From NCBI GenBank assembly GCA_016214145.1, contig JACRPA010000002.1, positions 372,001 through 436,000 on the forward strand: a stretch of 64,000 nt of DNA. Direction: 5' to 3'. The translations under genes and the position numbers were made by a program. Shown piece by piece: positions 1 through 64,000 of the stretch. The DNA is from Rhodocyclales bacterium (GTDB lineage Bacteria > Pseudomonadota > Gammaproteobacteria > Burkholderiales > Rhodocyclaceae). Numbering within the stretch: the stretch's first letter is position 1; every line of letters starts with the position of its first letter. The notes beneath the pieces are model-generated. The model did not search any database. It saw nothing but the letters and a program-made list of their open reading frames with translations, and was not told the DNA's origin.

Positions 1-292
1 CACCCTGATTCTGGACTACATCCCCGACCGGACCTGCGTCGAACTGAAGAGCCTGAAGCTGTATGCCTGGTCCTACCGCAACGAGGGCGCCTTCCACGAG
101 GCGGTCACCAACCGCATCCTCGACGACCTGGCCAAGGCGACCCGGCCGCGCTTCATGCGCCTGACGGCGAAGTTCTACGTGCGCGGAGGAATTTTCACCA
201 CGGTGGTGGCGGAGCACCGCAAGAAGGGCTGGAAGCCGCAGCCGAAAATCGACCTCGACGCCTTTCCGGCGCAACCGAATACGCGGTTCTAG
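1..292 (+). CDS. queF: NADPH-dependent 7-cyano-7-deazaguanine reductase QueF, 3' part only
   Basis: The gene enters from the left edge, so only the last 96 codons are present, ending in TAG at 290-292. QueF reduces preQ0 to preQ1, the last free-base step of queuosine synthesis for tRNA. The visible part carries the family signature VELKSLKLY near the start, then [11 protein letters not shown]-like and [14 protein letters not shown]-like segments (here [13 protein letters not shown] and [15 protein letters not shown]). The Glu of FHE is the known substrate-binding residue of the family. The nucleophilic Cys of the upstream CP-type motif lies outside the window, so activity cannot be judged. 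It converges on the Crp/Fnr gene with a gap of 9 bp. Identification is confident. Confidence 0.93.
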
Positions 293-301
293 CGTTGCAA
301 C

Positions 302-1138
302 TCAGTCGGGCAGGAGTTCTCGCACCTTGTCCAGGCGGGAAAAGTGACATCCGGCCGAGTCGATCGTCAGCCAGCCTTCCCGCTTCCAGCCGCTCATGAT
401 GCGCGCGACGGTCTCCAGGCGGACGCCGATGATCTCGCTGAGCTGCTCCAGCGTCAGGGTGATCGGCAAGCGCGCCCTGTTGCCCTTCTTGTCCACGCCG
501 TAACGGTCGATCAACATCGTCATCAGCACCGCCAGGCGCTGCGGCACGTTGCCGGCGCTGACGATCTCGATCTTCTGGATGAACGCCTCGGTGAAGCGGC
601 CGATCTCGACGCGCAACGGCCCGGCCAGGCGCGGATATTTCTCGGCGAACTTCAGAATGGCTTCCGCCTCGACGAAGATCGCCGACATGCCGTCGTTCAT
701 GGCCACCGCGTCGGTCGGATACTTCATGCCGGCCCAGATGGCGAAGATGCCCATCGAATCGCCCGGGCCGTAGAGGCCGTAGGTGCGGCTGACGCCCTCC
801 CGGTTGCGGCGCGCCGCCTTGACGAAGCCCTGCTCGATGAACATGACGCGGCGGTCCGCCTCGTTGTGGCGCCAGATGTATTCGCCGGCGCGAAAGGCCT
901 GCACGCTGGCGGCGGCGGCGAGCTCGGAAATGACGCGCGCCGGGAGCTTGGCGAAGAGGTCGAAGCGCCGCATCCTTTTCGTCAGCTCCTCCTTGCCGGG
1001 CTGGCCGGACGGAAGCGGGGCATGCCGCTTGATGCGACGAAAGACGCGACGCGGCAGGTCGACGGCAAAATCCTTGCCGCTGCCGGCCTCCTGGCTCTTA
1101 CGCTGGCTACTCAACACGGCTCCTCCCGCCCGGACCAT
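302..1138 (-). CDS. Crp/Fnr-family transcriptional regulator
   Basis: A 278-residue protein with a 55-residue basic leader, a cyclic-nucleotide-binding-type beta-roll (about 60-170) and a C-terminal Crp-type winged helix (about 205-262, recognition helix around RLETVARIMSG). It has no N-terminal cysteine cluster (only Cys264), so it is not an oxygen-sensing Fe-S FNR; its ligand is unknown. The ATG at 1138 has GGAGG five bases upstream on the minus strand. A 16-bp perfect dyad of the family type lies about 40 bp upstream over a likely -35 box, which suggests autoregulation. The leader is longer than in E. coli Crp; a later start is possible, but the Shine-Dalgarno supports this one. Confidence 0.88.
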   Translation of the reverse strand: MVRAGGAVLSSQRKSQEAGSGKDFAVDLPRRVFRRIKRHAPLPSGQPGKEELTKRMRRFDLFAKLPARVISELAAAASVQAFRAGEYIWRHNEADRRVMFIEQGFVKAARRNREGVSRTYGLYGPGDSMGIFAIWAGMKYPTDAVAMNDGMSAIFVEAEAILKFAEKYPRLAGPLRVEIGRFTEAFIQKIEIVSAGNVPQRLAVLMTMLIDRYGVDKKGNRARLPITLTLEQLSEIIGVRLETVARIMSGWKREGWLTIDSAGCHFSRLDKVRELLPD

Positions 1139-1163
1139 GGATACCTCCGGAATCTTTTAGGTG

Positions 1164-1191
1164 TTATTAATTCATTGTTGACAAACGTCAA
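1164..1191 (-). promoter_or_regulatory. Putative sigma70-type promoter of the Crp/Fnr gene
   Basis: On the minus strand, TTGACG (1191-1186) and TAATAA (1169-1164) are separated by 16 bases, about 25 bp upstream of the start codon. The stretch is AT-richer than its surroundings. The -35 lies inside the dyad at 1177-1192. Inferred from sequence only. Confidence 0.5.
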
Positions 1192-1192
1192 C
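1177..1192. promoter_or_regulatory. FNR/CRP-like 16-bp perfect dyad (operator candidate)
   Basis: GTTGAC-AAAC-GTCAAC is a perfect 6-4-6 inverted repeat. The half-site and 4-base spacing match the general architecture of FNR/DNR boxes (TTGAT-N4-ATCAA) with C/G at the fifth position. It overlaps the predicted -35 element of the adjacent Crp/Fnr gene, a position expected for autorepression. The binding protein is inferred. Confidence 0.55.
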
Positions 1193-1253
1193 TTGCCTAA
1201 GCTTATCACCATCCGCGAACCGGCAAGGCAACCAATCGCGCTTCTTCGGCAAT

Positions 1254-1527
1254 GGAACCTCTGAATAAGTCCTTCGTGAGCCGCGTTTGCACGAGAAGCG
1301 CCCAGATGCTAGGCGCGCGACGAAGGTCGTAGTCATTCTACGAAGCCGAGGAGCGCAACGACGCAGATGGGCGCTTATCGTGCAAACCCTTCGGGGCGCG
1401 GGCTTTCCGGGCGGTCTGCGGCGTTGCGGCGGCTTGCCGTAGAATCACTACTGCCTTCGCCGCCGCGTCTAGCAGCCCATCCCGGAAAGCCCGCGCCGCG
1501 GCCACGAAGGACTTATTCAGAGGTTCC
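1254..1527. mobile_element. 274-bp nested-hairpin element with 25-bp terminal inverted repeats (MITE-like)
   Basis: The ends (1254-1278 and 1503-1527) are a perfect 25-bp inverted repeat beginning GGAACCTCTGAATAAG. Inside are two long hairpins placed side by side: 1285-1309 pairs with 1363-1387 (22 of 25), and 1395-1411 pairs with 1481-1497 (17 of 17). No open reading frame of note and no clear target-site duplication are seen. The right end lies 14 bp before the mutS start, so the element occupies the mutS leader. It resembles a non-autonomous transposable element. This fills most of the 403-bp gap between the regulator and mutS. Confidence 0.65.
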
Positions 1528-1541
1528 CTAAGCCCGCGACG

Positions 1542-4121
<2,580 letters not shown>

Positions 4122-4143
4122 GCGCCTCCTGCCGGTGTCAATT

Positions 4144-4191
4144 GTGGCTTTCCGCCATTCGGAAACCACGTATCGATTGCCGCCGGCAATC
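4144..4191 (+). terminator. Two hairpins downstream of mutS, possible terminator
   Basis: A 10-bp stem with one bulge (4144-4154 with 4160-4169) is followed by a perfect dyad GATTGCCG/CGGCAATC (4175-4182 and 4184-4191). There is no T-run after either, so intrinsic termination is doubtful. They lie 22 bp past the mutS stop. Confidence 0.3.
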
Positions 4192-4291
4192 TGACTATCC
4201 TGCTCGCACCCCGCCACACAACAACCATTGCGCGCACCCCACAAAGGTGACGCGCCGGCGGGCGGACCACCCGTCACCAAAGGAGGAAGTC

Positions 4292-5428
4292 ATGCCACTG
4301 TCTGCCCTGCGGCGCTGCGCCGCCGTTCTGTCGCTCGCCATCCTGCCGGCCGCCGCCGGCGCCGCCACGATCGTCATCGGCCAGGTCGCCCCCTACAGCG
4401 GGCCGCTGGCCCCCACCGGCAGCCACGTCGGCGCCGGCGCGAAACTGTATTTCGACCGCATCAATGCGGCGGGCGGCATCCACGGCGCGAAGATCCGCTT
4501 CGTCACCCGGGACGATGGATACAAGGTCCCCGAAACCGTCAAGCTCACCCGCGAGCTGATCAAGGAGGAGAGTCCGCTCGCACTGGTCGGCATGGTCGGA
4601 ACGGGCAACGTCGAGGCGCTGGTCAAGGAGCGCGTTCTCGAGGAGGCCGACATTCCCGTCGTCGGCATCCGCTCGGGCGCCCTGTCGCTCGTGTCCCCGG
4701 TCGTGCCGCAGCTGTTCCACACCCGCGCCAGCTACGCCGCCGAGGTGGAAAAGATCGTCCAGCAGCTCGACACGACGGGCATCAAGCGCGTCGCCGTCCT
4801 CTACCAGGACGATCCGCTCGGCCTGGACGGCCTGGCCGGCGCGGAGAAATCGCTCAAGCTGCACAACCTGCAATTGCTCGTCAAAGCGCCCTACGAAAAA
4901 AACACGACCAAGGTCGAAGCGGCCGTCAAGGCCATCGCCATGGCCAAACCCCAGGCGGTGATCATGGTCTCCAACACCGCCGCCAGCGCGGAATTCGTCC
5001 GGCAGTCGCGCGCCGCCGGCAACGACGCGCAGCTGCTCACCCTGTCCATCACCGACGGGCCGCAGCTCGTCAAGCGCATCGGCAAGGAAACGGCGCACGG
5101 CCTGAGCATCGTCCAGGTCGTGCCCGATCCGTCCAGCCGTTCGCTGGCCGTCACCCGCGATCTGCAGGACGACTACAAGAAATTCGCGCCGAAAGGCGTC
5201 GAGGTGAACCACACCCTGCTCGAAGGCTACCTGGCCGGCAGGGTACTGGCGGAGGGACTGAAGCGGGCCGGGCCGAACCCGACGCGGAAGAAGCTGCGCG
5301 AGGCGCTGGAGGCGATGCGGGACTACGACGCCGGCGGCCTGTACATCCGCTTTTCCCCGTCGAGCCACTCGGGGTCGGACTTCCTCGACATCACCATCCT
5401 GAACCGGGAAGGCAAAGTGCTGCGATAA
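4292..5428 (+). CDS. Periplasmic ABC-transporter substrate-binding protein, branched-chain amino acid type
   Basis: A 378-residue periplasmic binding protein of the Leu/Ile/Val (LivK, Peripla_BP_6) family. The first 24 residues form a signal peptide (RRCAAVLSLAILPAAAGA). The mature start IVIGQVAPYSGPLAPTG and the segments YFDRINAAGGIHG and GLDGLAGAE are typical. The start at 4292 has a strong Shine-Dalgarno AAAGGAGGAAGTC. The same frame stays open far upstream through mutS on the other frame, but that is a shadow. No permease or ATPase genes are adjacent, so it is an orphan; the livFGMH genes lie 55 kb away. The ligand cannot be told and may be an amino acid, amide or aromatic acid. Confidence 0.9.
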   Translation: MPLSALRRCAAVLSLAILPAAAGAATIVIGQVAPYSGPLAPTGSHVGAGAKLYFDRINAAGGIHGAKIRFVTRDDGYKVPETVKLTRELIKEESPLALVGMVGTGNVEALVKERVLEEADIPVVGIRSGALSLVSPVVPQLFHTRASYAAEVEKIVQQLDTTGIKRVAVLYQDDPLGLDGLAGAEKSLKLHNLQLLVKAPYEKNTTKVEAAVKAIAMAKPQAVIMVSNTAASAEFVRQSRAAGNDAQLLTLSITDGPQLVKRIGKETAHGLSIVQVVPDPSSRSLAVTRDLQDDYKKFAPKGVEVNHTLLEGYLAGRVLAEGLKRAGPNPTRKKLREALEAMRDYDAGGLYIRFSPSSHSGSDFLDITILNREGKVLR

Positions 5429-5439
5429 AACGCCCTGGC

Positions 5440-5489
5440 GTTTCAGAGGAGGCCAATGCCCGCGAAGCGGGCGTTATGCCGGAGCTAAA
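5440..5489. repeat. Hairpin element, copy 1 (GTTTCAG-N-GGAGGC...GTTATGCCG...CTAAA)
   Basis: Conserved boxes GTTTCAG, GGAGGC, TTATGCCG and CTAAA surround an apical hairpin GCCCGC-GAA-GCGGGC (5458-5472). A second copy at 36542-36582 keeps the boxes but has a different apical stem. It starts 11 bp after the preceding stop codon and runs directly into the motif copy at 5487-5511. Confidence 0.55.
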
Positions 5490-5511
5490 AGTCAGCCCCC
5501 GCAATACGGCG
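5487..5511 (-). repeat. Dispersed ~26-bp motif, copy 1; possible slyD terminator
   Basis: Read on the minus strand this is CGCCGTATTGCGGGGG followed by CTGACTTTT. Together with the flanking CCCCG it forms the stem CCCCGC/GCGGGG, followed after six bases by TTTT, 6 bp past the TGA of the FKBP gene. It could therefore act as its terminator. Confidence 0.6.
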
Positions 5512-5516
5512 CGGGG

Positions 5517-5999
5517 TCAGTGGTGGTGGTGTCCTTCAGGGCCGTGCACATGGCCGTGCGTCAGCTCCTCGGCGGTCGCCGCGCGGACGTCGGCAATGGT
5601 GCAGTTGAAGATCAGCGCGGTGCCGGCCAGGGGGTGGTTGCCGTCGACCACCACCTTGTCGCCCTCGATATCGGTGATGGTATAGACGATCTCGTCGTCG
5701 CCCTCCTCGGTCGCCCGCTCGAACTGCATGCCGACCTGGATGCCTTCCGGGAACATGGAGAGGACCTCGATGCGCACCAGTTCGGCATCGTATTCGCCGA
5801 AGGCGTCCTCGGGGAGCAGCTTGACCTCCAGCTGCTCGCCGACCGCCTTGCCCTGCAGCACCTCTTCGATGCGCGAGAAGATGCCGTCGTAGCCGCCGTG
5901 GAGGTAGACCAGCGGGCGCTGCCCGTCGTCGATGAGATTGCCGTCGGGGTCGGTGACGCGGTAGCTCAGCGTGACGACAGTGTCCTTGGCAATGTGCAT
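5517..5999 (-). CDS. slyD: SlyD-like FKBP-type peptidyl-prolyl cis-trans isomerase
   Basis: A 160-residue FKBP-type isomerase that speeds proline isomerisation and acts as a folding helper. The N-terminus MHIAKDTVVTLSYRVTD, the GGYDGIF segment, the inserted flap (about 65-120) and DGNHPLAGTALIFNCTI match the SlyD group. The tail HGHVHGPEGHHHH is short but His-rich, as in the metal-binding SlyD tail. The ATG at 5999 has AAAGGAA upstream; the longer frame to 6056 lacks a sensible start and is not used. It lies 16 bp downstream of the peroxiredoxin gene on the same strand, so the two likely form an operon. Confidence 0.9.
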   Translation of the reverse strand: MHIAKDTVVTLSYRVTDPDGNLIDDGQRPLVYLHGGYDGIFSRIEEVLQGKAVGEQLEVKLLPEDAFGEYDAELVRIEVLSMFPEGIQVGMQFERATEEGDDEIVYTITDIEGDKVVVDGNHPLAGTALIFNCTIADVRAATAEELTHGHVHGPEGHHHH

Positions 6000-6015
6000 G
6001 GCGTTTCCTTTCTGC

Positions 6016-6483
6016 TCAGTCCAGTTGCTTGACCAGCGCCAGCACCTCGAGTGCATGGCCCCTGGGGTTCACGCCATACAATGCGTGGCGAACGACGCCT
6101 TTCCTGTCGATGACGAAGGTGGAGCGCACGATGCCCTGCTTCCTCACGCCGTCCTTTTCCTTCATCTGCCAGACGCCGTAGCGCCTGCACACCTCGCCTT
6201 CCGTGTCCGCCAGCAGCCGCACGGAGAGGCCGTGCTTGTCACGGAACTCGGCATGGCTGATGCAATCGTCGCGGGACACGCCGAGGATGACGCAACCGCA
6301 GCGCGCGAATTCGTCTTCATGGTCGGAGAAGTCGATGCCCTCGATGGTGCAACCGGGCGTATCGTCCTTGGGATAGAAATACAGGACAGCGTGCTTCTTG
6401 CCGCGCAACTCCGACAGATCGAAGGATTCCATGTCGGCGTCGGGCAGGGCGAAAGCGGGCGCGGATTGTCCGGCGTGCAGCAT
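6016..6483 (-). CDS. bcp: Bcp/PrxQ-type peroxiredoxin without the usual resolving cysteine
   Basis: A 155-residue thiol peroxidase of the AhpC/TSA fold that reduces hydroperoxides. The peroxidatic Cys45 sits in FYPKDDTPGCTIEG. In canonical Bcp a second Cys follows five residues later; here that position is Ile50, so this is a 1-Cys type or uses another cysteine (Cys62, Cys64 or Cys75). A second, canonical Bcp is at 25663-26124. It is upstream of the FKBP gene with 16 bp between. Confidence 0.9.
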   Translation of the reverse strand: MLHAGQSAPAFALPDADMESFDLSELRGKKHAVLYFYPKDDTPGCTIEGIDFSDHEDEFARCGCVILGVSRDDCISHAEFRDKHGLSVRLLADTEGEVCRRYGVWQMKEKDGVRKQGIVRSTFVIDRKGVVRHALYGVNPRGHALEVLALVKQLD

Positions 6484-6577
6484 GCATTTCCTACCAGCGA
6501 TTGAACGGGAGCAAGTTTAACACCGGAATCCGGCGCAGGAGCAAGACAAGAGCGCATCGAGCGGATACCATCGCGCC

Positions 6578-6997
6578 ATGATTCCGCGCTGGGAACATTT
6601 TCGCCATGAAGCCGACATCGGCGTGCGCGGATTGGGCGCCACGCGCGAGGCGGCCTTCGAGCAGGCGGCGCTCGCGCTGACCGCCGTTCTCACCGATCCG
6701 GAGCGTGTCGCGCCGCGTACTTCAGTGCGCATCGTGTGCAGCGCTCCCGACGATGCATTATTGTTCTGCGACTGGCTCAACGCCCTGATCTTCGAAATGG
6801 CGACGCGGCACATGCTGTTCGCCCGCTGCGAAGTGCGCATCGCCGACGGGCATCTCGATGCCATCGCCTGGGGAGAGTCCGTGGACGTCGACAGGCACCT
6901 TCCCGCCGTCGAGATCAAGGGCGCCACCTTCACCGAGCTCGACGTGCGCCGATTGCCCGACGGCAGCTGGCGGGCGCAGTGCGTGGTCGACGTCTGA
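6578..6997 (+). CDS. Archease
   Basis: A 139-residue archease, the small metal-binding cofactor that helps RtcB become guanylated and turn over. The start [19 protein letters not shown] and the Asp/His pattern are typical of the family, as is the ending with an acidic C-terminal residue (VVDV). The ATG at 6578 is the first in frame. The next gene, rtcB, begins 9 bp after the stop, so the pair is co-transcribed. It is divergent from the peroxiredoxin gene with 94 bp between. Confidence 0.92.
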
Positions 6998-7006
6998 GGA
7001 GTTGCC

Positions 7007-8434
7007 ATGGATCTGTCCCGTTTCGAACAGCGCTCGGAACACGAATGGCTGTCCCCTGCGCACGGCCGCATGCGCGTGCCGGTCGTCATCTACGCTTCCC
7101 GGGAACTGATGCAGGCGATGGATGCGAAGGTGCTCGAACAGGCGACCAACGTCGCCAGCCTGCCCGGCATCGTGCAGGCGTCGTATGCCATGCCCGACGC
7201 GCACTGGGGCTACGGCTTTCCCATCGGCGGCGTCGCCGCCTTCGATCCCGGCGACGGCGTGGTCTCCGCCGGCGGCGTCGGCTTCGACATCTCCTGCGGC
7301 GTGCGCACCCTGCTCACCGGCCTGCGGCGGGACGACATCCTCCGCGTCCAGTCGCGCCTCGCCGACATCCTGTTCGCGCGCATCCCCGCCGGCGTCGGCA
7401 GCACCGGCGAACTGCACCTGTCCGCAAAGGAAATGGACGCCATGCTGACGGGCGGCGCGCGCTGGGCCGTCGAGCGCGGCTATGGCAGCGAGGCCGACCT
7501 CGCCCGCATCGAGGAGCGCGGCAGCATGCACGGCGCCGATCCGAAAGCCGTATCCAAGCAGGCGCGCAGGCGCCAGCGCGACGAGATGGGCACCCTCGGC
7601 TCGGGCAACCATTACCTCGAGGTGCAGCACGTCGCCGAGGTCTTCGACGCCGCCGTCGCCGCCGCCTACGGCATCCAGGCCGGCGACGTCGTCGTCAGCA
7701 TCCATTGCGGCTCGCGCGGCCTCGGCCACCAGATCGGCACCGAATTCCTCAGGGAAATGCTGATCGCCGCGCCCGCTGCCGGCATCGAACTGCCGGATCG
7801 CGAGCTCGCCTGCGCGCCGCTGGCTTCACCGCTCGGCCAGCGCTACCTCGGCGCCATGCGCGCCGCCATCAACTGCGCGCTGGCCAACCGGCAGATCCTC
7901 ACCCACCTCACCCGCGATGCCTTTCGCAAGGTGCTGCCGGACGCACGGCTGCCGCTGCTCTACGACGTCTCGCACAACACCTGCAAGGAGGAAAGCCACG
8001 TCGTCGAGGGGCGCAAGCGGCGCCTCTTCGTGCACCGCAAGGGCGCCACCCGCGCTTTCGGCCCGGGGCATCCGGAACTGCCGGCGGAGTTCCGCGAGGC
8101 CGGCCAGCCGGTGCTCATCGGCGGCAGCATGGGCACCGGCTCCTACATCCTGTCCGGGCTGGCCACGGGCATGGAGCGCGCCTTCAGTTCCGCCTGCCAC
8201 GGCGCCGGCCGCGCCATGAGCCGCCACGAGGCCACCCGCCGCTGGCAGGGCCGCGCCATTGTCGACGAACTGGCCGGTCGCGGCATCCTCATCCGCAGCC
8301 CCAGCCTGCGCGGCGTCGCCGAGGAAGCGCCGCTTGCCTACAAGGACGTCTCGGCAGTGGTCGATGCCGCCGATGCGGCCGGCCTGGCGCGCAAGGTGGC
8401 GCGGCTCGAGCCGCTGGTCTGTGTGAAAGGGTGA
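7007..8434 (+). CDS. rtcB: RNA 3'-phosphate (RtcB) ligase
   Basis: A 475-residue RtcB, which joins RNA ends with 2',3'-cyclic phosphate or 3'-phosphate to 5'-OH ends using GTP and Mn2+. Visible motifs in order: MPDAHWGYGFPIGG, GGVGFDISCGVR (metal-binding Cys), GTLGSGNHYLEVQ, HCGSRGLGHQIG, YDVSHNTCKEE, GSMGTGSYILSG and CHGAGRAMSR, the last holding the His guanylated in the family. All appear intact. Archease is directly upstream. No RtcR-type sigma54 activator is adjacent, so regulation differs from the E. coli rtc operon. The start follows GAGGAGTTGCC. Confidence 0.97.
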   Translation: MDLSRFEQRSEHEWLSPAHGRMRVPVVIYASRELMQAMDAKVLEQATNVASLPGIVQASYAMPDAHWGYGFPIGGVAAFDPGDGVVSAGGVGFDISCGVRTLLTGLRRDDILRVQSRLADILFARIPAGVGSTGELHLSAKEMDAMLTGGARWAVERGYGSEADLARIEERGSMHGADPKAVSKQARRRQRDEMGTLGSGNHYLEVQHVAEVFDAAVAAAYGIQAGDVVVSIHCGSRGLGHQIGTEFLREMLIAAPAAGIELPDRELACAPLASPLGQRYLGAMRAAINCALANRQILTHLTRDAFRKVLPDARLPLLYDVSHNTCKEESHVVEGRKRRLFVHRKGATRAFGPGHPELPAEFREAGQPVLIGGSMGTGSYILSGLATGMERAFSSACHGAGRAMSRHEATRRWQGRAIVDELAGRGILIRSPSLRGVAEEAPLAYKDVSAVVDAADAAGLARKVARLEPLVCVKG

Positions 8435-8470
8435 TAGGCTTTATATTGTTTTTTCACGCCAAGACCAACG

Positions 8471-8959
8471 ATGATGAAACCCTGGTTCATTGCCCTCTGC
8501 CTCCTGGCGGCCGCCCCCGCCTTCGCCCAGACGCCCGAGCGCTGGGACCTTCCGCTGGATCCGCGCGACTGGAGGCTCGCCGCCGAAAACCGCGAAGGTC
8601 GTCTCACCGAGCGCATCTATGTGGCCCCCGGCGAGAGCGAATACTTCTGGAACGAGAAAATCGTCATCGGCCATCAACGCCTCGCCTTCTCGCCCGATGA
8701 CTACCTCACCGGCTTCATCGAACACCTGAACGAGCATTGCCGCCCGTTCAAGATGAAGCCGCTCGAGCAGGAGCAGAACAACGTGTTCCTGCAATGGGAG
8801 GGCGACTGCCGCATCACCGGCCAGCAGTTCGAATACCGCCGCGTCGTCGTCGCCAGGGACGGCGTGCACATCCTCGCCTACGCCGCCAGGCAGAACCGCC
8901 TCTCCGAGGCGAAACGGCAGGCCTGGCTGGCCATCCTGCGCGAAGCCAAGCTGAAATAG
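8471..8959 (+). CDS. Secreted protein of unknown function
   Basis: A 162-residue protein with a signal peptide ([19 protein letters not shown], cleavage after about residue 20). The mature part is mixed in charge with three cysteines or fewer and no repeat; I do not recognise a catalytic motif. It has no membrane segment after the signal. ATGATG at 8471 and 8474 are alternative starts. An AT-rich stretch (TTTATATTGTTTTTTC) 36 bp after the rtcB stop could carry a promoter. The macro-domain gene starts 2 bp after its stop, so the two are probably co-transcribed. Confidence 0.75.
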
Positions 8960-8961
8960 TC

Positions 8962-9474
8962 ATGCCCGACCGCCTAGAGGTCGTCACCGGCGACATCACC
9001 CGCCTCGCCGTCGACGCCATCGTGAATGCGGCCAACGAGTCCCTGCTCGGCGGCGGCGGCGTGGATGGGGCCATCCACCGGGCGGCGGGGCCCGAACTGC
9101 TGGCATATTGCCGGACCCTGGGCGGCTGCCCGACCGGAGAGGCGAAGATCACCCCCGGCTTCCGCCTGCCGGCGGAGCACGTCATCCACACCGTCGGGCC
9201 GGTCTGGCGCGGCGGCAGCCAGGGCGAACCGGGGCAACTGGCTTCCTGCTACCGCGCCTGCTTCCGCCTGGCAAAGGCGCACGGATTGCGCAGCCTGGCC
9301 TTCCCGGCCATCAGCTGCGGCGTATACGGCTATCCGCGCGAGGCGGCAGCGCGCATCGCGGCTGGCGAATGCCGGTCAGCGCTGGCAGGCAATCCCGGAC
9401 TGGAGCGGGTGTTGCTGGTGGCCTTCGACGAAGCCATGGCCGAAACGCTGAGGACGGCAACTCGTTCCGCGTAG
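8962..9474 (+). CDS. Macro-domain protein, likely O-acetyl-ADP-ribose deacetylase
   Basis: A 170-residue single macro domain of the YmdB/MacroD group. These bind ADP-ribose and remove it from O-acetyl esters or from acidic side chains on proteins. The diagnostic run [17 protein letters not shown] is intact at residues 28-44, followed by [11 protein letters not shown] and [12 protein letters not shown], which close the binding pocket. The ATG at 8962 lies 2 bp after the upstream stop. It may belong with the RNA-repair genes upstream (ADP-ribosylation and RNA ends are both damage themes), but this is inference. Confidence 0.9.
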
Positions 9475-9517
9475 CCGTCGGCTATACTTTTCCTTTCCAC
9501 TCGAGAGCGCGCAGACC

Positions 9518-10801
9518 ATGAAACTGGAAACCCTCGCCGTGCACGGCGGCTACAGCCCGGAACCCACCACCAAGGCCGTGGCGGTGCCGATCTACCAGAC
9601 CACGTCCTACGCCTTCGACAACACGCAGCACGGGGCGGACCTGTTCGACCTCAAGGTGGCGGGCAACATCTACACCCGCATCATGAACCCGACCCAGGAC
9701 GTGCTGGAAAAGCGCGTCGCCGCCATGGAAGGCGGCATCGCGGGGCTGGCGCTGGCCTCGGGCCAGGCGGCGATCACCTACGCGATCCAGACCATCTCCG
9801 AGGCCGGCGACAACCTCGTCTCGGCCAGCACGCTTTACGGCGGCACCTACAACCTGTTCGCCCACACCCTGCCGCAGTTCGGCATCGAGGTGCGCTTCGC
9901 CGACTACCGCGACCCGCAGTCCTTCGAAAAGCTGATCGACGGCCGCACCAAGGCCATCTACTGCGAATCCGTCGGCAACCCGCTCGGCAACATCACCGAT
10001 TTCGAGCCCCTCGCCGACATCGCGCATCGCCACGGCATCCCGCTCATCGTCGACAACACCGTGCCGACGCCGTATCTGTGCCGGCCCTTCGAGCATGGCG
10101 CCGACATTGTCGTGCATTCGCTCACCAAGTATCTCGGCGGCCACGGCAACTCGATCGGCGGCATCATCGTCGATTCCGGCAAGTTCCCCTGGGCCGAGCA
10201 CAAGCAGAAGTTCAAGCGCCTCAACGAGCCCGACGTCTCCTACCACGGCGTGGTCTATACCGAGGCGCTCGGCCCGGCCGCCTTCATCGGCCGCGCCCGC
10301 GTCGTGCCGCTGCGCAACATGGGCGCGGCGATCAGCCCCTTCAACGCCTTCCTCATCCTGCAGGGCATCGAGACGGTGACGCTGCGCATGGACCGCATCT
10401 GCGAGAACACGCTCAAGGTGGCGCAGTTCCTCAAGGGCCACGCCAGGGTGTCCTGGGTGAATTACGCCGGCCTGGCCGACCACAAGGACCATGCCCTGGT
10501 GCAAAAATACATGGGAGGGCGCGCCTCGGGCATCCTCACCTTCGGCGTCAAGGGCGGCGCAGGCGACGCCAAGGCGGCCGGCGCGCGCTTCCAGGATGCG
10601 CTGCAGCTGGTCGTCAGGCTGGTGAACATCGGCGACTGCAAGTCGCTGGCCTGTCACCCGGCCTCGACCACGCATCGCCAGCTCTCGCCCGGGGAAATGG
10701 CCAAGGCAGGCGTGTCGGAGGACATGGTGCGCCTGTCGATCGGCATCGAGCACATCGACGACATCCTGGCCGACCTCGACCAGGCGCTGAAGGCCGCTTA
10801 A
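9518..10801 (+). CDS. metY: O-acetylhomoserine sulfhydrylase (aminocarboxypropyltransferase)
   Basis: A 427-residue PLP enzyme of the Cys/Met metabolism family that makes homocysteine from O-acetylhomoserine and sulfide. The start [46 protein letters not shown] and SGQAAITYA are typical of MetY and not of cystathionine synthases. The Schiff-base Lys204 lies in [11 protein letters not shown]. The length suits MetY (about 430), longer than MetB or MetZ. The stop codon overlaps that of the convergent EAL gene by two bases, so no terminator can lie between them. Confidence 0.93.
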
Positions 10802-13044
10802 AGCGTTTTCTTGAGGAGCGCGGGGAACTCGCCGGCGGGAACCGGCGGCGAGAAGTAGAAGCCCTGGACTTCCTGGCACCCCATGCGCCGCAGGGCGTCG
10901 AGTTGCTCGCCCGTCTCGACGCCTTCGGCGATCACCGCCAGGCCGAGCATGCGGCCCAGCTTGACGATCATTTCGGCGATGGTCGCCCCAGAGCTGCCGG
11001 CCGACAGGTCCGACACGAAGGCGCGGTCGATCTTCAGGCGGTTCAACGGCAGTTGGTGCAAGTGCCCCAGCGAGGAAAAGCCGCTGCCGAAATCGTCCAC
11101 CGCGATGCTGACGCCGAAGCCCTTCATCCTGTGCAGGGTTTCGACCACGGTCTCGGCCTCGGTCAGCGCCATGCTCTCGGTGATTTCCAGCTCGATCCGG
11201 CCCGGGTCGATGCCGAAGCCCAGGATGCAGCGGCGCGCCATGCCGACGAAATTCGGGTCGCGAAACTGCGCCGGCGAGACGTTCACCGACATGCGCAGCC
11301 CGGCATGGCCGGCGCGGTCCCAGTCGCGCAACTGTTCGCAGGCCGAACGCAGCACCCACTCGCCCAGTTCGATGATGAGATGGGAATACTCCGCCACCGG
11401 GATGAATCGATACGGCGGGATGTTCTCGCCGCGGTCGTTCTTCCAGCGCATCAGCGCCTCGGCGCCGATCACCGTGCCGGAGGCGATATCCACCTGCGGC
11501 TGGTAGTGCAGGGAGAGGCCGCGCTTGGCTTCGGCGGCATGGCGCAGGTCATGCAGCAGGCTCAGGCGCTGCTGCGTGGCGATCTGCATATCCCGGGTGA
11601 AATACTGCCAATGCTCGCGCCGCTCGCTCTTGGCGCGCGAGAGCGCAATGGTGGCATTCTTGAGCACATCGGCGCCGCTGCCCTCGGCCTCGGCCAGCCG
11701 CTCCAGTCCGATGTAGGGCTGGATCATCAGCGACTGGCCGTCCACCACGCTCGGCCTTTCGAACAAGGCCAGCACCTGCTCGGGATCCAGCGCGCCGTCC
11801 GGGCCGAGCAGCCCGAAGGTGCCGCCCGAAACCCGCGCCAGCGTCATCTCGGCGGGAAAGCCGGCGCGCAGGCGATTCGCCACCGCCTTCAGCAGCTGGT
11901 CGCCCGTCTGGTGTCCCAGCGCCGCATTGATGTCGGAAAAGTGATCGACATCGATCACCGCCACCGTCCAGCCCTTCTCCCCGCGCCGGATGCACTCGTC
12001 GATCTTCGAAATGAAGTTCGCCCGGTTCGGCAACTGGCTGAGCGGATCGAAGTAGGCGAAGAAATTCAGCTTCTGGAAGAGCGCCACGTTCTCCAGTCCG
12101 ACGGCGATGCTGACCGACAGCACTTCCGCCAGGCGGCGCTCGAAATCGCCGAGCGGGCGTCGGGTTTGCATATAGATCAGGGCCCGGTTCTCGCCGTCTC
12201 CGACGCACAAGGTCATGCCCCTGTTTGCATGAAGCCAGCCGCCGGACTTGCGACATTGCGCCAGCGCGTCAGTCAGCCCTTCATCGCGAATATCGTCGAC
12301 GTTGCACCCGGCGTGACGCGCATGGCCTCCCATGGCGGCTGCCACGTACCACGGGGCCGTATCCTGCCCGCCTGCCGCCGGTGCGCGCGGGACGCAGAAC
12401 ACGGCATCCGCGCCGTCATCGTCCAGCAATTCGGCCAGTTGCCGCAGGGCGCCCTCGGCAAAGCTCGCGAGGTTCCGCCGCGCCAGCAGGGCCGGCGCGG
12501 AGCGAACGATCCTGTCCATGCCGCGTTCGCTTTCCAGCACCATGCGAATCTGCTCGTAGGAACGGATCGCCGTCGTCAGCGAAGTCACCAGACGCGTGCG
12601 GGTCAGTTCAGACTTGGTCTTGTAGTCGTTGATGTCGTAGTCGCGGATGACCTCGAGTTCGGGCGCATAGCCCGGCTGCCCGGTGCGAAGGATGATCCGG
12701 GTGTCCGCGCAGCCCAGGTCGTCGCGGATCGCGCGCACCAGTTGCAGGCCGGCGTCGTCCTTCTCCATCACCACGTCGAGCAGCACTACCGCAATGCCAG
12801 GCGTATTCTCCATGGCGCCGCGCGCCTCGACCGCGGAATAGGCATGGAAGAATTCCAGCGGGCGTCCTGCAATGATGAGGTCCTTGAGCGCGAACAGCGT
12901 GGCCGAATGCACCTCGCGCTCGTCGTCGACGATCAGCACCCGCCATTTCGGCAAATCCTCCGCCGTGCGGAGGGGACGCTCCCCGGCATCTTCGACGATC
13001 TCGACCAGATCGTCCTTCACCGCCTTGTGGCCGCCTCGGCTCAT
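10798..13044 (-). CDS. Response regulator with REC, DUF3369, degenerate GGDEF and intact EAL domains
   Basis: A 748-residue cytoplasmic signalling protein. The order is REC (about 35-155, phospho-acceptor in VVLLDVVMEKDD), a DUF3369-like sensory middle (to about 320), GGDEF (about 325-480) and EAL (about 495-745). The GGDEF active-site loop reads SGGTF, so diguanylate cyclase activity is unlikely. The EAL domain keeps GAEALMRW, NVSPAQF, ELEITES, VDDFGSGFSSL, KIDRAFV and AEGVET, so it should hydrolyse c-di-GMP. Its start overlaps the stop of the histidine kinase by 4 bp (ATGA), so the kinase is the natural phosphodonor. Confidence 0.9.
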   Translation of the reverse strand: MSRGGHKAVKDDLVEIVEDAGERPLRTAEDLPKWRVLIVDDEREVHSATLFALKDLIIAGRPLEFFHAYSAVEARGAMENTPGIAVVLLDVVMEKDDAGLQLVRAIRDDLGCADTRIILRTGQPGYAPELEVIRDYDINDYKTKSELTRTRLVTSLTTAIRSYEQIRMVLESERGMDRIVRSAPALLARRNLASFAEGALRQLAELLDDDGADAVFCVPRAPAAGGQDTAPWYVAAAMGGHARHAGCNVDDIRDEGLTDALAQCRKSGGWLHANRGMTLCVGDGENRALIYMQTRRPLGDFERRLAEVLSVSIAVGLENVALFQKLNFFAYFDPLSQLPNRANFISKIDECIRRGEKGWTVAVIDVDHFSDINAALGHQTGDQLLKAVANRLRAGFPAEMTLARVSGGTFGLLGPDGALDPEQVLALFERPSVVDGQSLMIQPYIGLERLAEAEGSGADVLKNATIALSRAKSERREHWQYFTRDMQIATQQRLSLLHDLRHAAEAKRGLSLHYQPQVDIASGTVIGAEALMRWKNDRGENIPPYRFIPVAEYSHLIIELGEWVLRSACEQLRDWDRAGHAGLRMSVNVSPAQFRDPNFVGMARRCILGFGIDPGRIELEITESMALTEAETVVETLHRMKGFGVSIAVDDFGSGFSSLGHLHQLPLNRLKIDRAFVSDLSAGSSGATIAEMIVKLGRMLGLAVIAEGVETGEQLDALRRMGCQEVQGFYFSPPVPAGEFPALLKKTL

Positions 13045-16000
13045 GCCTCCGGCTCCCCCTTGGCGGGCGCCTTCACGGGCAGGCTGATCTGGAAGCGGGT
13101 GCCGGAGCCGGGATGGCTCGCTGCCTGGATTCTGCCGCCCAGCACGCGCGTCACCAGGTTATAGACGATGTGCAGGCCGAGGCCGCTGCCGCCCCGCCCG
13201 AGCTTGGTCGTGAAGAACGGATCGAACACCCGCTTCATGTCGGATGCGGAAATGCCCACGCCATCGTCGGCAAACGCCATCTCGACCAGATGCGGGCCGC
13301 GCCGCCGGGTCCGAAGATGCATGACGCCGCCCTCCCGTCCCTCGAATGCATGGGCAAGCGAGTTGGTTACGAGATTCGTTATCACCTGGCCGATCGAGCC
13401 CGGATAGCTGTCCATCGTTATATTATCGGCCAGTTCCAGCTCCAGCTTGAACGGAGTTTTCTTGAGCATGGGCGAAAGGGTGGCGGCCACTTCCTCCGCA
13501 ACCACCTTGAGATCGAAGCGGCGCCGCTGGGCGCTGGCCTGATCCACCGCCACCTGCTTGAAGCTGCTCACCAGATCGTTCGCCTGGGTGAGGCTGCGCA
13601 GCAGCAATTCACTGGCGGTGTTGGCATCCTCCAGAAAATTGTCGAGGGTCGATCGCCTGAGCTTGCCGGACTCGACGGACTGGCTGAAATCGCGCGTTTT
13701 GTCATGCAGGGTGCTGGCAACGGTCACGCTGTTGCCGATGGGCGTGTTCAGCTCATGGGCCACGCCCGCCACGAGCGATCCCAGCGCGGCGAGCTTTTCC
13801 GCGCGCACCAGCTCATGCTGGGCCAGCTTGAGGGATTCCACGGCCTCTTCAAGCTCGGCATTCGCCCGCTCCAGCTTGGAAGTCCGCTCGAGGACGCGGG
13901 CCTCCAGCTTCAGGTTGAGTTCCTCGATCTCGCGCTGTGCGCGGCGGTGCTCGGTAACGTCATGCGCGCCCCACAGCAGCACTTTCCTGCCGTTCAGTTC
14001 GAAAATCTGGCCTGACAGCTCGCACAGTATTTCTTTCCCGTCGCCGCGGATAAAGTGCACTTCGCGGTTCTGCACCTGCGGATTCGCATCGAGGTCGGCG
14101 AACAGCCGCCGCCTTTCCCCGGAATCCCGCCAGAGGCCGATATCCAGGCTGGTCCTGTCCATCATCTGGTTGCGCGAGTAGCGGAACTGCCTTTCCCACG
14201 ACTCGTTGACGTCGAGATACCGGCCCTCCGGAACGGACGTCACCCCGAGCGCCACCGGCGAGCGGCGGAAAATGGCGGAAAACTTCTCCTCGCCCTCGCG
14301 CAAGGCCTGCTCGATGCGCTTGCGCTCGGTGATGTCCGGCGCTCCCCAGATGACGACCTCCTCGCCGCCGATGGTGAACAGCCGCCCCGAACACTCGGTC
14401 AGGACCGCCCGCCCGTCCTTGGCGCGGAAGGCAATCTCGCGCCTGAAAAAATCCGGTCTGTGGCCGAGATGCTCGGCCAGCTTCGCCCGGTCGTCCGGAT
14501 TGACCCAGAAATTCAGCTCCCGGCCGGTCCTGCCGACAACCTCATCCCTGCTGTAGCCAAACTGGCCGGACCAGGCCAGATTGACATCGACGTAGCGGCC
14601 CTCCTCCCGCGTCGTCACCGCAATGGCAACGGGCAACTGGTGGAATATGGTGGAGAACATCTCCTCGCTGGCGCGCAGTTCCTGCTCCATGCGGCGCTGT
14701 GCGCTCACGTCTCGGGCGACGGCGATGACGCATTCCTCGCCATCGATGTCGATCGTCGAGGCCGTCACCAGCGAGGTCATCACCCGTCCGTCACGGCCGC
14801 GCAGCGTGCACTCGAAATCCCGCAGCCAGCCCTGTTGGCCCAGAATTTCTGCGAATCGGGCGCGCTCCCCGGGCAACGACCAGATGCCCAGGTCGAGCGT
14901 GGAGCGGTTGATGGCCTCGGCGCGGCCATAGCCGGTAAACCGCTCGAAGGCCTCGTTGCAGTCCAGAACGATGCCGTCCGACAGCCGGCTGATCGTCATG
15001 TAGTCCGGGCTGCTGTGGAAGGCCTTGGAGAATTTCGCCTCCGAAGTGCGCAACTGGATTTCGGCTTTGCGTTTTTCCGTGATGTCGTGCACGTCCCACA
15101 GCACGTAGCGCGTGCCGGACAGTTCGAAAACCTTGGCAGCGATGTTGGCGAGAACCCGCCGGCCGTCCTTGGACTTGTACCAGACCTCGGCCCCCTCCAC
15201 CCGGCCGTCCCGGCCGAGCATGTCGATCACCTTGCGCCGCTCCGCGAAATCCTCCCAGAAGCCCAGCTCCTGGGGCGTGCGGCCGATGACCTCCTCGCGG
15301 GCATAGCCGAACTTCCTCAGCCAGGCCTCGTTGACGTCCGCGTAGACGGCGTCCTCGAAGCGCACCACCGCCATCGGTTCCGGGCCCAGCGCAAAGAAGG
15401 TGGCGAACTTCTCCTCGTTTTCTCTCAGGCTTTCTTCCGCCGCCGCGCGCGCCTGCTCGATCTGCCGCTGGGCTGTCACATCCCGGATGACCAGCATCAG
15501 CAGCCGCTGGCCATGCCAGTCGAAGGTGCTGCCGGACGCCTCGCAGACGATCTGCCGGCCGTCCTTGCGGCGCGCCGTGATCTCCCGGCCGCGCACCGTG
15601 CCGTCGCGCATGACCTCCTCGATCAAACGCAGGCGTTGTTCCGGGTACACCCAGATGCCCAATTCCGCCGTGGGCTTGCCGATGGCTTCCTCGCGGGTAT
15701 AGCCCATCATGGCTTCCCACTGGTGGTTCATGTCAACGAAACGCCCCTCGTCGAGGCTGCTGACGGTCACCAGGTCCGGCAGAAGATTGAACGTCTTGGA
15801 CAGTCGCTCCTCGCTGGCGCGAAGCGCTTCTTCCATGCGCCGGCGTTCCGAGACGTCATGCGTATTCCACAGGATCAGCCTGGATTGCCCGACCGTCAGT
15901 ACGCGTGCGGAAATCGTCACGTAGATCGTATCCCCGTTCTTGCGGCGCATCCTGATCTCGCCACTGCGCGCCTGGTTGCGCCGCACGATGTCCTCATAGA

Positions 16001-17636
16001 GCCTGCGCCGATCCTCCGGGTGCTCCCACAAGCCGAGATCGAGGGCGCTGCGGCCGACGACTTCCGACTGCTTGAAGCCGAACGTCCGCTCCCAGGCTTC
16101 ATTCACCTGGATGTATTCGCCGTTCGGATACTGCGCAACCGCGTTGGGAACGGGCGACAGGGAAAAGAAGCTTGAGAATCTTTCCTCGCTGTCGCGCAGG
16201 GCCTGCTCCGCCTGCTTTCGGGCATTGATGTCCTCGATGGTGCCGACGAAGCCACGCAGGTTTTCTCCCTCCAGGATCGGGGCGACGTGGATGCGCCCCC
16301 AGGAAATGCCGCCGTCCCGCCGCACGTAACGGCGCTCGGCGACGAAGGGCTTGCGCTCGACGATGGCGGTGCGCCATTGCGCCCTGTGCTGATCGAGGTC
16401 CTCCGGATGCACGCGCTCGGCCAGGCGCCCGTCGATCGCCTCCGGCTCCGTGATGCCGGTGACCTCGGTGGCGCGCCGGGAAAAATAGGTGACCTTGCCC
16501 GTGTCGTCCGTGGCGAAGACGCCCAGCATGGAGCCCTCGCTGATGGCGCGAAAGCGCTGCTCCGCGGCGTGCAGGCTCTGCTCCATGCGCCTGCGTACGG
16601 AGATGTCGTGCGCCTCAGGCACCAGAAAGACAACCTGGCCGGCGGCATCGCGAATCGGCGTCAGGAAGAAGTTGAAATAGTCGATGCCGCCGTCCGGGCC
16701 CCGATGGGAGGACTCGAAACGGTCGTGCCCGCCTGCGGCCACCCGGCGGATCGCCTGCTTCAGCCGCTGCTGCTGTTCCGCATCGTGCGCCCACCAGGGC
16801 GTCTCCCAGAACGGCTTGCCGACCACATCCCGGAGCTGGATGCCGGCCCGCTCCAGCGCCGTGCGATTGACGTCGATCAGGGTTCCCTCGGGCGTCAGCA
16901 GCCCGATCAGGCTGCGCGTGGTGTCGACGATGGCCCGGTAGCGCTGCTCGCTCCGGATTCCCACGTCCTCCGCGACGCGGCGCCCTTCCGCCTCGCGCAG
17001 CAGCGCATCGCTGAGTTTTTCGGCGGCAGACTGCTGCTTGCGCTGCGTGACCACCAGCAGCACCATGCCCATCGCCAGATTGATGATCGGCCCGAAGATG
17101 TAGGACCGGGGATCCTGCGGGGAAGACGCCAGGTGGGAAAAAACGAAGACGTAGCCGCCGTAGAGCGCGAACAGGAAGCCGATGATGCTGTAGCCGACGC
17201 CGGGATGTTCGCGTCCGCGCCGCAGCAGCGCCAGGCCGGCCAGGAAGTAGACCACCCCGGCAATCAGGTAAGGGATGACGATCGGAATGGCGCCGACCGC
17301 CGCCAGGCCGGCCACCCCGCCCATGCCCGCCGCCGCGACGAGGCCGACCTTCCAGGGCGCTTCCGAGGGTTTCCCGATGAACGCCCGCGTGCCCATCCAG
17401 AGCAGGACGATCGAAATCGTGCCGAAAAGCGCCTCGCCGTAAATCGCCGCCGGATAGCCCTCCAGCCCGATGAGCCGGAAAGAAACCCGGCAGGCGCTGG
17501 CGGCATAGGCAGCCGCCCAGTAGCCCAGCGCATTCTCGCGCTTGTCCACCCGCCACAGGTAAAGGAAGATCCCCGCCAGCACGGCATTGCCGATGATGGA
17601 ATTGACGATGGCGGTCTGGATCGGAATGCTGAACAT
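13041..17636 (-). CDS. Membrane histidine kinase with eight PAS domains
   Basis: A 1531-residue hybrid-free sensor kinase. About six membrane helices fill residues 8-200. Eight PAS domains follow, each about 125-130 residues with a PAC-like tail; the third to eighth share a repeated pattern (Asn-Glu-Ala-Trp ... Phe-Gly-Tyr ... Val-Gly-Arg ... Glu-Leu-Gly), showing internal duplication. A coiled coil leads to the dimerisation helix with the phospho-acceptor His near 1293 in GVAHELNTPIGN, then the ATPase with NSLAHAF, DDGVGIS and GRGGSGLGLHIV. It has no receiver domain; the REC protein encoded next, overlapping by 4 bp, fits that role. The signal is unknown. No strong Shine-Dalgarno precedes 17636. 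Confidence 0.92.
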   Translation of the reverse strand: MFSIPIQTAIVNSIIGNAVLAGIFLYLWRVDKRENALGYWAAAYAASACRVSFRLIGLEGYPAAIYGEALFGTISIVLLWMGTRAFIGKPSEAPWKVGLVAAAGMGGVAGLAAVGAIPIVIPYLIAGVVYFLAGLALLRRGREHPGVGYSIIGFLFALYGGYVFVFSHLASSPQDPRSYIFGPIINLAMGMVLLVVTQRKQQSAAEKLSDALLREAEGRRVAEDVGIRSEQRYRAIVDTTRSLIGLLTPEGTLIDVNRTALERAGIQLRDVVGKPFWETPWWAHDAEQQQRLKQAIRRVAAGGHDRFESSHRGPDGGIDYFNFFLTPIRDAAGQVVFLVPEAHDISVRRRMEQSLHAAEQRFRAISEGSMLGVFATDDTGKVTYFSRRATEVTGITEPEAIDGRLAERVHPEDLDQHRAQWRTAIVERKPFVAERRYVRRDGGISWGRIHVAPILEGENLRGFVGTIEDINARKQAEQALRDSEERFSSFFSLSPVPNAVAQYPNGEYIQVNEAWERTFGFKQSEVVGRSALDLGLWEHPEDRRRLYEDIVRRNQARSGEIRMRRKNGDTIYVTISARVLTVGQSRLILWNTHDVSERRRMEEALRASEERLSKTFNLLPDLVTVSSLDEGRFVDMNHQWEAMMGYTREEAIGKPTAELGIWVYPEQRLRLIEEVMRDGTVRGREITARRKDGRQIVCEASGSTFDWHGQRLLMLVIRDVTAQRQIEQARAAAEESLRENEEKFATFFALGPEPMAVVRFEDAVYADVNEAWLRKFGYAREEVIGRTPQELGFWEDFAERRKVIDMLGRDGRVEGAEVWYKSKDGRRVLANIAAKVFELSGTRYVLWDVHDITEKRKAEIQLRTSEAKFSKAFHSSPDYMTISRLSDGIVLDCNEAFERFTGYGRAEAINRSTLDLGIWSLPGERARFAEILGQQGWLRDFECTLRGRDGRVMTSLVTASTIDIDGEECVIAVARDVSAQRRMEQELRASEEMFSTIFHQLPVAIAVTTREEGRYVDVNLAWSGQFGYSRDEVVGRTGRELNFWVNPDDRAKLAEHLGHRPDFFRREIAFRAKDGRAVLTECSGRLFTIGGEEVVIWGAPDITERKRIEQALREGEEKFSAIFRRSPVALGVTSVPEGRYLDVNESWERQFRYSRNQMMDRTSLDIGLWRDSGERRRLFADLDANPQVQNREVHFIRGDGKEILCELSGQIFELNGRKVLLWGAHDVTEHRRAQREIEELNLKLEARVLERTSKLERANAELEEAVESLKLAQHELVRAEKLAALGSLVAGVAHELNTPIGNSVTVASTLHDKTRDFSQSVESGKLRRSTLDNFLEDANTASELLLRSLTQANDLVSSFKQVAVDQASAQRRRFDLKVVAEEVAATLSPMLKKTPFKLELELADNITMDSYPGSIGQVITNLVTNSLAHAFEGREGGVMHLRTRRRGPHLVEMAFADDGVGISASDMKRVFDPFFTTKLGRGGSGLGLHIVYNLVTRVLGGRIQAASHPGSGTRFQISLPVKAPAKGEPEA

Positions 17637-17740
17637 GGATGATTCTGGTGCGCGCTGATGGTCTGCCTGGTTCTGGGGCGTCCTGTGACGGATATCTTAT
17701 GCTCGCTCCATCCGGGACAATGTGCGAAATCTCACGGCCT

Positions 17741-17769
17741 GTGACGGGTTGCGGCGTCTCGAATACAAT
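17741..17769 (+). promoter_or_regulatory. Possible promoter of the PHA-system gene
   Basis: GTGACG (17741-17746) and TACAAT (17764-17769) are 17 bases apart, 32 bp before the ATG at 17802. It lies in the 165-bp gap between two divergent genes. The -35 is a weak match. Confidence 0.35.
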
Positions 17770-17801
17770 TCCCCCTCGTTCCCGAATGACGGAATAACGC
17801 C

Positions 17802-18098
17802 ATGAGCGACATCCTGATCCGCCGCAGCCACACCATGAGCGCCAAGGCGGCCCGCCAGGCCGCCGAAAAGATCGCCCGCCAGCTCGACGAGGAGTTCGAC
17901 CTCGCCTACGAGTGGGACGACAACGTCCTCGTTTTCAAGCGCAGCGGCGTCAGCGGGGAACTGGTCGTGGAAAAGAAGGAAGTGCACATCCGCGTCAGGC
18001 TGGGTTTCCTCCTCTTCGCCATCAAGCCGCGCATCGAAGAGGAGATTCACCGCTTCTTCGACGAGAACTTCGGGCCGGACTCCGGCCCGACGGTGTGA
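17802..18098 (+). CDS. Polyhydroxyalkanoic acid system family protein
   Basis: A 98-residue small basic/acidic protein matching the PHA-granule-region family (start ILIRRSHTMSAKAARQAAEKIA, then VRLGFLLFAIKPRIEEEI). Members are found near polyhydroxyalkanoate genes in Betaproteobacteria; their molecular role is not settled. The second Met (residue 12) is an alternative start. The ACBP gene converges on it 12 bp away. Its presence opens a block of granule and lipid genes running to about 31.6 kb. Confidence 0.8.
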   Translation: MSDILIRRSHTMSAKAARQAAEKIARQLDEEFDLAYEWDDNVLVFKRSGVSGELVVEKKEVHIRVRLGFLLFAIKPRIEEEIHRFFDENFGPDSGPTV

Positions 18099-18110
18099 TG
18101 ACGCCGGAGG

Positions 18111-18368
18111 CTACCCCTTGAGGGAATCGATGAGGGCGATGTAGCGCTGCATGGCGTCCGCCTTGCCGGTGCCCTTGATCGCCGCCCAGGCATCGAACTT
18201 GGCGCGCCCGACCATGTCGCCGAAACCGGGCCGCTTGCCCTCGGCATCGCCGGTCGTGGCCTGCTTGAACAGGGCATAGAGCTGCAGCAGCGTCTGGTTG
18301 TCCGGCCGCTCGCTCAGCGATTTGGAGGCCGCCACCGCCGCCTCGAAGCTTGCCTGAAGGTCCGCCAT
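18111..18368 (-). CDS. Acyl-CoA-binding protein
   Basis: An 85-residue ACBP, a cytosolic four-helix carrier for long-chain acyl-CoA. The family marks are clear: LYALFKQATTGDAEGKRPGFGDMVGRAKFDAW, where the KQAT-GD and the Lys/Trp of the fourth element contact CoA and acyl chain. Bacterial ACBPs occur mainly in lipid-storing Proteobacteria. It sits between the PHA-system protein and the wax ester synthase, divergent from the latter with 96 bp between, which suits a role in supplying acyl-CoA for ester synthesis. Confidence 0.93.
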   Translation of the reverse strand: MADLQASFEAAVAASKSLSERPDNQTLLQLYALFKQATTGDAEGKRPGFGDMVGRAKFDAWAAIKGTGKADAMQRYIALIDSLKG

Positions 18369-18464
18369 ATTCCTCTCCCGATGGTTCGCGACGGCCGAGC
18401 CCCCCGCTCCCGTCCTCCGGTATTATAGGCGAATCGCCCTGACCGCCTGACGGCACCCATTCCG

Positions 18465-20024
18465 ATGAGCAAGCGTGAGCGCATCTCCCCGGTCGACACC
18501 GCCTGGCTGCGCATGGACCGGCCGACCAACCTGATGATGATCGTCGGCATCATGATGTTCGACGGCCCGATGGACTACGCCCGCCTGCGGCGCACCCTCG
18601 AGGCGCGGCTGCTGCCCTACCGCCGCTTCCGCCAGAAGGTCGTGCACGACGCCACCGGCGCCTGGTGGGAGGACGACGCGGACTTCGATCTCGACTGCCA
18701 CCTGCACCACGCCGCCCTGCCCGCCGGAGACCAGAAGGTCGAGCTGCAGAAAATGGCGGCGGAGCTGATGTCCACCCCGCTCGATCCCAATCGCCCGCTG
18801 TGGAGCTACCACCTGGTCGACAAGTACGACGGCGGCTCGGCGCTGGTCGTGCGCATCCATCACTGCATCGCCGACGGCATCGCGCTGATCGGCGTCATGC
18901 TCTCGCTCACCGATTCGTCACCCGATGCGCCCGAACGGCCCGGCCCGCCCCTGGAAATGGCCGGAGAGGATGACGGCCCCGACAGTTTCTTCTGGAACCG
19001 CGTCTTCGAGCCGGTCACCCAGGGCATAACCACGGCCCTCAACCTGGGCACCCAGGCCTGGTTCAAGTATCTCGAACTGCTCACCCACCCCGACCAGGTG
19101 CTCGACTACAGCCGGCAGGGCGTCGGCATGGCGGCGGAACTGGGCAAGCTCCTCATCATGCCGGCCGACTCGCCCACCCGCTTCAAGGGCAAGCCCGGCG
19201 GCACCAAGGCGGTGGCCTGGTCCGTGCCGATGCCGCTCACCGAGGTCAAGGCGGTGGGCAAGGCCATCGGCTGCTCGGTCAACGACCTGCTGCTCTCTGC
19301 GGTGGCCGGGGCGCTGCGGGCGTACCTTGCCGAGCGGGGCGATCCCGTGGAAGGCGTCGAAGTGCGCGCCATGGTGCCGGTCAACATGCGCTCCGCGGCC
19401 GACGAAGGCAAGCTGGGCAACCGCTTCGGCATCGTCACCCTGCTGCTGCCGGTGTATCTCGACAATCCCTTCGAGCGCGTGTTCGAGGTCAGGCGGCGCA
19501 TGGACGAACTGAAGGGCTCCTACCAGCCCGTCGTCGCCCTCGGCGTGCTCGCCGCCACCGGCCTGGCGCCGAAATTCGTCCAGGACATCGTCCTCGACAT
19601 CCTCGCCAACAAGGCCTCGGCGGTGATGACCAACGTGCCGGGCCCGCCGCAGCCCCTCTACATGGCTGGGGCGCACCTGGCGCAGCAGATGTTCTGGGTG
19701 CCCCAGTCGGGCGACATCGGCATGGGCGTTTCCATCCTCAGCTACGACGGCAAGGTGCAGTTCGGCCTCGTCACCGACCGCCATTTCGTCACCGACCCGG
19801 AGAACATCGTCTCGCGCTTCCAGCCGGAATTCGAGAAGCTGGTGTATGCCCTGCTGCTGGAGCCCTGGGAGGAACTGCGCTCGCCGGAGGAAATCGAGCA
19901 GAGCCTGGAAGAGGAGCTGTCGGTCGGGACCTGTCTGCCGAAGCAAAAGCCGCGCAAGCCACGCGCGCCGCGCAAGAAGCCTGATTCCCCCCCGCCGATC
20001 GAAACGCCGTCCTCCGCGGACTGA
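18465..20024 (+). CDS. Wax ester synthase / diacylglycerol acyltransferase (WS/DGAT)
   Basis: A 519-residue bifunctional acyltransferase that esterifies fatty alcohols or diacylglycerol with acyl-CoA. The catalytic HHxxxDG motif is intact as HHCIADG at residues 132-138. Other family segments are the start PVDTAWLRMDRPTNLMMI, PLWSYHLVD, the PVNMRS block, the GNRFG segment, and VMTNVPGPPQPLYMAG toward the end. The Lys/Arg-rich tail (KQKPRKPRAPRKK) may contact membrane or granule. The last codons and stop are formed by a copy of the dispersed motif in the opposite orientation (20005-20030). A fatty acyl-CoA reductase 3.5 kb downstream would supply the alcohol. Confidence 0.93.
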   Translation: MSKRERISPVDTAWLRMDRPTNLMMIVGIMMFDGPMDYARLRRTLEARLLPYRRFRQKVVHDATGAWWEDDADFDLDCHLHHAALPAGDQKVELQKMAAELMSTPLDPNRPLWSYHLVDKYDGGSALVVRIHHCIADGIALIGVMLSLTDSSPDAPERPGPPLEMAGEDDGPDSFFWNRVFEPVTQGITTALNLGTQAWFKYLELLTHPDQVLDYSRQGVGMAAELGKLLIMPADSPTRFKGKPGGTKAVAWSVPMPLTEVKAVGKAIGCSVNDLLLSAVAGALRAYLAERGDPVEGVEVRAMVPVNMRSAADEGKLGNRFGIVTLLLPVYLDNPFERVFEVRRRMDELKGSYQPVVALGVLAATGLAPKFVQDIVLDILANKASAVMTNVPGPPQPLYMAGAHLAQQMFWVPQSGDIGMGVSILSYDGKVQFGLVTDRHFVTDPENIVSRFQPEFEKLVYALLLEPWEELRSPEEIEQSLEEELSVGTCLPKQKPRKPRAPRKKPDSPPPIETPSSAD

Positions 20025-20030
20025 CTTTCG
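20005..20030 (+). repeat. Dispersed ~26-bp motif, copy 2, inside the end of the WS/DGAT gene
   Basis: CGCCGTCCTCCGCGGACTGA followed by CTTTCG matches the motif consensus, with a C in place of one T of the final TTTT. It supplies the last six codons of the gene and its TGA stop. Confidence 0.55.
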
Positions 20031-20052
20031 CCAGAAATCCGGAGCCCCCGCA

Positions 20053-20134
20053 GTAGGTCGGGCTTCAGCCCGACTGGAGCCCGCAGCTGTCCCACAGGGA
20101 TTTCCTTCGGTCATCGGCCTGAAGGCCGACCTAC
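20053..20134. repeat. GTAGGTCGG palindromic repeat pair, copy a
   Basis: Two short hairpins in opposite order, GTAGGTCGGGCTTCAGCCCGAC at the left and GTCGGCCTGAAGGCCGACCTAC-like at the right, are separated by about 40 bp. Four such pairs occur in the window. Resembles BIME/REP elements and lies between convergent genes. Confidence 0.75.
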
Positions 20135-20138
20135 GAGC

Positions 20139-20921
20139 TCACTCCTCCAGTTCCGCCCTGGCCGCCTCGACGTCGAGGCGCTCCATGGCGTCCGCCGGCT
20201 TGCAGGCGGCCGCTTCGTGGTAGAGCTTTTCCGCCTGCTTCATCTTCGCCTCGCCGAACAGCATCACCAGGCCGTTGGCGTACTCGATGCGCGCGATGGC
20301 CGAATCCGGGTTGAGCTTGAGCGCCTTCTCGAAATGCTCGACGGCCGCATCCTTCTTCGCGCCGTAGGTCAGGCCGCCGACCATGGCGCCGACCTTGTTG
20401 ATCACCTCGGCGTGGAAGGCGCCCAGCGCGATATGCGCATCGGCATGATCCGGGTTCAGCTTCAGCGCCTGCGTCAGGGCGTCGCGCACCTTGGTGCCGA
20501 GGCCCTGTGTCAGCGCCTTCGCCACCGATATCCCCTGGCTGTAGCGGCCCAGGGCCAGGGCATGGAAGTAGAAGGCGTTGGGATACTTCGGCATCTTGCC
20601 CATCTGCGCCTCGCCGCGCGCCGCCGCCTCCTCGAACAGGGCCAGCTTCCTCTTCTCGTTGCTCTCCAGATAGGTGGCGTAGATCGTCGCCGCCTTGTTG
20701 GCCACCGCATAGCCGGGCAGGCCCAAGGAGAGGCCCAGCTCGCAGGCCTGCTGGAAATCGCCCTGGTGGTAGAGCCGCCAGGCTTCCTGCACCTGCTCGT
20801 CGGCGGGAAACGGCTCGCGGTCGCCGCGATGCAGGCGCTCCCAGTACTTCTTCAGCGCCGCGCCGGCGTACACATAAGCTTTATCCGCATGGGGAAACTT
20901 GTTCCATCCGCCCTTGGCCAT
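20139..20921 (-). CDS. TPR-repeat protein of unknown function
   Basis: A 260-residue soluble helical protein with tetratricopeptide-like repeats, clearest at about 152-220 (ALTQALKLNPDHADAHIALGAFHAEV and AVEHFEKALKLNPDSAIARIEYANG). It has no signal peptide or membrane segment, so it is cytosolic. TPR proteins act as scaffolds. It lies 10 bp downstream of the TetR gene, in the same orientation, so both are likely in one transcript. Membership in the lipid-storage block suggests a granule-related role, but nothing in the sequence proves it. Confidence 0.7.
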   Translation of the reverse strand: MAKGGWNKFPHADKAYVYAGAALKKYWERLHRGDREPFPADEQVQEAWRLYHQGDFQQACELGLSLGLPGYAVANKAATIYATYLESNEKRKLALFEEAAARGEAQMGKMPKYPNAFYFHALALGRYSQGISVAKALTQGLGTKVRDALTQALKLNPDHADAHIALGAFHAEVINKVGAMVGGLTYGAKKDAAVEHFEKALKLNPDSAIARIEYANGLVMLFGEAKMKQAEKLYHEAAACKPADAMERLDVEAARAELEE

Positions 20922-20931
20922 CCTGGTCTCC

Positions 20932-21579
20932 TTATTGATTGACGTATTCCTTCGAAAGCTGCTGCAAATGCTGGCGCGAGGCTCCTTGCAGGAAGGGCGC
21001 CATCATCGACATCACCTGGTACACGCCGCGGCCGAGTCCGCTGCCCATGTCGCGACGACGCGGATCGCGGGCGTACTCGAAGGGCAGCCAGTAGGTGGCG
21101 ATGACTGCCATATTGGTCGCCAGCGCCTGGATCTCGCCGGGGCCGGCCTTCATCTCGCCGGTCGCCACCAGCCCCTCGCACAGCGCCGCGGCCGTCTTCA
21201 CCTTGTGCGCCAGGATCTGCTTGAAGTGCACCTCCAGCAGACGGTTGCGCGACAGCAGATCGTCCAGGTCGCGGTAGAGGAAACGGTATTTCCAGATTCC
21301 CTCGAACAGCAGGTGCAGGAACAGCCACATGTCCTCGACGTTGGGCGCGCGGCGCGTAGGCAGGGCCAGCGTCTCGCCGATCTCCCGCTCGAACCCGGCG
21401 AACAGCGCGTTGACGATCTCGTCCTTGCTGTGGAAATGATAGTAGAGGTTGCCGGGGCTGATGTTCAGGTCGTCGGCAATCACCGTGGTGGTGACGTTCG
21501 GCTCGCCGAAGTCGTTGAAAAGCCGGAGGCTGGCTTCGAGGATGCGCTCGCGGGTGCGCCTTTTCGGTTTTTTTTCCAT
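20932..21579 (-). CDS. TetR/AcrR-family transcriptional regulator
   Basis: A 215-residue regulator. The N-terminal helix-turn-helix is typical: TRERILEASLRLFNDFGEPNVTTTVIADDLNISPGNLYYHFHSKDEIV, residues about 7-55. The C-terminal ligand domain is of the group often found in PHA and fatty-acid regulons. The ATG at 21579 is preferred; the longer frame would need TTG at 21588. Likely targets are the neighbouring lipid genes, with an acyl-CoA or fatty acid as ligand, by analogy with FadR- and PsrA-type members. This is inference. Confidence 0.85.
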   Translation of the reverse strand: MEKKPKRRTRERILEASLRLFNDFGEPNVTTTVIADDLNISPGNLYYHFHSKDEIVNALFAGFEREIGETLALPTRRAPNVEDMWLFLHLLFEGIWKYRFLYRDLDDLLSRNRLLEVHFKQILAHKVKTAAALCEGLVATGEMKAGPGEIQALATNMAVIATYWLPFEYARDPRRRDMGSGLGRGVYQVMSMMAPFLQGASRQHLQQLSKEYVNQ

Positions 21580-21615
21580 ACAGGCCAAAGCTTAGCACCC
21601 CGACCTCAAATTGCG

Positions 21616-22929
21616 TCAAGCCGCCTTGCGCCCCGCCTCCGTTTTCCGCCCGAGCCAGCGCTCCAGCTCCCCGAGGGAATCCCCCAGGCGATGGCTCACC
21701 GCCATCAGGGTGTCTTCCTTCTCGGCATGGCCGCCGATGTCGTGATGCACCAGGGAACGATTCTCCTTGAGCGCCTCGAGCCGGATGCGGATGCCGTGCC
21801 TGGCGAGGATCGGCCCCAGTTCGTGACGTCGCCGGTAGAGCTCGATGCGCGTCTTCTGGTAGGCGTGCTCGCACAGGTGGCGGCGGCTGGCGTAGCTGAA
21901 CATATTGGTGAAGAACATCTCGGGGTCGTCGCTGTTCGGCTCGAACAGAACCACGTCGGCGTTCTTGTATTCGATGCGGTACTTGGCCATGCCCACCTGC
22001 ATGCGCGAGTGGATGATGGAGCGGAAGGTCTGCGCCAGCACCACCGGCAGGCCGCCTTCCACCAGCTTGTGGTGCCGGCCGGCGCCGCGCTTGACGGCCA
22101 GTTCGGAATCGAAGGGCACCAGCGGGTTGATGCACAGCACCAGGTCGGCGCCCTCCTTGAGGGCCACCGAGGCGTGCAGCGTTTTTTTCAGGGCGCCATC
22201 CACATAGTAACGGCCGTCGATTTCCACCGGCGGAAACAGCCCCGGCAGCGCGGCGCTGGCCTGCACGGCCGTGGAAATCGGCACATGGTCCTCGCCCGAG
22301 GAGCCGAACACCACCGACTCGCCGGAGTCGAGGTCGGTCGCCACCAGGAACAGGCGGCGCTTCAATTTGCGGAAATCGTTGCTGCGGCCCGGCGCGGTGA
22401 AGATCCGGCTGAGGAAGTCATGGATGCCGGCGCTGTTGAAAATGCCGGTCGGGATGGCCTGGGAGAGGCGCTGGAAGGACTCGAAGAAGTTCTGGCTCCA
22501 GGGATTGGCCAGGTAGTTCCAGATCGAGGCCAGCAGGAGCGGCGGCACCGACATGGCACGCAGCGCGTATTCGCGGAAGGCCGGCTTGAGCAGCAGTTCC
22601 GGCTCGAACGGCTCTTCGGCGGTGTCGCTCTCGATGAACATGTGGCGCATGCGCTCGGGCGTCAGCCCGTTCGCCAGCCCGGCGGCGATGAAGCCGCCCG
22701 AACTCACGCCGACATAGACGTTCAGGTCATTGAAATCGACGCCGTCCAGGGACTCCGACAGCGCCAGCAGCGCGCCTAGTTCGTAGACGCCGCCAAGTGG
22801 ACCTCCCCCGGCAAGAGCCAACCCGACGCGCGGGGAGCGTTCACCGTCATTCCCGCGCACGCGGGAATCCAGTGAGTTACGCGCGACGCTGGATCCCCGC
22901 CTCCGCGGGGATGACACTCCCTTTGCCAT
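21616..22929 (-). CDS. Patatin-like phospholipase/lipase with a repeat-derived N-terminus
   Basis: A 437-residue patatin-fold lipid acyl hydrolase. After the N-terminus come the oxyanion loop LALAGGGPLGGVYELGAL, the nucleophile elbow GVSSGG and the dyad Asp in YVDGALKK, all intact. The C-terminal 150 residues are an extension typical of larger bacterial patatins. The ATG at 22929 has AGGGAAGGGCG upstream, but residues about 5-27 are translated from the palindromic repeat at 22846-22915 (SPRRRGSS...DSRVRGND pattern). A GTG within that stretch could start a shorter form. It lies 21 bp downstream of the phasin gene on the same strand, which suits mobilisation of stored lipid. Confidence 0.87.
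   Translation of the reverse strand: MAKGVSSPRRRGSSVARNSLDSRVRGNDGERSPRVGLALAGGGPLGGVYELGALLALSESLDGVDFNDLNVYVGVSSGGFIAAGLANGLTPERMRHMFIESDTAEEPFEPELLLKPAFREYALRAMSVPPLLLASIWNYLANPWSQNFFESFQRLSQAIPTGIFNSAGIHDFLSRIFTAPGRSNDFRKLKRRLFLVATDLDSGESVVFGSSGEDHVPISTAVQASAALPGLFPPVEIDGRYYVDGALKKTLHASVALKEGADLVLCINPLVPFDSELAVKRGAGRHHKLVEGGLPVVLAQTFRSIIHSRMQVGMAKYRIEYKNADVVLFEPNSDDPEMFFTNMFSYASRRHLCEHAYQKTRIELYRRRHELGPILARHGIRIRLEALKENRSLVHHDIGGHAEKEDTLMAVSHRLGDSLGELERWLGRKTEAGRKAA
22846..22915. repeat. GTCATTCCCGCG palindromic repeat (dRS3-like), copy 1, translated
   Basis: A 70-bp element with outer arms GTCATTCCCGC and GCGGGGATGAC and two inner hairpins. Five fuller copies and one partial copy are present in the window. 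This copy is inside the patatin reading frame and keeps it open. Confidence 0.8.
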
Positions 22930-22950
22930 CGCCCTTCCCTGGAAGGACGC

Positions 22951-23385
22951 TTACTTCGCGGCGCGGCGGCGCGGAGCGGGTTTCCCGCCGTTCAGGTTCT
23001 GCACGACCTCGGTCAGTTCGGCGACGCGCCGGGTCAGGGCCTCGATTTCCTTCTTGGTCGGCACGCCGAGGCTCGACAGCGAGCGGGCGACGCGGTCCTC
23101 GAAGACCTGCTCCAGCTTGTCCCAGGTGCCGGACGCCTTGGCGGCCGCCTCGGCCACCTTTTTGCCGGTGACCTTGCGCACAAACGACTGGCGCGCCTCG
23201 CCTTCCTTCACCAGCGCCTCGAACATTTTCATGCCCTCGGCCTGAAATTTCGTGCCGCTGGCCTGCGCCTTGGCGAACGCGCCCAAGCCGGCCAGCCAGA
23301 TCTGCTGCGCCGAATCGCGGACCGTCTGCGCGAATTCGCTTTCCCCCGATGCTCCGCCTGCCAGTGCCTTGAGTTTCTTGACCAT
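22951..23385 (-). CDS. Phasin family granule-associated protein
   Basis: A 144-residue phasin of the PhaF/PhaI type. Amphipathic helices cover 20-100 (QIWLAGLGAFAKAQASGTKF is the family start), and a leucine-zipper-like end holds SLGVPTKKEIEALTRRVAELTEVV. The Ala/Lys/Arg tail (PAPRRRAAK) is a short version of the basic tail that binds DNA in PhaF. Phasins coat PHA or neutral-lipid granules. The ATG at 23385 has AGGAGG seven bases upstream; the frame to 23472 is not needed. It is divergent from the fatty acyl-CoA reductase gene. Confidence 0.88.
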   Translation of the reverse strand: MVKKLKALAGGASGESEFAQTVRDSAQQIWLAGLGAFAKAQASGTKFQAEGMKMFEALVKEGEARQSFVRKVTGKKVAEAAAKASGTWDKLEQVFEDRVARSLSSLGVPTKKEIEALTRRVAELTEVVQNLNGGKPAPRRRAAK

Positions 23386-23552
23386 GATGCTGCCTCCTGT
23401 AGAAAGTTGAATCCTGCTGTCCGGGGTGTCCCCCTGCATTGCCAATCTAGCGGGAAAAATTAGGGAAGGCACACTAAAGATGCGGGCATGGCGTCCTGCG
23501 CCGCACCGAGCTTCGCGTGTATGATATTTCGCTCACCCAGGAGGAGGTTCGC

Positions 23553-25538
23553 ATGGACTATTTCGTCACCGGAGCGACCGGTTTCATCGGCAAGCGTCTC
23601 GTCAGGAAGCTGCTCGCCCGCCCCGGCAGCACCGTGCATTTCCTCACCCGCTCGAACGAGCCGGAAAAGCTCGAGGCCCTCTACGCCTTCTGGGGCGTGG
23701 ACGGGCGCCGCGCGATTCCCGTCGTCGGCGACCTCAAGGACAAGCAGCTCGGCGTCTCCAAGGCCGAGCAGAAGAAGCTCAAGGGCAAGGTCGACCACTT
23801 CTTCCACCTCGCCGCCCTCTACGATCTCGGCGCCTCCGCCGAGGAAGACGAGGCGGTCAACATCGCCGGCACCCGCAACACCCTCGCCCTGGCCGAGGCG
23901 CTCGGCGCGCGCTGCTTCCACCACATGAGCTCGATCGCCGCCGCCGGCATGTTCGAGGGCATCTTCCGCGAGGACATGTTCGAGGAGGCGGAGAACCTCG
24001 AGCACCCCTACTTCCGCACCAAGCACGAGGCCGAGGGCATCGTGCGCAAGGAATGCAAGGTGCCCTGGCGCATCTACCGGCCGAGCTCCGTCGTCGGCGA
24101 CTCGCGCAGCGGCGAGATGGACAAGATCGACGGCCCCTACTACTTCTTCAAGATCATCCAGAAGCTGCGCAAAATCCTGCCGCCGTGGATGCCGACCATC
24201 GGACTCGAGGGCGGCCGCATCAACATCGTGCCGGTGGATTTCGTCGTCGCCGCCATGGACCACATCGCCCACCTGGAGGGCCAGGACGGCAAGTGCTTCC
24301 ACCTCACCGACCCGTCTCCGCACCGCGTCGGCGACGTCCTGCAGATCCTTGCCCGCGCCGCGCACGCGCCGGACATGGGCATGCGCATCAACGCCGCCCT
24401 GCTCGGCTTCATCCCGCGCGGCGTCAAGAAAAGCCTGATGGCGCTCACCCCGGTGCGCCGCATCCGCAACGCGCTGATGAAGGACCTCGGCCTGCCCGAC
24501 AATGTCCTCGACTTCATCAACTATCCGACCCGCTTCGACTGCCGCGAGACCGAAAAGGCGCTGGCCGGCAGCGGCATCGCCGTGCCGCCGCTGGAAGACT
24601 ACGCCTGGCGCCTGTGGGACTACTGGGAGCGCCACCTCGACCCGGACCTCTTCATCGACCGCACCCTGAAGGGCCAGGTCAAGGGCCGCGTCGTGCTGGT
24701 CACCGGCGGCTCGTCGGGCATCGGCAAGGCCACCGCCCGCAAACTGGCCGAGGCCGGCGCCATCACCGTCATCGTCGCCCGCGATCCCGAGAAGCTGGCC
24801 GAGACCAAGCACGAGTTCGAGGCCGACGGCCTGCAGCTCGTCGCCTACTCCGCCGACATCTCCGACTACGCGGAATGCGACGACTTCGTCAGGCAGGTGG
24901 TCGCGGAATACGGCGGCGTGGACATCCTCGTCAACAACGCCGGCCGCTCGATCCGCCGCGCCATCGAGAACTCCTTCGACCGCTTCCACGACTTCGAGCG
25001 CTGCATGCAGCTCAACTACTTCGCGGCGGTGCGCCTGACCATGGGCTTCCTGCCCGGCATGATCGCCAAGAAGAAGGGCCACATCATCAACATCTCCTCC
25101 ATCGGCGTGCTCACCAATGCGCCGCGCTTCTCCGCCTACGTCGCCTCGAAGTCGGCGCTGGAGGCCTACTCGCGCTGCGCCGCCTCGGAGTTCGCCGACC
25201 GCGGCATCGACTTCACGTCGATCAACATGCCGCTGGTGAAGACGCCGATGATCGCGCCGACCAAGATGTACCAGAACGTGCCTACGCTCAGCCCGGAAGA
25301 GGCCGCCGACCTGGTGGTCGAGGCCATCGTGCACAAGCCGGTGCGCATCGCCACCCGCCTCGGCGTCTTCGGCCAGGTGGTCCATGCCTTCTCGCCGAAG
25401 GTGGCGCAGATCATCATGAACACCAGCTTCCGCATGTTCCCCGACTCCTCCGCGTCCGCCGGCAAGAAGGAAGGCGAGGTGCCGCCGACCGCCGACCAGG
25501 TCGCCTTCAGCCAGCTGATGCGCGGGATACATTTCTAA
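23553..25538 (+). CDS. Two-domain fatty acyl-CoA reductase, alcohol-forming (FarA/Maqu_2507 type)
   Basis: A 661-residue fusion of two short-chain dehydrogenase domains. The N-terminal extended SDR has GATGFIGKRLV at 7-17 and YFRTK near 152 (thioester reductase type). The C-terminal classical SDR has VTGGSSGIGKAT near 382 and the Ser/Tyr/Lys site with AYVASK near 529. Length, order and the end (AFSQLMRGIHF) match from memory the Marinobacter reductase Maqu_2507 (661 residues), which makes fatty alcohols from acyl-CoA with NADPH. The ATG at 23553 has CAGGAGGAGG upstream. With the WS/DGAT gene it completes the minimal wax-ester pathway. Aldehyde-only release by each domain separately is the alternative. 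Confidence 0.88.
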   Translation: MDYFVTGATGFIGKRLVRKLLARPGSTVHFLTRSNEPEKLEALYAFWGVDGRRAIPVVGDLKDKQLGVSKAEQKKLKGKVDHFFHLAALYDLGASAEEDEAVNIAGTRNTLALAEALGARCFHHMSSIAAAGMFEGIFREDMFEEAENLEHPYFRTKHEAEGIVRKECKVPWRIYRPSSVVGDSRSGEMDKIDGPYYFFKIIQKLRKILPPWMPTIGLEGGRINIVPVDFVVAAMDHIAHLEGQDGKCFHLTDPSPHRVGDVLQILARAAHAPDMGMRINAALLGFIPRGVKKSLMALTPVRRIRNALMKDLGLPDNVLDFINYPTRFDCRETEKALAGSGIAVPPLEDYAWRLWDYWERHLDPDLFIDRTLKGQVKGRVVLVTGGSSGIGKATARKLAEAGAITVIVARDPEKLAETKHEFEADGLQLVAYSADISDYAECDDFVRQVVAEYGGVDILVNNAGRSIRRAIENSFDRFHDFERCMQLNYFAAVRLTMGFLPGMIAKKKGHIINISSIGVLTNAPRFSAYVASKSALEAYSRCAASEFADRGIDFTSINMPLVKTPMIAPTKMYQNVPTLSPEEAADLVVEAIVHKPVRIATRLGVFGQVVHAFSPKVAQIIMNTSFRMFPDSSASAGKKEGEVPPTADQVAFSQLMRGIHF

Positions 25539-25554
25539 ACAACGATAAAACGCC

Positions 25555-25633
25555 TTCAACGCGAAGGACGCAAAGGAAGCAGGATTCATGTCTGTCTTTG
25601 CGCCCTTTGCGCCTTTGCGATCTTTGCGTTGAA
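25555..25633. repeat. Imperfect inverted repeat rich in CGCAAAGG/CTTTGCG
   Basis: Arms TTCAACGC and GCGTTGAA enclose several CTTTGCG and GCAAAGG units. Found between the reductase and the second peroxiredoxin. Function unknown, repeat of a type common in proteobacterial spacers. Confidence 0.55.
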
Positions 25634-25662
25634 AGAGGTTAACCCCACAACAGGAGAACCCC

Positions 25663-26124
25663 ATGAGACCGAAAGCCGGCGACCCCGCCCCCGACTTTTC
25701 CTGCCACGCCACCGACGGCAGCACCATCCGGCTGTCGGATTTCCGCGGCAAAAAGCTCGTGCTCTACTTCTACCCGATGGACGACACGCCGGGCTGCACG
25801 GCCCAGGCCTGCAGCCTGCGCGACGTCAACCGCGACATCGCCGCCAGGGGCGCGGCGATCCTCGGCGTATCCTCGCAGAACGAGGAATCGCACCAGAAGT
25901 TCACCTCGAAGTACAAGCTGAATTTCCCGCTGCTGGCCGACACCGACCGAACAATGGCCAAGGCCTACGGCGTGGCCGGATCGGGCCTGTTCGGCGTGGC
26001 GCGCGCGCTGACGGGAATGAACGAGCGGGTGACCTTCATCATCGACGAGAAGGGCAGGATCGCCCACGTCCTCGACGACCCCAATTGCCCCAACCACGGG
26101 GAGGAAGTGCTGAAGTTTCTGTAG
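25663..26124 (+). CDS. bcp: Bcp/PrxQ-type peroxiredoxin, canonical two-cysteine form
   Basis: A 153-residue thiol peroxidase. Peroxidatic Cys45 and resolving Cys50 are both present in DDTPGCTAQACSLRD, unlike the paralogue at 6016-6483. The C-terminal half (GLFGVARALTGMNERVTFIID) lacks the KYG-type insertion of E. coli Bcp. The start at 25663 follows AGGAGAACCCC. The stop TAG (26122-26124) is the first part of a GTAGGTCGG repeat that also provides the stop of the convergent lipase gene. It may protect stored unsaturated lipid from peroxidation; that is inference. Confidence 0.92.
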   Translation: MRPKAGDPAPDFSCHATDGSTIRLSDFRGKKLVLYFYPMDDTPGCTAQACSLRDVNRDIAARGAAILGVSSQNEESHQKFTSKYKLNFPLLADTDRTMAKAYGVAGSGLFGVARALTGMNERVTFIIDEKGRIAHVLDDPNCPNHGEEVLKFL

Positions 26125-26188
26125 GTCGGCCTTCAGGCCGACTTGGGAGGGGATTCAGCCGCTGCTGTCGGGCTGAAGCCCGACCTAC
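26121..26188. repeat. GTAGGTCGG palindromic repeat pair, copy b, supplying two stop codons
   Basis: The pair overlaps the ends of both convergent genes. Its left hairpin contains TAG for bcp (26122-26124) and its right hairpin contains the reverse-strand TAG for the lipase (26187-26185). Confidence 0.8.
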
Positions 26189-27099
26189 CGATCCGCCAAC
26201 TCCGCCAGCAGCAGCCGCTCGATCTCCGGCGAGAAGGCCATTTCCAGGTGGCCGACGCCGGCCATCGGCACGATCTTCGCCCCCTCCAGAACCGAACTGT
26301 CCTGCGGCATGACGTAGTTGTCCTGGCAGCTGTAGATCGACACCGTCTCCGGCAATGGCACGGCGCCCGGCGCGTTGAGGGCGGCGAGCCATTGGCTGCC
26401 GGGCACCATCTGGCGGCCGTTCTCGCCCATGCCCAGCTTCGCCAGCTGGCTGCCGCGGTGCGGCGTGCCCAGGGTAATGAGCTTCGCCACGCGCGCCGCG
26501 CCCTTGCGACGCAGATAGGCGCGCGACACCAGCCCGCCCATGCTGTGGCCGACGAGGATCACCTGCGCGGCGCCGCTGGCGGCGCAGACCTCCTCGATGC
26601 GCCGCGACACCTGCTCGACGTAGCCGTCGATGTCGTTGAACACCGGATCCAGGCTGATCGTGGCGACCTGCCGGCCGGCGCGCTCCAGGCTGCGCCGCAG
26701 CCACAGCCAGTAGCCGCGGTTGCACTGGTAGCCATGTATCAGCAGTATCGGCAGGCGGCCATCGGCGGCGCGGCCCAGCCGGTCGGCGCCCATGAAGAAG
26801 CGCTCGAAGGGCATGATCACCGTGAACAACAGGAAGAAGGCGGACAGCTCGCGCAGGAACATCGCCAGCCCCTGCCCGGCGCCGATGCCCCGGTCCTCGG
26901 GCGGCGGCACGGCGTAGGCGCGGGCGAAAGAAAAAGTGACGCCGATGATGAAGGCGCGGCCCGCCACCATCAGGATCAACGCCAGCCCGACGGCCTGTTG
27001 CCAGACCCAGCCGCAGCGCCAGTTCAGCGCGACGCCGAGCAGCAGGTAAATGGCGAATTCGCCGGCCAGCATCAGCCGGTGCAGGGTTGCAGCAGACAT
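26185..27099 (-). CDS. Membrane-anchored alpha/beta-hydrolase, lipase-like
   Basis: A 304-residue protein. About 100 N-terminal residues hold three probable membrane helices, then comes an alpha/beta-hydrolase with oxyanion turn LIHGYQCN, nucleophile GHSMGG (Ser near 186), acid in CQDNYVMP and His in GVGHLEM; the triad is complete. The domain resembles bacterial triacylglycerol/ester lipases (YLWLRRSLERAG region). It faces the same lipid cluster, so ester hydrolysis at the membrane is likely. It is the last gene of a minus-strand run with the GMC oxidase upstream (13 bp gap). Confidence 0.82.
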   Translation of the reverse strand: MSAATLHRLMLAGEFAIYLLLGVALNWRCGWVWQQAVGLALILMVAGRAFIIGVTFSFARAYAVPPPEDRGIGAGQGLAMFLRELSAFFLLFTVIMPFERFFMGADRLGRAADGRLPILLIHGYQCNRGYWLWLRRSLERAGRQVATISLDPVFNDIDGYVEQVSRRIEEVCAASGAAQVILVGHSMGGLVSRAYLRRKGAARVAKLITLGTPHRGSQLAKLGMGENGRQMVPGSQWLAALNAPGAVPLPETVSIYSCQDNYVMPQDSSVLEGAKIVPMAGVGHLEMAFSPEIERLLLAELADR

Positions 27100-27112
27100 G
27101 CTCGATCCTCCC

Positions 27113-28720
27113 TCAGGCCAGCGCAGGCGCCGGCTGCTTTGTCATCTCTTCGACCAGCCGGCTGGCGTTGCGCGCCGCCAGAGCATACACCGACTGCTGC
27201 GGATTGGCGCCGATGCTGGTGGGGAACAGCGAACCGTCGCATACCGTCAGGTTGCCGAGTCCGCGGTAGCGGCCGGCGTCATCGGTGACGCCGCGCTTGC
27301 CGTCGGCGGCCATGCCGCAGCCGCCCATGACATGGGCGCTCACCACCCGCGCCAGATGCGGCCTCAGCGGCAGCTTCGCGATCGCCTCCTTCGCCTCCGC
27401 CCAGCTGGCGTAGCCGTCGCACTGCTCGTGCACGATGAACACCTGCTTCGCCCCGGCGGCGAACTGCAGCTCGGCCATGGCCAGCCAGGAGCGGCGCACG
27501 CCCTCCCAGACGAAATCCGTGATCGGGTAATCCAGCAGCGGCGCGCCGTTGTCGCCCAGTTGCACGCTGCCGCCCGGGCTGTCGGGATGGAAGCCGTCGC
27601 GCAGCAGCGCCAGCAGGGCATGGGTGTTGGCGAACTCGCGCATCAGGTTCTTGTGCACCTCGCCGAAACCCTGCAGCGTCGTGCCGAACAGCACGGGGTG
27701 CATGGGCGGCACCTCCAGCTTGTAGCCGATCGGCCCGTCGACGGCGACCGTGTCGAGGTAGTGGTCGGAGTAGATGGTCTGCGGCGCGCCGGCATAGCCG
27801 CGCACCTCGTGATCCATGAGTGCGGCGGAGACCGTCGTCGGATGCAGGAAGGTGCGGCGGCCGAGCAGCCCGCTCGGGTTCGGCGCGCCGCTCCTCAGCA
27901 GCAGCGCCGGCGAGCCGATGGCGCCGGCGGCCAGCAGGTAATGCTTCGCCCGCACCCGCACGCGGTACGGCAGGGCATGGATGCCGGCCTCGTGCATCGC
28001 CGCGCATTCCAGCGCCTCGACGCGCTCGCCCTTCAGCAGCAGCCGCTCGGCGCGCAGGTGGTGCACCAGGACGCCGCCCTTGGCCAGCGCCGCAGGAATG
28101 GTCGTCACCAGCATCGACTGCTTGGCGTTGGTCGGGCAGCCCATGCCGCAGTAGCCGAGGTTCCAGCAGCCCTTGACGTTGCGGCGCATCGGCGCCACCG
28201 GGACGCCGAGTTGCCAGGCGGCCTGGCGCAGCAGCTTGTTGTTCTCGTTCGGGCTCAGGTCCCAGTAGCGGATGTTCAGGCGCCGGTCCACGGCGTCGAA
28301 CCAGGGCGCCAGCCCTTCGACGTTCAGATCCTTCAGGCCGTACTCGCGCTGCCAGTGCGCCAGCGTCGCCGGCGGCGTGCGGAAGCTGCTGGTCCAGTTC
28401 ACCGTCGTCGAGCCGCCGACGCAGCGGCCCTGCAGGATGTTGATGGCCTTGTCTTTCGTCTTGCGCGCCGCCGACTCCTGGTAGAGCTGCGGGTAGGCAT
28501 CGGCCTCGCGCAGCTTGAAATCGGTGGAGGTTTTCAGCGGCCCCTCTTCGAGGATGGCGACCTTGAGGCCGGCCTTGGCGAGGATTTCCGCCGCGATGCC
28601 GCCGCCGGCGCCGCTGCCGACGATGGCGACGTCAACCTCCAGCTCGCGATCGGCGACCAGGCGCGAGGCATCGATCACCTGCCAGCCCTGGCTCATGCCC
28701 TCGATGAACGGATCTCTCAT
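27113..28720 (-). CDS. FAD-dependent GMC oxidoreductase, likely long-chain alcohol oxidase/dehydrogenase
   Basis: A 535-residue GMC family flavoprotein that oxidises alcohols to aldehydes. The FAD Rossmann motif VAIVGSGAGGGIAAE is at 31-45. A cysteine-rich segment near 181-196 (CWNLGYCGMGCPTNAK) and the end DGSLFPTSIGANPQQSVYALA with His in HVMGGCGMA (about 462) place it with long-chain alcohol and fatty-alcohol oxidases rather than choline or glucose oxidases. The TAA of the upstream Tat-signal gene is directly followed by its ATG, so they are translationally coupled and probably form a complex. Fatty alcohol from wax esters is the plausible substrate. Confidence 0.85.
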   Translation of the reverse strand: MRDPFIEGMSQGWQVIDASRLVADRELEVDVAIVGSGAGGGIAAEILAKAGLKVAILEEGPLKTSTDFKLREADAYPQLYQESAARKTKDKAINILQGRCVGGSTTVNWTSSFRTPPATLAHWQREYGLKDLNVEGLAPWFDAVDRRLNIRYWDLSPNENNKLLRQAAWQLGVPVAPMRRNVKGCWNLGYCGMGCPTNAKQSMLVTTIPAALAKGGVLVHHLRAERLLLKGERVEALECAAMHEAGIHALPYRVRVRAKHYLLAAGAIGSPALLLRSGAPNPSGLLGRRTFLHPTTVSAALMDHEVRGYAGAPQTIYSDHYLDTVAVDGPIGYKLEVPPMHPVLFGTTLQGFGEVHKNLMREFANTHALLALLRDGFHPDSPGGSVQLGDNGAPLLDYPITDFVWEGVRRSWLAMAELQFAAGAKQVFIVHEQCDGYASWAEAKEAIAKLPLRPHLARVVSAHVMGGCGMAADGKRGVTDDAGRYRGLGNLTVCDGSLFPTSIGANPQQSVYALAARNASRLVEEMTKQPAPALA

Positions 28721-29245
28721 TTATAGAATTTCCGGCGGTCCGGGATAGCCGATGGCCTCCCAGGTGTCGGGCGTGCCGTACCAGGCACCCAGCACCAGGT
28801 CGTGCAACGCCGCATAGGCGCTGCGCAGCAGTGCGAGGCGACTCATCCGCCAGCCTTGCAGGAAGGCGGCGACCTCTGCGGGCGACGCGTCTTCCCAGCG
28901 CGGCCACAGCCCGGCCAGCAGCACGCGCGCCGGCGCAATGTCCAGGAGCGTGAACAGCTCCGCCAGCTCCTTTTGCGCTGCCGCCGACAGGCCGGCGATG
29001 GCGATGCCGACGCCCTCCACCGTCTGCGCGATGGCCTTGCTGCGCGCCTCACCCGCTTCCGGCAGCGCGCCGGCCAGCATCGCCGGCACGATGGCGGCGA
29101 TGATCGTCCGCCCGGACAAAGTCAGTCCCCGTGACACGGCGGTCGACGGCGCCTCCTTCAGGCCGCGCGAGTAGAAAAGGCCGGCCGCCGTCAGCGCGGC
29201 GCCGCCGACCAACCCCGCCTTGATGAATTGACGACGCGTAATCAC
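28721..29245 (-). CDS. Tat-signal protein, probable small subunit of the GMC oxidoreductase
   Basis: A 174-residue protein if the GTG at 29245 is used (MITRRQFIKAGLVGGAALTAAGLF). The twin-arginine motif TRRQFIK followed by a hydrophobic stretch shows Tat export. The mature part is alpha-helical and resembles small subunits that accompany GMC dehydrogenases (gluconate dehydrogenase subunit 3 type). The longer frame from 29290 would add residues translated from a GTCATTCCCGCG repeat in front of the Tat signal and is less likely. A motif copy at 29116-29141 is translated within it (TAVSRGLTLSG). Coupled to the GMC gene. Confidence 0.72.
   Translation of the reverse strand: MITRRQFIKAGLVGGAALTAAGLFYSRGLKEAPSTAVSRGLTLSGRTIIAAIVPAMLAGALPEAGEARSKAIAQTVEGVGIAIAGLSAAAQKELAELFTLLDIAPARVLLAGLWPRWEDASPAEVAAFLQGWRMSRLALLRSAYAALHDLVLGAWYGTPDTWEAIGYPGPPEIL
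29116..29141 (-). repeat. Dispersed ~26-bp motif, copy 3, within coding sequence
   Basis: ACAAAGTCAGTCCCCGTGAC followed by ACGGCG on the plus strand matches the consensus. It encodes residues just after the Tat signal region, in a linker-like position. Confidence 0.5.
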
Positions 29246-29251
29246 GATTTC

Positions 29252-29325
29252 GTCATTCCCGCGAAAGCGGGAATCCAGGAATTTACGCAAGAACGCTGGA
29301 TCCCCGCATTCGCGGGGATGGCGAC
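29252..29325. repeat. GTCATTCCCGCG palindromic repeat, copy 2
   Basis: Two hairpins with CCAG and CTGG between. It occupies the gap between the aldehyde dehydrogenase stop and the Tat-signal gene, which it extends if the longer start is used. Confidence 0.8.
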
Positions 29326-29354
29326 ATGATTCTTAATTGTCCGCGCCACACCGA

Positions 29355-30779
29355 TCACCGGATCAACAGGCTCACCATGCGCTCGAACACCTTGCCGTAG
29401 GGCGGCTTGAACAGCCTCATGCCGTTGACGCGCGACTGGAAGAACACCGCCTTCTTCTTGGAGAACGCCTCGAAGCCTTCGAAGCCGTGGTAGTGGCCCT
29501 TGCCGCTTTCGCCGACGCCGCCGAAAGGCAGGCTGTCCTGGGCGATGTGCAGGAGGGTGTCGTTGATGGTGACGCCGCCGGACAGCGTCTGCTCCAGCAC
29601 GTGCTCGATGCGGCCGCGGTCGTGGTCGAAGTAGTACAGCGCCAGCGGATTCGGCCGCGCATTCACGTAGGCAATCGCTTCGTCGAGGTCGCGGTAGCCC
29701 ACCACCGGCAGGATCGGCCCGAAGATCTCCTCCTGCATCACCTGCATGTCCGCGCCGACGTTGAGCAGCGCAACCGGCGGGATGCGCCGCGTCGCCGCAT
29801 CGGGTTCCGCCGCGGCGGACAGCGGCACCACCTCGGCGCCCTGCCCGCGCGCATCCTCGACGAGGCCGAGCAGCCGCCGGTAATGCCGCTCGCCGACGAT
29901 CGACGAATAATCCGGCGTGCGCAGGATGTCCGGGTAGCAGGCGTCCACCACCTTGCGCGCGGCGGCGATGAACTCGCGCGCCTGCCCCGCCGGCACCAGC
30001 ACATAGTCCGGCGCGATGCAGGTCTGGCCGGCGTTCATGGTCTTGCCGACCATGACGCGCTCGGCGAATTTTTCCATCGAATAGTCCGGCCCGAGGATGG
30101 CCGGCGACTTGCCGCCCAGCTCCAGCGTCACCGGCGTCAGGTTGTCGGCGGCGGCGCGCATCACGCTGTAGCCGACCTTGGTCGAGCCGGTGAACAGCAG
30201 ATGGCCGAAGGGCAGCCGCGCGAAGGCCTGCGCCACCCCGGCGTCGCCCTGCACCACCGCCACCTCGTCGTCTGAAAAATATTTCACCACCAGGCGGGCG
30301 AACAGATCGGAGGTGGCCGGAGTGTACTCGGACATCTTCACCATGACGCGATTGCCGGCGGCCAGCGCCGCCACCAGCGGCCCCACCGCCAGCAGCAGCG
30401 GATAGTTCCACGGCACGATGACGCCGACGACGCCGAGCGGCTGGTGCAGCACGCGGGCGCGGCCGGGCAGGAACCACATCGAGACGGCGCGGCGCTCCGG
30501 CCGCATCCAGGATTTCAGGTGGCGGCGGGCGTGGCGGATGGCTTCAAAGCTGGGAAAGAGTTCGAGGAGCTGCGTTTCGTGCAGCGATCGGTTGCCGAAG
30601 TCGCCGCGGATGGCCTCTGCGATGGCCGTCTGGTTCTCGCGGATCAAGCGCTCCAGCGCATCCAACCAGGCGTCGCGCCGACGCCAGCCGGGATTGGAAT
30701 CGCCTGCCGCCGCCTCGCGCAGTCGGGCATGGATCGCGGCCAGGTCGCCGCCCGCGACATCCATCTCATTGGTGCCCAT
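29355..30779 (-). CDS. Aldehyde dehydrogenase, coniferyl/fatty-aldehyde type
   Basis: A 474-residue NAD(P)-dependent aldehyde dehydrogenase. Active residues are all visible: Asn in PWNYPL, Glu in ELGGKSP (near 219), catalytic Cys in NAGQTCIAPDY (near 253), and EEIFGPILPV. The relatively short length and C-terminal GKGHYHGFEGFEAFSKKKAVF match the coniferyl-aldehyde/long-chain class, which includes membrane-associated fatty aldehyde enzymes. It is the first gene of a minus-strand run with the Tat/GMC genes (about 110 bp gap with a repeat). It would convert fatty aldehyde to fatty acid in wax-ester breakdown. Confidence 0.9.
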   Translation of the reverse strand: MGTNEMDVAGGDLAAIHARLREAAAGDSNPGWRRRDAWLDALERLIRENQTAIAEAIRGDFGNRSLHETQLLELFPSFEAIRHARRHLKSWMRPERRAVSMWFLPGRARVLHQPLGVVGVIVPWNYPLLLAVGPLVAALAAGNRVMVKMSEYTPATSDLFARLVVKYFSDDEVAVVQGDAGVAQAFARLPFGHLLFTGSTKVGYSVMRAAADNLTPVTLELGGKSPAILGPDYSMEKFAERVMVGKTMNAGQTCIAPDYVLVPAGQAREFIAAARKVVDACYPDILRTPDYSSIVGERHYRRLLGLVEDARGQGAEVVPLSAAAEPDAATRRIPPVALLNVGADMQVMQEEIFGPILPVVGYRDLDEAIAYVNARPNPLALYYFDHDRGRIEHVLEQTLSGGVTINDTLLHIAQDSLPFGGVGESGKGHYHGFEGFEAFSKKKAVFFQSRVNGMRLFKPPYGKVFERMVSLLIR

Positions 30780-30892
30780 CGCACTTCCTTCGCGCTGTGG
30801 GAATGATTCAGTGTAGCCGAGCGACTTTGAGGCGGGTTAGGCAATTGCCTCTAATCCCTCGCATGCGGCAACGGCGCGTGGATAATGCCGCC

Positions 30893-31624
30893 ATGGGCAA
30901 AGAGGAAAAGCAGCATTGGGTCGGGCAGTTGCGCCGCCACCTGGGCCAGGCCAAGACCTTGCGCGCCGCCGCCCGCACCGATCCGCGCGACGCCGAGGAC
31001 CGGCTGAGCCTGCGCGCCTGGCAGTCCGACCGCCTCGCCGCCACCTACCGCGACCTGCTCGACTCGGCGCGCTACCACGACGCGGCGCGCTTCTTCCTCA
31101 CCGACCTCTACGGCCCCAAGGACTTCAGCGAACGCGACCACGAAGTCGAGCGCATCCTGCCCACGCTTTCCGCCACCCTGCCCGCTGCAGGCATCCGTAC
31201 CGTCGCCCTCGCCATCGAGGTCGACGCCCTCTCCGAAGAACTCGACGCCGCCATGGTGGCGGAACTGCGCCGCGCCCGCGCCATCGCGAGCCTCACCGAA
31301 AAAAGCTATGCCGAGGCCTACCGCCGCTGCGGCAAGCGGGCGCAGCGCGAACTGCAGCTCAAGCTGATCGGCGAAGTCGGCGAGGCCCTCGCCGCGCTCA
31401 CCCGCAAGCCGCTCATCCATGCCGCCCTGCGCATCATGCGCGCGCCGGCGAAGCTGGCCGGCCTGGCCGAACTGCACGCCTTCCTCGAGAACGGCTACGA
31501 CGCCTTCCACAAGATGGGCGATTCGGCGGAATTCCTCGCCACCATCGCCACGCGCGAAGCGGCCATCCTGCAGCGGCTCTACGCCGGCACAGCGCGGCCG
31601 TTCGACCTCCCGGACAGCGATTGA
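30893..31624 (+). CDS. Conserved protein of unknown function (FFL.(D/E)LYG type)
   Basis: A 243-residue helical, Arg/Ala-rich cytosolic protein. The segment RFFLTDLYGPKDFSERD near residues 64-81 is the most distinctive, and I recall similar FFLEELY-like proteins in Betaproteobacteria without a known function. It has no signal or membrane segment. The ATG at 30893 is chosen because the longer frame (from 30797) has no support; ATG at 30863 is another option. It is divergent from the aldehyde dehydrogenase with 113 bp between. A motif copy begins 22 bp past its stop. Confidence 0.7.
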   Translation: MGKEEKQHWVGQLRRHLGQAKTLRAAARTDPRDAEDRLSLRAWQSDRLAATYRDLLDSARYHDAARFFLTDLYGPKDFSERDHEVERILPTLSATLPAAGIRTVALAIEVDALSEELDAAMVAELRRARAIASLTEKSYAEAYRRCGKRAQRELQLKLIGEVGEALAALTRKPLIHAALRIMRAPAKLAGLAELHAFLENGYDAFHKMGDSAEFLATIATREAAILQRLYAGTARPFDLPDSD

Positions 31625-31645
31625 CTCGCCGTCTTAGGCCCGAGA

Positions 31646-31671
31646 CGCCGTATCACGCAGACTGACTTTTC
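31646..31671 (+). repeat. Dispersed ~26-bp motif, copy 4
   Basis: CGCCGTATCACGCAGACTGA followed by CTTTTC. Lies 22 bp past the preceding stop. The 340-bp gap 31625-31964 holds this copy, the 204-bp inverted repeat and copy 5. Confidence 0.7.
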
Positions 31672-31705
31672 CCGCCTTGAAATTGACGGCCGCCGAACAT
31701 CACTT

Positions 31706-31909
31706 GCTTCCGATTCTCGGCCAATCCGGTCATTCCCGCGAACGCGGGAATCCAGAGACGTCCTGACGACTGTGTGCCCGTTGCGGCCGTTTGTCTGTAG
31801 GTCGGCCTTCAGGCCGACAGCGGCGGTTGCTCGGGCGCTCAAGTCGGGCTGAAGCCCGACCTACATCCCGCGTTCGCGGGAATGACCGGATTGGCCGAGA
31901 AGCGGAAGC
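31706..31909. repeat. 204-bp element with 44-bp inverted repeats (GTCATTCCCGCG family), copy 3
   Basis: 31706-31749 and 31866-31909 are inverted copies with 43 of 44 matches, longer than the usual arms of this family. A GTAGGTCGG pair (31797-31864) lies inside, directly against the right arm, so one repeat has been placed in the other. Confidence 0.8.
31797..31864. repeat. GTAGGTCGG palindromic repeat pair, copy c, nested
   Basis: The two hairpins are 24 bp apart inside the 204-bp element. Confidence 0.8.
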
Positions 31910-31940
31910 GCTCGGCGATCATCCTTTGCGGATAGTCATT

Positions 31941-31966
31941 CGCCGTCCTGCGGAGACTGACTTTTC
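31941..31966 (+). repeat. Dispersed ~26-bp motif, copy 5
   Basis: CGCCGTCCTGCGGAGACTGA followed by CTTTTC. It overlaps the stop codon of the minus-strand gene 31965-32285 (TGA followed by AAAGTCAG). Confidence 0.75.
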
Positions 31967-32285
31967 AACCGGGCGCCGGTTCCGATACCTGCCCGGTGAC
32001 GTTATCGACCACGATCAGCGTATCCAGGCAGGTGATCCGCGGTTCGCTGCCGTAGACCGTCCGGATGCGCTTCAGGAATTCCTCGCCGTGCCATCGGCGC
32101 GCGGCCTCGGCGGATTTCCAGAGATACACGCCGCCGCCCTGGCTTTTCTCCTCATCGAAAAAGTAGGCCTTGTGCAGGAGATCCCCGTTTCCCGACCAGG
32201 TGGGGATGGACTGCCTGTACTTCGCCATCACTTCCTCGCGCGTGATGCCTTTCGGAAGATCGAAGAGAACCAGTTCCGTGATCAT
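31965..32285 (-). CDS. YdhR-like putative monooxygenase (dimeric alpha-beta barrel)
   Basis: A 106-residue protein matching the YdhR/ABM superfamily: MITELVLFDLPKGITREEVMAKYR start, then KAYFFDEEKSQGGGVYLWKSAEAARRWH. Such proteins form ferredoxin-like dimers; some are monooxygenases but many have no proven reaction. The start at 32285 has AGGAGG upstream on the minus strand. It follows the ABC exporter gene in the same orientation after 52 bp that contain a motif copy. Confidence 0.75.
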   Translation of the reverse strand: MITELVLFDLPKGITREEVMAKYRQSIPTWSGNGDLLHKAYFFDEEKSQGGGVYLWKSAEAARRWHGEEFLKRIRTVYGSEPRITCLDTLIVVDNVTGQVSEPAPG

Positions 32286-32313
32286 GCCACACCTCCTGGA
32301 TGTGCCGATTGTT

Positions 32314-32339
32314 CGCCGTGTTGCGGAGACTGACTTTTC
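32314..32339 (+). repeat. Dispersed ~26-bp motif, copy 6
   Basis: CGCCGTGTTGCGGAGACTGA followed by CTTTTC, overlapping the TGA stop of the ABC exporter gene in the same way as copy 5 does for its neighbour. Confidence 0.75.
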
Positions 32340-34041
32340 AGTGCCTGAAGTCGTAGCCCTCCGCGGGATGAATCTGCCACTCGCCGTCGCCGCAGAGTTC
32401 CAGCACCTGCTTGTGGTACTTCACGATGGTCGAGCGGTGGCCGACGCTGACCAGCGTCGTGGCGGTGGCCGCCAGTTGCCGGTAGAGGCTCTCCTCGTTG
32501 GCCGCGTCGAGCGCGCTGGTCGCCTCGTCGAGCATGGCGTAGCGCGGCCGCGCGAGCAGGACCCGGGCGAAGGCGAGGCGCTGCTGCTCGCCGATGGATA
32601 GCACTTTCTCCCAGTCCCGCTCGGCATCCAGGCCGCCGAAGCGCTCGGCGAGATCGGGCAGGTTCACCCTTTCCAGCAGCCGCAGAAGTTCAGCGTCCGG
32701 CACCGGCTGGTCCCGGTTGGGATAGAGGAGCTGGCTGCGCAGCGTGCCGAGGATCATGTAGGGCTGCTGCGGCAGGAAGAGGATGTCCTCCGGCCGGGGC
32801 CGGACGACGCGGCCGCTGCCGCAATACCACAGGCCGGCGATGGCGCGCAGCAGCGAGCTCTTGCCGCTGCCGCTCTCGCCGACGATCATCAGCCCTTCCC
32901 CCGGCTTGACGGCGACCGAGAGGTTTTTCGCCAGGGTGCGCTCGCCGTTCGGCGTGAGCAGCGTGACCTGCTCCAGCGCCAGGACGGGCCCCTCCACCGA
33001 CGCGATCAGGCTGCCGACGCGGGCCCGGCATTCCGGCTCGGTGTCGAGCACCCTGGCGAAGGTGTTCAGGCGATCGATGCCCGCCGCGAAGCGGCTGAGG
33101 CCCTCGAAGTTCTCGACGATCACCGAGATCGCGCTGAGCACCGCCGCGAAGGCGCCCGCCGCCTGGATGGCGCGGCCGACCTCCAGTTCGCCCGAGAGCA
33201 CGTCGGCGGCGATGATGGCGCTGGGCAGGACAATGGTGAGCAGGCCGTAGGCGTACTGGAACAGGTTGAGGAAGAGCTGGCTGCGGATCAGCCGGTTGTA
33301 GTTATCGAAGGCCGCGGCGAAGCGGCGCCTGACCTGTTGCGACTCCTGCGCCTCGCCGCGGTAGAAGGCGATCGACTCGGCGTTCTCGCGGATGCGCACC
33401 ATGCCGAAACGGAAATCCGCCTCGCGTCTGAGCTGCATGAAGTTGAGGCCGATGAGCGGCTTGCCGAAGACGAACAGGGTCACCCCGGTGCCGAAGATCG
33501 CATACAGCACCAGGAAGTAGACCATCGCCCGGGAGATGTCCCAGAGCACGCTGCTGAAGGCCACCAGTTGCAGGATCGCCCCGATCAGGATCAGCAGGAA
33601 ATACAGCGAGCGCTGGGTGAAGGTGTTGATGTCCTCGGCGATGCGCTGGTCGGGGTTGTCGAGCGCGGCGTTGGCATTCAGCTCGTAGTAGTGCCGCTGC
33701 CGGAAATAGCGGTCGAGGAAGCGGTTCGTCAGCCAGCGTCGCCAGTGGATGCCGAGCTTGTCGCGCACAAAGTAGTAGAAGGCGTAGATCGGCACCGCCA
33801 CGACGAGCAGGCCGAGGCAGTACTTGATGGCGTCCCAGAAGCGCTCCTCGTCGCGCGCCGCCAGGGCCGAGGTGAATTCGCCGGTCTGCTCGTTGAACAG
33901 CACGGCGAAGCGCGTCTGCCCGAGCAGCAGCAGGACCAGCAACGCCAGCAGGGCCCAGGCCTTCCGCTTCTCCTCGTGGCGCCAGTACGGCGTCGCGATG
34001 GCCCAGAACCGCTGCCACAGGTGACGATCGAGCTTTTTCAT
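32338..34041 (-). CDS. ABC transporter, membrane-ATPase fusion of the BacA/SbmA-like group
   Basis: A 567-residue half-transporter. The N-terminal ABC_membrane_2 region (about 1-320) has five or six helices (ALLALLVLLLLGQTRFAVLFN first); the ATPase has Walker A GESGSGKSS near 389, Q-loop LPQQPYMILGTLR, signature LSIGEQQRLAFARVLL and Walker B AMLDEATSALD. This fused class includes YddA and mycobacterial BacA, used for peptides, B12-like compounds or very-long-chain lipids. No partner gene is evident, so the substrate is unknown. The H-loop is VGHRST. The start at 34041 is well placed. Confidence 0.87.
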   Translation of the reverse strand: MKKLDRHLWQRFWAIATPYWRHEEKRKAWALLALLVLLLLGQTRFAVLFNEQTGEFTSALAARDEERFWDAIKYCLGLLVVAVPIYAFYYFVRDKLGIHWRRWLTNRFLDRYFRQRHYYELNANAALDNPDQRIAEDINTFTQRSLYFLLILIGAILQLVAFSSVLWDISRAMVYFLVLYAIFGTGVTLFVFGKPLIGLNFMQLRREADFRFGMVRIRENAESIAFYRGEAQESQQVRRRFAAAFDNYNRLIRSQLFLNLFQYAYGLLTIVLPSAIIAADVLSGELEVGRAIQAAGAFAAVLSAISVIVENFEGLSRFAAGIDRLNTFARVLDTEPECRARVGSLIASVEGPVLALEQVTLLTPNGERTLAKNLSVAVKPGEGLMIVGESGSGKSSLLRAIAGLWYCGSGRVVRPRPEDILFLPQQPYMILGTLRSQLLYPNRDQPVPDAELLRLLERVNLPDLAERFGGLDAERDWEKVLSIGEQQRLAFARVLLARPRYAMLDEATSALDAANEESLYRQLAATATTLVSVGHRSTIVKYHKQVLELCGDGEWQIHPAEGYDFRH

Positions 34042-34138
34042 TACCGGATTCTAATATGCCCTTCCGGCAAGCCGCCTAAAGGATTTCATGACGGCGCCGT
34101 TATTCCCCTTGAGTCGATCACTCGACAAGGAGGATTTC

Positions 34139-34591
34139 ATGGGAATGCGGGAAGAAATCGATGCCGCGCTGCAGGCACACGCCGCCTGGCGCACGCGTTT
34201 CAAGGACTACCTGAGCGGCCGGACCGCCTTCGACACCGAGCTGGCGGGCGTCACCGACCAGTGCGCCTTCGGCCGCTGGCTCGCCAGTGAAGGCTACCGC
34301 CTGATGCCGAGCGAGATTCACGGGCAGATCCAGGAAGTCCATGCGGAATTCCACCGGGTCGCCGGCGAGATCGTGCGCAAGATCAAGGAAAAGCGCTTCG
34401 ACGAAGTGCGGCAGGACCTCTCGGCCGAGGGCCCCTTCAACCAGACCAGCGCCCGGCTCTCCGACCTGCTGCACAAGGCCTCGCTGCGCGAAAAGGGCGC
34501 CGCTGCCGTTGCTGCCGCTGCCCCGCCGGCGGAACCCGCTGCCCAAGGTCAGGCCGAGTCGGAAGGCACACCCCCGCCCGCCGCCGCCTGA
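34139..34591 (+). CDS. Stand-alone CZB-domain zinc-binding protein
   Basis: A 150-residue soluble protein made of one chemoreceptor zinc-binding (CZB) domain with its three-His/one-Cys site complete: His14 (AHAAWR), Cys42 (DQCAFGRWL), His68 and His72 (VHAEFH). The last 35 residues are a Pro/Ala-rich linker. CZB normally ends chemoreceptors or diguanylate cyclases, where it senses zinc or HOCl; here no signalling domain is attached. AAGGAGGATTTC precedes the ATG at 34139, which is preferred over 34088. It may work in trans on a sensory enzyme; that is inference. Confidence 0.85.
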   Translation: MGMREEIDAALQAHAAWRTRFKDYLSGRTAFDTELAGVTDQCAFGRWLASEGYRLMPSEIHGQIQEVHAEFHRVAGEIVRKIKEKRFDEVRQDLSAEGPFNQTSARLSDLLHKASLREKGAAAVAAAAPPAEPAAQGQAESEGTPPPAAA

Positions 34592-34628
34592 AACCGCACC
34601 CCGCTTGCCTCTCAGGCCGTTTTGCCTC

Positions 34629-35063
34629 TCACGGAAACGAGCGCGCAAGCGCTTGCAGAAACTGGTCGGGCGTAATGACGGGGCATGACATGCCCTTCGC
34701 AAGACTTAACAAATCCTGATCGCCGGTAACCAGTAAGTCGGCCTTGCCCGCGACGGCGAGCTGAAGAAACGGTACGTCGAACGGATCTCGGCACGCCGGC
34801 GTCCTGGGTGGCCTTGCCGGAATGGTGACGACCGTGCAGCAAGGCAGATAGTCGGCCAGCAGTTCCTGTCGGTCGTCGGCGGCAAGCTTGAATTTCGGAT
34901 AGGCCAGCACCCGTATCAACTCACCCGCAGTGTCCCTGGAAATCAGTGGGCGGCAACGCGCCTGTTGCCAGGCGAGCCGCAGCGGCGCCAGCCGACCTTG
35001 CGCGAACACCAGCGCGGACAGCACGATATTCGTGTCCAGCACCACGCGCGGCGGACGCGTCAT
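34629..35063 (-). CDS. PIN-domain toxin (VapC-like ribonuclease)
   Basis: A 144-residue PIN nuclease of the putative toxin group (TIGR00305 type). The acidic active-site set is complete: Asp10 (VVLDTN), Glu48, Asp93/Asp96 (CRDPFDVPFL) and Asp115/Asp117 (TGDQD). Such toxins cut RNA in a Mg2+-dependent way. The start overlaps the stop of the AbrB-type antitoxin gene by 4 bp (ATGA), typical of toxin-antitoxin pairs with the antitoxin first. The two genes share the palindromic operator at 35318-35338. Confidence 0.9.
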   Translation of the reverse strand: MTRPPRVVLDTNIVLSALVFAQGRLAPLRLAWQQARCRPLISRDTAGELIRVLAYPKFKLAADDRQELLADYLPCCTVVTIPARPPRTPACRDPFDVPFLQLAVAGKADLLVTGDQDLLSLAKGMSCPVITPDQFLQALARSFP

Positions 35064-35299
35064 TTACGCGTTTTTCCCGCTGGCCGACGGGCCCAGGCAA
35101 CGGCATCGGCGATGTCCTGCTCCTTGAGGTCGAGTTGCGCGAGCTTGGCGCGCACGGCGTCCGCGCGCTGAATGCGCACGGGGGTGAGAATGATCCGGCC
35201 GTCCTGCGTTTCGACCTCGAAATACTCCGCCGGCCCGACGGCGTTGGTCGCCGCCTTGGGCAGGGTCAACTGGTTCTTGGCCGTCAGCTTGGCGAGCAT
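35060..35299 (-). CDS. AbrB/SpoVT-type antitoxin
   Basis: A 79-residue protein with the N-terminal swapped-hairpin DNA-binding fold (LAKLTAKNQLTLPKAATNAVG is the family start: K..NQ.TLPK). The C-terminal half binds the toxin. The ATG at 35299 has AAAGGTGATC upstream; the longer frame to 35410 is not supported. A 21-bp palindrome sits 19 bp upstream of the start and should be its own operator. It is the first gene of a two-gene operon with the PIN toxin. Confidence 0.88.
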   Translation of the reverse strand: MLAKLTAKNQLTLPKAATNAVGPAEYFEVETQDGRIILTPVRIQRADAVRAKLAQLDLKEQDIADAVAWARRPAGKTRK

Positions 35300-35317
35300 G
35301 GCGATCACCTTTGTCGG

Positions 35318-35338
35318 AAAGTAAGGAATCCTTACTTT
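35318..35338. promoter_or_regulatory. 21-bp palindromic operator of the AbrB/PIN pair
   Basis: Arms AAAGTAAGGA (35318-35327) and TCCTTACTTT (35329-35338) are perfect around one central base. Position just before the antitoxin gene fits autorepression. Confidence 0.7.
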
Positions 35339-35351
35339 ACCATCCAGCCGC

Positions 35352-35420
35352 TCAAACAAGCAACCACGCCACGACGGACAGCCCCGTCGTCGCCCAGAAC
35401 ACCACCGCATCGGGATTCAT
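35352..35420 (-). CDS. 22-residue membrane peptide candidate
   Basis: A short frame starting with ATG at 35420 and ending with TGA at 35352-35354. The peptide begins MNPDAVVFW, continues with a hydrophobic run and ends WLLV, so it would be a single membrane helix. AAAGGAGGTCATC gives a strong Shine-Dalgarno with good spacing, better than those of most genes here. It lies between the WYL regulator and the toxin-antitoxin pair on the same strand. Size and form fit small membrane proteins such as KdpF-like or type I toxin peptides; none is proven. Confidence 0.5.
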   Translation of the reverse strand: MNPDAVVFWATTGLSVVAWLLV

Positions 35421-35459
35421 GATGACCTCCTTTCCCTGACCTGCAGGATAAGGAGGGAT

Positions 35460-35480
35460 CTGGCTCAGGGCGTGAGCCAG
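35460..35480 (-). terminator. Hairpin after the WYL regulator
   Basis: CTGGCTCA (35460-35467) pairs with TGAGCCAG (35473-35480) around five bases. It starts 6 bp past the stop codon of the WYL gene. No T-run follows, so it is only a possible terminator. Confidence 0.4.
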
Positions 35481-35486
35481 GGCGGA

Positions 35487-36464
35487 TCAGTACTGGTCGA
35501 GGGCCGCCTTGAGCTGCGCGGCGACTTCCCTGCGCAGCGCGGCCGGGGCCAGCACTTCCACCCCTGCGCCCTGCTTGAGGATGTCCATCGCCAGCTCGCG
35601 GCTGTCGGAGTAGGGCACCTCCAGCAGGTAGCTGCCGTCCTTGTCGAAGCGCGCCTTCTGCTTCGGATGCCATTGCTCCAGCGACACCCAGCGCGCCCGC
35701 TCGGGCGTGAAGCGCAGCTTCGCCCAGGCCACCTTGCGGCCGGAAAAGATGCCGTAGCCGGCGCCGAGCACGGAATCGAGCGTCTTCTCCGGCACGTTGC
35801 GCGCCGGCTGCTCGATGATCTCGGCGCGGCGGATGGCGTCCACCGCGAAGCTGCGCAGGTCGTTGCGCAGGTGGCACCAGGCGTCGAGGTACCAGTTGTC
35901 GCGGTAATGCACCAGCCGCTGCGGCGACACCTCCCGCTCGACGGTCTCGTCGCGCGCCCGCACATAGTGCGAGATGAGCAGCCGCTTGCGCCGCAGCAGG
36001 GCCGAGCCGACCACCGCGAAGTGGTCCAGCGCCATGCGCCGCGAGGCCATGCCGAGGATGCGGATGCGCTTGTGGATCTCCTCGGTGGTGTCCTCCGCCG
36101 TGCCGAGCAGCGCGCGCAGGCGCGCCAGCAGCGGCTGGATGTGCGGCCCGAGCAGGCCGCCGGTGTCGAGGCCCATCAGGAGATGCTGCATGGTGAGCAG
36201 CGCGTGCACCTCCTGCGCCGAGAACCACAGGCCGGGCAGCTCGTACTGCGCCGCGCCGCCTTCGCGCCCGGCGAAGCGGTAGCCGCCCTCCTCGCGGTCC
36301 CACACAATGGGCGCGTTAAGGCGGTTGCGCATGTATTCGAGGTCGCGCTTGATCGTCGCGCGGGAGACTTCCAGCTTCTCGACGAGGAGCGAGAAGGGCA
36401 CGATCTTTCTGTCGTTGAGCAGCTGGTCGATGCGGTAGAAGCGCTCGGTGCGGTCCATGGACAA
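35487..36464 (-). CDS. WYL-domain transcriptional regulator (YafY-like)
   Basis: A 325-residue regulator with an N-terminal DeoR-like winged helix (about 1-60, FYRIDQLLNDRKIVPFSLLVEKLEVSRATIKRDL) and a WYL domain (about 145-225, with HYRDNWYLDAWCHLRNDLRSFAVDAI). WYL domains bind nucleic acid or second messengers and often regulate stress or defence genes. A C-terminal WCX extension follows. ATGTCCATG gives two near starts (36464 or 36458). No defence island is adjacent, so the target is unknown. Confidence 0.87.
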   Translation of the reverse strand: MSMDRTERFYRIDQLLNDRKIVPFSLLVEKLEVSRATIKRDLEYMRNRLNAPIVWDREEGGYRFAGREGGAAQYELPGLWFSAQEVHALLTMQHLLMGLDTGGLLGPHIQPLLARLRALLGTAEDTTEEIHKRIRILGMASRRMALDHFAVVGSALLRRKRLLISHYVRARDETVEREVSPQRLVHYRDNWYLDAWCHLRNDLRSFAVDAIRRAEIIEQPARNVPEKTLDSVLGAGYGIFSGRKVAWAKLRFTPERARWVSLEQWHPKQKARFDKDGSYLLEVPYSDSRELAMDILKQGAGVEVLAPAALRREVAAQLKAALDQY

Positions 36465-36521
36465 TGATCCGGTGGCTCACGGGATGAGCCGGATTATGCC
36501 CGATGTGCCCATAAACCGCCC

Positions 36522-36636
36522 GTCATTCCCGCGAAAACGCAGTTTCAGTGGAGGCTAACCTTCAGGTTATGCCGTAACTAAAGCGGGAATCCAGTGCCTT
36601 GGTACGCCGCTGGGTCCCCGCTTCCGCGAGGACGAC
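36522..36636. repeat. GTCATTCCCGCG palindromic repeat, copy 4, interrupted by an insertion
   Basis: The left hairpin normally reads GTCATTCCCGCGAAAGCGGG; here it is split after GCGAAA by about 43 bp and then resumes with AAAGCGGGAATCCAG. AAA is present on both sides. Confidence 0.8.
36542..36582. repeat. Hairpin element, copy 2, inside a palindromic repeat
   Basis: Shares GTTTCAG-N-GGAGGC, TTATGCCG and CTAAA with 5440-5489, but the apical stem is TAACC/GGTTA (loop TTCA) instead of GCCCGC/GCGGGC. Confidence 0.55.
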
Positions 36637-36644
36637 AATGTTCC

Positions 36645-37646
36645 TTAGGAAAGCGGGTTGCCCTGCGCGTCCACGTAGCGCGGCTGCTCGAAGAGCGAAG
36701 CGATGGCGACCCCGGCGATCCGCTTGTCGTCCGGCGCCACGTAGAGCACCGGCGTGATCATTTCCTCGAAAATCCCGCGCAGGCTGCGCGCCCCCACCTT
36801 GTACTCGATGGCCAGCTCGGCGATCTGCTCGAACACCAGCGGGGCGATGCTCAGCTCGACGCCCTCGTCGCGCAGGATCTCGCGGAACTGCAGGTAGATC
36901 GCATTGCGCGGCACCGTCATGATGCGCACCAGCATCTCCCGGTTCAGGTCCTGGAAGCTGGCGACGATCGGCAGCCGGCCGGCGAACTCCGGAATCAGGC
37001 CGTACTCGAAAAGGTCGGTCGGCTTCACCCGCGCGTTGAGCCGGTCGAGGATGTGCTGGTCGTCGCCGCCGGTGGCGGAGATGAAGCCGAAGGCCTGCGT
37101 CTTCGCCTGGATGCCGCGCAGGCCGACGAAGGCGCCGCCGCAGATGAAGAGGATGTTGGTGGTGTCGATGTACTGGCCGTGCTTGAGGCGGACCGGCGAG
37201 CCCTCCATGATCTTCAGCAGGGCATGCTGCACGCTCTCGCCCGAGGCGCCGCGCGCCTGCCCGCTGATCGCCTTCAGCTTGTCCACCTCGTCGATGAAGA
37301 CGATGCCGCATTGCGCGCGGGAGACGTCGCCGTCGGCCTTCTCCAGCAGGCGCTGCAGGATGGCGTCGATCTCCTCGTTGACGAACTCCGTCTGCGCCAG
37401 CGAGGTCGCGTCTGCCGTGACGAAGGGCACCTTGAGGGCGCGCGCCAGCGTCTCGCACAGCAGCGTCTTGCCGGTGCCGGTGGAACCGACCAGCAGGATG
37501 TTGCTCTTGGCGATCTCGACGGTGTCGCTCTTCGCCTTGGCGACCTTCTTGTAGTGGGAATAGACGGCGACGGCGAGGATCTTCTTGGCCTCGTCCTGGC
37601 CGACGACGTACTGGTCGAGATATTTGACGATGTCGCTCGGCGTCAT
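36645..37646 (-). CDS. ClpX-like AAA+ ATPase without zinc finger and with a changed pore loop
   Basis: A 333-residue AAA+ protein clearly related to ClpX through its core: Walker A GSTGTGKT (54-61), Walker B IVFIDE (115-120), ILFICGGAFVGL, LIPEFAGRLP and sensor II GARSLRGIFE. It lacks the N-terminal zinc-binding domain (starts at TPSDIVKYLDQYVVGQDEAKK). The substrate-gripping GYVG loop of ClpX is EFVN at 87-90, the RKH loop is shortened, and the ClpP-binding IGF tripeptide is FGF. Unfolding substrates for ClpP in the normal way is thus unlikely. No clpP lies beside it. ATPase activity itself should be intact. Confidence 0.88.
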   Translation of the reverse strand: MTPSDIVKYLDQYVVGQDEAKKILAVAVYSHYKKVAKAKSDTVEIAKSNILLVGSTGTGKTLLCETLARALKVPFVTADATSLAQTEFVNEEIDAILQRLLEKADGDVSRAQCGIVFIDEVDKLKAISGQARGASGESVQHALLKIMEGSPVRLKHGQYIDTTNILFICGGAFVGLRGIQAKTQAFGFISATGGDDQHILDRLNARVKPTDLFEYGLIPEFAGRLPIVASFQDLNREMLVRIMTVPRNAIYLQFREILRDEGVELSIAPLVFEQIAELAIEYKVGARSLRGIFEEMITPVLYVAPDDKRIAGVAIASLFEQPRYVDAQGNPLS

Positions 37647-37701
37647 TCGGTCAGGCTCCGCTGGCTCGGGATTCGAGGGGGATTATGCCCGGAAAGCCGC
37701 G

Positions 37702-39063
37702 TCAGCCGAAGGCCTGGCCGAATTCCGCTTCCATCTCGCGCCGCACCCTGACGGCCTCGGAGGAAGCGTCGGTTTCCACATCCCCCCATCCCACCGGCTG
37801 GCCGGCGGCGACGGGGCGCTTGAGCTTGACGCGGTGGGCAAGGCCGATGGGCAGGCCGGAGGCGGCAAGCGAATCGGCGGCCGGCATGAGCCTGCCGTAG
37901 ACGGTGAAGCCGCCCTCGCCGTCGAGCATCTCGCCGGCCTGGAGGTCGCGCTTGGCGGTGGCGACGACGTCGCCCAGCCAGCCGGTGGCGGCGCCGGTCG
38001 GCTCGCGGCGCAGGCCGGCCGAGGCGACGCTGATGCCGAGCTCCAGCCCGATCAGGTGGCAGGGCTTGTACATCGCCGTATAGCGGCCGGAGTCGTCGGT
38101 GACGAGGCCGTATTCCTTGAAGCAGCGCTCGACGTAGGCGCGATTGCGCTCATCCGCCGCGGCGAAGGTGACGTAGACGCCCCAGCGCAGGTCGCGAAAC
38201 ACCGGGCTGCCGTCGCGCTCGACGCTGGAGATCACCTCGACCTGGCCGGCGTGGTGCAGCTGGCCGCCGGCGTCGCGCGGGCGCAGCACGCGCGCGAGGT
38301 CGTCCACGCCGCAGGGCGGAAAGAGCAATCCCTCCGGCGCGGGGGCGAGGCCGGTGGCGTTGGCCACCGCCGCCATCTCGATGGCCGACTTGGTGCCGTC
38401 GAGGAAGGAGTTGAACATCTGCGCGTTGAAGTCGCCCGCCGCCACCTGTTCCGGCGTGAAGCCGTAGTGCTGCCACACCGTCTCCGGCGTGGACCGGTGG
38501 TAGCCCGGCAGGTGCTTGGTGCCCTTGCCGGCGGCGACGACCGCGAAGCCCGCCGCGCGCGCCCAGTCGACCATCTCGCAGATCAGCGCCGGCTGGTCGC
38601 CGTAGGCGAGCGAGTAGACGATGCCGGCTTGGCGCGCCTTTTTCGCCAGCAGCGGACCGGCCAGGGCGTCGGCCTCGACGTTGACCATCACGATGTGCTT
38701 GCCGTGGGCGCAGCAGGCCAGCACGTGGCGGATGCCCGCCGCCGGGCTGCCGGTGGCGTCGACGACGACGTCGATGCCGTCGGCGGCGATGACCGCCTGC
38801 GCGTCGTCGGTGAGAAAGGTGGCGCCCTTCGCCAGCGCTTCGGCGAGGGTGGCGGCGGCATATTGCTCCTGCGGCCAGCCGGCGCGCGTCAGGCTCTCGC
38901 CGGCGCGCTGCGGGCTGAGGTCGGCGACGGCGGCGAGGTGGATGCCCGGCGTCACGCGCGCCTGGGCGAGGTACATGCTGCCGAACTTGCCGGCGCCGAT
39001 GAGCGCGACGCGCAGCGGCTTGCCCGCCGCCGCCCGCTCGAGCAGCATGCGGTGGAGGTTCAT
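37702..39063 (-). CDS. NAD(P)-dependent oxidoreductase with C-terminal SAF domain
   Basis: A 453-residue protein with an N-terminal Rossmann fold (RVALIGAGKFGSMYLAQ at about 18-34), a homoserine-dehydrogenase-like middle, and a C-terminal SAF domain (about 370-440). This class is often annotated as homoserine dehydrogenase-like or Gfo/Idh-like and includes sugar-acid enzymes; the substrate is not known. The start at 39063 lies 79 bp after the ftsB stop in the same orientation. It lies about 50 bp upstream of the ClpX-like gene, also on the minus strand. Confidence 0.78.
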   Translation of the reverse strand: MNLHRMLLERAAAGKPLRVALIGAGKFGSMYLAQARVTPGIHLAAVADLSPQRAGESLTRAGWPQEQYAAATLAEALAKGATFLTDDAQAVIAADGIDVVVDATGSPAAGIRHVLACCAHGKHIVMVNVEADALAGPLLAKKARQAGIVYSLAYGDQPALICEMVDWARAAGFAVVAAGKGTKHLPGYHRSTPETVWQHYGFTPEQVAAGDFNAQMFNSFLDGTKSAIEMAAVANATGLAPAPEGLLFPPCGVDDLARVLRPRDAGGQLHHAGQVEVISSVERDGSPVFRDLRWGVYVTFAAADERNRAYVERCFKEYGLVTDDSGRYTAMYKPCHLIGLELGISVASAGLRREPTGAATGWLGDVVATAKRDLQAGEMLDGEGGFTVYGRLMPAADSLAASGLPIGLAHRVKLKRPVAAGQPVGWGDVETDASSEAVRVRREMEAEFGQAFG

Positions 39064-39142
39064 TGGACGGCCTTCCCCCCGGCCCCCTTCCCCGGGAAGG
39101 GGGTGACGTAGGTTCGCGGGCTGCGCCCGCTCCGCGGGGTTG

Positions 39143-39421
39143 TCATGGGTTCTTCTGCGGCACCTGGACGAAGACCTCGTCCGGCTTGATGTAGCCCAGC
39201 TCGTAGCGGGCGCGCTCCTCGATGGCCTCGTAGCCGCTCTTCAGGTCGCGCACCTCGGCGTCGAGGGCGGCATTGCGGGTTTCCAGCTTCTGGTTCGCCT
39301 CGCGCTGCGAGGCGAGCTGGCGGTCGACCTCCCACACCCGCAGCCAGCCGCCCTTGCCGAGCCACAGCGGATACTGCAGCAGGACGATGAGGGCGACCAG
39401 CACCAGCGTGGGCCAGCGCAT
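39143..39421 (-). CDS. ftsB: Cell division protein FtsB
   Basis: A 92-residue bitopic membrane protein. The N-terminal helix ([20 protein letters not shown]) is followed by a coiled coil ([26 protein letters not shown]) and the family [19 protein letters not shown] end. FtsB forms a complex with FtsL and FtsQ at the septum. It lies downstream of eno on the same strand, the usual betaproteobacterial order, with a palindromic repeat between them. Confidence 0.93.
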
Positions 39422-39434
39422 CGGCTAGCCTCTC

Positions 39435-39503
39435 GTCACTCCCGCGGAAGCGGGAGTCCAGCGCCGCAACAAGACCCTGGATTCCCGCTTTCGCGGGAAT
39501 GAC
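39435..39503. repeat. GTCATTCCCGCG palindromic repeat, copy 5
   Basis: Two hairpins (GTCACTCCCGCGG... and ...CGCGGGAATGAC) 69 bp long, in the eno-ftsB gap. Confidence 0.8.
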
Positions 39504-39537
39504 GCGGTGGAAACCTTCGCAGAGCCTCTTCGTTGCA

Positions 39538-40909
<1,372 letters not shown>

Positions 40910-40917
40910 AGCCCGGC

Positions 40918-41204
40918 CTACAAACCTTCGACCACCAGCATGTTCATCTGCGCCGCGCCCTGGCGCTGCTGGCGCGCCGCGCGGTACTCCGGCGAATCGT
41001 AGAAACGCTGCGCCTGCTCGACGGATTCGAACTCGAGGATCACCAGGCGCGGCGGCGCCCAGTCGCCTTCGAGCAGATGCGTGGCGCCGCCGCGCACGAT
41101 GTACTTGCCGCCGTATTTCGCCACGGCGGCGCCGGCCAGCGCCTTGTAGCCCTCATACTGCTCGGGATTGCTCACCGTAGTTTGCGCAATGATGTAAGCC
41201 TTGG

Positions 41205-41208
<4 letters not shown>
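40918..41208 (-). CDS. DUF1330 family protein
   Basis: A 96-residue ferredoxin-like dimeric alpha-beta-barrel protein (start [21 protein letters not shown], then [21 protein letters not shown]), the DUF1330 pattern. Its reaction is not known. The start overlaps the kdsA stop by 4 bp, so it is translated from the pyrG-kdsA transcript. Its place between kdsA and eno is common in Betaproteobacteria. Confidence 0.85.
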
Positions 41209-43774
<2,566 letters not shown>

Positions 43775-43864
43775 TCAACGCCGTCACGCAGGCGCGGCCG
43801 TGGAAAAAAACCGGCGATTGACGCAGATACCCGGGGCGGGGATACTTCCCGGCGCACGGTCACA

Positions 43865-43891
43865 TTGCTGTCGATTTGTCCCGGATATACT
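43865..43891 (+). promoter_or_regulatory. Possible promoter of the ugp-glp operon
   Basis: TATACT (43886-43891) has TTGCTG 15 bases upstream, 56 bp before the ugpB start. The spacing is short. It lies in the 223-bp divergent gap with pyrG, which also holds a GC-rich hairpin-like stretch followed by a run of A on the plus strand. Confidence 0.35.
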
Positions 43892-43946
43892 AAAAAAAGC
43901 CCCGACGCCGACGATCCGCCGGTCGGGCCAACCTTAGGAGAATACG

Positions 43947-45260
43947 ATGCGACTCAAGGCACTTGCCACCACGCTGTTCGCCGCCGGCATGCTCGGCGCC
44001 CCCCTCGCCCAGGCCCAGACCGAAATCCAGTGGTGGCACTCCATGAGCGGCCAGCACAACGAGAAGATCAACGAGATCGCCAAGGGCTTCAACGCCAGCC
44101 AGTCCGAATTCAAGCTGACGCCCGTCTTCAAGGGCAGCTACCCCGAATCCATGACCGCCGCCATCGCCGCCTTCCGCGCCGGCAACCCGCCGCACATCGT
44201 GCAGGTCTTCGAGGTCGGCACCGCCACCATGATGTCCGCCAAGGGCGCCATCAAGCCGGTGACCCAGATCATGAAGGACGCCGGCGAGCCCTTCAACCCG
44301 AAGGCCTACCTGCCCGCCGTCACCGGCTACTACACCGACAGCCAGGGCAACATGCTGTCGATGCCCTTCAACAGCTCGACCGCCATCTTCTACATCAACA
44401 AGGACGCCTTCAAGAAGGCCGGCCTCGACCCCGCCAAGGCGCCGAAGACCTGGAAGGAATTCACCAAGGCCGCCGAGAAGCTGAAGGCCGCCGGCCAGAC
44501 CTGCGTATACACCACCGGCTGGCCCTCCTGGGTGCATGTCGAGAACTTCAGCGCCTGGCACAACCTGCCGATCGGCACGAAGGAAAACGGCATGGCAGGC
44601 CTCGACACCGAGTTCCGCGTGAACACCCCGCTGCATGTCCAGCACATCGCCACCCTGGGCTACTACGCCAAGCAGGGCTGGTTCACCTACTCCGGCCGCA
44701 AGCAGGAGGGCGAGGACCGCTTCATCAGCGGCGAGTGCGCCATGCTCACCTCCAGCTCGTCGGCCATCGGCAAGATCCGCAAGGGCGCCAAGTTCGACTT
44801 CTCCGCCCACTTCCTGCCCTACCACGACGACATGCCGGGCGCGCCGCAGAACTCCATCATCGGCGGCGCCACGCTGTGGGTCATGTCCGGCAAGCCGGCC
44901 GGGGACTACAAGGGCGTGGCGAAGTTCTTCTCCTACCTGTCGCGGCCGGAAGTGCAGATGGACTGGCATACCAGCACCGGGTATGTGCCGATCACCCTGG
45001 CCGCCTACGAGATGACCAAGAAGTCCGGCTACTACGAGAAGAACCCCGGCGTGGACGTCGCCATCCACCAGTTGAACAACAAGGCGCCGACGGCCAACTC
45101 CAAGGGCCTGCGCTTCGGCGGCTTCGTGCAGGGCCGCGAGATCTTCGAGGAGGAGATGGAATCCGTCCTGCAGGGCAAGAAGACCGCCAAGGCGGCGATG
45201 GACGACGCCGTCAAGCGCGGCAACGACATCCTGCGCAAGTTCGAGGCCGCCAACAAGTAA
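43947..45260 (+). CDS. ugpB: sn-Glycerol-3-phosphate ABC transporter, periplasmic binding protein
   Basis: A 437-residue binding protein with a signal peptide ([22 protein letters not shown]). The mature start [25 protein letters not shown] and the [21 protein letters not shown] segment identify UgpB, which binds glycerol-3-phosphate and its diesters. TAGGAGAATACG precedes the ATG. It heads a collinear operon with ugpA, E and C and the glp genes. A motif copy overlaps its stop codon, so it lies in the 34-bp gap before ugpA. Confidence 0.95.
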
Positions 45261-45283
45261 AAGTCAGTCCCCACAGCACGCCG
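45258..45283 (-). repeat. Dispersed ~26-bp motif, copy 7, at the ugpB stop
   Basis: TAA followed by AAGTCAGTCCCC and ACAGCACGCCG. Here the motif sits inside an operon, between ugpB and ugpA, and so would be in the mRNA. Confidence 0.65.
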
Positions 45284-45294
45284 AACGGAACGGA

Positions 45295-46176
45295 ATGGAA
45301 AAACGCGTCGTCTTCCGCTCGGCGTGGCTGCCCTACGCGCTGCTCGCGCCGCAGATCGCGATCACGGTCATCTTCTTCTTCTGGCCGGCCGGCCAGGCGG
45401 TGTGGTACTCCTTCCAGCTGCAGGACGCCTTCGGCCTGAAGACCCAGTTCGTCGGCCTGGAGAACTTCCGCGCCCTCTTCGCCGATTCGCACTACCTCGC
45501 CTCTTTCAAGATCACCGCGTTCTTCAGCGTGCTGGTGGCCGGCTGCGGCATTTCCATCGCCCTGCTGCTGGCGACGATGGCCGACCGCGTCGTCAAGGGC
45601 GCGCTGGCCTACAAGACCCTGCTCATCTGGCCCTATGCCGTGGCGCCGGCGGTGGCCGGCGTGCTGTGGGCCTTCCTCTTCGCGCCCTCCATCGGCGTCG
45701 TCAGCTACGTCCTGAGGAAGAACGGCGTCGACTGGAACTGGGTGCTGCAGGGCGATCAGGCCATGCTGCTGGTGGTGATCGCCTCGACCTGGAAGCAGAT
45801 CAGCTACAACTTCCTCTTCTTCCTCGCCGGCCTGCAGTCGATCCCGCGCTCGCTCATCGAGGCCGCCGCCATCGACGGCGCCGGCCCCTCGCGGCGCTTC
45901 TGGACCATCGTCTTCCCGATGCTCTCGCCGACCACCTTCTTCCTCATGGTGGTGAACATCGTGTATGCCTTCTTCGACACCTTCGGCGTCATCGACGCCA
46001 CTACCCAGGGCGGGCCGGCGGGCGCGACGCAGATTCTCGTGTACAAGGCCTACTACGACGGCGTCAAGGCGGCCGACCTCGGCGGCTCCTCGGCGCAGTC
46101 GGCCATCCTCATGCTGATCGTCATCGCGCTGACGGTCATCCAGTTCCGCTTTGTCGAACGCAAGGTTCAATATTGA
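45295..46176 (+). CDS. ugpA: Glycerol-3-phosphate ABC transporter permease UgpA
   Basis: A 293-residue inner-membrane permease with about six helices (first [21 protein letters not shown]). The cytoplasmic EAA loop that contacts UgpC reads [20 protein letters not shown]. The start ATG at 45295 follows ACGGAACGGA. Partner of UgpE. Confidence 0.95.
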
Positions 46177-46181
46177 CGGCA

Positions 46182-47029
46182 ATGATAGAAAACCGCCCCT
46201 GGCTGACCTTCCTCTCGCACGCCGTGCTGATTCTCGGCATCGCCGTCATCGCCTTCCCGCTCTACGTCACCTTCGTCGCCTCGACCCTGACGCTCGACGA
46301 GATCATCAGCGTGCCGATGCCGCTCCTGCCCGGCTCGCACCTGTGGGAGAACTATCATCAGGTGCTCACCGCCGGCACCGAGGCCGGCGCCGGCGCGCCG
46401 GTGGGCCGCATGATGTTCAACAGCCTCATCATGGCGCTGGCCATCGCCATCGGCAAAATCGCCATCTCGATCATCGCCTCCTTCGCCATCGTCTATTTCC
46501 GCTTTCCGCTGAAGAACTTCTTCTTCTGGATGATCTTCATCACCCTCATGCTGCCGGTCGAGGTGCGCATCATCCCGACCTTCAAGGTCGTCTCCGACCT
46601 GCACATGGTCGACACCTATGTCGGCCTGACCCTGCCGCTGATCGCCTCCGCCACGGCGACCTTCCTCTTCCGCCAGTTCTTCCTCACCGTGCCCGACGAG
46701 CTGGCCGAGGCGGCGCGCATCGACGGCGCCGGGCCGCTGCGCTTCTTCTGGGACGTGCTGCTGCCGCTGTCGAAGACCAGCATCGCCGCCCTCTTCGTCA
46801 TCCAGTTCATCTACGGCTGGAACCAGTACCTCTGGCCGCTGCTCATCACCACGCAGGAGAGCATGTACACGGCGGTGATCGGCATCAAGCGCATGATCAC
46901 CAGCGGCGACGCGCTGACCGAATGGCACCTCGTCATGGCCACCGCCATGCTGGCGATGCTGCCGCCGGTGGCGGTGGTGGTCCTCATGCAGCGCTGGTTC
47001 GTGCGCGGACTCGTGGAAACGGAGAAGTA

Positions 47030-47030
<1 letters not shown>
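46182..47030 (+). CDS. ugpE: Glycerol-3-phosphate ABC transporter permease UgpE
   Basis: A 282-residue permease with about six helices; the start [20 protein letters not shown] matches E. coli UgpE closely. The EAA loop is [23 protein letters not shown] at 46182 gives the correct start, 5 bp after the ugpA stop; a longer plus-strand frame is a shadow. The TAA of this gene shares one base with the ATG of ugpC. Confidence 0.95.
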
Positions 47031-48046
<1,016 letters not shown>

Positions 48047-48065
48047 CGGCAGGATACTGGAGCGA

Positions 48066-49352
48066 ATGAGCATGCAGGAAACCTCGCCGGCCGGAATCAG
48101 CTTCAAGGACAAGGCGCTGGAACTGCTGCCCGAGGGGGCCAATTTCGAGTCCTGCCTGTCCTGCGGCCTGTGCGCTTCGGGATGCCCCGCCGCGGGCATC
48201 GAAAACATGGACCCGCGGAAATTCATTCGCCTGGCCCTGCTCGGCATGGATGCGGAGCTGGCCGCCACGCCTTGGGTCTGGTGCTGCACCGAGTGCAAGC
48301 GCTGCCAGCATGTCTGCCCGATGAGCATCGACGTCGCGGAACTGGTGCATTTCGCTCGCGGCCTCTGGCCCGAAGACAGGAAGCCGGACGGCATCGTCCG
48401 TTCCTGCCAGCTCGCGCAGGCGAATGATTCGACCAGCGCGATGGGCATGCCGCCGGCCGACATGGTCGATGTGGTCGACGAGGTCCTGCAGGAAGTCCGC
48501 GCCACGCAACCCGCCTTCAAGCACCTGCGGGCGCCGATGAACAAGCGCGGCGCGCGCTTTTTCGTCAACCAGAACTCGCGCGAACCGATGAGCGAGCCGG
48601 AGGAGATGGTTCCCCTCTGGAAGATCCTCGATCTGGTCGGCGCCGACTGGACCTATTCCTCCAAGGGCTGGGCGGCCGAGAATTTCTGCATGTTCTCCGG
48701 CAACGAGGATGCCTGGCGCGAGGTCATCGCGAAGCGGGTCGAGGCGGTCAACGAACTCGGCTGCGAGGTATGGCTCAACACCGAGTGCGGCCACAGCTAC
48801 TACACCATGTGGCAGGGCGTGCGGCGTTTCGGCCTGGACGCGCATTTCCGCCTGGAACACCTGATGACCTACTACGCCCAATGGATCAGGGAGGGCAAGC
48901 TGCCGGTCAACGCCGACTGGAACACCCGGGGCATCAAGTTCACCGTCCAGGATCCCTGCATGATCGTGCGCAAGGCCTATGGCGATTCCATTGCCGAGGA
49001 CATGCGCTTCGTGGTCAGGTCCCTGGTCGGAGAAGAGAATTTCATCGACATGCAGCCGAACCGCAGCGCCAATTACTGCTGCGGCGGCGGCGGCGGCTTT
49101 CTGCAGGCGGGCATGACGGCACAACGGCGGACCTACGGCAAGCGCAAGTTTGACCAGATCGCCGCCACCGGCGCCGCCTATGTTCTCACGCCCTGCCACA
49201 ACTGCCATTCGCAGATCCAGGACATCGGCCGCTTTTACGGCGGCCACTATGGCGTCGTGCATTTCTGGACCTTGATCTGCCTGTCCCTGGGGATTCTCGG
49301 CAAAAACGAGCGCCTCTACCTGGGGCCCGATCTGCGGGCCCTGCTCGACTGA
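48066..49352 (+). CDS. Iron-sulfur protein, GlpC/HdrB-like, electron acceptor for GlpAB
   Basis: A 428-residue protein with two 4Fe-4S motifs (CLSCGLCASGCP at about 30 and CCTECKRCQHVCP at about 77) and two CCG-type regions, the second complete (DPCMIV..., YCCGGGGGF, PCHNCH). In E. coli, GlpC anchors the anaerobic glycerol-3-phosphate dehydrogenase and passes electrons to menaquinone. This protein has the same parts but precedes glpA rather than following glpB, and its CCG parts resemble heterodisulfide reductase subunit B, so it may be a GlpC variant. It lies in the middle of the ugp-glp transcript. Confidence 0.82.
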   Translation: MSMQETSPAGISFKDKALELLPEGANFESCLSCGLCASGCPAAGIENMDPRKFIRLALLGMDAELAATPWVWCCTECKRCQHVCPMSIDVAELVHFARGLWPEDRKPDGIVRSCQLAQANDSTSAMGMPPADMVDVVDEVLQEVRATQPAFKHLRAPMNKRGARFFVNQNSREPMSEPEEMVPLWKILDLVGADWTYSSKGWAAENFCMFSGNEDAWREVIAKRVEAVNELGCEVWLNTECGHSYYTMWQGVRRFGLDAHFRLEHLMTYYAQWIREGKLPVNADWNTRGIKFTVQDPCMIVRKAYGDSIAEDMRFVVRSLVGEENFIDMQPNRSANYCCGGGGGFLQAGMTAQRRTYGKRKFDQIAATGAAYVLTPCHNCHSQIQDIGRFYGGHYGVVHFWTLICLSLGILGKNERLYLGPDLRALLD

Positions 49353-49355
49353 GTC

Positions 49356-50945
49356 ATGACCTCTGCACAGGATGCGGCCTTTCCGGAAACCGAGGTCCTG
49401 ATCATCGGCGGCGGAGTGACCGGCACCGGGATCATGCGCGATCTCGCGCTGCGCGGCATCCGGAGCATCCTCATCGACCGCCACGACCTGTGCGCCGGCG
49501 CTTCCGGCGGCAATCACGGCCTTCTGCATTCCGGCGCCCGCTATGTCTCCACCGATCCGCACTCGGCGCGCGAATGCATGGAGGAGAACGAACTCCTGAA
49601 ACGCCTGGCGCCGCAATGCATCGAGGACACGGGCGGCCTGTTCGTCGCGGTGGCCGGGGATGCGCCGGACTTTGCCGGGCAGTTCGCCGGGCTGTGCGAA
49701 CGCGCCGGAATTCCCTGCGAGGAAATCGCCGTCGGCCAGGCACGCAGGCTCGAACCCGCGCTCTCCGACAAGCTGTTCAAGGCCTACCGCGTGCCGGATG
49801 CCGCCATCGACCCGTTCCGTCTCGCCCTGGAAAACGTCAATCACTCGCGCGCGCTTGCCGGCAGCGTGTATCACCCGCATGTCGAAATCCTCGGCTTCGA
49901 CATGGCCGGCGGCGAGATCCGTGCGGCGCACTGCCGCGACAACCGCAGCGGCCGGCTGCTCGCCATCCACGCCCGGCAGTTCGTCAACGCCGGCGGGGCC
50001 TGGGCCATGAACATCGCCAGGCTGGCGGGCTGCGACGACGTGCGCCTGCTCTACTCGAAAGGCACCCTGCTGGTCAGCAACGACCGGATCGCCCGCCACG
50101 TCGTCAACAGGCTGCGGCCGCCCGACGACGGCGACATCCTGGTGCCGGGGGGAACCGTGTCCCTGCTCGGCACCACGTCGACGCGCGTCGACGACCTGGA
50201 CAACATCGGCCCGACGGCGGCCGAAGTCGACCGCAACATCCGGGAGGGCGCGGCGATGATCCCAGCGCTCGCCGGCGCCCGATACATCCGGGCCTTTTCG
50301 CGGGTTCGCCCGCTGCTGCAAGGCGGCGGGACAGCCGAAGACCGCGCCGTCTCCCGCGGGTTCGCGCTCAGCGACCACCTGTCGCAGGGCCTGGCCAATT
50401 TCTGCACCATCACCGGCGGCAAGCTCACCACCTTCCGGCGAATGGCCGAAAGCGCCTCGGACCTCGTCGCGCGCCGGCTCGGCAACCACCGGCCCGGCAC
50501 GACCGCAAGCGTCCCGCTGCCCGATGACGAGACAAGCCGCTGGACCGAGCCGGGCGCCGCGCCGAGGCGCTGGGTCCGCGCCGGCGATGCCGGCGACACG
50601 ATCCTGTGCGAATGCGAAATGGTGTCCCGGTCGGCGGTCAACCAGATCGTCGAACATGCGCCTGAAATCGGCGAAGAGATGAGCATCGAGGCCATTGCCA
50701 TGCGCTCGCGCGCGGGCAAGGGCACCTGCCAGGGCTCCTTCTGCGGCATCCGGATCTGTTCCCATCTCTACGACACGGGCCATTATCGGGATGCCACCGG
50801 CCTGGCTCACCTGCGCGATTTCCTCGATGAGCGCTTCAAGGGACAGCGCAGCATCCTCTGGGGCCAGCAGGCGGCCCAGATGGAGCTGGCGGAAGCCCTG
50901 CATTGCGGCCTGCTCGGCCTCGATTCCCTGGAGCAGGACGGATGA
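49356..50945 (+). CDS. glpA: Anaerobic glycerol-3-phosphate dehydrogenase subunit A
   Basis: A 529-residue FAD enzyme oxidising glycerol-3-phosphate to dihydroxyacetone phosphate. The dinucleotide motif EVLIIGGGVTGTGIMRD is at 9-25, with GASGGNHGLLHSGARY after it. The C-terminal BFD-like [2Fe-2S] domain holds CECEMVSRSAVNQIVEHA and CQGSFCGIRIC. Length is near E. coli GlpA. The stop overlaps the glpB start in ATGA. Confidence 0.93.
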   Translation: MTSAQDAAFPETEVLIIGGGVTGTGIMRDLALRGIRSILIDRHDLCAGASGGNHGLLHSGARYVSTDPHSARECMEENELLKRLAPQCIEDTGGLFVAVAGDAPDFAGQFAGLCERAGIPCEEIAVGQARRLEPALSDKLFKAYRVPDAAIDPFRLALENVNHSRALAGSVYHPHVEILGFDMAGGEIRAAHCRDNRSGRLLAIHARQFVNAGGAWAMNIARLAGCDDVRLLYSKGTLLVSNDRIARHVVNRLRPPDDGDILVPGGTVSLLGTTSTRVDDLDNIGPTAAEVDRNIREGAAMIPALAGARYIRAFSRVRPLLQGGGTAEDRAVSRGFALSDHLSQGLANFCTITGGKLTTFRRMAESASDLVARRLGNHRPGTTASVPLPDDETSRWTEPGAAPRRWVRAGDAGDTILCECEMVSRSAVNQIVEHAPEIGEEMSIEAIAMRSRAGKGTCQGSFCGIRICSHLYDTGHYRDATGLAHLRDFLDERFKGQRSILWGQQAAQMELAEALHCGLLGLDSLEQDG

Positions 50946-52234
50946 AGGAGGACCGCCGGCAGTTCACCGTCCAGCTGGCCGTGATCGGCACGGGAATGGC
51001 CGGTTTTGCGGCGGCGGTCTTTGCCCTGAACCGGAACATCGTCACGGCCCTGACCGGCAACACCGGGGCCCTGGCCTACACCACGGGATACCTGGACCTG
51101 CTCGGCTGGCCGGACGGCGCAGCGTCGAGCATCAAAGATCCCTGGCAAGCCCTCGATGAGTTGCGCAAGGCGAGTGCGCATCATCCGCTCGTTCGAATTT
51201 CCGCAGACGATATCCGCCGTGCATTCGCCGAGTTCGCCGCCTTTCTGGGAGAGCACGGCATCGCCTACACCGTACCCGGGGAGCGCAACGTCACGGCCCT
51301 GACCCCGGCCGGCACGGTGAAGCCGACGTTCTGCGTGCCGGCCACCATGGCCGCAGGCCCCAAGGCCCTCGCCGCAAAGCGCCCCTGCGCGATCGTCGAT
51401 TTTGAAGGCCTCATGGGATTCAGCGCGCGCGAGTTCGTCGCCAATATCGGAGATCGCTGGCCAGGGCTGGCCGCGCGGCGCATTTCCTTTCCGGATGCGG
51501 GCCGGGGGGAAATCTATCCGGAAGTGATGGCGCGATCCCTGGAACTGGCCGTCACGCGGGAAAAGCTGGCCGCCGCGCTGAAGGCCGCCGCCGGAGATGC
51601 CGAAGTCATCGGCCTGCCGGCCATCCTCGGCATGCACCGCCCGGATCATGTCCTGGCCGAAATGCAAAGATTGACCGGCCTCGATCTATTCGAGATTCCG
51701 ACGATGCCGCCCTCGGTGCCCGGGGTCCGCCTGCGCGAACTTTTCGAGCAGGCCTTGCCGGGCCGGGGCGTGACCCTGATCCCGCAGCGGAAAGTCGCCG
51801 CGCTGCGCTTCGACGAAGCGGGCGCGACCCTGGATCTGAGCGACAACTTCGGCCCCATCCGCATCCTCGCCCAGGCGGTCATCCTGGCCACGGGGCGTTT
51901 TCTGAGCGGCGGCCTCGAAGCCCGCCCCGCCGCGATCCGCGAGCCGCTGCTGGATCTGCCGGTGACCCAGCCGGCAGGCCGGGGCGACTGGTACCGCGAA
52001 CGTTACACCGATGCTCGCGGCCACCCGATCCATCGCGCCGGCATCGAAACCGACGCCGCATTCAGGCCGCTCGGACGCGACGGACGCGCATATGACGATC
52101 GGCTCCATGCCGCCGGCGTCATCCTCGCCCACCAGGACTGGATTCGCAGCCGCAGCGGCGCGGGGATCGCCATCGCCAGCGCCTACCGGGCCGTGCAGGA
52201 AGTCGAACGCACTCTGTCCCGGGGCCGTGGCTAG
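50942..52234 (+). CDS. glpB: Anaerobic glycerol-3-phosphate dehydrogenase subunit B
   Basis: A 430-residue flavoprotein-like subunit. The start QLAVIGTGMAGFAAAVFALN is a dinucleotide fold; LTGNTGALAYTTGYLDLLG is the family signature. ATG at 50942 overlaps the glpA stop by 4 bp. It ends the operon; no glpK or glpR is seen. Confidence 0.93.
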   Translation: MKEDRRQFTVQLAVIGTGMAGFAAAVFALNRNIVTALTGNTGALAYTTGYLDLLGWPDGAASSIKDPWQALDELRKASAHHPLVRISADDIRRAFAEFAAFLGEHGIAYTVPGERNVTALTPAGTVKPTFCVPATMAAGPKALAAKRPCAIVDFEGLMGFSAREFVANIGDRWPGLAARRISFPDAGRGEIYPEVMARSLELAVTREKLAAALKAAAGDAEVIGLPAILGMHRPDHVLAEMQRLTGLDLFEIPTMPPSVPGVRLRELFEQALPGRGVTLIPQRKVAALRFDEAGATLDLSDNFGPIRILAQAVILATGRFLSGGLEARPAAIREPLLDLPVTQPAGRGDWYRERYTDARGHPIHRAGIETDAAFRPLGRDGRAYDDRLHAAGVILAHQDWIRSRSGAGIAIASAYRAVQEVERTLSRGRG

Positions 52235-52245
52235 TTCGCCCGCCG

Positions 52246-53064
52246 CTATTTGGCCTTGGCCGCCAGCAGTGCCTCGCACAGTTCGACGAACCCCGCCCCC
52301 GCCCGCGCCTGCGTCACATACGATGGCTTCGCCTCCAGCCGGTCGGCGAAGTCCATCACGTTCGCCACCCCCACCGAGTTCGGAAAGAACCCGAACATCG
52401 GCGCATCGTTGGGCGAATCCCCGACGAACACCCACCGCGCCCGCTCCTCCGCCGAATCCAGCGACACCCCGAACTCCTCCTGCAACATGCGCTTCGTCGT
52501 GGACAGCTTGTCGTAATCGCCGAACCAGCCATTGACGTGGATGGAGCTCACCTTGGCGCGCATGCCCGCCGCCTCCATGCGCCGCACGATGGCATCCACC
52601 GCCGTGAGCGGCAGCGGCGCCACATCCTCGCAGTAATCGATGGCCAGATCGGCGATGCGGCAGAACTGATCCGAGGCCAGCGCACAACCCGGCACGGCGG
52701 CGAGAATCTCCCGCGCCAGCGCATCGATGCGCGCCTGCCGGTCCGCCGGCGGCTGTCCGGCGAAGACCGTCCGCAGCTTCCTCGCCCCCGCGTCGTAGCG
52801 CATCCAGAACGCCCCGTTCTCCCCCACCACCCCATCCACCGGCCACATCCGCGCGATGTGGTCGCACCACCCGGCCGGACGGCCGGTGACGGGAATGACC
52901 TTGAAGCCGGCGGCATGCAGGCGCTCCAGCGCGGTGTAGGCGGCGGCGGTGAGATGGCCTTCGGTGGTGAGGGTGTCGTCGATGTCGGTGAGGACGCCGA
53001 CGATTCGGGTGCAGGTCGGCAAGGAAAAATCACTCAGCAGTTGCATGTTGTTCTTATCGTTCAT
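52246..53064 (-). CDS. HAD-IIB phosphatase (mannosyl-3-phosphoglycerate phosphatase-like)
   Basis: A 272-residue HAD hydrolase. Motif I DIDDTLTTEGHL, a cap domain, GVVGENGAFW and motif IV GDSPNDAPMFGFF identify the Cof-type group that includes mannosyl-3-phosphoglycerate, sucrose and trehalose phosphatases. The ATG at 53064 is chosen; ATG at 53046 is an alternative, and none has a clear Shine-Dalgarno. It converges on glpB with 11 bp between. A sugar phosphatase near glycerol-phosphate genes may suit, but the substrate is not known. Confidence 0.78.
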   Translation of the reverse strand: MNDKNNMQLLSDFSLPTCTRIVGVLTDIDDTLTTEGHLTAAAYTALERLHAAGFKVIPVTGRPAGWCDHIARMWPVDGVVGENGAFWMRYDAGARKLRTVFAGQPPADRQARIDALAREILAAVPGCALASDQFCRIADLAIDYCEDVAPLPLTAVDAIVRRMEAAGMRAKVSSIHVNGWFGDYDKLSTTKRMLQEEFGVSLDSAEERARWVFVGDSPNDAPMFGFFPNSVGVANVMDFADRLEAKPSYVTQARAGAGFVELCEALLAAKAK

Positions 53065-53114
53065 TTCTTGAAAGTCTTCATTCGTCCCTGGGCGGTAAGT
53101 CAAGATCATTCATA

Positions 53115-53610
53115 GGTACCGGAGTGAGCTAGGTACCATAAATTTCTTTGCTTATTTTCTGTTTTTGCGAAGATCAAACATCGTATTGTTGTAACGGCGC
53201 GCATAGTCTTCCCATTTTGCAGCGGAAGTCGCTTGCCACTCGGTTGTGAAATCTTCGCAGCGTGAGAGGACGCGAGTCGGCATAGGTACTTTTTTCGTTC
53301 CGCGATCCAGCGGTACAGCATTTGAGCAATGGGGTGCTCGCAAGTATTCGAGGTTGCCTACGGCAAAGGCCTCGCGAGCAGCCTTCTCAGGTGGGTTGGA
53401 TGGGAACGGTGCATTTGTTTCAGCAAGTAATGTTGCGCTCGCGAATAGCCCGATTAGAAATGCAAGAGAGCGCACGATGATCATAGGGGTCTTGTATACA
53501 GTTTGGCGTTTTGAATTCACAATGAACTGAACAGATTAAGTAGATTGATTAAGGGGCCAGCTTCGATTTTCTCTGAGAAATGCGAAACCGGGCTAGCTCA
53601 CTCCGGTACC
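53115..53610. repeat. 496-bp segment bounded by an 18-bp perfect inverted repeat
   Basis: GGTACCGGAGTGAGCTAG at 53115-53132 is exactly reversed as CTAGCTCACTCCGGTACC at 53593-53610. The segment holds one small secreted-protein gene and is AT-richer than its surroundings. A third partial copy of the motif (TGTACCGGAGTCGA) is at 54011-54024. Confidence 0.6.
53152..53484 (-). CDS. Small secreted protein of unknown function
   Basis: A 110-residue protein with a signal peptide (MIIVRSLAFLIGLFASATLLAETN). The mature part has two cysteines (CSN and RCEDF) that could form a disulfide. The ATG at 53484 gives the clean signal; a GTG at 53520 would add 12 residues. Base composition is lower in GC than neighbours. 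It lies inside the inverted-repeat-bounded segment. Confidence 0.6.
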   Translation of the reverse strand: MIIVRSLAFLIGLFASATLLAETNAPFPSNPPEKAAREAFAVGNLEYLRAPHCSNAVPLDRGTKKVPMPTRVLSRCEDFTTEWQATSAAKWEDYARRYNNTMFDLRKNRK

Positions 53611-53621
53611 TTTGATTGCAA

Positions 53622-53948
53622 TTAATCCGGTGTCGCATCTCCGTCTCCCATTGGATGAAGAACGTCATCGGGAGAACGAATGTAGCCACGCTCATTCAAG
53701 CGCCCCAATCCTGTCACGTATTGATCGCCCATGTCCGGTTCCTTGGGGTAAGTACCCTTGCTTGGCTCCGGGGAGTTACGCAGAACAGCCAAGGTGACAA
53801 TGGCTCCAAGAATCGGAACAAGCCATATGAAAAACAACTGTGCAATGCGTTGCGTGGGAGAAGCGAGTTCGTCTCGAATGCTTCGGCGTGACGCATAAAC
53901 GTTCAACGCAACCCAGCCAGCAATACCGATCAGCGCAATGAGTTCCAA
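53622..53948 (-). CDS. Small membrane protein of unknown function
   Basis: A 108-residue protein with two predicted helices (ELIALIGIAGWVALNVYA and RIAQLFFIWLVPILGAIVTLAVL), then a polar tail. I recognise no domain. Start TTG at 53948, the only start near the first helix. Lower GC than flanking core genes. Confidence 0.55.
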   Translation of the reverse strand: MELIALIGIAGWVALNVYASRRSIRDELASPTQRIAQLFFIWLVPILGAIVTLAVLRNSPEPSKGTYPKEPDMGDQYVTGLGRLNERGYIRSPDDVLHPMGDGDATPD

Positions 53949-53989
53949 GTTAGCTCGCTTTCGCCTGGGCAGTTTGATGATTCATCAGT

Positions 53990-54015
53990 TAACCAAATGT
54001 ACTAACCAAATGTAC
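53990..54015. repeat. Tandem duplication of 13 bp
   Basis: TAACCAAATGTAC occurs twice in a row (53990-54002, 54003-54015), followed by CGGAGTCG. It lies in the 91-bp gap between two small membrane-protein genes. Confidence 0.7.
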
Positions 54016-54039
54016 CGGAGTCGAAATCGTTTTAGGCAA

Positions 54040-54423
54040 TTATTCCTCATGCGCTGCTTTATCCGGCCAGTTCTTCCTGTGCCAGGCTCCCATTTGCCTG
54101 GCCGCCGTATTGAGCAGGAGCCATAACGACATGGGCAAGGCAACGAATACACAAGGAATCATGAGGAACAGTCCATGATCCACAAGGGGAGTGAAGTCTG
54201 CTCCCCAAAGAAAACAATCGTGGATGCCTTTGAAATTGCCACGACAGGTGAAGAAATCGAGTCCGGCGGATCCGAACTGCCAACCTAGCCACGTATAGGC
54301 GACAGGCAAAATCGACAGGAAATATCGCGTCGCCCAGGCCATCTGCCCCTCTCTTCGGGAAAGCAGAAGCGGCGGCACACACAGTACGAACGCAAGCAAG
54401 GCCAAAAGAGCGGCGCTGAGCAT
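54040..54423 (-). CDS. Small membrane protein of unknown function
   Basis: A 127-residue protein with three to four membrane helices (MLSAALLALLAFVLCVPPLLL first, then YFLSILPVAYTWLGW and LFLMIPCVFVALPMSLWLLL) and a short polar tail. ATG at 54423 is preferred to the TTG at 54441. No family recognised. It is the third small gene of the low-GC pocket. Confidence 0.55.
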   Translation of the reverse strand: MLSAALLALLAFVLCVPPLLLSRREGQMAWATRYFLSILPVAYTWLGWQFGSAGLDFFTCRGNFKGIHDCFLWGADFTPLVDHGLFLMIPCVFVALPMSLWLLLNTAARQMGAWHRKNWPDKAAHEE

Positions 54424-54503
54424 CTCGGGGCATGGCTCCAATATCGCAACGGCTAACTATATCGCATATTGATGACCGTTCCCGATTCCAGGCCTCCGCC
54501 AAT

Positions 54504-54529
54504 CGCCGTATCACAGCGGCTGACTTTTC
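54504..54529 (+). repeat. Dispersed ~26-bp motif, copy 8
   Basis: CGCCGTATCACAGCGGCTGA followed by CTTTTC, in the 214-bp gap between the small membrane gene and the toxin-antitoxin pair. Apart from this copy and the operator at 54588-54607 I see nothing else in the gap. Confidence 0.7.
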
Positions 54530-54587
54530 CTGTCAGCACACCAGGGCCTGTCGGCGCCGGCCTTCGCGAACCCCGCAAATTGCGTGC

Positions 54588-54607
54588 TGTAGCACCGATG
54601 TGCTACA
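54588..54607. promoter_or_regulatory. 20-bp palindromic operator of the RHH/ParE-like pair
   Basis: TGTAGCAC-CGAT-GTGCTACA is a perfect dyad 30 bp before the antitoxin start, a usual place for ribbon-helix-helix autoregulation. Confidence 0.7.
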
Positions 54608-54637
54608 TTGGCGCTCGTCCCGTGTTTGGAGCCTGAC

Positions 54638-54922
54638 ATGCCTACGACCACCATTCGCCTGCCGGATGACCTGAAAGCCCGCATTGCCGCTGCGGCAAAA
54701 CGCGCCGGTACGACGACGCATGGATTCATTCTCGATGCGATTGCCGAGAAAACCGAGCAAGCCGAACGTCGCGCCGATTTCGATGCCGTGGCGGAAGCGC
54801 GCTATGCCGCCATTGTGGCTTCCGGCAAAACCATTCCGTGGCGCGAAATGCGCGACTATCTGGAAGCGCGCATGGCCGGCAAGGCCGCGAAGCGCCCCTC
54901 GGCGCGCAAGCTGGCGCGCTGA
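54638..54922 (+). CDS. Ribbon-helix-helix antitoxin
   Basis: A 94-residue protein starting with the RHH strand and helices (PTTTIRLPDDLKARIAAAAKRAGTTTHGFILDAI) and ending in a basic toxin-binding tail. ATG at 54638 follows GGAGCCTGAC. It is paired with the RelE/ParE-type gene 2 bp downstream and bears its own operator upstream. Confidence 0.87.
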   Translation: MPTTTIRLPDDLKARIAAAAKRAGTTTHGFILDAIAEKTEQAERRADFDAVAEARYAAIVASGKTIPWREMRDYLEARMAGKAAKRPSARKLAR

Positions 54923-54924
54923 AG

Positions 54925-55233
54925 GTGTCCCGCGTCGAGCTGGCGCCGGAGATTGCAGGGGATTTCGATCGCATCCTCGATCATCTGGCGAGCCATGAGG
55001 TGGAAAATCCCGGGCAGCGCCTCGGCGAAATCATCGCTGCCCTGGATATCCTGGAGCGAAATCCGTTGATCGGCCGCCCGGTGGCGAATGCCAAGCGCGA
55101 ACTCGTGATCGGTCGTCGTTCCCATGGTTATGTGGCCTTGTATCGCTACGTGCCCGAGATGGACACGGTGTTCGTGCTGGCGATACGCAGCCAGCGCGAG
55201 GCGGGATATTCCGAACGGGATCCGGCCGGATAA
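54925..55233 (+). CDS. RelE/ParE-family toxin
   Basis: A 102-residue ParE/RelE-fold protein: AGDFDRILDHLASHEVENPGQRLGEIIAALDILERNPLIGRPV is the family pattern, and the end GYVALYRYVPEMDTVFVLAIRSQREAGY matches ParE-like members. ParE poisons gyrase and RelE cuts mRNA; which applies here cannot be told. The start is GTG at 54925. Confidence 0.85.
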   Translation: MSRVELAPEIAGDFDRILDHLASHEVENPGQRLGEIIAALDILERNPLIGRPVANAKRELVIGRRSHGYVALYRYVPEMDTVFVLAIRSQREAGYSERDPAG

Positions 55234-55252
55234 CTGCCCAGGGAATCCCCGC

Positions 55253-55909
55253 TTGCCCCCCACCCGCCTGATCCTCCTCTTCGTCGTGGCCGTCTTCCTG
55301 GTCACGGTCGTGCAGATCGGCATCCTCCAGGTGGCCTTCTCGCGGCTGGGGCTGTCGGCGGATTCGGCGACGATGCTGCTGATGCTCACGCTGTTCGGCA
55401 GCATGCTCAACCTGCCGCTGTTCACCGTGCGCACCGATCCCGTCGAGCAGGAGAAGCGCCTGCACGACATTCCGCGCATGCTGCTGAAGCGCATCAAGGT
55501 GATTCCGGGCAGGACGATCATCGCGGTGAATGTCGGCGGCTGCGTGGTGCCGCTGGCGTTTTCGCTTTACCTGTTCAACCACAGCCAGCCGGATGGGCTG
55601 CACGTGATCGCCACCGTCGCGGCGGTGGCGATGGTGTCCTACGGGATCAGCTTTTCCGTGCCGAAGGTCGGCATCGCCATGCCGATACTGATCGCGCCGC
55701 TGGCGGCGGCGATGGTTGCGCTGGCGCTCGACCCGGAGCAGGCGCCGGCGCTGGCCTACATCGGCGGCACGCTGGGGGTGCTGATCGGCGCGGACATCCT
55801 GCGGCTGAAGGACATCGGCAAGCTCGGCGAGCCGGTGGCGTCGATCGGCGGGGCGGGTAGTTTCGACGGAATATTCGTGACGGGGATGGTGGCGGTGCTG
55901 CTGACGTGA
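55253..55909 (+). CDS. DUF1614 family membrane protein
   Basis: A 218-residue integral membrane protein with about six helices (LILLFVVAVFLVTVVQI first). The IPGRTIIAVNVGGCVVPLAFSLYL and GGAGSFDGIFVTGMVAVLL segments are the DUF1614 hallmarks. Function is unknown. The start is the TTG at 55253; no ATG is near. It is in the same direction as the toxin pair but probably separate. Confidence 0.75.
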   Translation: MPPTRLILLFVVAVFLVTVVQIGILQVAFSRLGLSADSATMLLMLTLFGSMLNLPLFTVRTDPVEQEKRLHDIPRMLLKRIKVIPGRTIIAVNVGGCVVPLAFSLYLFNHSQPDGLHVIATVAAVAMVSYGISFSVPKVGIAMPILIAPLAAAMVALALDPEQAPALAYIGGTLGVLIGADILRLKDIGKLGEPVASIGGAGSFDGIFVTGMVAVLLT

Positions 55910-55910
55910 C

Positions 55911-55950
55911 CCTTCGATACGCCCGCAGCGCGGGCTACTCAGGGCGAACG
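55911..55950. repeat. CCTTCGATACGC...GGGCGAACGG repeat, copy 1
   Basis: CCTTCGATACGCCCGCAGCG and CGGGCTACTCAGGGCGAACGG form a 40-bp element just after the DUF1614 stop. A fuller two-armed version is at 60877-60957. Confidence 0.6.
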
Positions 55951-55962
55951 GTGGAGGAAGTC

Positions 55963-56946
55963 ATGACGAAAGTGCTGCTGTTCCTCATCAAGCTGGTGCA
56001 AAGCCTGATGCTGCTGTCGGCGATGGCGGCGTTCGGCTATGGGGCTTTTCATCTTTCCCAGGCGGCGTGGTGGCGATTCGCGGGCGAGACCGTGCAGGGC
56101 CAGGTCGTCGAGGAAGGGATGAGCACGGAGCGGCGCTCGAATCCGCAGGCGAGTTCCGGCCGCACCGTCACGCAGTACGAAACCGTCCTGGTCTACCGGC
56201 CGGTGGCGCAGTACGTCGCGCCGCGGGATCGCAGCCGGGCGCACTTCGTCGCGGCGACGCTGACGCTGGAAGGCCGCGAGGCCGCAGCCTACCTCAAGGG
56301 CAGCACGGTCGAGGTGCGCGTCGACCCGGCCGCGCCCGAGAGCGCCTATCTCCCCCTGCCGGCGGGCGCGTACTTCTGGCCGGCGGTGGGCTTCTTCGCC
56401 GGCGGCGCCGCCCTGCTGGTGCTCGTCGCCTTCTTTTATCTGCACGAAGCGGCGTTCGGGCGCGATCTCTCCGCCGGCGTGTCGCTGTTCCGCCGGCTGC
56501 GCACGGGCCACGCCGTCGGCTTCGCCCTGCTGGCCGCGGCGCTGCTGGGCGGCACCCACTACATCGCGAACGGACTCGTCGCCCCGCCGCCGCCCGGCGC
56601 GAAGCTCAATGCCTCCGAAGCGCTGCTGGCGGGCCTGCCCTTCGTCGGGCCGCAAATCGCCGCCGGCATGCTGGAGACGGCCATCGGCAGCGGCAACCGC
56701 GCCGCCATCGACCGCTATCTCGATGCCCATGCCGAATCGCCCGGACGCTTTCCCCTCGAGGACGAGCCGCCGCGCCTCCTGCAGGCGGCGGTGCTGCACC
56801 GCGACCTGGCGACGCTGAAGCGCCTGCTGGCGCTCGGCCTGCGGCCCTCCGACGACCCGCTCTTCGATGCGCGGTTGACGGCGGAGCAGATGAAATTGCC
56901 GGAATATGCTGCGGCGCTGCGGGAGGCGGAGGGAGAAAGGAAGTAG
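55963..56946 (+). CDS. DUF3592 membrane protein with helical C-terminal domain
   Basis: A 327-residue protein with three helices (LLSAMAAFGYGAFHLS, FWPAVGFFAGGAALLVLVAFFY, VGFALLAAALLGGTHYI). Residues 40-120 form a DUF3592-type domain with the VRVDPAAPESAYLPL segment. The last 100 residues look ankyrin-like (LLQAAVLHRDLATLKRLLALGLRP). ATG at 55963 has GGTGGAGGAAG upstream. Not recognised beyond the domains. Confidence 0.7.
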   Translation: MTKVLLFLIKLVQSLMLLSAMAAFGYGAFHLSQAAWWRFAGETVQGQVVEEGMSTERRSNPQASSGRTVTQYETVLVYRPVAQYVAPRDRSRAHFVAATLTLEGREAAAYLKGSTVEVRVDPAAPESAYLPLPAGAYFWPAVGFFAGGAALLVLVAFFYLHEAAFGRDLSAGVSLFRRLRTGHAVGFALLAAALLGGTHYIANGLVAPPPPGAKLNASEALLAGLPFVGPQIAAGMLETAIGSGNRAAIDRYLDAHAESPGRFPLEDEPPRLLQAAVLHRDLATLKRLLALGLRPSDDPLFDARLTAEQMKLPEYAAALREAEGERK

Positions 56947-56953
56947 GAACGTC

Positions 56954-56973
56954 GATTCCCGCTTATGCGGGAA
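56954..56973. repeat. Partial GTCATTCCCGCG-family hairpin
   Basis: GATTCCCGCTTATGCGGGAA forms a short hairpin of the same family without its other half. Confidence 0.5.
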
Positions 56974-57022
56974 CTTGATTAGCGACAATATTCAACAACC
57001 CTGCGGGGCGGGGAAAGAGGAT

Positions 57023-58162
57023 TCATTTGGCCGCTTCGGGCTGGGCGTCCTGCTTGAACCTGGTGACGGCGTCGTGGAGTTCCTTGCGCAGCTCGGCGGC
57101 GGAGCGCTTCTTGCCCTTCCTGCCCTGTTCTTTCTGCAGGCGGTCGAGGATGCCGGAAATCTCCGACGGCGCGTCGGCGCCGCCGGCGGCCTGGGCGGGC
57201 GTGGTGACGGCGGCGCCGGCCTTGACGGCTTCGTAGAGCAGCTCGGCGCGCTCGCGCCCGGCCTGCTTGCGCTCGGCGGTGATCACCAGCACCTCGGGCT
57301 TGCCGCCCTTGCCCTTCTGCGTCTTCAGCGTCGACACCTCGCTGTCGTGCCGGTGCAGCGCGAGGGCGGCGTAAAGCGCCTTGCGCAGCGCGTCGGTCGG
57401 CTTGCCCTCGGCCTGGGCCTGGCGCATCTTTTCGACGATCTCGCTTATCTCCGGCGGCGCAGGGACGGACTTCTTCGCTTCGCCGAAGGCCTCCGGCGCC
57501 TTCACCGCGCGGGCGAATTCCTCGGCGTTCGAGACCATTTTCGCGATGCCGTAATTCCTGTTGCGCATGGCGAAGGCGAGTGCGCTGTCGCCCCACTCGT
57601 TGATGGGCGCGGTGTCGGCGCCGGCTTCGAGCAGCGTGCGGGCAATGTCGGCCTGCCCCTCGCGCGCCGCCATCATCAGCGCGGTCGAGTCGTTCGGCGT
57701 GCGGGCGTTGACGTCGGCGCCCTTCTCGATGAGCAGGCGGGCGATGTCGGCGCGGCCGGCGAAGGCGGCGTAGTGCAGCGCGCCCCATTGCTTGTCGGCC
57801 CGGTTCACTTCGGCGCCGCGCGCGAGCAGCCAGCGCACGGCGTCGGCATGCCCGCGCCAGGCGGCGAGCTGCAGGGCGCGCTCGCCATGGCGGTTCATGA
57901 GGTTCACGTCGGCGCCGCGGGCGTGGAAGAGTTCCATGATATCGAGGTTGCCGATCCACGCGCCGATCATCAGGCCGCTGCCGATGCGGTCGGCCAGGTA
58001 GTCCGGCGGCAGGCCCTCCGCCAGCCATTCCTTCACGGCCCAGGTGTTGCCCGCCTCGACGGCGACGCCGAACTGGAGCGGCGTGGGCGGGACGGGCGGC
58101 GCGGCCCAGGCCGGGCGCAGCAGGCAGACGAGGACGGCCAGCAGGGATAACGCGTATCTCAT
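57023..58162 (-). CDS. Secreted ankyrin-repeat protein
   Basis: A 379-residue protein with a signal peptide (RYALSLLAVLVCLLRPAWA) and about five ankyrin repeats (residues 35-195): units with GNLDIMELFHARGADVNLMN, GHADAVRWLLARGAEVNR, GRADIARLLIEKGADVNAR and GQADIARTLLEAGADTAP. The rest is charged and helical. ATG at 58162 is chosen; the longer frame upstream is not credible. It is divergent from the TonB-like gene with 19 bp between, where an 8-bp dyad (TGGGCCAT...ATGGCCCA) spans both starts. Confidence 0.82.
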   Translation of the reverse strand: MRYALSLLAVLVCLLRPAWAAPPVPPTPLQFGVAVEAGNTWAVKEWLAEGLPPDYLADRIGSGLMIGAWIGNLDIMELFHARGADVNLMNRHGERALQLAAWRGHADAVRWLLARGAEVNRADKQWGALHYAAFAGRADIARLLIEKGADVNARTPNDSTALMMAAREGQADIARTLLEAGADTAPINEWGDSALAFAMRNRNYGIAKMVSNAEEFARAVKAPEAFGEAKKSVPAPPEISEIVEKMRQAQAEGKPTDALRKALYAALALHRHDSEVSTLKTQKGKGGKPEVLVITAERKQAGRERAELLYEAVKAGAAVTTPAQAAGGADAPSEISGILDRLQKEQGRKGKKRSAAELRKELHDAVTRFKQDAQPEAAK

Positions 58163-58181
58163 GGGCCATTTATAGCAAAAT

Positions 58182-58730
58182 ATGGCCCAAACCGGCTTGA
58201 CCCTTGCCAACTCCATGCCCACGCGCCGCTTATTGCTCGCCCTGGCGGCCTCGCTGGCCCTGCACCTGGCCCTGCTCGGGCTGGGCCTGCCGCAGGGAAA
58301 AGTCAGTCCCCGCAATACGGCGGCGATCAGCGCCCGCCTGCTGCCGCCGGCCACCGTGATGCCGCAGGACGCCCTGCTGAAGGACACGCTGGCGGAACGG
58401 GATGCGCCGAGGGCAACGCCGGCGCCGCCCAGGCCCACGGACGCGAAAAGCCGCCGCCCCGCGCCGCGCACGCCCGAGGAGGCGGCGCAGCGCAAGTTGT
58501 CCGAAGTGCTGTTCTATCCGCCCGAGGCGGTGGCGCGCGGCCTGGAGGGCGAAGTGCGGCTGCTGCTGACGCTGGGACGGGACGGGACGATTCAGGATGC
58601 GCAGGTCGCCGCCGGCAGCGGCCACAGGATGCTCGACGAGGCGGCGGTCCGCGCCGCCTTCGCCATGGGCAGCCTGCCGGAGGCGGGGGCGCGGGAGGTG
58701 ATCCTGCCGGTGGTGTTCCGGCTGAGATAG
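58182..58730 (+). CDS. TonB C-terminal-domain protein
   Basis: A 182-residue protein with one membrane anchor (LLLALAASLALHLALLGLGL, about 17-36), a Pro-rich periplasmic linker and a TonB C-terminal domain (YPPEAVARGLEGEVRLLLTLGRDGTIQDAQVAAGSG). It would couple proton motive force to outer-membrane receptors, but ExbBD are not seen. A motif copy at 58297-58322 is translated as the first part of the linker. ATG at 58215 is another start. Confidence 0.8.
   Translation: MAQTGLTLANSMPTRRLLLALAASLALHLALLGLGLPQGKVSPRNTAAISARLLPPATVMPQDALLKDTLAERDAPRATPAPPRPTDAKSRRPAPRTPEEAAQRKLSEVLFYPPEAVARGLEGEVRLLLTLGRDGTIQDAQVAAGSGHRMLDEAAVRAAFAMGSLPEAGAREVILPVVFRLR
58297..58322 (-). repeat. Dispersed ~26-bp motif, copy 9, inside the TonB-like gene
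   Basis: GAAAAGTCAGTCCCCGCAAT followed by ACGGCG, translated as GKVSPRNTA just after the membrane helix. Confidence 0.7.
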
Positions 58731-58732
58731 CT

Positions 58733-59023
58733 TCAGCCGACGATGTTCATGATCCGCCAGGTCCGCCCGGAAAAGATCAGGCTGTGGCGGTAGAGGGAGA
58801 CTTCGGCGGCCCTCACGCGCTGGATGCCGCGGGTGGCCTGGTCGCGCACTTCCACGGTTTCGTTGGCGCCCAGTTCGCGCCGGGTGACGGGGCCGGTCGA
58901 TCCTTCCGCCAGCAGCAGGAAGGTGCGCGGGCGCATGCTGAAGCGGGAGAAACGGTCGGATTCGCCGACGAGGAACGCGATGGAAGCCCGGACCAGATTG
59001 GCTTTGGCGTTGTGCGGAAGCAT
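58733..59023 (-). CDS. Small protein of unknown function
   Basis: A 96-residue protein rich in Arg, with a mixed alpha/beta look and no signal. Residues FLVGESDRFSRFSMRPRTFLLLAEG stand out, but I recognise no family. AAGGAGACAGCC precedes the ATG at 59023. It converges on the TonB-like gene with 2 bp between stops. Confidence 0.6.
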   Translation of the reverse strand: MLPHNAKANLVRASIAFLVGESDRFSRFSMRPRTFLLLAEGSTGPVTRRELGANETVEVRDQATRGIQRVRAAEVSLYRHSLIFSGRTWRIMNIVG

Positions 59024-59122
59024 GGCTGTCTCCTTGTTTGTTGCTGTGGAGACAGCGTAACGGCCCGGCCGCCGGGAACTGTTGCAGCGGGGTAAGCATG
59101 TGTAAGGATTTGTTGCGGGGGG

Positions 59123-59181
59123 TGTAGGAGCCGCCTTGGCGGCGATGCGGCCGTCGAATCGCCAGCAAGCTGGCTCCTACA
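59123..59181. repeat. TGTAGGAGCC REP-like element
   Basis: TGTAGGAGCC (59123-59132) and GGCTCCTACA (59172-59181) are inverted arms of a 59-bp hairpin element, of a type widespread in Gamma- and Betaproteobacteria. Confidence 0.75.
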
Positions 59182-59193
59182 GGCGCAGGGGGG

Positions 59194-60843
59194 CTAGGTC
59201 GGCTCCTTCTCCTGCAGCGCCCGCCACATGATCTTGCCGGTGGCCGATTTCGGCAGGACGTCGGCGAACGCGACGATGCGCGGCGCCTTGTAGGCGGCCA
59301 TGTTGGCGCGGGCCCAGTCGACGATGTCCTGTTCGCTCACCTTGCCGCGGTGGGCTTCCTTGAGCACCACGATGGCCTTCACCGACTCGCCGCGGTGGGC
59401 GTCCTTCGTGCCGATGACGCAGGCCTCCTGGATGGCCGGGTGGCCGTAGAGCAGCGCCTCGACCTCGGCCGGCCACACCTTGTAGCCGGAGGCGTTGATC
59501 ATGCGCTTCAGGCGGTCGACCATGAAGAAGTAGCCGTCGGCGTCCGCCTGGGCGATGTCGCCGGTGCGGAAGAAGCGCTTGCCGTCGATCTCCACGAAGG
59601 CCGCCTCGGTCGCCTGCGGGTTGTTCCAGTAGCCGAGGAAGACCTGCGGGCCGCGGGTGACGATCTCGCCCGCCTCGCCCGGCGGCAGTTCCTGAAAGTC
59701 AGGCCCCACGACACGGCTGTCCACGTCGTAGAGGGGGATGCCGAGGCACTGCTTCTTCGCCCGCTCGGGCGGATTGATGTGGGAGGGCGCGATGGTCTCC
59801 GAGAGGCCGTAGCCCTCGACGTAGGTGATGCCCATGTCGAGCAGCTTCTGCGCCACGGCCTCCGGCATCGCCGCGCCGCCGCCGCTCATGCGCTGGATGC
59901 TGGAGAGGTCGTATTCGGCGAGCTTCGGGTTGGCGAGGAAGTCCACCACCATGGTCGGGATGGACGTCCACGCGCCGATCTTGTAGCGCTGGATCAACTG
60001 GGCGGCGGCTTCGCGGTCCCAGCGCGGCAGCAGCACCACAGTGGCGCCGGTGAACAGCGGCCCGCTCATGCTGCCCTGCATGCCGGTGACGTGGAAGAAC
60101 GGCAGCACAGCCAGGCGCACGGTGTCCGGCTTCATGTTGAACCAGTATTCCCCCGCCACCAGCGTGTGCATCGCCGTGCGGTGGCTGTGCATGCAGCCCT
60201 TCGGGTGGCCCGTCGTGCCGGAGGTGTAGGGCATGACGCAGAGGTCGTCGGGGCCGGCCGTCATCGGGCCGGGGCGGTGGTTGGCGGCGAGCGCCGCGCT
60301 CCACAGCGTCACGCCGGCATCGTCGATGGCCTGGCGCGGCGCGGCGACGAACTCCGGCACCTTGAGGTCGGTCGGCTGCTTCAGGCAGTCGGAATAGGCG
60401 GCGACGACAATGTGTTTCAGCCCTTCCGCCAGCAGCGGCTTCATCTGCGCATAGAGCTCCTGCGCGACGAGGGCGACGGTGGCGCCGCTGTCCCTGACGT
60501 AGTGGCGCAGCTCGTTGGCGAGGTTCATCGGGTTCACCGGCACCACCACCGCGTCGGCGCGCAGGATGCCGTAGTAGCCGATGACGTACTGCGGGCTGTT
60601 CTGCATGAAGAGCAGCACGCGGTCGCCCTTCCTCACGCCGCATTCGCGCTGCAGGAAACCGGCGATGCGCCCGGCCTCGTCGCGGAACTCGGCGAAGCTG
60701 ACCGTCGAGTCGTAGAAGACCAGGTAGGGCTTGTCCGGATAGCGCGCCGCGGCGACCTCGGCGTTGTAGAACAGCGAGGTCGCCGGGATGCTCATGCTGC
60801 GCGGATGGCCCTTCGGCCAAAAGGGAAAATGCCTGTCCGACAT
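59194..60843 (-). CDS. Long-chain acyl-CoA ligase (AMP-binding)
   Basis: A 549-residue acyl-CoA synthetase. The AMP-binding motif is YTSGTTGHPKGCMHSH; further signatures are GYGLSETIAPSHINPP, RFFRTGDIAQADADGYFFMVDRLKRMI and the catalytic Lys near the end in PKSATGKIMWR. It is of the FadD/medium-long chain group. ATG at 60843 follows AAAGGCAATCGC. It lies beside the liv genes in the same direction, which is common for aromatic or fatty-acid uptake systems. It could also re-activate fatty acids released by the lipases at 21-27 kb. Confidence 0.9.
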   Translation of the reverse strand: MSDRHFPFWPKGHPRSMSIPATSLFYNAEVAAARYPDKPYLVFYDSTVSFAEFRDEAGRIAGFLQRECGVRKGDRVLLFMQNSPQYVIGYYGILRADAVVVPVNPMNLANELRHYVRDSGATVALVAQELYAQMKPLLAEGLKHIVVAAYSDCLKQPTDLKVPEFVAAPRQAIDDAGVTLWSAALAANHRPGPMTAGPDDLCVMPYTSGTTGHPKGCMHSHRTAMHTLVAGEYWFNMKPDTVRLAVLPFFHVTGMQGSMSGPLFTGATVVLLPRWDREAAAQLIQRYKIGAWTSIPTMVVDFLANPKLAEYDLSSIQRMSGGGAAMPEAVAQKLLDMGITYVEGYGLSETIAPSHINPPERAKKQCLGIPLYDVDSRVVGPDFQELPPGEAGEIVTRGPQVFLGYWNNPQATEAAFVEIDGKRFFRTGDIAQADADGYFFMVDRLKRMINASGYKVWPAEVEALLYGHPAIQEACVIGTKDAHRGESVKAIVVLKEAHRGKVSEQDIVDWARANMAAYKAPRIVAFADVLPKSATGKIMWRALQEKEPT

Positions 60844-60876
60844 GCGATTGCCTTTCTTCAATGCTGGCTCCGGGTG

Positions 60877-60957
60877 CTTCGATACGGGGCTTCGCCCCTA
60901 CTCAGCACGAACGGGTGTTTTCCGTTCGCCCTGAGTAGCGCGAAGCGCGTATCGAAG
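60877..60957. repeat. CTTCGATAC...ATCGAAG repeat, copy 2
   Basis: Inverted arms with GGGGCTTCGCCCC and inner pieces related to 55911-55950. It fills the gap between livF and the ligase gene. Confidence 0.65.
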
Positions 60958-60983
60958 GGTGCCGGAAACGTTTTCAACAGCGC

Positions 60984-61718
60984 TCAGACTTCCAGCCATT
61001 CCTTGCGGACAGCCTCGTTGTTCTTCAGGTCGGCCGGCGTGCCCTCGAAGACGATGTGGCCGTGGCCCATCAGGTAGAGCCGCTGGGAAATGTCGAGGGC
61101 GATGGCCAGCTTCTGCTCGATGAGCAGGATCGAGATGCCGCGGCGGCTGACCTCCTGCAGGAACTGCCCGACCAGCTCGACGATCTTCGGCGCCAGGCCC
61201 TCGGTCGGCTCGTCGATCATGATCAGGTCGGGGTCGCCCATCAGCGTGCGGCACAGGGTCAGCATCTGCTGCTCGCCGCCGGAGAGCACGCCGGCGGCGG
61301 TGCCGTCGCGCTCCTTCAGGCGCGGAAACAGCCGGTACATGTCGTCGATGGACCAGCGCGTCTCGCCGCGCGCGAAGGCCTTCGGGTCCTTCACGCCGAG
61401 CATCAGGTTCTGCCGCACGGTGAGTCCGGCGAACACGTCGCGGTTCTCCGGCACGTAGCCGACGCCGCAGTGGGCGATCTCGTAGGCCTTGCGGCCGAGG
61501 ATCTCGCGGCCCTTGAAGCGGACGCTGCCGCGGCCGGTGACCAGGCCCATGACGGCCTTGGCGGTGGTGGAGCGGCCGACGCCGTTGCGGCCGAGCAGGC
61601 AGACGATCTCGCCGGCATCGACGCGCAGGTTCACGCCGTGCAGGACGTGGCTCTTGGCGTAGTAGGCGTGCAGGTCGGCGACCTCGAGCATGGGTGCGCG
61701 CTGGGTGGAATCACACAT
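60984..61718 (-). CDS. livF: Branched-chain amino acid-type ABC transporter ATPase LivF with altered Walker A
   Basis: A 244-residue ATPase. Signature LSGGEQQMLTLCRTL, Walker B LIMIDEPTEGL and IEQKLAIAL are normal for LivF. Walker A reads GRNGVGRST: the usual Lys (GKT/GKS) is Arg, with codon CGC. This change normally blocks ATP hydrolysis in other ABC proteins. ATG at 61718 overlaps the livG stop by 8 bp; ATG at 61691 (MLEVADLH) is an alternative. Confidence 0.9.
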   Translation of the reverse strand: MCDSTQRAPMLEVADLHAYYAKSHVLHGVNLRVDAGEIVCLLGRNGVGRSTTAKAVMGLVTGRGSVRFKGREILGRKAYEIAHCGVGYVPENRDVFAGLTVRQNLMLGVKDPKAFARGETRWSIDDMYRLFPRLKERDGTAAGVLSGGEQQMLTLCRTLMGDPDLIMIDEPTEGLAPKIVELVGQFLQEVSRRGISILLIEQKLAIALDISQRLYLMGHGHIVFEGTPADLKNNEAVRKEWLEV

Positions 61719-62469
61719 GGTTCACGCTCGTGCCAAGGTAAGCTTCCCGCACGGCGGCGTTGCAGCGGATTTCGGCCGGTGCGCCGGTGGCGATGATCTG
61801 GCCGTAGACCAGCACCGAGATGCGGTCGGCCAGGCCGAACACCACGCCCATGTCGTGCTCGACCATGACCAGGGTCTTGCCCTCGGTGACGCGGCGGATC
61901 AGCGCCACCGCCGCCTCCGTCTCGTCCCTGCTCATGCCGGCGGTGGGCTCGTCGAGCAGGACCACGTCGGCGCCGCTGGCGATGGTGATGCCGATCTCCA
62001 GCGCGCGCTGCTCGGCGTAGGTGAGGATGCCGGCCGGCGTGTCGCGGCGCCGCGCCAGGCCGATGTCCTCCATCACCGCCTCGGCGCGCAGGCGCGCATC
62101 CCTGAGCCCTTCCAGCCTTCGCCAGAAGGAGTAGCGGTAGCCGAGCGACCACAGCACGGCGCAGCGCAGGTTCTCGAACACCGACAGGTTGTGGAAGATG
62201 TTGGTGATCTGGAAGCTGCGCGACAGGCCCTTGCGGTTGATCTGGAAGGGCTTCAGGCCGACGACGCTCTCGCCCTTCAGCTCGATCGCGCCCCCGCTGA
62301 GCGGAATGCGCGCACTGATGAGGTTGAACAGGGTCGACTTGCCGGCGCCGTTGGGGCCGATGATGGCGTGGCGCTCGCCGGGACGGATGTCGAGGTCGAC
62401 GCCGCGGATGATTTCGCTGGCGCCGAAGTTTTTCTTCAGGCCGGCCAGGCGAATCGCAGGGTGGCTCAT
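61711..62469 (-). CDS. livG: Branched-chain amino acid-type ABC transporter ATPase LivG
   Basis: A 252-residue ATPase. Walker A IIGPNGAGKSTLFN is intact, with LTYAEQRALEIGITIA as signature and LLDEPTAGM as Walker B. The signature is LTYAEQR rather than LSGGQ, as usual for LivG-like proteins. ATG at 62469 overlaps the livM stop by 4 bp; the longer frame upstream is a shadow. Confidence 0.94.
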   Translation of the reverse strand: MSHPAIRLAGLKKNFGASEIIRGVDLDIRPGERHAIIGPNGAGKSTLFNLISARIPLSGGAIELKGESVVGLKPFQINRKGLSRSFQITNIFHNLSVFENLRCAVLWSLGYRYSFWRRLEGLRDARLRAEAVMEDIGLARRRDTPAGILTYAEQRALEIGITIASGADVVLLDEPTAGMSRDETEAAVALIRRVTEGKTLVMVEHDMGVVFGLADRISVLVYGQIIATGAPAEIRCNAAVREAYLGTSVNHV

Positions 62470-63752
62470 GCCCGACCTCCGTTCAGCGTCGACAGCGTTT
62501 CGTGCCAGGCCCGCTTCATGCGGCCGCCGATCCAGTACAGGCCGGCCGCGCCGGCGGCGCTGACGGCCAGGGCGGCGGCCCAGGGCATGGCGCTGCGCAG
62601 GTGCACCTGCATGCCGAGCACGCGCGTGGCTTCGTCGCCGGCCGTGGCGCCCTCGCCCGCCAGCAGCGCGTAGGCCAGTTCGACCAGCCCGACCAGGCCG
62701 GCCAGCAGCACCAGCACGGGGATCACCGTCGCCAGGTAATGCGGCAGCATGCGGCCGAGCAGGCCCGCCTGCCACAGCGCGCGCTGCATGGCAATCACGC
62801 TGGCAATGCCGCCCGGCGCCGCCAGCACCATGAAGAGGAAGAACAGTCCGAAGTAGAGCAGCCAGGCATGGGTCAGGCCGCCGATGACGATCTGCATCAC
62901 GGTGATCAGGATGGCGCCGATGATCGGCCCGTAGAAGAAGCCGATGCCGCCGACGAAAGTCATCAGCAGCACCACGCCCGAGGTGTGGGCATTCAGCGTC
63001 TCGGCGGTGACGATCTCGTAGTTCAACGCCGTCAGCCCGCCGGCGACGCCGGCGAAGAAGCCCGACAGGATCAGCATCAGGTAGCGCACGCGCTGGGTGT
63101 CATAGCCGACGAACTCGGCGCGCTCCGGGTTGTCGCGCACGGCGTTGGCCATGCGCCCGAGCGGCGTCTGCGTCAGGGCGTACATGGCGACCACGGCGAC
63201 GAAGGCCCAGGCGACGATCAGCCCGTACATCTCGATCTGCGGTCCCCAGGTGAGGCCGAGCAGCTTCTCCTTGCCGACGACCCGGTTGCCCGAGACGCCG
63301 CCCTCGCCGCCGAAGAAGCCGGGGAACATCAGCGCGCAGGCGGCGACCAGTTCGCCGATGCCGAGCGAAATCATGGCGAAGGTGGTGCCGGCCTTCTTCG
63401 TCGTGACGTAGCCGAGCACGACGCCGCCGAGCAGGCCGGCCACCCCGCCCGCCAGCGGCAGCAGCGCCGTCGCCAGCGGGCCGCCGCCCTTGCCGACGAG
63501 GTTCAGCGCGTGCATGGCGACGAAGGCGCCGAGGCCGTAGTAAACGGCGTGGCCGAAGGACAGCAGTCCGGTCTGCCCGAGCAGCATGTTGTAGGACAGG
63601 GCGAAGACCACCATGATGCCCATCTGGCACAACAGCGAGACGAGGAAGCCGCTCTTGAACAGCAGCGGCAGCACGCAGGCGACGGCGAGACAGCCGACCC
63701 ACAACAGCAGCCGCCCCCGGCGGCGGAGGATTTCGGTGGCGGCGCGGCTCAT
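62466..63752 (-). CDS. livM: Branched-chain amino acid-type ABC transporter permease LivM, with C-terminal extension
   Basis: A 428-residue permease with about ten or more helices. GQTGLLSFGHAVYYGLGA, the RRDN-like AVRDNPERAEFVGYDTQRVR and GGIGFFYGPIIGA are typical. It is about 100 residues longer than a usual LivM; the extra C-terminal part has two further helices (PVLVLLAGLVGLVELAYALL and MPWAAALAVSAAGAAGLYWIGG). Start overlaps the livH stop in ATGA. Confidence 0.92.
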   Translation of the reverse strand: MSRAATEILRRRGRLLLWVGCLAVACVLPLLFKSGFLVSLLCQMGIMVVFALSYNMLLGQTGLLSFGHAVYYGLGAFVAMHALNLVGKGGGPLATALLPLAGGVAGLLGGVVLGYVTTKKAGTTFAMISLGIGELVAACALMFPGFFGGEGGVSGNRVVGKEKLLGLTWGPQIEMYGLIVAWAFVAVVAMYALTQTPLGRMANAVRDNPERAEFVGYDTQRVRYLMLILSGFFAGVAGGLTALNYEIVTAETLNAHTSGVVLLMTFVGGIGFFYGPIIGAILITVMQIVIGGLTHAWLLYFGLFFLFMVLAAPGGIASVIAMQRALWQAGLLGRMLPHYLATVIPVLVLLAGLVGLVELAYALLAGEGATAGDEATRVLGMQVHLRSAMPWAAALAVSAAGAAGLYWIGGRMKRAWHETLSTLNGGRA

Positions 63753-64000
63753 GATTCGCGCGATCCCATCAGGCCGCGCGGGCGGAACACCAGGATGGCC
63801 ACCATCAGCAGGTAGGGCAGGATCGGCGCCAGCTGGGTGATGGTCAGGCGCGCCACCTGCGAGCCCTGCGGCAGCGCGATGCCGACGAGCGCGAAGACGT
63901 CGGTGATCGAGATCGACAGCGCCACCGAGAAGGTCTGGATGCAGCCGATCAGGATCGAGGCGATGAAGGCGCCGGCCAGCGAGCCGAGGCCGCCGACCAC
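63749..64000 (-). CDS. livH: Branched-chain amino acid-type ABC transporter permease LivH, 3' part
   Basis: Only the last 83 codons are present; the gene runs off the right edge. The segment VGGLGSLAGAFIASILIGCIQTF and the end FRPRGLMGSRES are typical of LivH. It is the first of the visible livHMGF genes on the minus strand, all overlapping. Confidence 0.9.
   Translation of the reverse strand: MVGGLGSLAGAFIASILIGCIQTFSVALSISITDVFALVGIALPQGSQVARLTITQLAPILPYLLMVAILVFRPRGLMGSRES

Follow-up and report, generated by a model that had tools for sequence, protein, structure and literature searches.

A conserved gene cluster, probably for the synthesis and breakdown of a wax-like storage lipid, in a Rhodocyclales bacterium and its relatives

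Results

Gene content of the locus

A conserved cluster of genes that probably serves to make and break down a wax-like storage fat was found around positions 17802-30779 of the window, i.e., the whole stretch of 64,000 nucleotides analyzed from a Rhodocyclales bacterium. Every gene named in the initial annotation was found inside this interval, and the HHCIADG motif of the WS/DGAT acyltransferase was intact, as had been claimed. The TPR protein, the Bcp-type peroxiredoxin and the FFLEE gene, which starts 114 bases beyond the end of the interval, had been absent from that annotation. The features are as follows:

17802..18098, plus strand: PHA_gran_rgn family protein, 98 aa (PF09650, 91 bits; TIGR02610, 77 against a cut-off of 40.25)
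18111..18368, minus strand: acyl-CoA-binding protein (ACBP), 85 aa (PF00887, 94.8 bits against a cut-off of 28.3)
18465..20024, plus strand: WS/DGAT acyltransferase, HHCIADG (PF03007 and PF06974; TIGR02946, 403.7 against 309.95)
20139..20921, minus strand: TPR protein, candidate lipid carrier (TPR matches)
20932..21588, minus strand: TetR-family repressor, candidate regulator (PF13972, 150.9 bits; PF00440, 41.1)
21616..22929, minus strand: patatin-like lipase, start uncertain (PF01734, 103.9 bits)
22951..23385, minus strand: phasin of the PF05597 type (110.9 bits), with an internal ATG as start (full ORF 22951-23472)
23460..23477, no strand: palindrome TTAGGGAAGGCACACTAA, candidate operator in the phasin/FAR gap
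23553..25538, plus strand: alcohol-forming fatty acyl-CoA reductase (FAR), two SDR domains (NF005539, 1013.5; PF07993 and PF00106)
25663..26124, plus strand: Bcp-type peroxiredoxin (PF00578, 140.6 bits)
26185..27099, minus strand: alpha/beta-hydrolase, candidate ester lipase (PF00561, PF02089)
27113..28720, minus strand: GMC alcohol dehydrogenase, LaoA-like (PF00732, 171.4 bits; PF05199, 67 bits)
28721..29290, minus strand: Tat-signal partner, LaoB-like (PF10518, 23.1 against a cut-off of 22.7)
29355..30779, minus strand: aldehyde dehydrogenase (ALDH), LaoC-like (PF00171, 281.5 bits)
30837..30854, no strand: palindrome TTAGGCAATTGCCTCTAA, candidate operator in the LaoC/FFLEE gap
30893..31624, plus strand: FFLEELY-motif protein (FFLEE; NF047641, 239.1 against a cut-off of 55)

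Both domains of WS/DGAT scored above cut-off (PF03007, 126.6 against 23.6; PF06974, 127.6 against 20.7), the nearest solved chains were 7nxg and 6chj, and the HHxxxDG active site was present in 30 out of 33 matches of relatives, partial matches included. FAR fitted the full-length model NF005539 (1013.5 against 549) over positions 1-657 of 657; its motif sites (both Rossmann, both YxxxK) were invariant across an eight-sequence alignment, and the combined pattern, both Rossmann and YxxxK, was found in 76/80 FAR matches of relatives (best 80 of 546). With regard to the lipases, all 59 patatin matches of relatives carried GxSxG, and the alpha/beta-hydrolase showed GHSMGG in the window copy and GHSxGG in just 6 of 16 relatives' matches. 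The phasin passed PF05597 (110.9 against 28.8) and failed TIGR01837 (83 against a cut-off of 94.7), while the TetR protein passed both the HTH model (41.1 against 24) and PF13972 (150.9 against 25 bits). The designation of the ALDH as long-chain-type was not borne out: the best-matching NCBIfam model, for benzaldehyde dehydrogenase, scored 302.5 bits against a cut-off of 550. ACBP as a misreading of the ORF at 17802 was rejected, given the genuine ACBP at 18111-18368 on the minus strand. A sigma-70 promoter scan yielded one match in 14 kb, the same as in shuffled sequences (mean 1.2).

Conservation in relatives

Conservation was followed in the named loci, i.e., the best 80 of 546 confirmed FAR relatives and thus the closest ones, and in 16 evenly drawn genomes of the order with FAR; the two sets overlap, as locus L058 and genome G009 are the same record. 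A survey of the order comprised 120 genomes, 18 with and 102 without WS/DGAT, and kinship among genomes is ignored by the p-values.

Gene order and orientation were the same in relatives. Conserved co-occurrence had been proposed as a check on the initial annotation, and the gene arrangement was indeed found again in related genomes, a recurrence which indicates that the cluster is more than chance. Among the best 80 of 546 loci, the phasin lay within 10 kb of FAR in at least 77, and TetR, TPR, patatin and WS/DGAT were near FAR in at least 68, 60, 59 and 31, respectively; the Lao genes were near it in few (LaoB in at least 11, LaoA in at least 10 and LaoC in at least 8), all these counts being lower bounds because some loci end at contig ends. 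Many of these 80 loci come from close relatives (Acidovorax, Hydrogenophaga, Rhodoferax and others); Rugamonas brunnea and Caldimonas caldifontis are examples of cultured environmental carriers. The initial view of the grouping as unusual is not supported, since its core genes accompany FAR in most loci of this set (best 80 of 546) and one portion, namely WS/DGAT with ACBP, FAR and a PHA-system protein, is already in print (PMC10351704). The palindrome in two gaps, the FFLEE-WS/DGAT link, and the TPR protein's link and predicted fold are new.

Within the order, FAR was found in 17/18 WS/DGAT genomes and in 0/102 others, which points to the alcohol as the partner of WS/DGAT; genome G081 holds most of the cluster and lacks FAR.

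FFLEE and the TPR protein

FFLEE was present in exactly the 18 genomes with WS/DGAT and in none of the 102 others, and both genes were concordant in the six families holding both states. Class-wide, among 276 genomes, eight carried both, two FFLEE alone and seven WS/DGAT alone, so WS/DGAT accompanied FFLEE in 8/10 genomes, a looser association than in the order; a strict tie across the whole class was rejected by these counts. The predicted structure of FFLEE is helical (pLDDT 90.9), neither PDB nor BFVD contained a similar fold at E <= 0.001, and no mention of 'FFLEELY' was found in the literature searched.

The TPR protein (E < 1e-70) was encoded in 15/18 WS/DGAT genomes and in 0/102 others of the order, after exclusion of four weak matches (G113, G070, G066 and G014; E 8.7e-6 to 6.8e-4). 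The best PDB matches of its model (pLDDT 96.0) were the TPR domain of PTPIP51 (7cc7; Foldseek E 6.9e-6, TM 0.62/0.70) and a bacterial sterol transporter (7t1s; E 1.6e-5, TM 0.62/0.69), with an identity of just 15-18%. The 30 PDB matches of the family's sequence profile included neither of these chains, only designed and O-GlcNAc-transferase-type TPR chains. The TPR domain of PTPIP51 is reported to hold a phospholipid in its cavity (PMC9239997), and the TPR protein is predicted to fold like such lipid-carrying TPR domains.

A palindrome shared by two divergent gaps

The TetR-type palindrome TTAG-N10-CTAA occurred exactly twice in the 64-kb window and is common to two of its four divergent gaps, phasin/FAR and LaoC/FFLEE, while 0/100 shuffled windows contained two exact copies. 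Seven sites were found in the whole genome, two of them inside the cluster (P 3e-4 under uniform placement); the reversed pattern was commoner (16 vs 7).

In relatives, sites were accepted with at most one mismatch in the eight fixed bases and at most 220 bases upstream of FAR. The regions compared numbered 80, made up of the window and 79 named loci from the best 80 of 546, one FAR locus being too short; a site was present in 72 of them, compared to a mean of 3.8 and a maximum of 9 in shuffles. Among the best 80 of 546, all 68 loci with TetR in view carried the palindrome before FAR, as did 4 of the 12 without TetR under a 500-base limit (5 in another tally), and the Lao/FFLEE gap held a site in 10 of the 11 loci having both. 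The best 80 of 546 loci contained 113 palindromes, of which 77 sat between phasin and FAR; 20 were on the right side of FAR, where no further cluster gene followed, and another 7 were at other places. In these same best 80 of 546 loci, no palindrome preceded WS/DGAT (0/31 upstream regions), PHA_gran_rgn (0/24) or LaoA (0/10), and one preceded TetR (1/69), the window being counted in the 31, 24 and 69. A single operator for the whole cluster was therefore rejected. The joint control suggested initially finds support only in the FAR and Lao arms, which share the palindrome in two gaps, and not across the whole set, given the missing sites before WS/DGAT, PHA_gran_rgn and LaoA.

In the evenly drawn set, the site lay just before FAR in 6/16 genomes, one of them poor (G048). 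Seven genomes had TetR in the stretch, and five of these carried the site. Four of eight FFLEE/Lao pairs carried it (G009, G081, G110 and G068; not G037, G003, G021 and G054), those of G110 and G068 being FFLEE/LaoC pairs located away from FAR. Furthermore, the palindrome precedes LaoC in G114 and G026, both without WS/DGAT, and may thus be primarily a Lao operator; it does not precede LaoC in G091. Taken at the sequence level, these comparisons support a joint FAR/Lao control that is not universal among relatives.

The TetR protein is, by its association with the site in relatives, a candidate for binding TTAG-N10-CTAA. A TetR of this type was also encoded in 5/102 WS/DGAT-less genomes of the order; TetR was counted there at E <= 1e-45, weaker matches being left out. 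In the window, the TetR gene lies beside patatin, 7.8 kb from LaoC, and the Lao genes have no adjoining TetR (LaoR) of their own. In G020, G067 and G109, a TetR of 33-37% identity was found near Lao.

The Lao arm

The genes for the GMC protein, the Tat partner and the ALDH are contiguous on one strand (27113-30779) in the order C-B-A, the same layout as in P. aeruginosa LaoABC, a likeness of gene layout rather than of aligned sequence. LaoA (E <= 1e-190, weaker matches left out) was present in 9/18 WS/DGAT genomes compared to 3/102 others of the order. Plasmid spread of LaoA was rejected, as a plasmid collection gave one distant match (31%, E <= 1e-50). LaoAB is described as a Tat-dependent dehydrogenase (Panasia 2021), and oxidation may consequently lie across the membrane from synthesis. 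The closed cycle of the initial annotation is coherent in its chemistry but possibly divided in space. LaoABC of P. aeruginosa has been linked to SDS and alkane degradation, and LaoAB homologues of P. putida are reported to be dispensable on C16/C20 alcohols (PMC13291428).

Discussion

From the gene content, its conservation, the palindrome and the co-occurrence of genes, with the folds taken as models, we infer enzyme activities, a product, TetR binding, a ligand and roles for FFLEE and the TPR protein. They probably add up to a cluster, with a shared TetR switch, that stores and recycles a neutral lipid, most likely wax ester. ACBP would supply acyl-CoA, which FAR would reduce to fatty alcohol, and WS/DGAT would join this alcohol to a second acyl-CoA. 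Phasin and PHA_gran_rgn may coat or organize the resulting lipid body, the patatin and the alpha/beta-hydrolase would cut the esters, and LaoA/LaoB and LaoC would convert freed or leaked alcohol to acid. TetR would occupy the operators of the two palindrome-bearing gaps (phasin/FAR, LaoC/FFLEE) and, by analogy with LaoR, would probably be released at high long-chain acyl-CoA, so that FAR/phasin and Lao/FFLEE would be switched on together and not in opposition. WS/DGAT would stand outside this switch, with FFLEE and the TPR protein as putative accessory factors, the latter a candidate lipid carrier. In a bolder version, which we regard as doubtful, the TPR protein would shuttle lipid between the membrane and the lipid body, much like the TPR domains of PTPIP51 and the sterol transporter, FFLEE would be needed wherever WS/DGAT works in the order, both would be dedicated parts of wax-ester storage, and one TetR-type switch would activate alcohol formation and oxidation jointly, giving a managed wax cycle in place of opposed arms.

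The part assigned to the Lao arm is open to another reading, since the reported role of LaoABC in SDS and alkane degradation, the Tat dependence described for LaoAB and the palindrome-bearing Lao operons of G114 and G026, which lack WS/DGAT, would all suit an arm that takes up and uses fatty alcohols, alkyl sulfates or alkanes from outside, shares the regulator with its neighbors and does not recycle stored wax. This is a serious possibility, if short of probable. Against it, several genomes place Lao, FFLEE and the alpha/beta-hydrolase next to FAR, again with this palindrome, and LaoA is enriched in WS/DGAT genomes. A main product of triacylglycerol or mixed neutral lipid, with the FAR alcohol destined for another use, seems unlikely in view of the near-complete sharing of FAR by WS/DGAT genomes and its absence from the others, despite G081 without FAR and genome G305, where FAR, TetR, phasin and FFLEE are near one another and which is not among the PF03007 genomes. 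WS/DGAT enzymes accept both acceptors, which also speaks for that product.

Phasin and PHA_gran_rgn might, as their family names say, belong to PHA granules and be here by chance; the closeness of the phasin to FAR in at least 77 of the best 80 of 546 loci, and the 77/113 palindromes between the two genes in that set, make this improbable. We give an equally small chance to ordinary co-inheritance of lipid genes among related genomes with no shared control. The close kinship of many of the best 80 of 546 loci and the less regular palindrome of the evenly drawn set would fit it, whereas the concentration of the site in two gaps, its tracking of TetR in the named loci (best 80 of 546) and the agreement of FFLEE with WS/DGAT in the six families holding both states would not.

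A few model genera aside, little is known of how bacteria build, coat and mobilize neutral-lipid bodies. The cluster offers a TetR/palindrome pair open to a direct binding assay, two obscure protein families (FFLEE and TPR) with a strong genetic link to wax-ester enzymes, and a defined alcohol-oxidizing gene set. Its carriers are relatives of Accumulibacter, Dechloromonas, Acidovorax and similar bacteria, many of them from sludge and groundwater.

Among the matches listed from the wax-ester literature, only PMC10351704 covers part of the cluster. In the betaproteobacterial sediment metagenome scaffolds described there (Galvan 2023), WS/DGAT adjoins ACBP, an SDR reductase and a PHA-system protein, as it does here; the reductase is MAQU_2507-like (59.2% and 58.8%), and a phasin is on another scaffold. 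The main text of that paper contains no mention of patatin, TetR or FFLEE, and the Lao arm, the TPR protein and the operator, present here, were not seen in it. Marinobacter, likened by its protein rather than by gene neighborhood, likewise has a two-domain reductase (MAQU_2507), and the solved WS/DGAT chains 6chj and 7nxg are HHxxxDG acyltransferases as well; here the two enzymes are accompanied by patatin, phasin, TetR and TPR. Similarly, LaoABCR of Pseudomonas aeruginosa (PA0364-PA0367) is reported to combine, as here, an alcohol dehydrogenase, a small membrane or Tat partner, an ALDH and a transcriptional regulator. Unlike in that system, the Lao genes of the present cluster stand beside wax-ester synthesis, the alpha/beta-hydrolase and FFLEE, with the TetR gene 7.8 kb from LaoC.

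Gene content of the putative wax-ester cluster

Profile matches confirmed the presence in the window of every gene listed in the initial annotation, which had described a locus with both synthesis and breakdown enzymes for wax esters. To this list we added a tetratricopeptide-type (TPR) protein, a peroxiredoxin and an FFLEELY-motif protein (FFLEE), the last of which starts beyond the end of the interval originally proposed. The gene order is as follows.

Cluster genes in order, with strand
forward, PHA_gran_rgn
reverse, acyl-CoA-binding protein (ACBP)
forward, WS/DGAT
reverse, TPR protein
reverse, TetR
reverse, patatin
reverse, phasin
forward, alcohol-forming fatty acyl-CoA reductase (FAR)
forward, Bcp peroxiredoxin
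reverse, alpha/beta-hydrolase
reverse, LaoA (GMC alcohol dehydrogenase)
reverse, LaoB (Tat-signal partner)
reverse, LaoC (aldehyde dehydrogenase)
forward, FFLEE

The genome itself (3.42 Mb, 12 contigs) encodes a second WS/DGAT, with the motif HHAVLDG, at G000:C3:554073. Immediately before the cluster, at 10798-17636, lie genes for a histidine kinase with many PAS domains (1531 aa) and a GGDEF-EAL protein of the response-regulator type, and a kinase match likewise adjoins the cluster of a Sulfuritalea MAG (L051). Just beyond the cluster, at 32338-34041, is an SbmA/BacA-like ABC transporter, for which any match was found in only 3 of the 80 named FAR loci (best 80 of 546 confirmed relatives), at 26-27%. 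REP-like palindromes (e.g., ATTCCCGCG..CGCGGGAAT) occur between and within called ORFs; the start of patatin is uncertain because one pair sits in the N-terminal part of its ORF.

REP-like palindromes in the window
22849-22868
22893-22912
29255-29274
29300-29319
31732-31751
31801-31818
31841-31862

Conservation in relatives

Conserved clustering, which had been proposed as a check, was borne out, with the arrangement recurring both in genomes of the order and in the named FAR loci. Full-length FAR was found in 17 of 120 genomes of the order, our own included, and 20-kb stretches were taken around FAR in the other 16. G009 retains 13 of the 14 cluster genes in unchanged order and orientation, lacking LaoC only, and large portions are retained in G037, G003, G068 and G054. 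Among the named records (best 80 of 546), the FAR proteins of L050 (Rhodocyclaceae bacterium) and L051 were 94% and 88% identical to our own; L051 holds 13 of the 14 genes before its contig ends, and L053, L060 and L061 hold 13 apiece. Judging by record titles, at least one named locus, from Aeromonas piscicola (L128), lies outside the betaproteobacteria.

Genes near FAR were counted in these best 80 of 546 loci by tblastn (coverage of at least 40%). Phasin (77), TetR (68), TPR (60) and patatin (59) were the commonest, and the core is therefore phasin-FAR-TetR-TPR-patatin. Lower counts were obtained for WS/DGAT (31), ACBP (28), PHA_gran_rgn (23), alpha/beta-hydrolase (16), FFLEE (13), LaoB (11), LaoA (10), LaoC (8) and peroxiredoxin (7); in this set, the Lao arm is a minority addition, found mainly in records that are Rhodocyclaceae-like or come from betaproteobacteria without closer placement. 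The relatives' matches carried the catalytic motifs for FAR (76/80), WS/DGAT (30/33), patatin (59/59) and LaoC (8/8), and the alpha/beta-hydrolase GHSxGG in just 6 of 16. One further stretch, L167 (G081:C78), carries WS/DGAT, ACBP, TPR, TetR, patatin, phasins, LaoA, LaoB, LaoC, FFLEE and three palindromes of the kind described below; despite these genes, the FAR search of the 120 genomes found no full-length FAR in G081.

A candidate TetR operator

In the 64-kb window, the palindrome TTAG-N10-CTAA occurs solely at the two following positions.

23460, phasin/FAR gap
30837, LaoC/FFLEE gap

Shuffled windows gave a mean of 0.07 palindromes, and two were reached in none of 100 shuffles. The own genome holds 7 sites versus 16 of the reversed pattern, and the motif is therefore without general enrichment; under uniform placement, the probability of at least 2 of the 7 falling in the cluster is P = 3e-4.

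Relatives were scanned up to 220 bases upstream of each gene, allowing one mismatch among the eight fixed bases. A site preceded FAR in 72 of 80 regions (the window plus 79 named loci from the best 80 of 546), against a mean of 3.8 and a maximum of 9 in mononucleotide shuffles of these regions. With the window counted, TetR had a site in 1 of 69 regions and none was found upstream of WS/DGAT (0/31) or PHA_gran_rgn (0/24); LaoA likewise had none (0/10). At up to one mismatch, the 1.48 Mb of named loci (best 80 of 546) contained 113 sites: 77 in the phasin-FAR gap, 20 to the right of FAR, 9 in the Lao-FFLEE gap plus one in L060 (labelled inside FFLEE only because the query extended upstream of its start), and 6 others. 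Where Lao and FFLEE were both present, 10 of 11 loci had the palindrome, and L063 has a copy with two mismatches. Within the best 80 of 546, TetR was in view in 68 loci, every one of which had the FAR site; of the 8 loci without the site, none had TetR in view.

The even draw, which yielded 16 FAR loci, samples the order more fairly than the 80 named records do, and its results argue against a switch common to all relatives. Here, the site stood directly before FAR in six (G009, G003, G021, G110, G068 and, as a poor copy, G048), and no site at FAR was found in G094, G117, G075, G067, G031, G109, G020 or the FAR stretch of G002, whose palindrome precedes a phasin on a different contig. TetR was in the stretch in seven loci, five of them with the FAR site (not G037 or G054); a strong TetR was also missing from G020, G067 and G109. 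Among FFLEE/Lao pairs, the palindrome was present in G009, G081, G110 and G068 and absent from G037, G003, G021 and G054. Further one-mismatch copies precede another phasin gene distant from FAR (L047 573-590, G068; L166 11362-11379, G021).

In genomes with Lao genes and without WS/DGAT, the palindrome preceded LaoC in G114 and G026, and none was found there in G091. Given the former two, the palindrome may originally have been a Lao operator, later shared by FAR. By analogy, the cluster TetR might respond to long-chain acyl-CoA, as Pseudomonas LaoR does. The LaoA homologue of G026 (L174, G026:C1:543156-544760) has three stops within the match.

The FFLEE and TPR proteins

FFLEE belongs to NCBIfam NF047641, a family of unknown function. 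It was found in 18 of the 120 genomes of the order, exactly the PF03007 carriers, and in none of the other 102; FFLEE and WS/DGAT agreed in all six families holding both states. At class level (276 genomes, our own and G048 among them), FFLEE (10, above cut-off) and WS/DGAT (15) occurred together in 8, as did FFLEE and FAR (10 above cut-off). The exceptions include two loci with FFLEE. In L188 (G305:C30:116000-135000), from a genome outside the PF03007 carriers, FFLEE clusters with FAR, TetR and phasin, neighboured by DUF1302, DUF1329 and MMPL genes. In L190 (G194:C3), from a genome outside both FAR and WS/DGAT carriers, the ORFs adjoining FFLEE match no cluster gene. The predicted structure is all-helical (pLDDT 90.9), with no Foldseek match at E <= 0.001 in PDB or BFVD and no PDB relative of the sequence profile below E 0.24.

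Among genomes of the order, 15 of 18 with WS/DGAT and 0 of 102 others contained the TPR protein (E < 1e-70). Its sequence profile recognised just a general TPR part (188-254). For the predicted structure (pLDDT 96.0, pTM 0.92), the top PDB matches by E-value in Foldseek were the TPR domain of PTPIP51 and a sterol transporter from bacteria, which also had the highest query-length TM (0.62-0.63) among the 50 matches listed. Next on that scale came a TPAT transporter, also bacterial (0.59), and a TPR protein from Thermus (0.58); by target-length TM, 2pl2 (0.76) and 7obi_A (0.72) exceed the top two. The PTPIP51 domain is described as binding and transferring phospholipids in vitro (PMC9239997), and the modelled fold suggests that the TPR protein could be a lipid carrier.

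Comparison with known systems

LaoABCR has been described in P. aeruginosa, and P. putida is reported to grow on C16 and C20 alcohols without its LaoAB homologues (PMC13291428). Our literature search, limited to one open collection, found no account of such a cluster that also includes FFLEE, the TPR protein and the shared palindrome. The product, regulator binding and the two accessory roles (FFLEE, TPR) are predictions. The putative regulon appears lineage-limited and is testable. In Galvan 2023 (PMC10351704), betaproteobacterial scaffolds are described that carry WS/DGAT with ACBP, a PHA-system protein and a reductase around 59% identical to MAQU_2507, and a phasin is described on a separate scaffold; the first four genes are shared with the present cluster. 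The system is of a known kind, with a gene set that is expanded and conserved.
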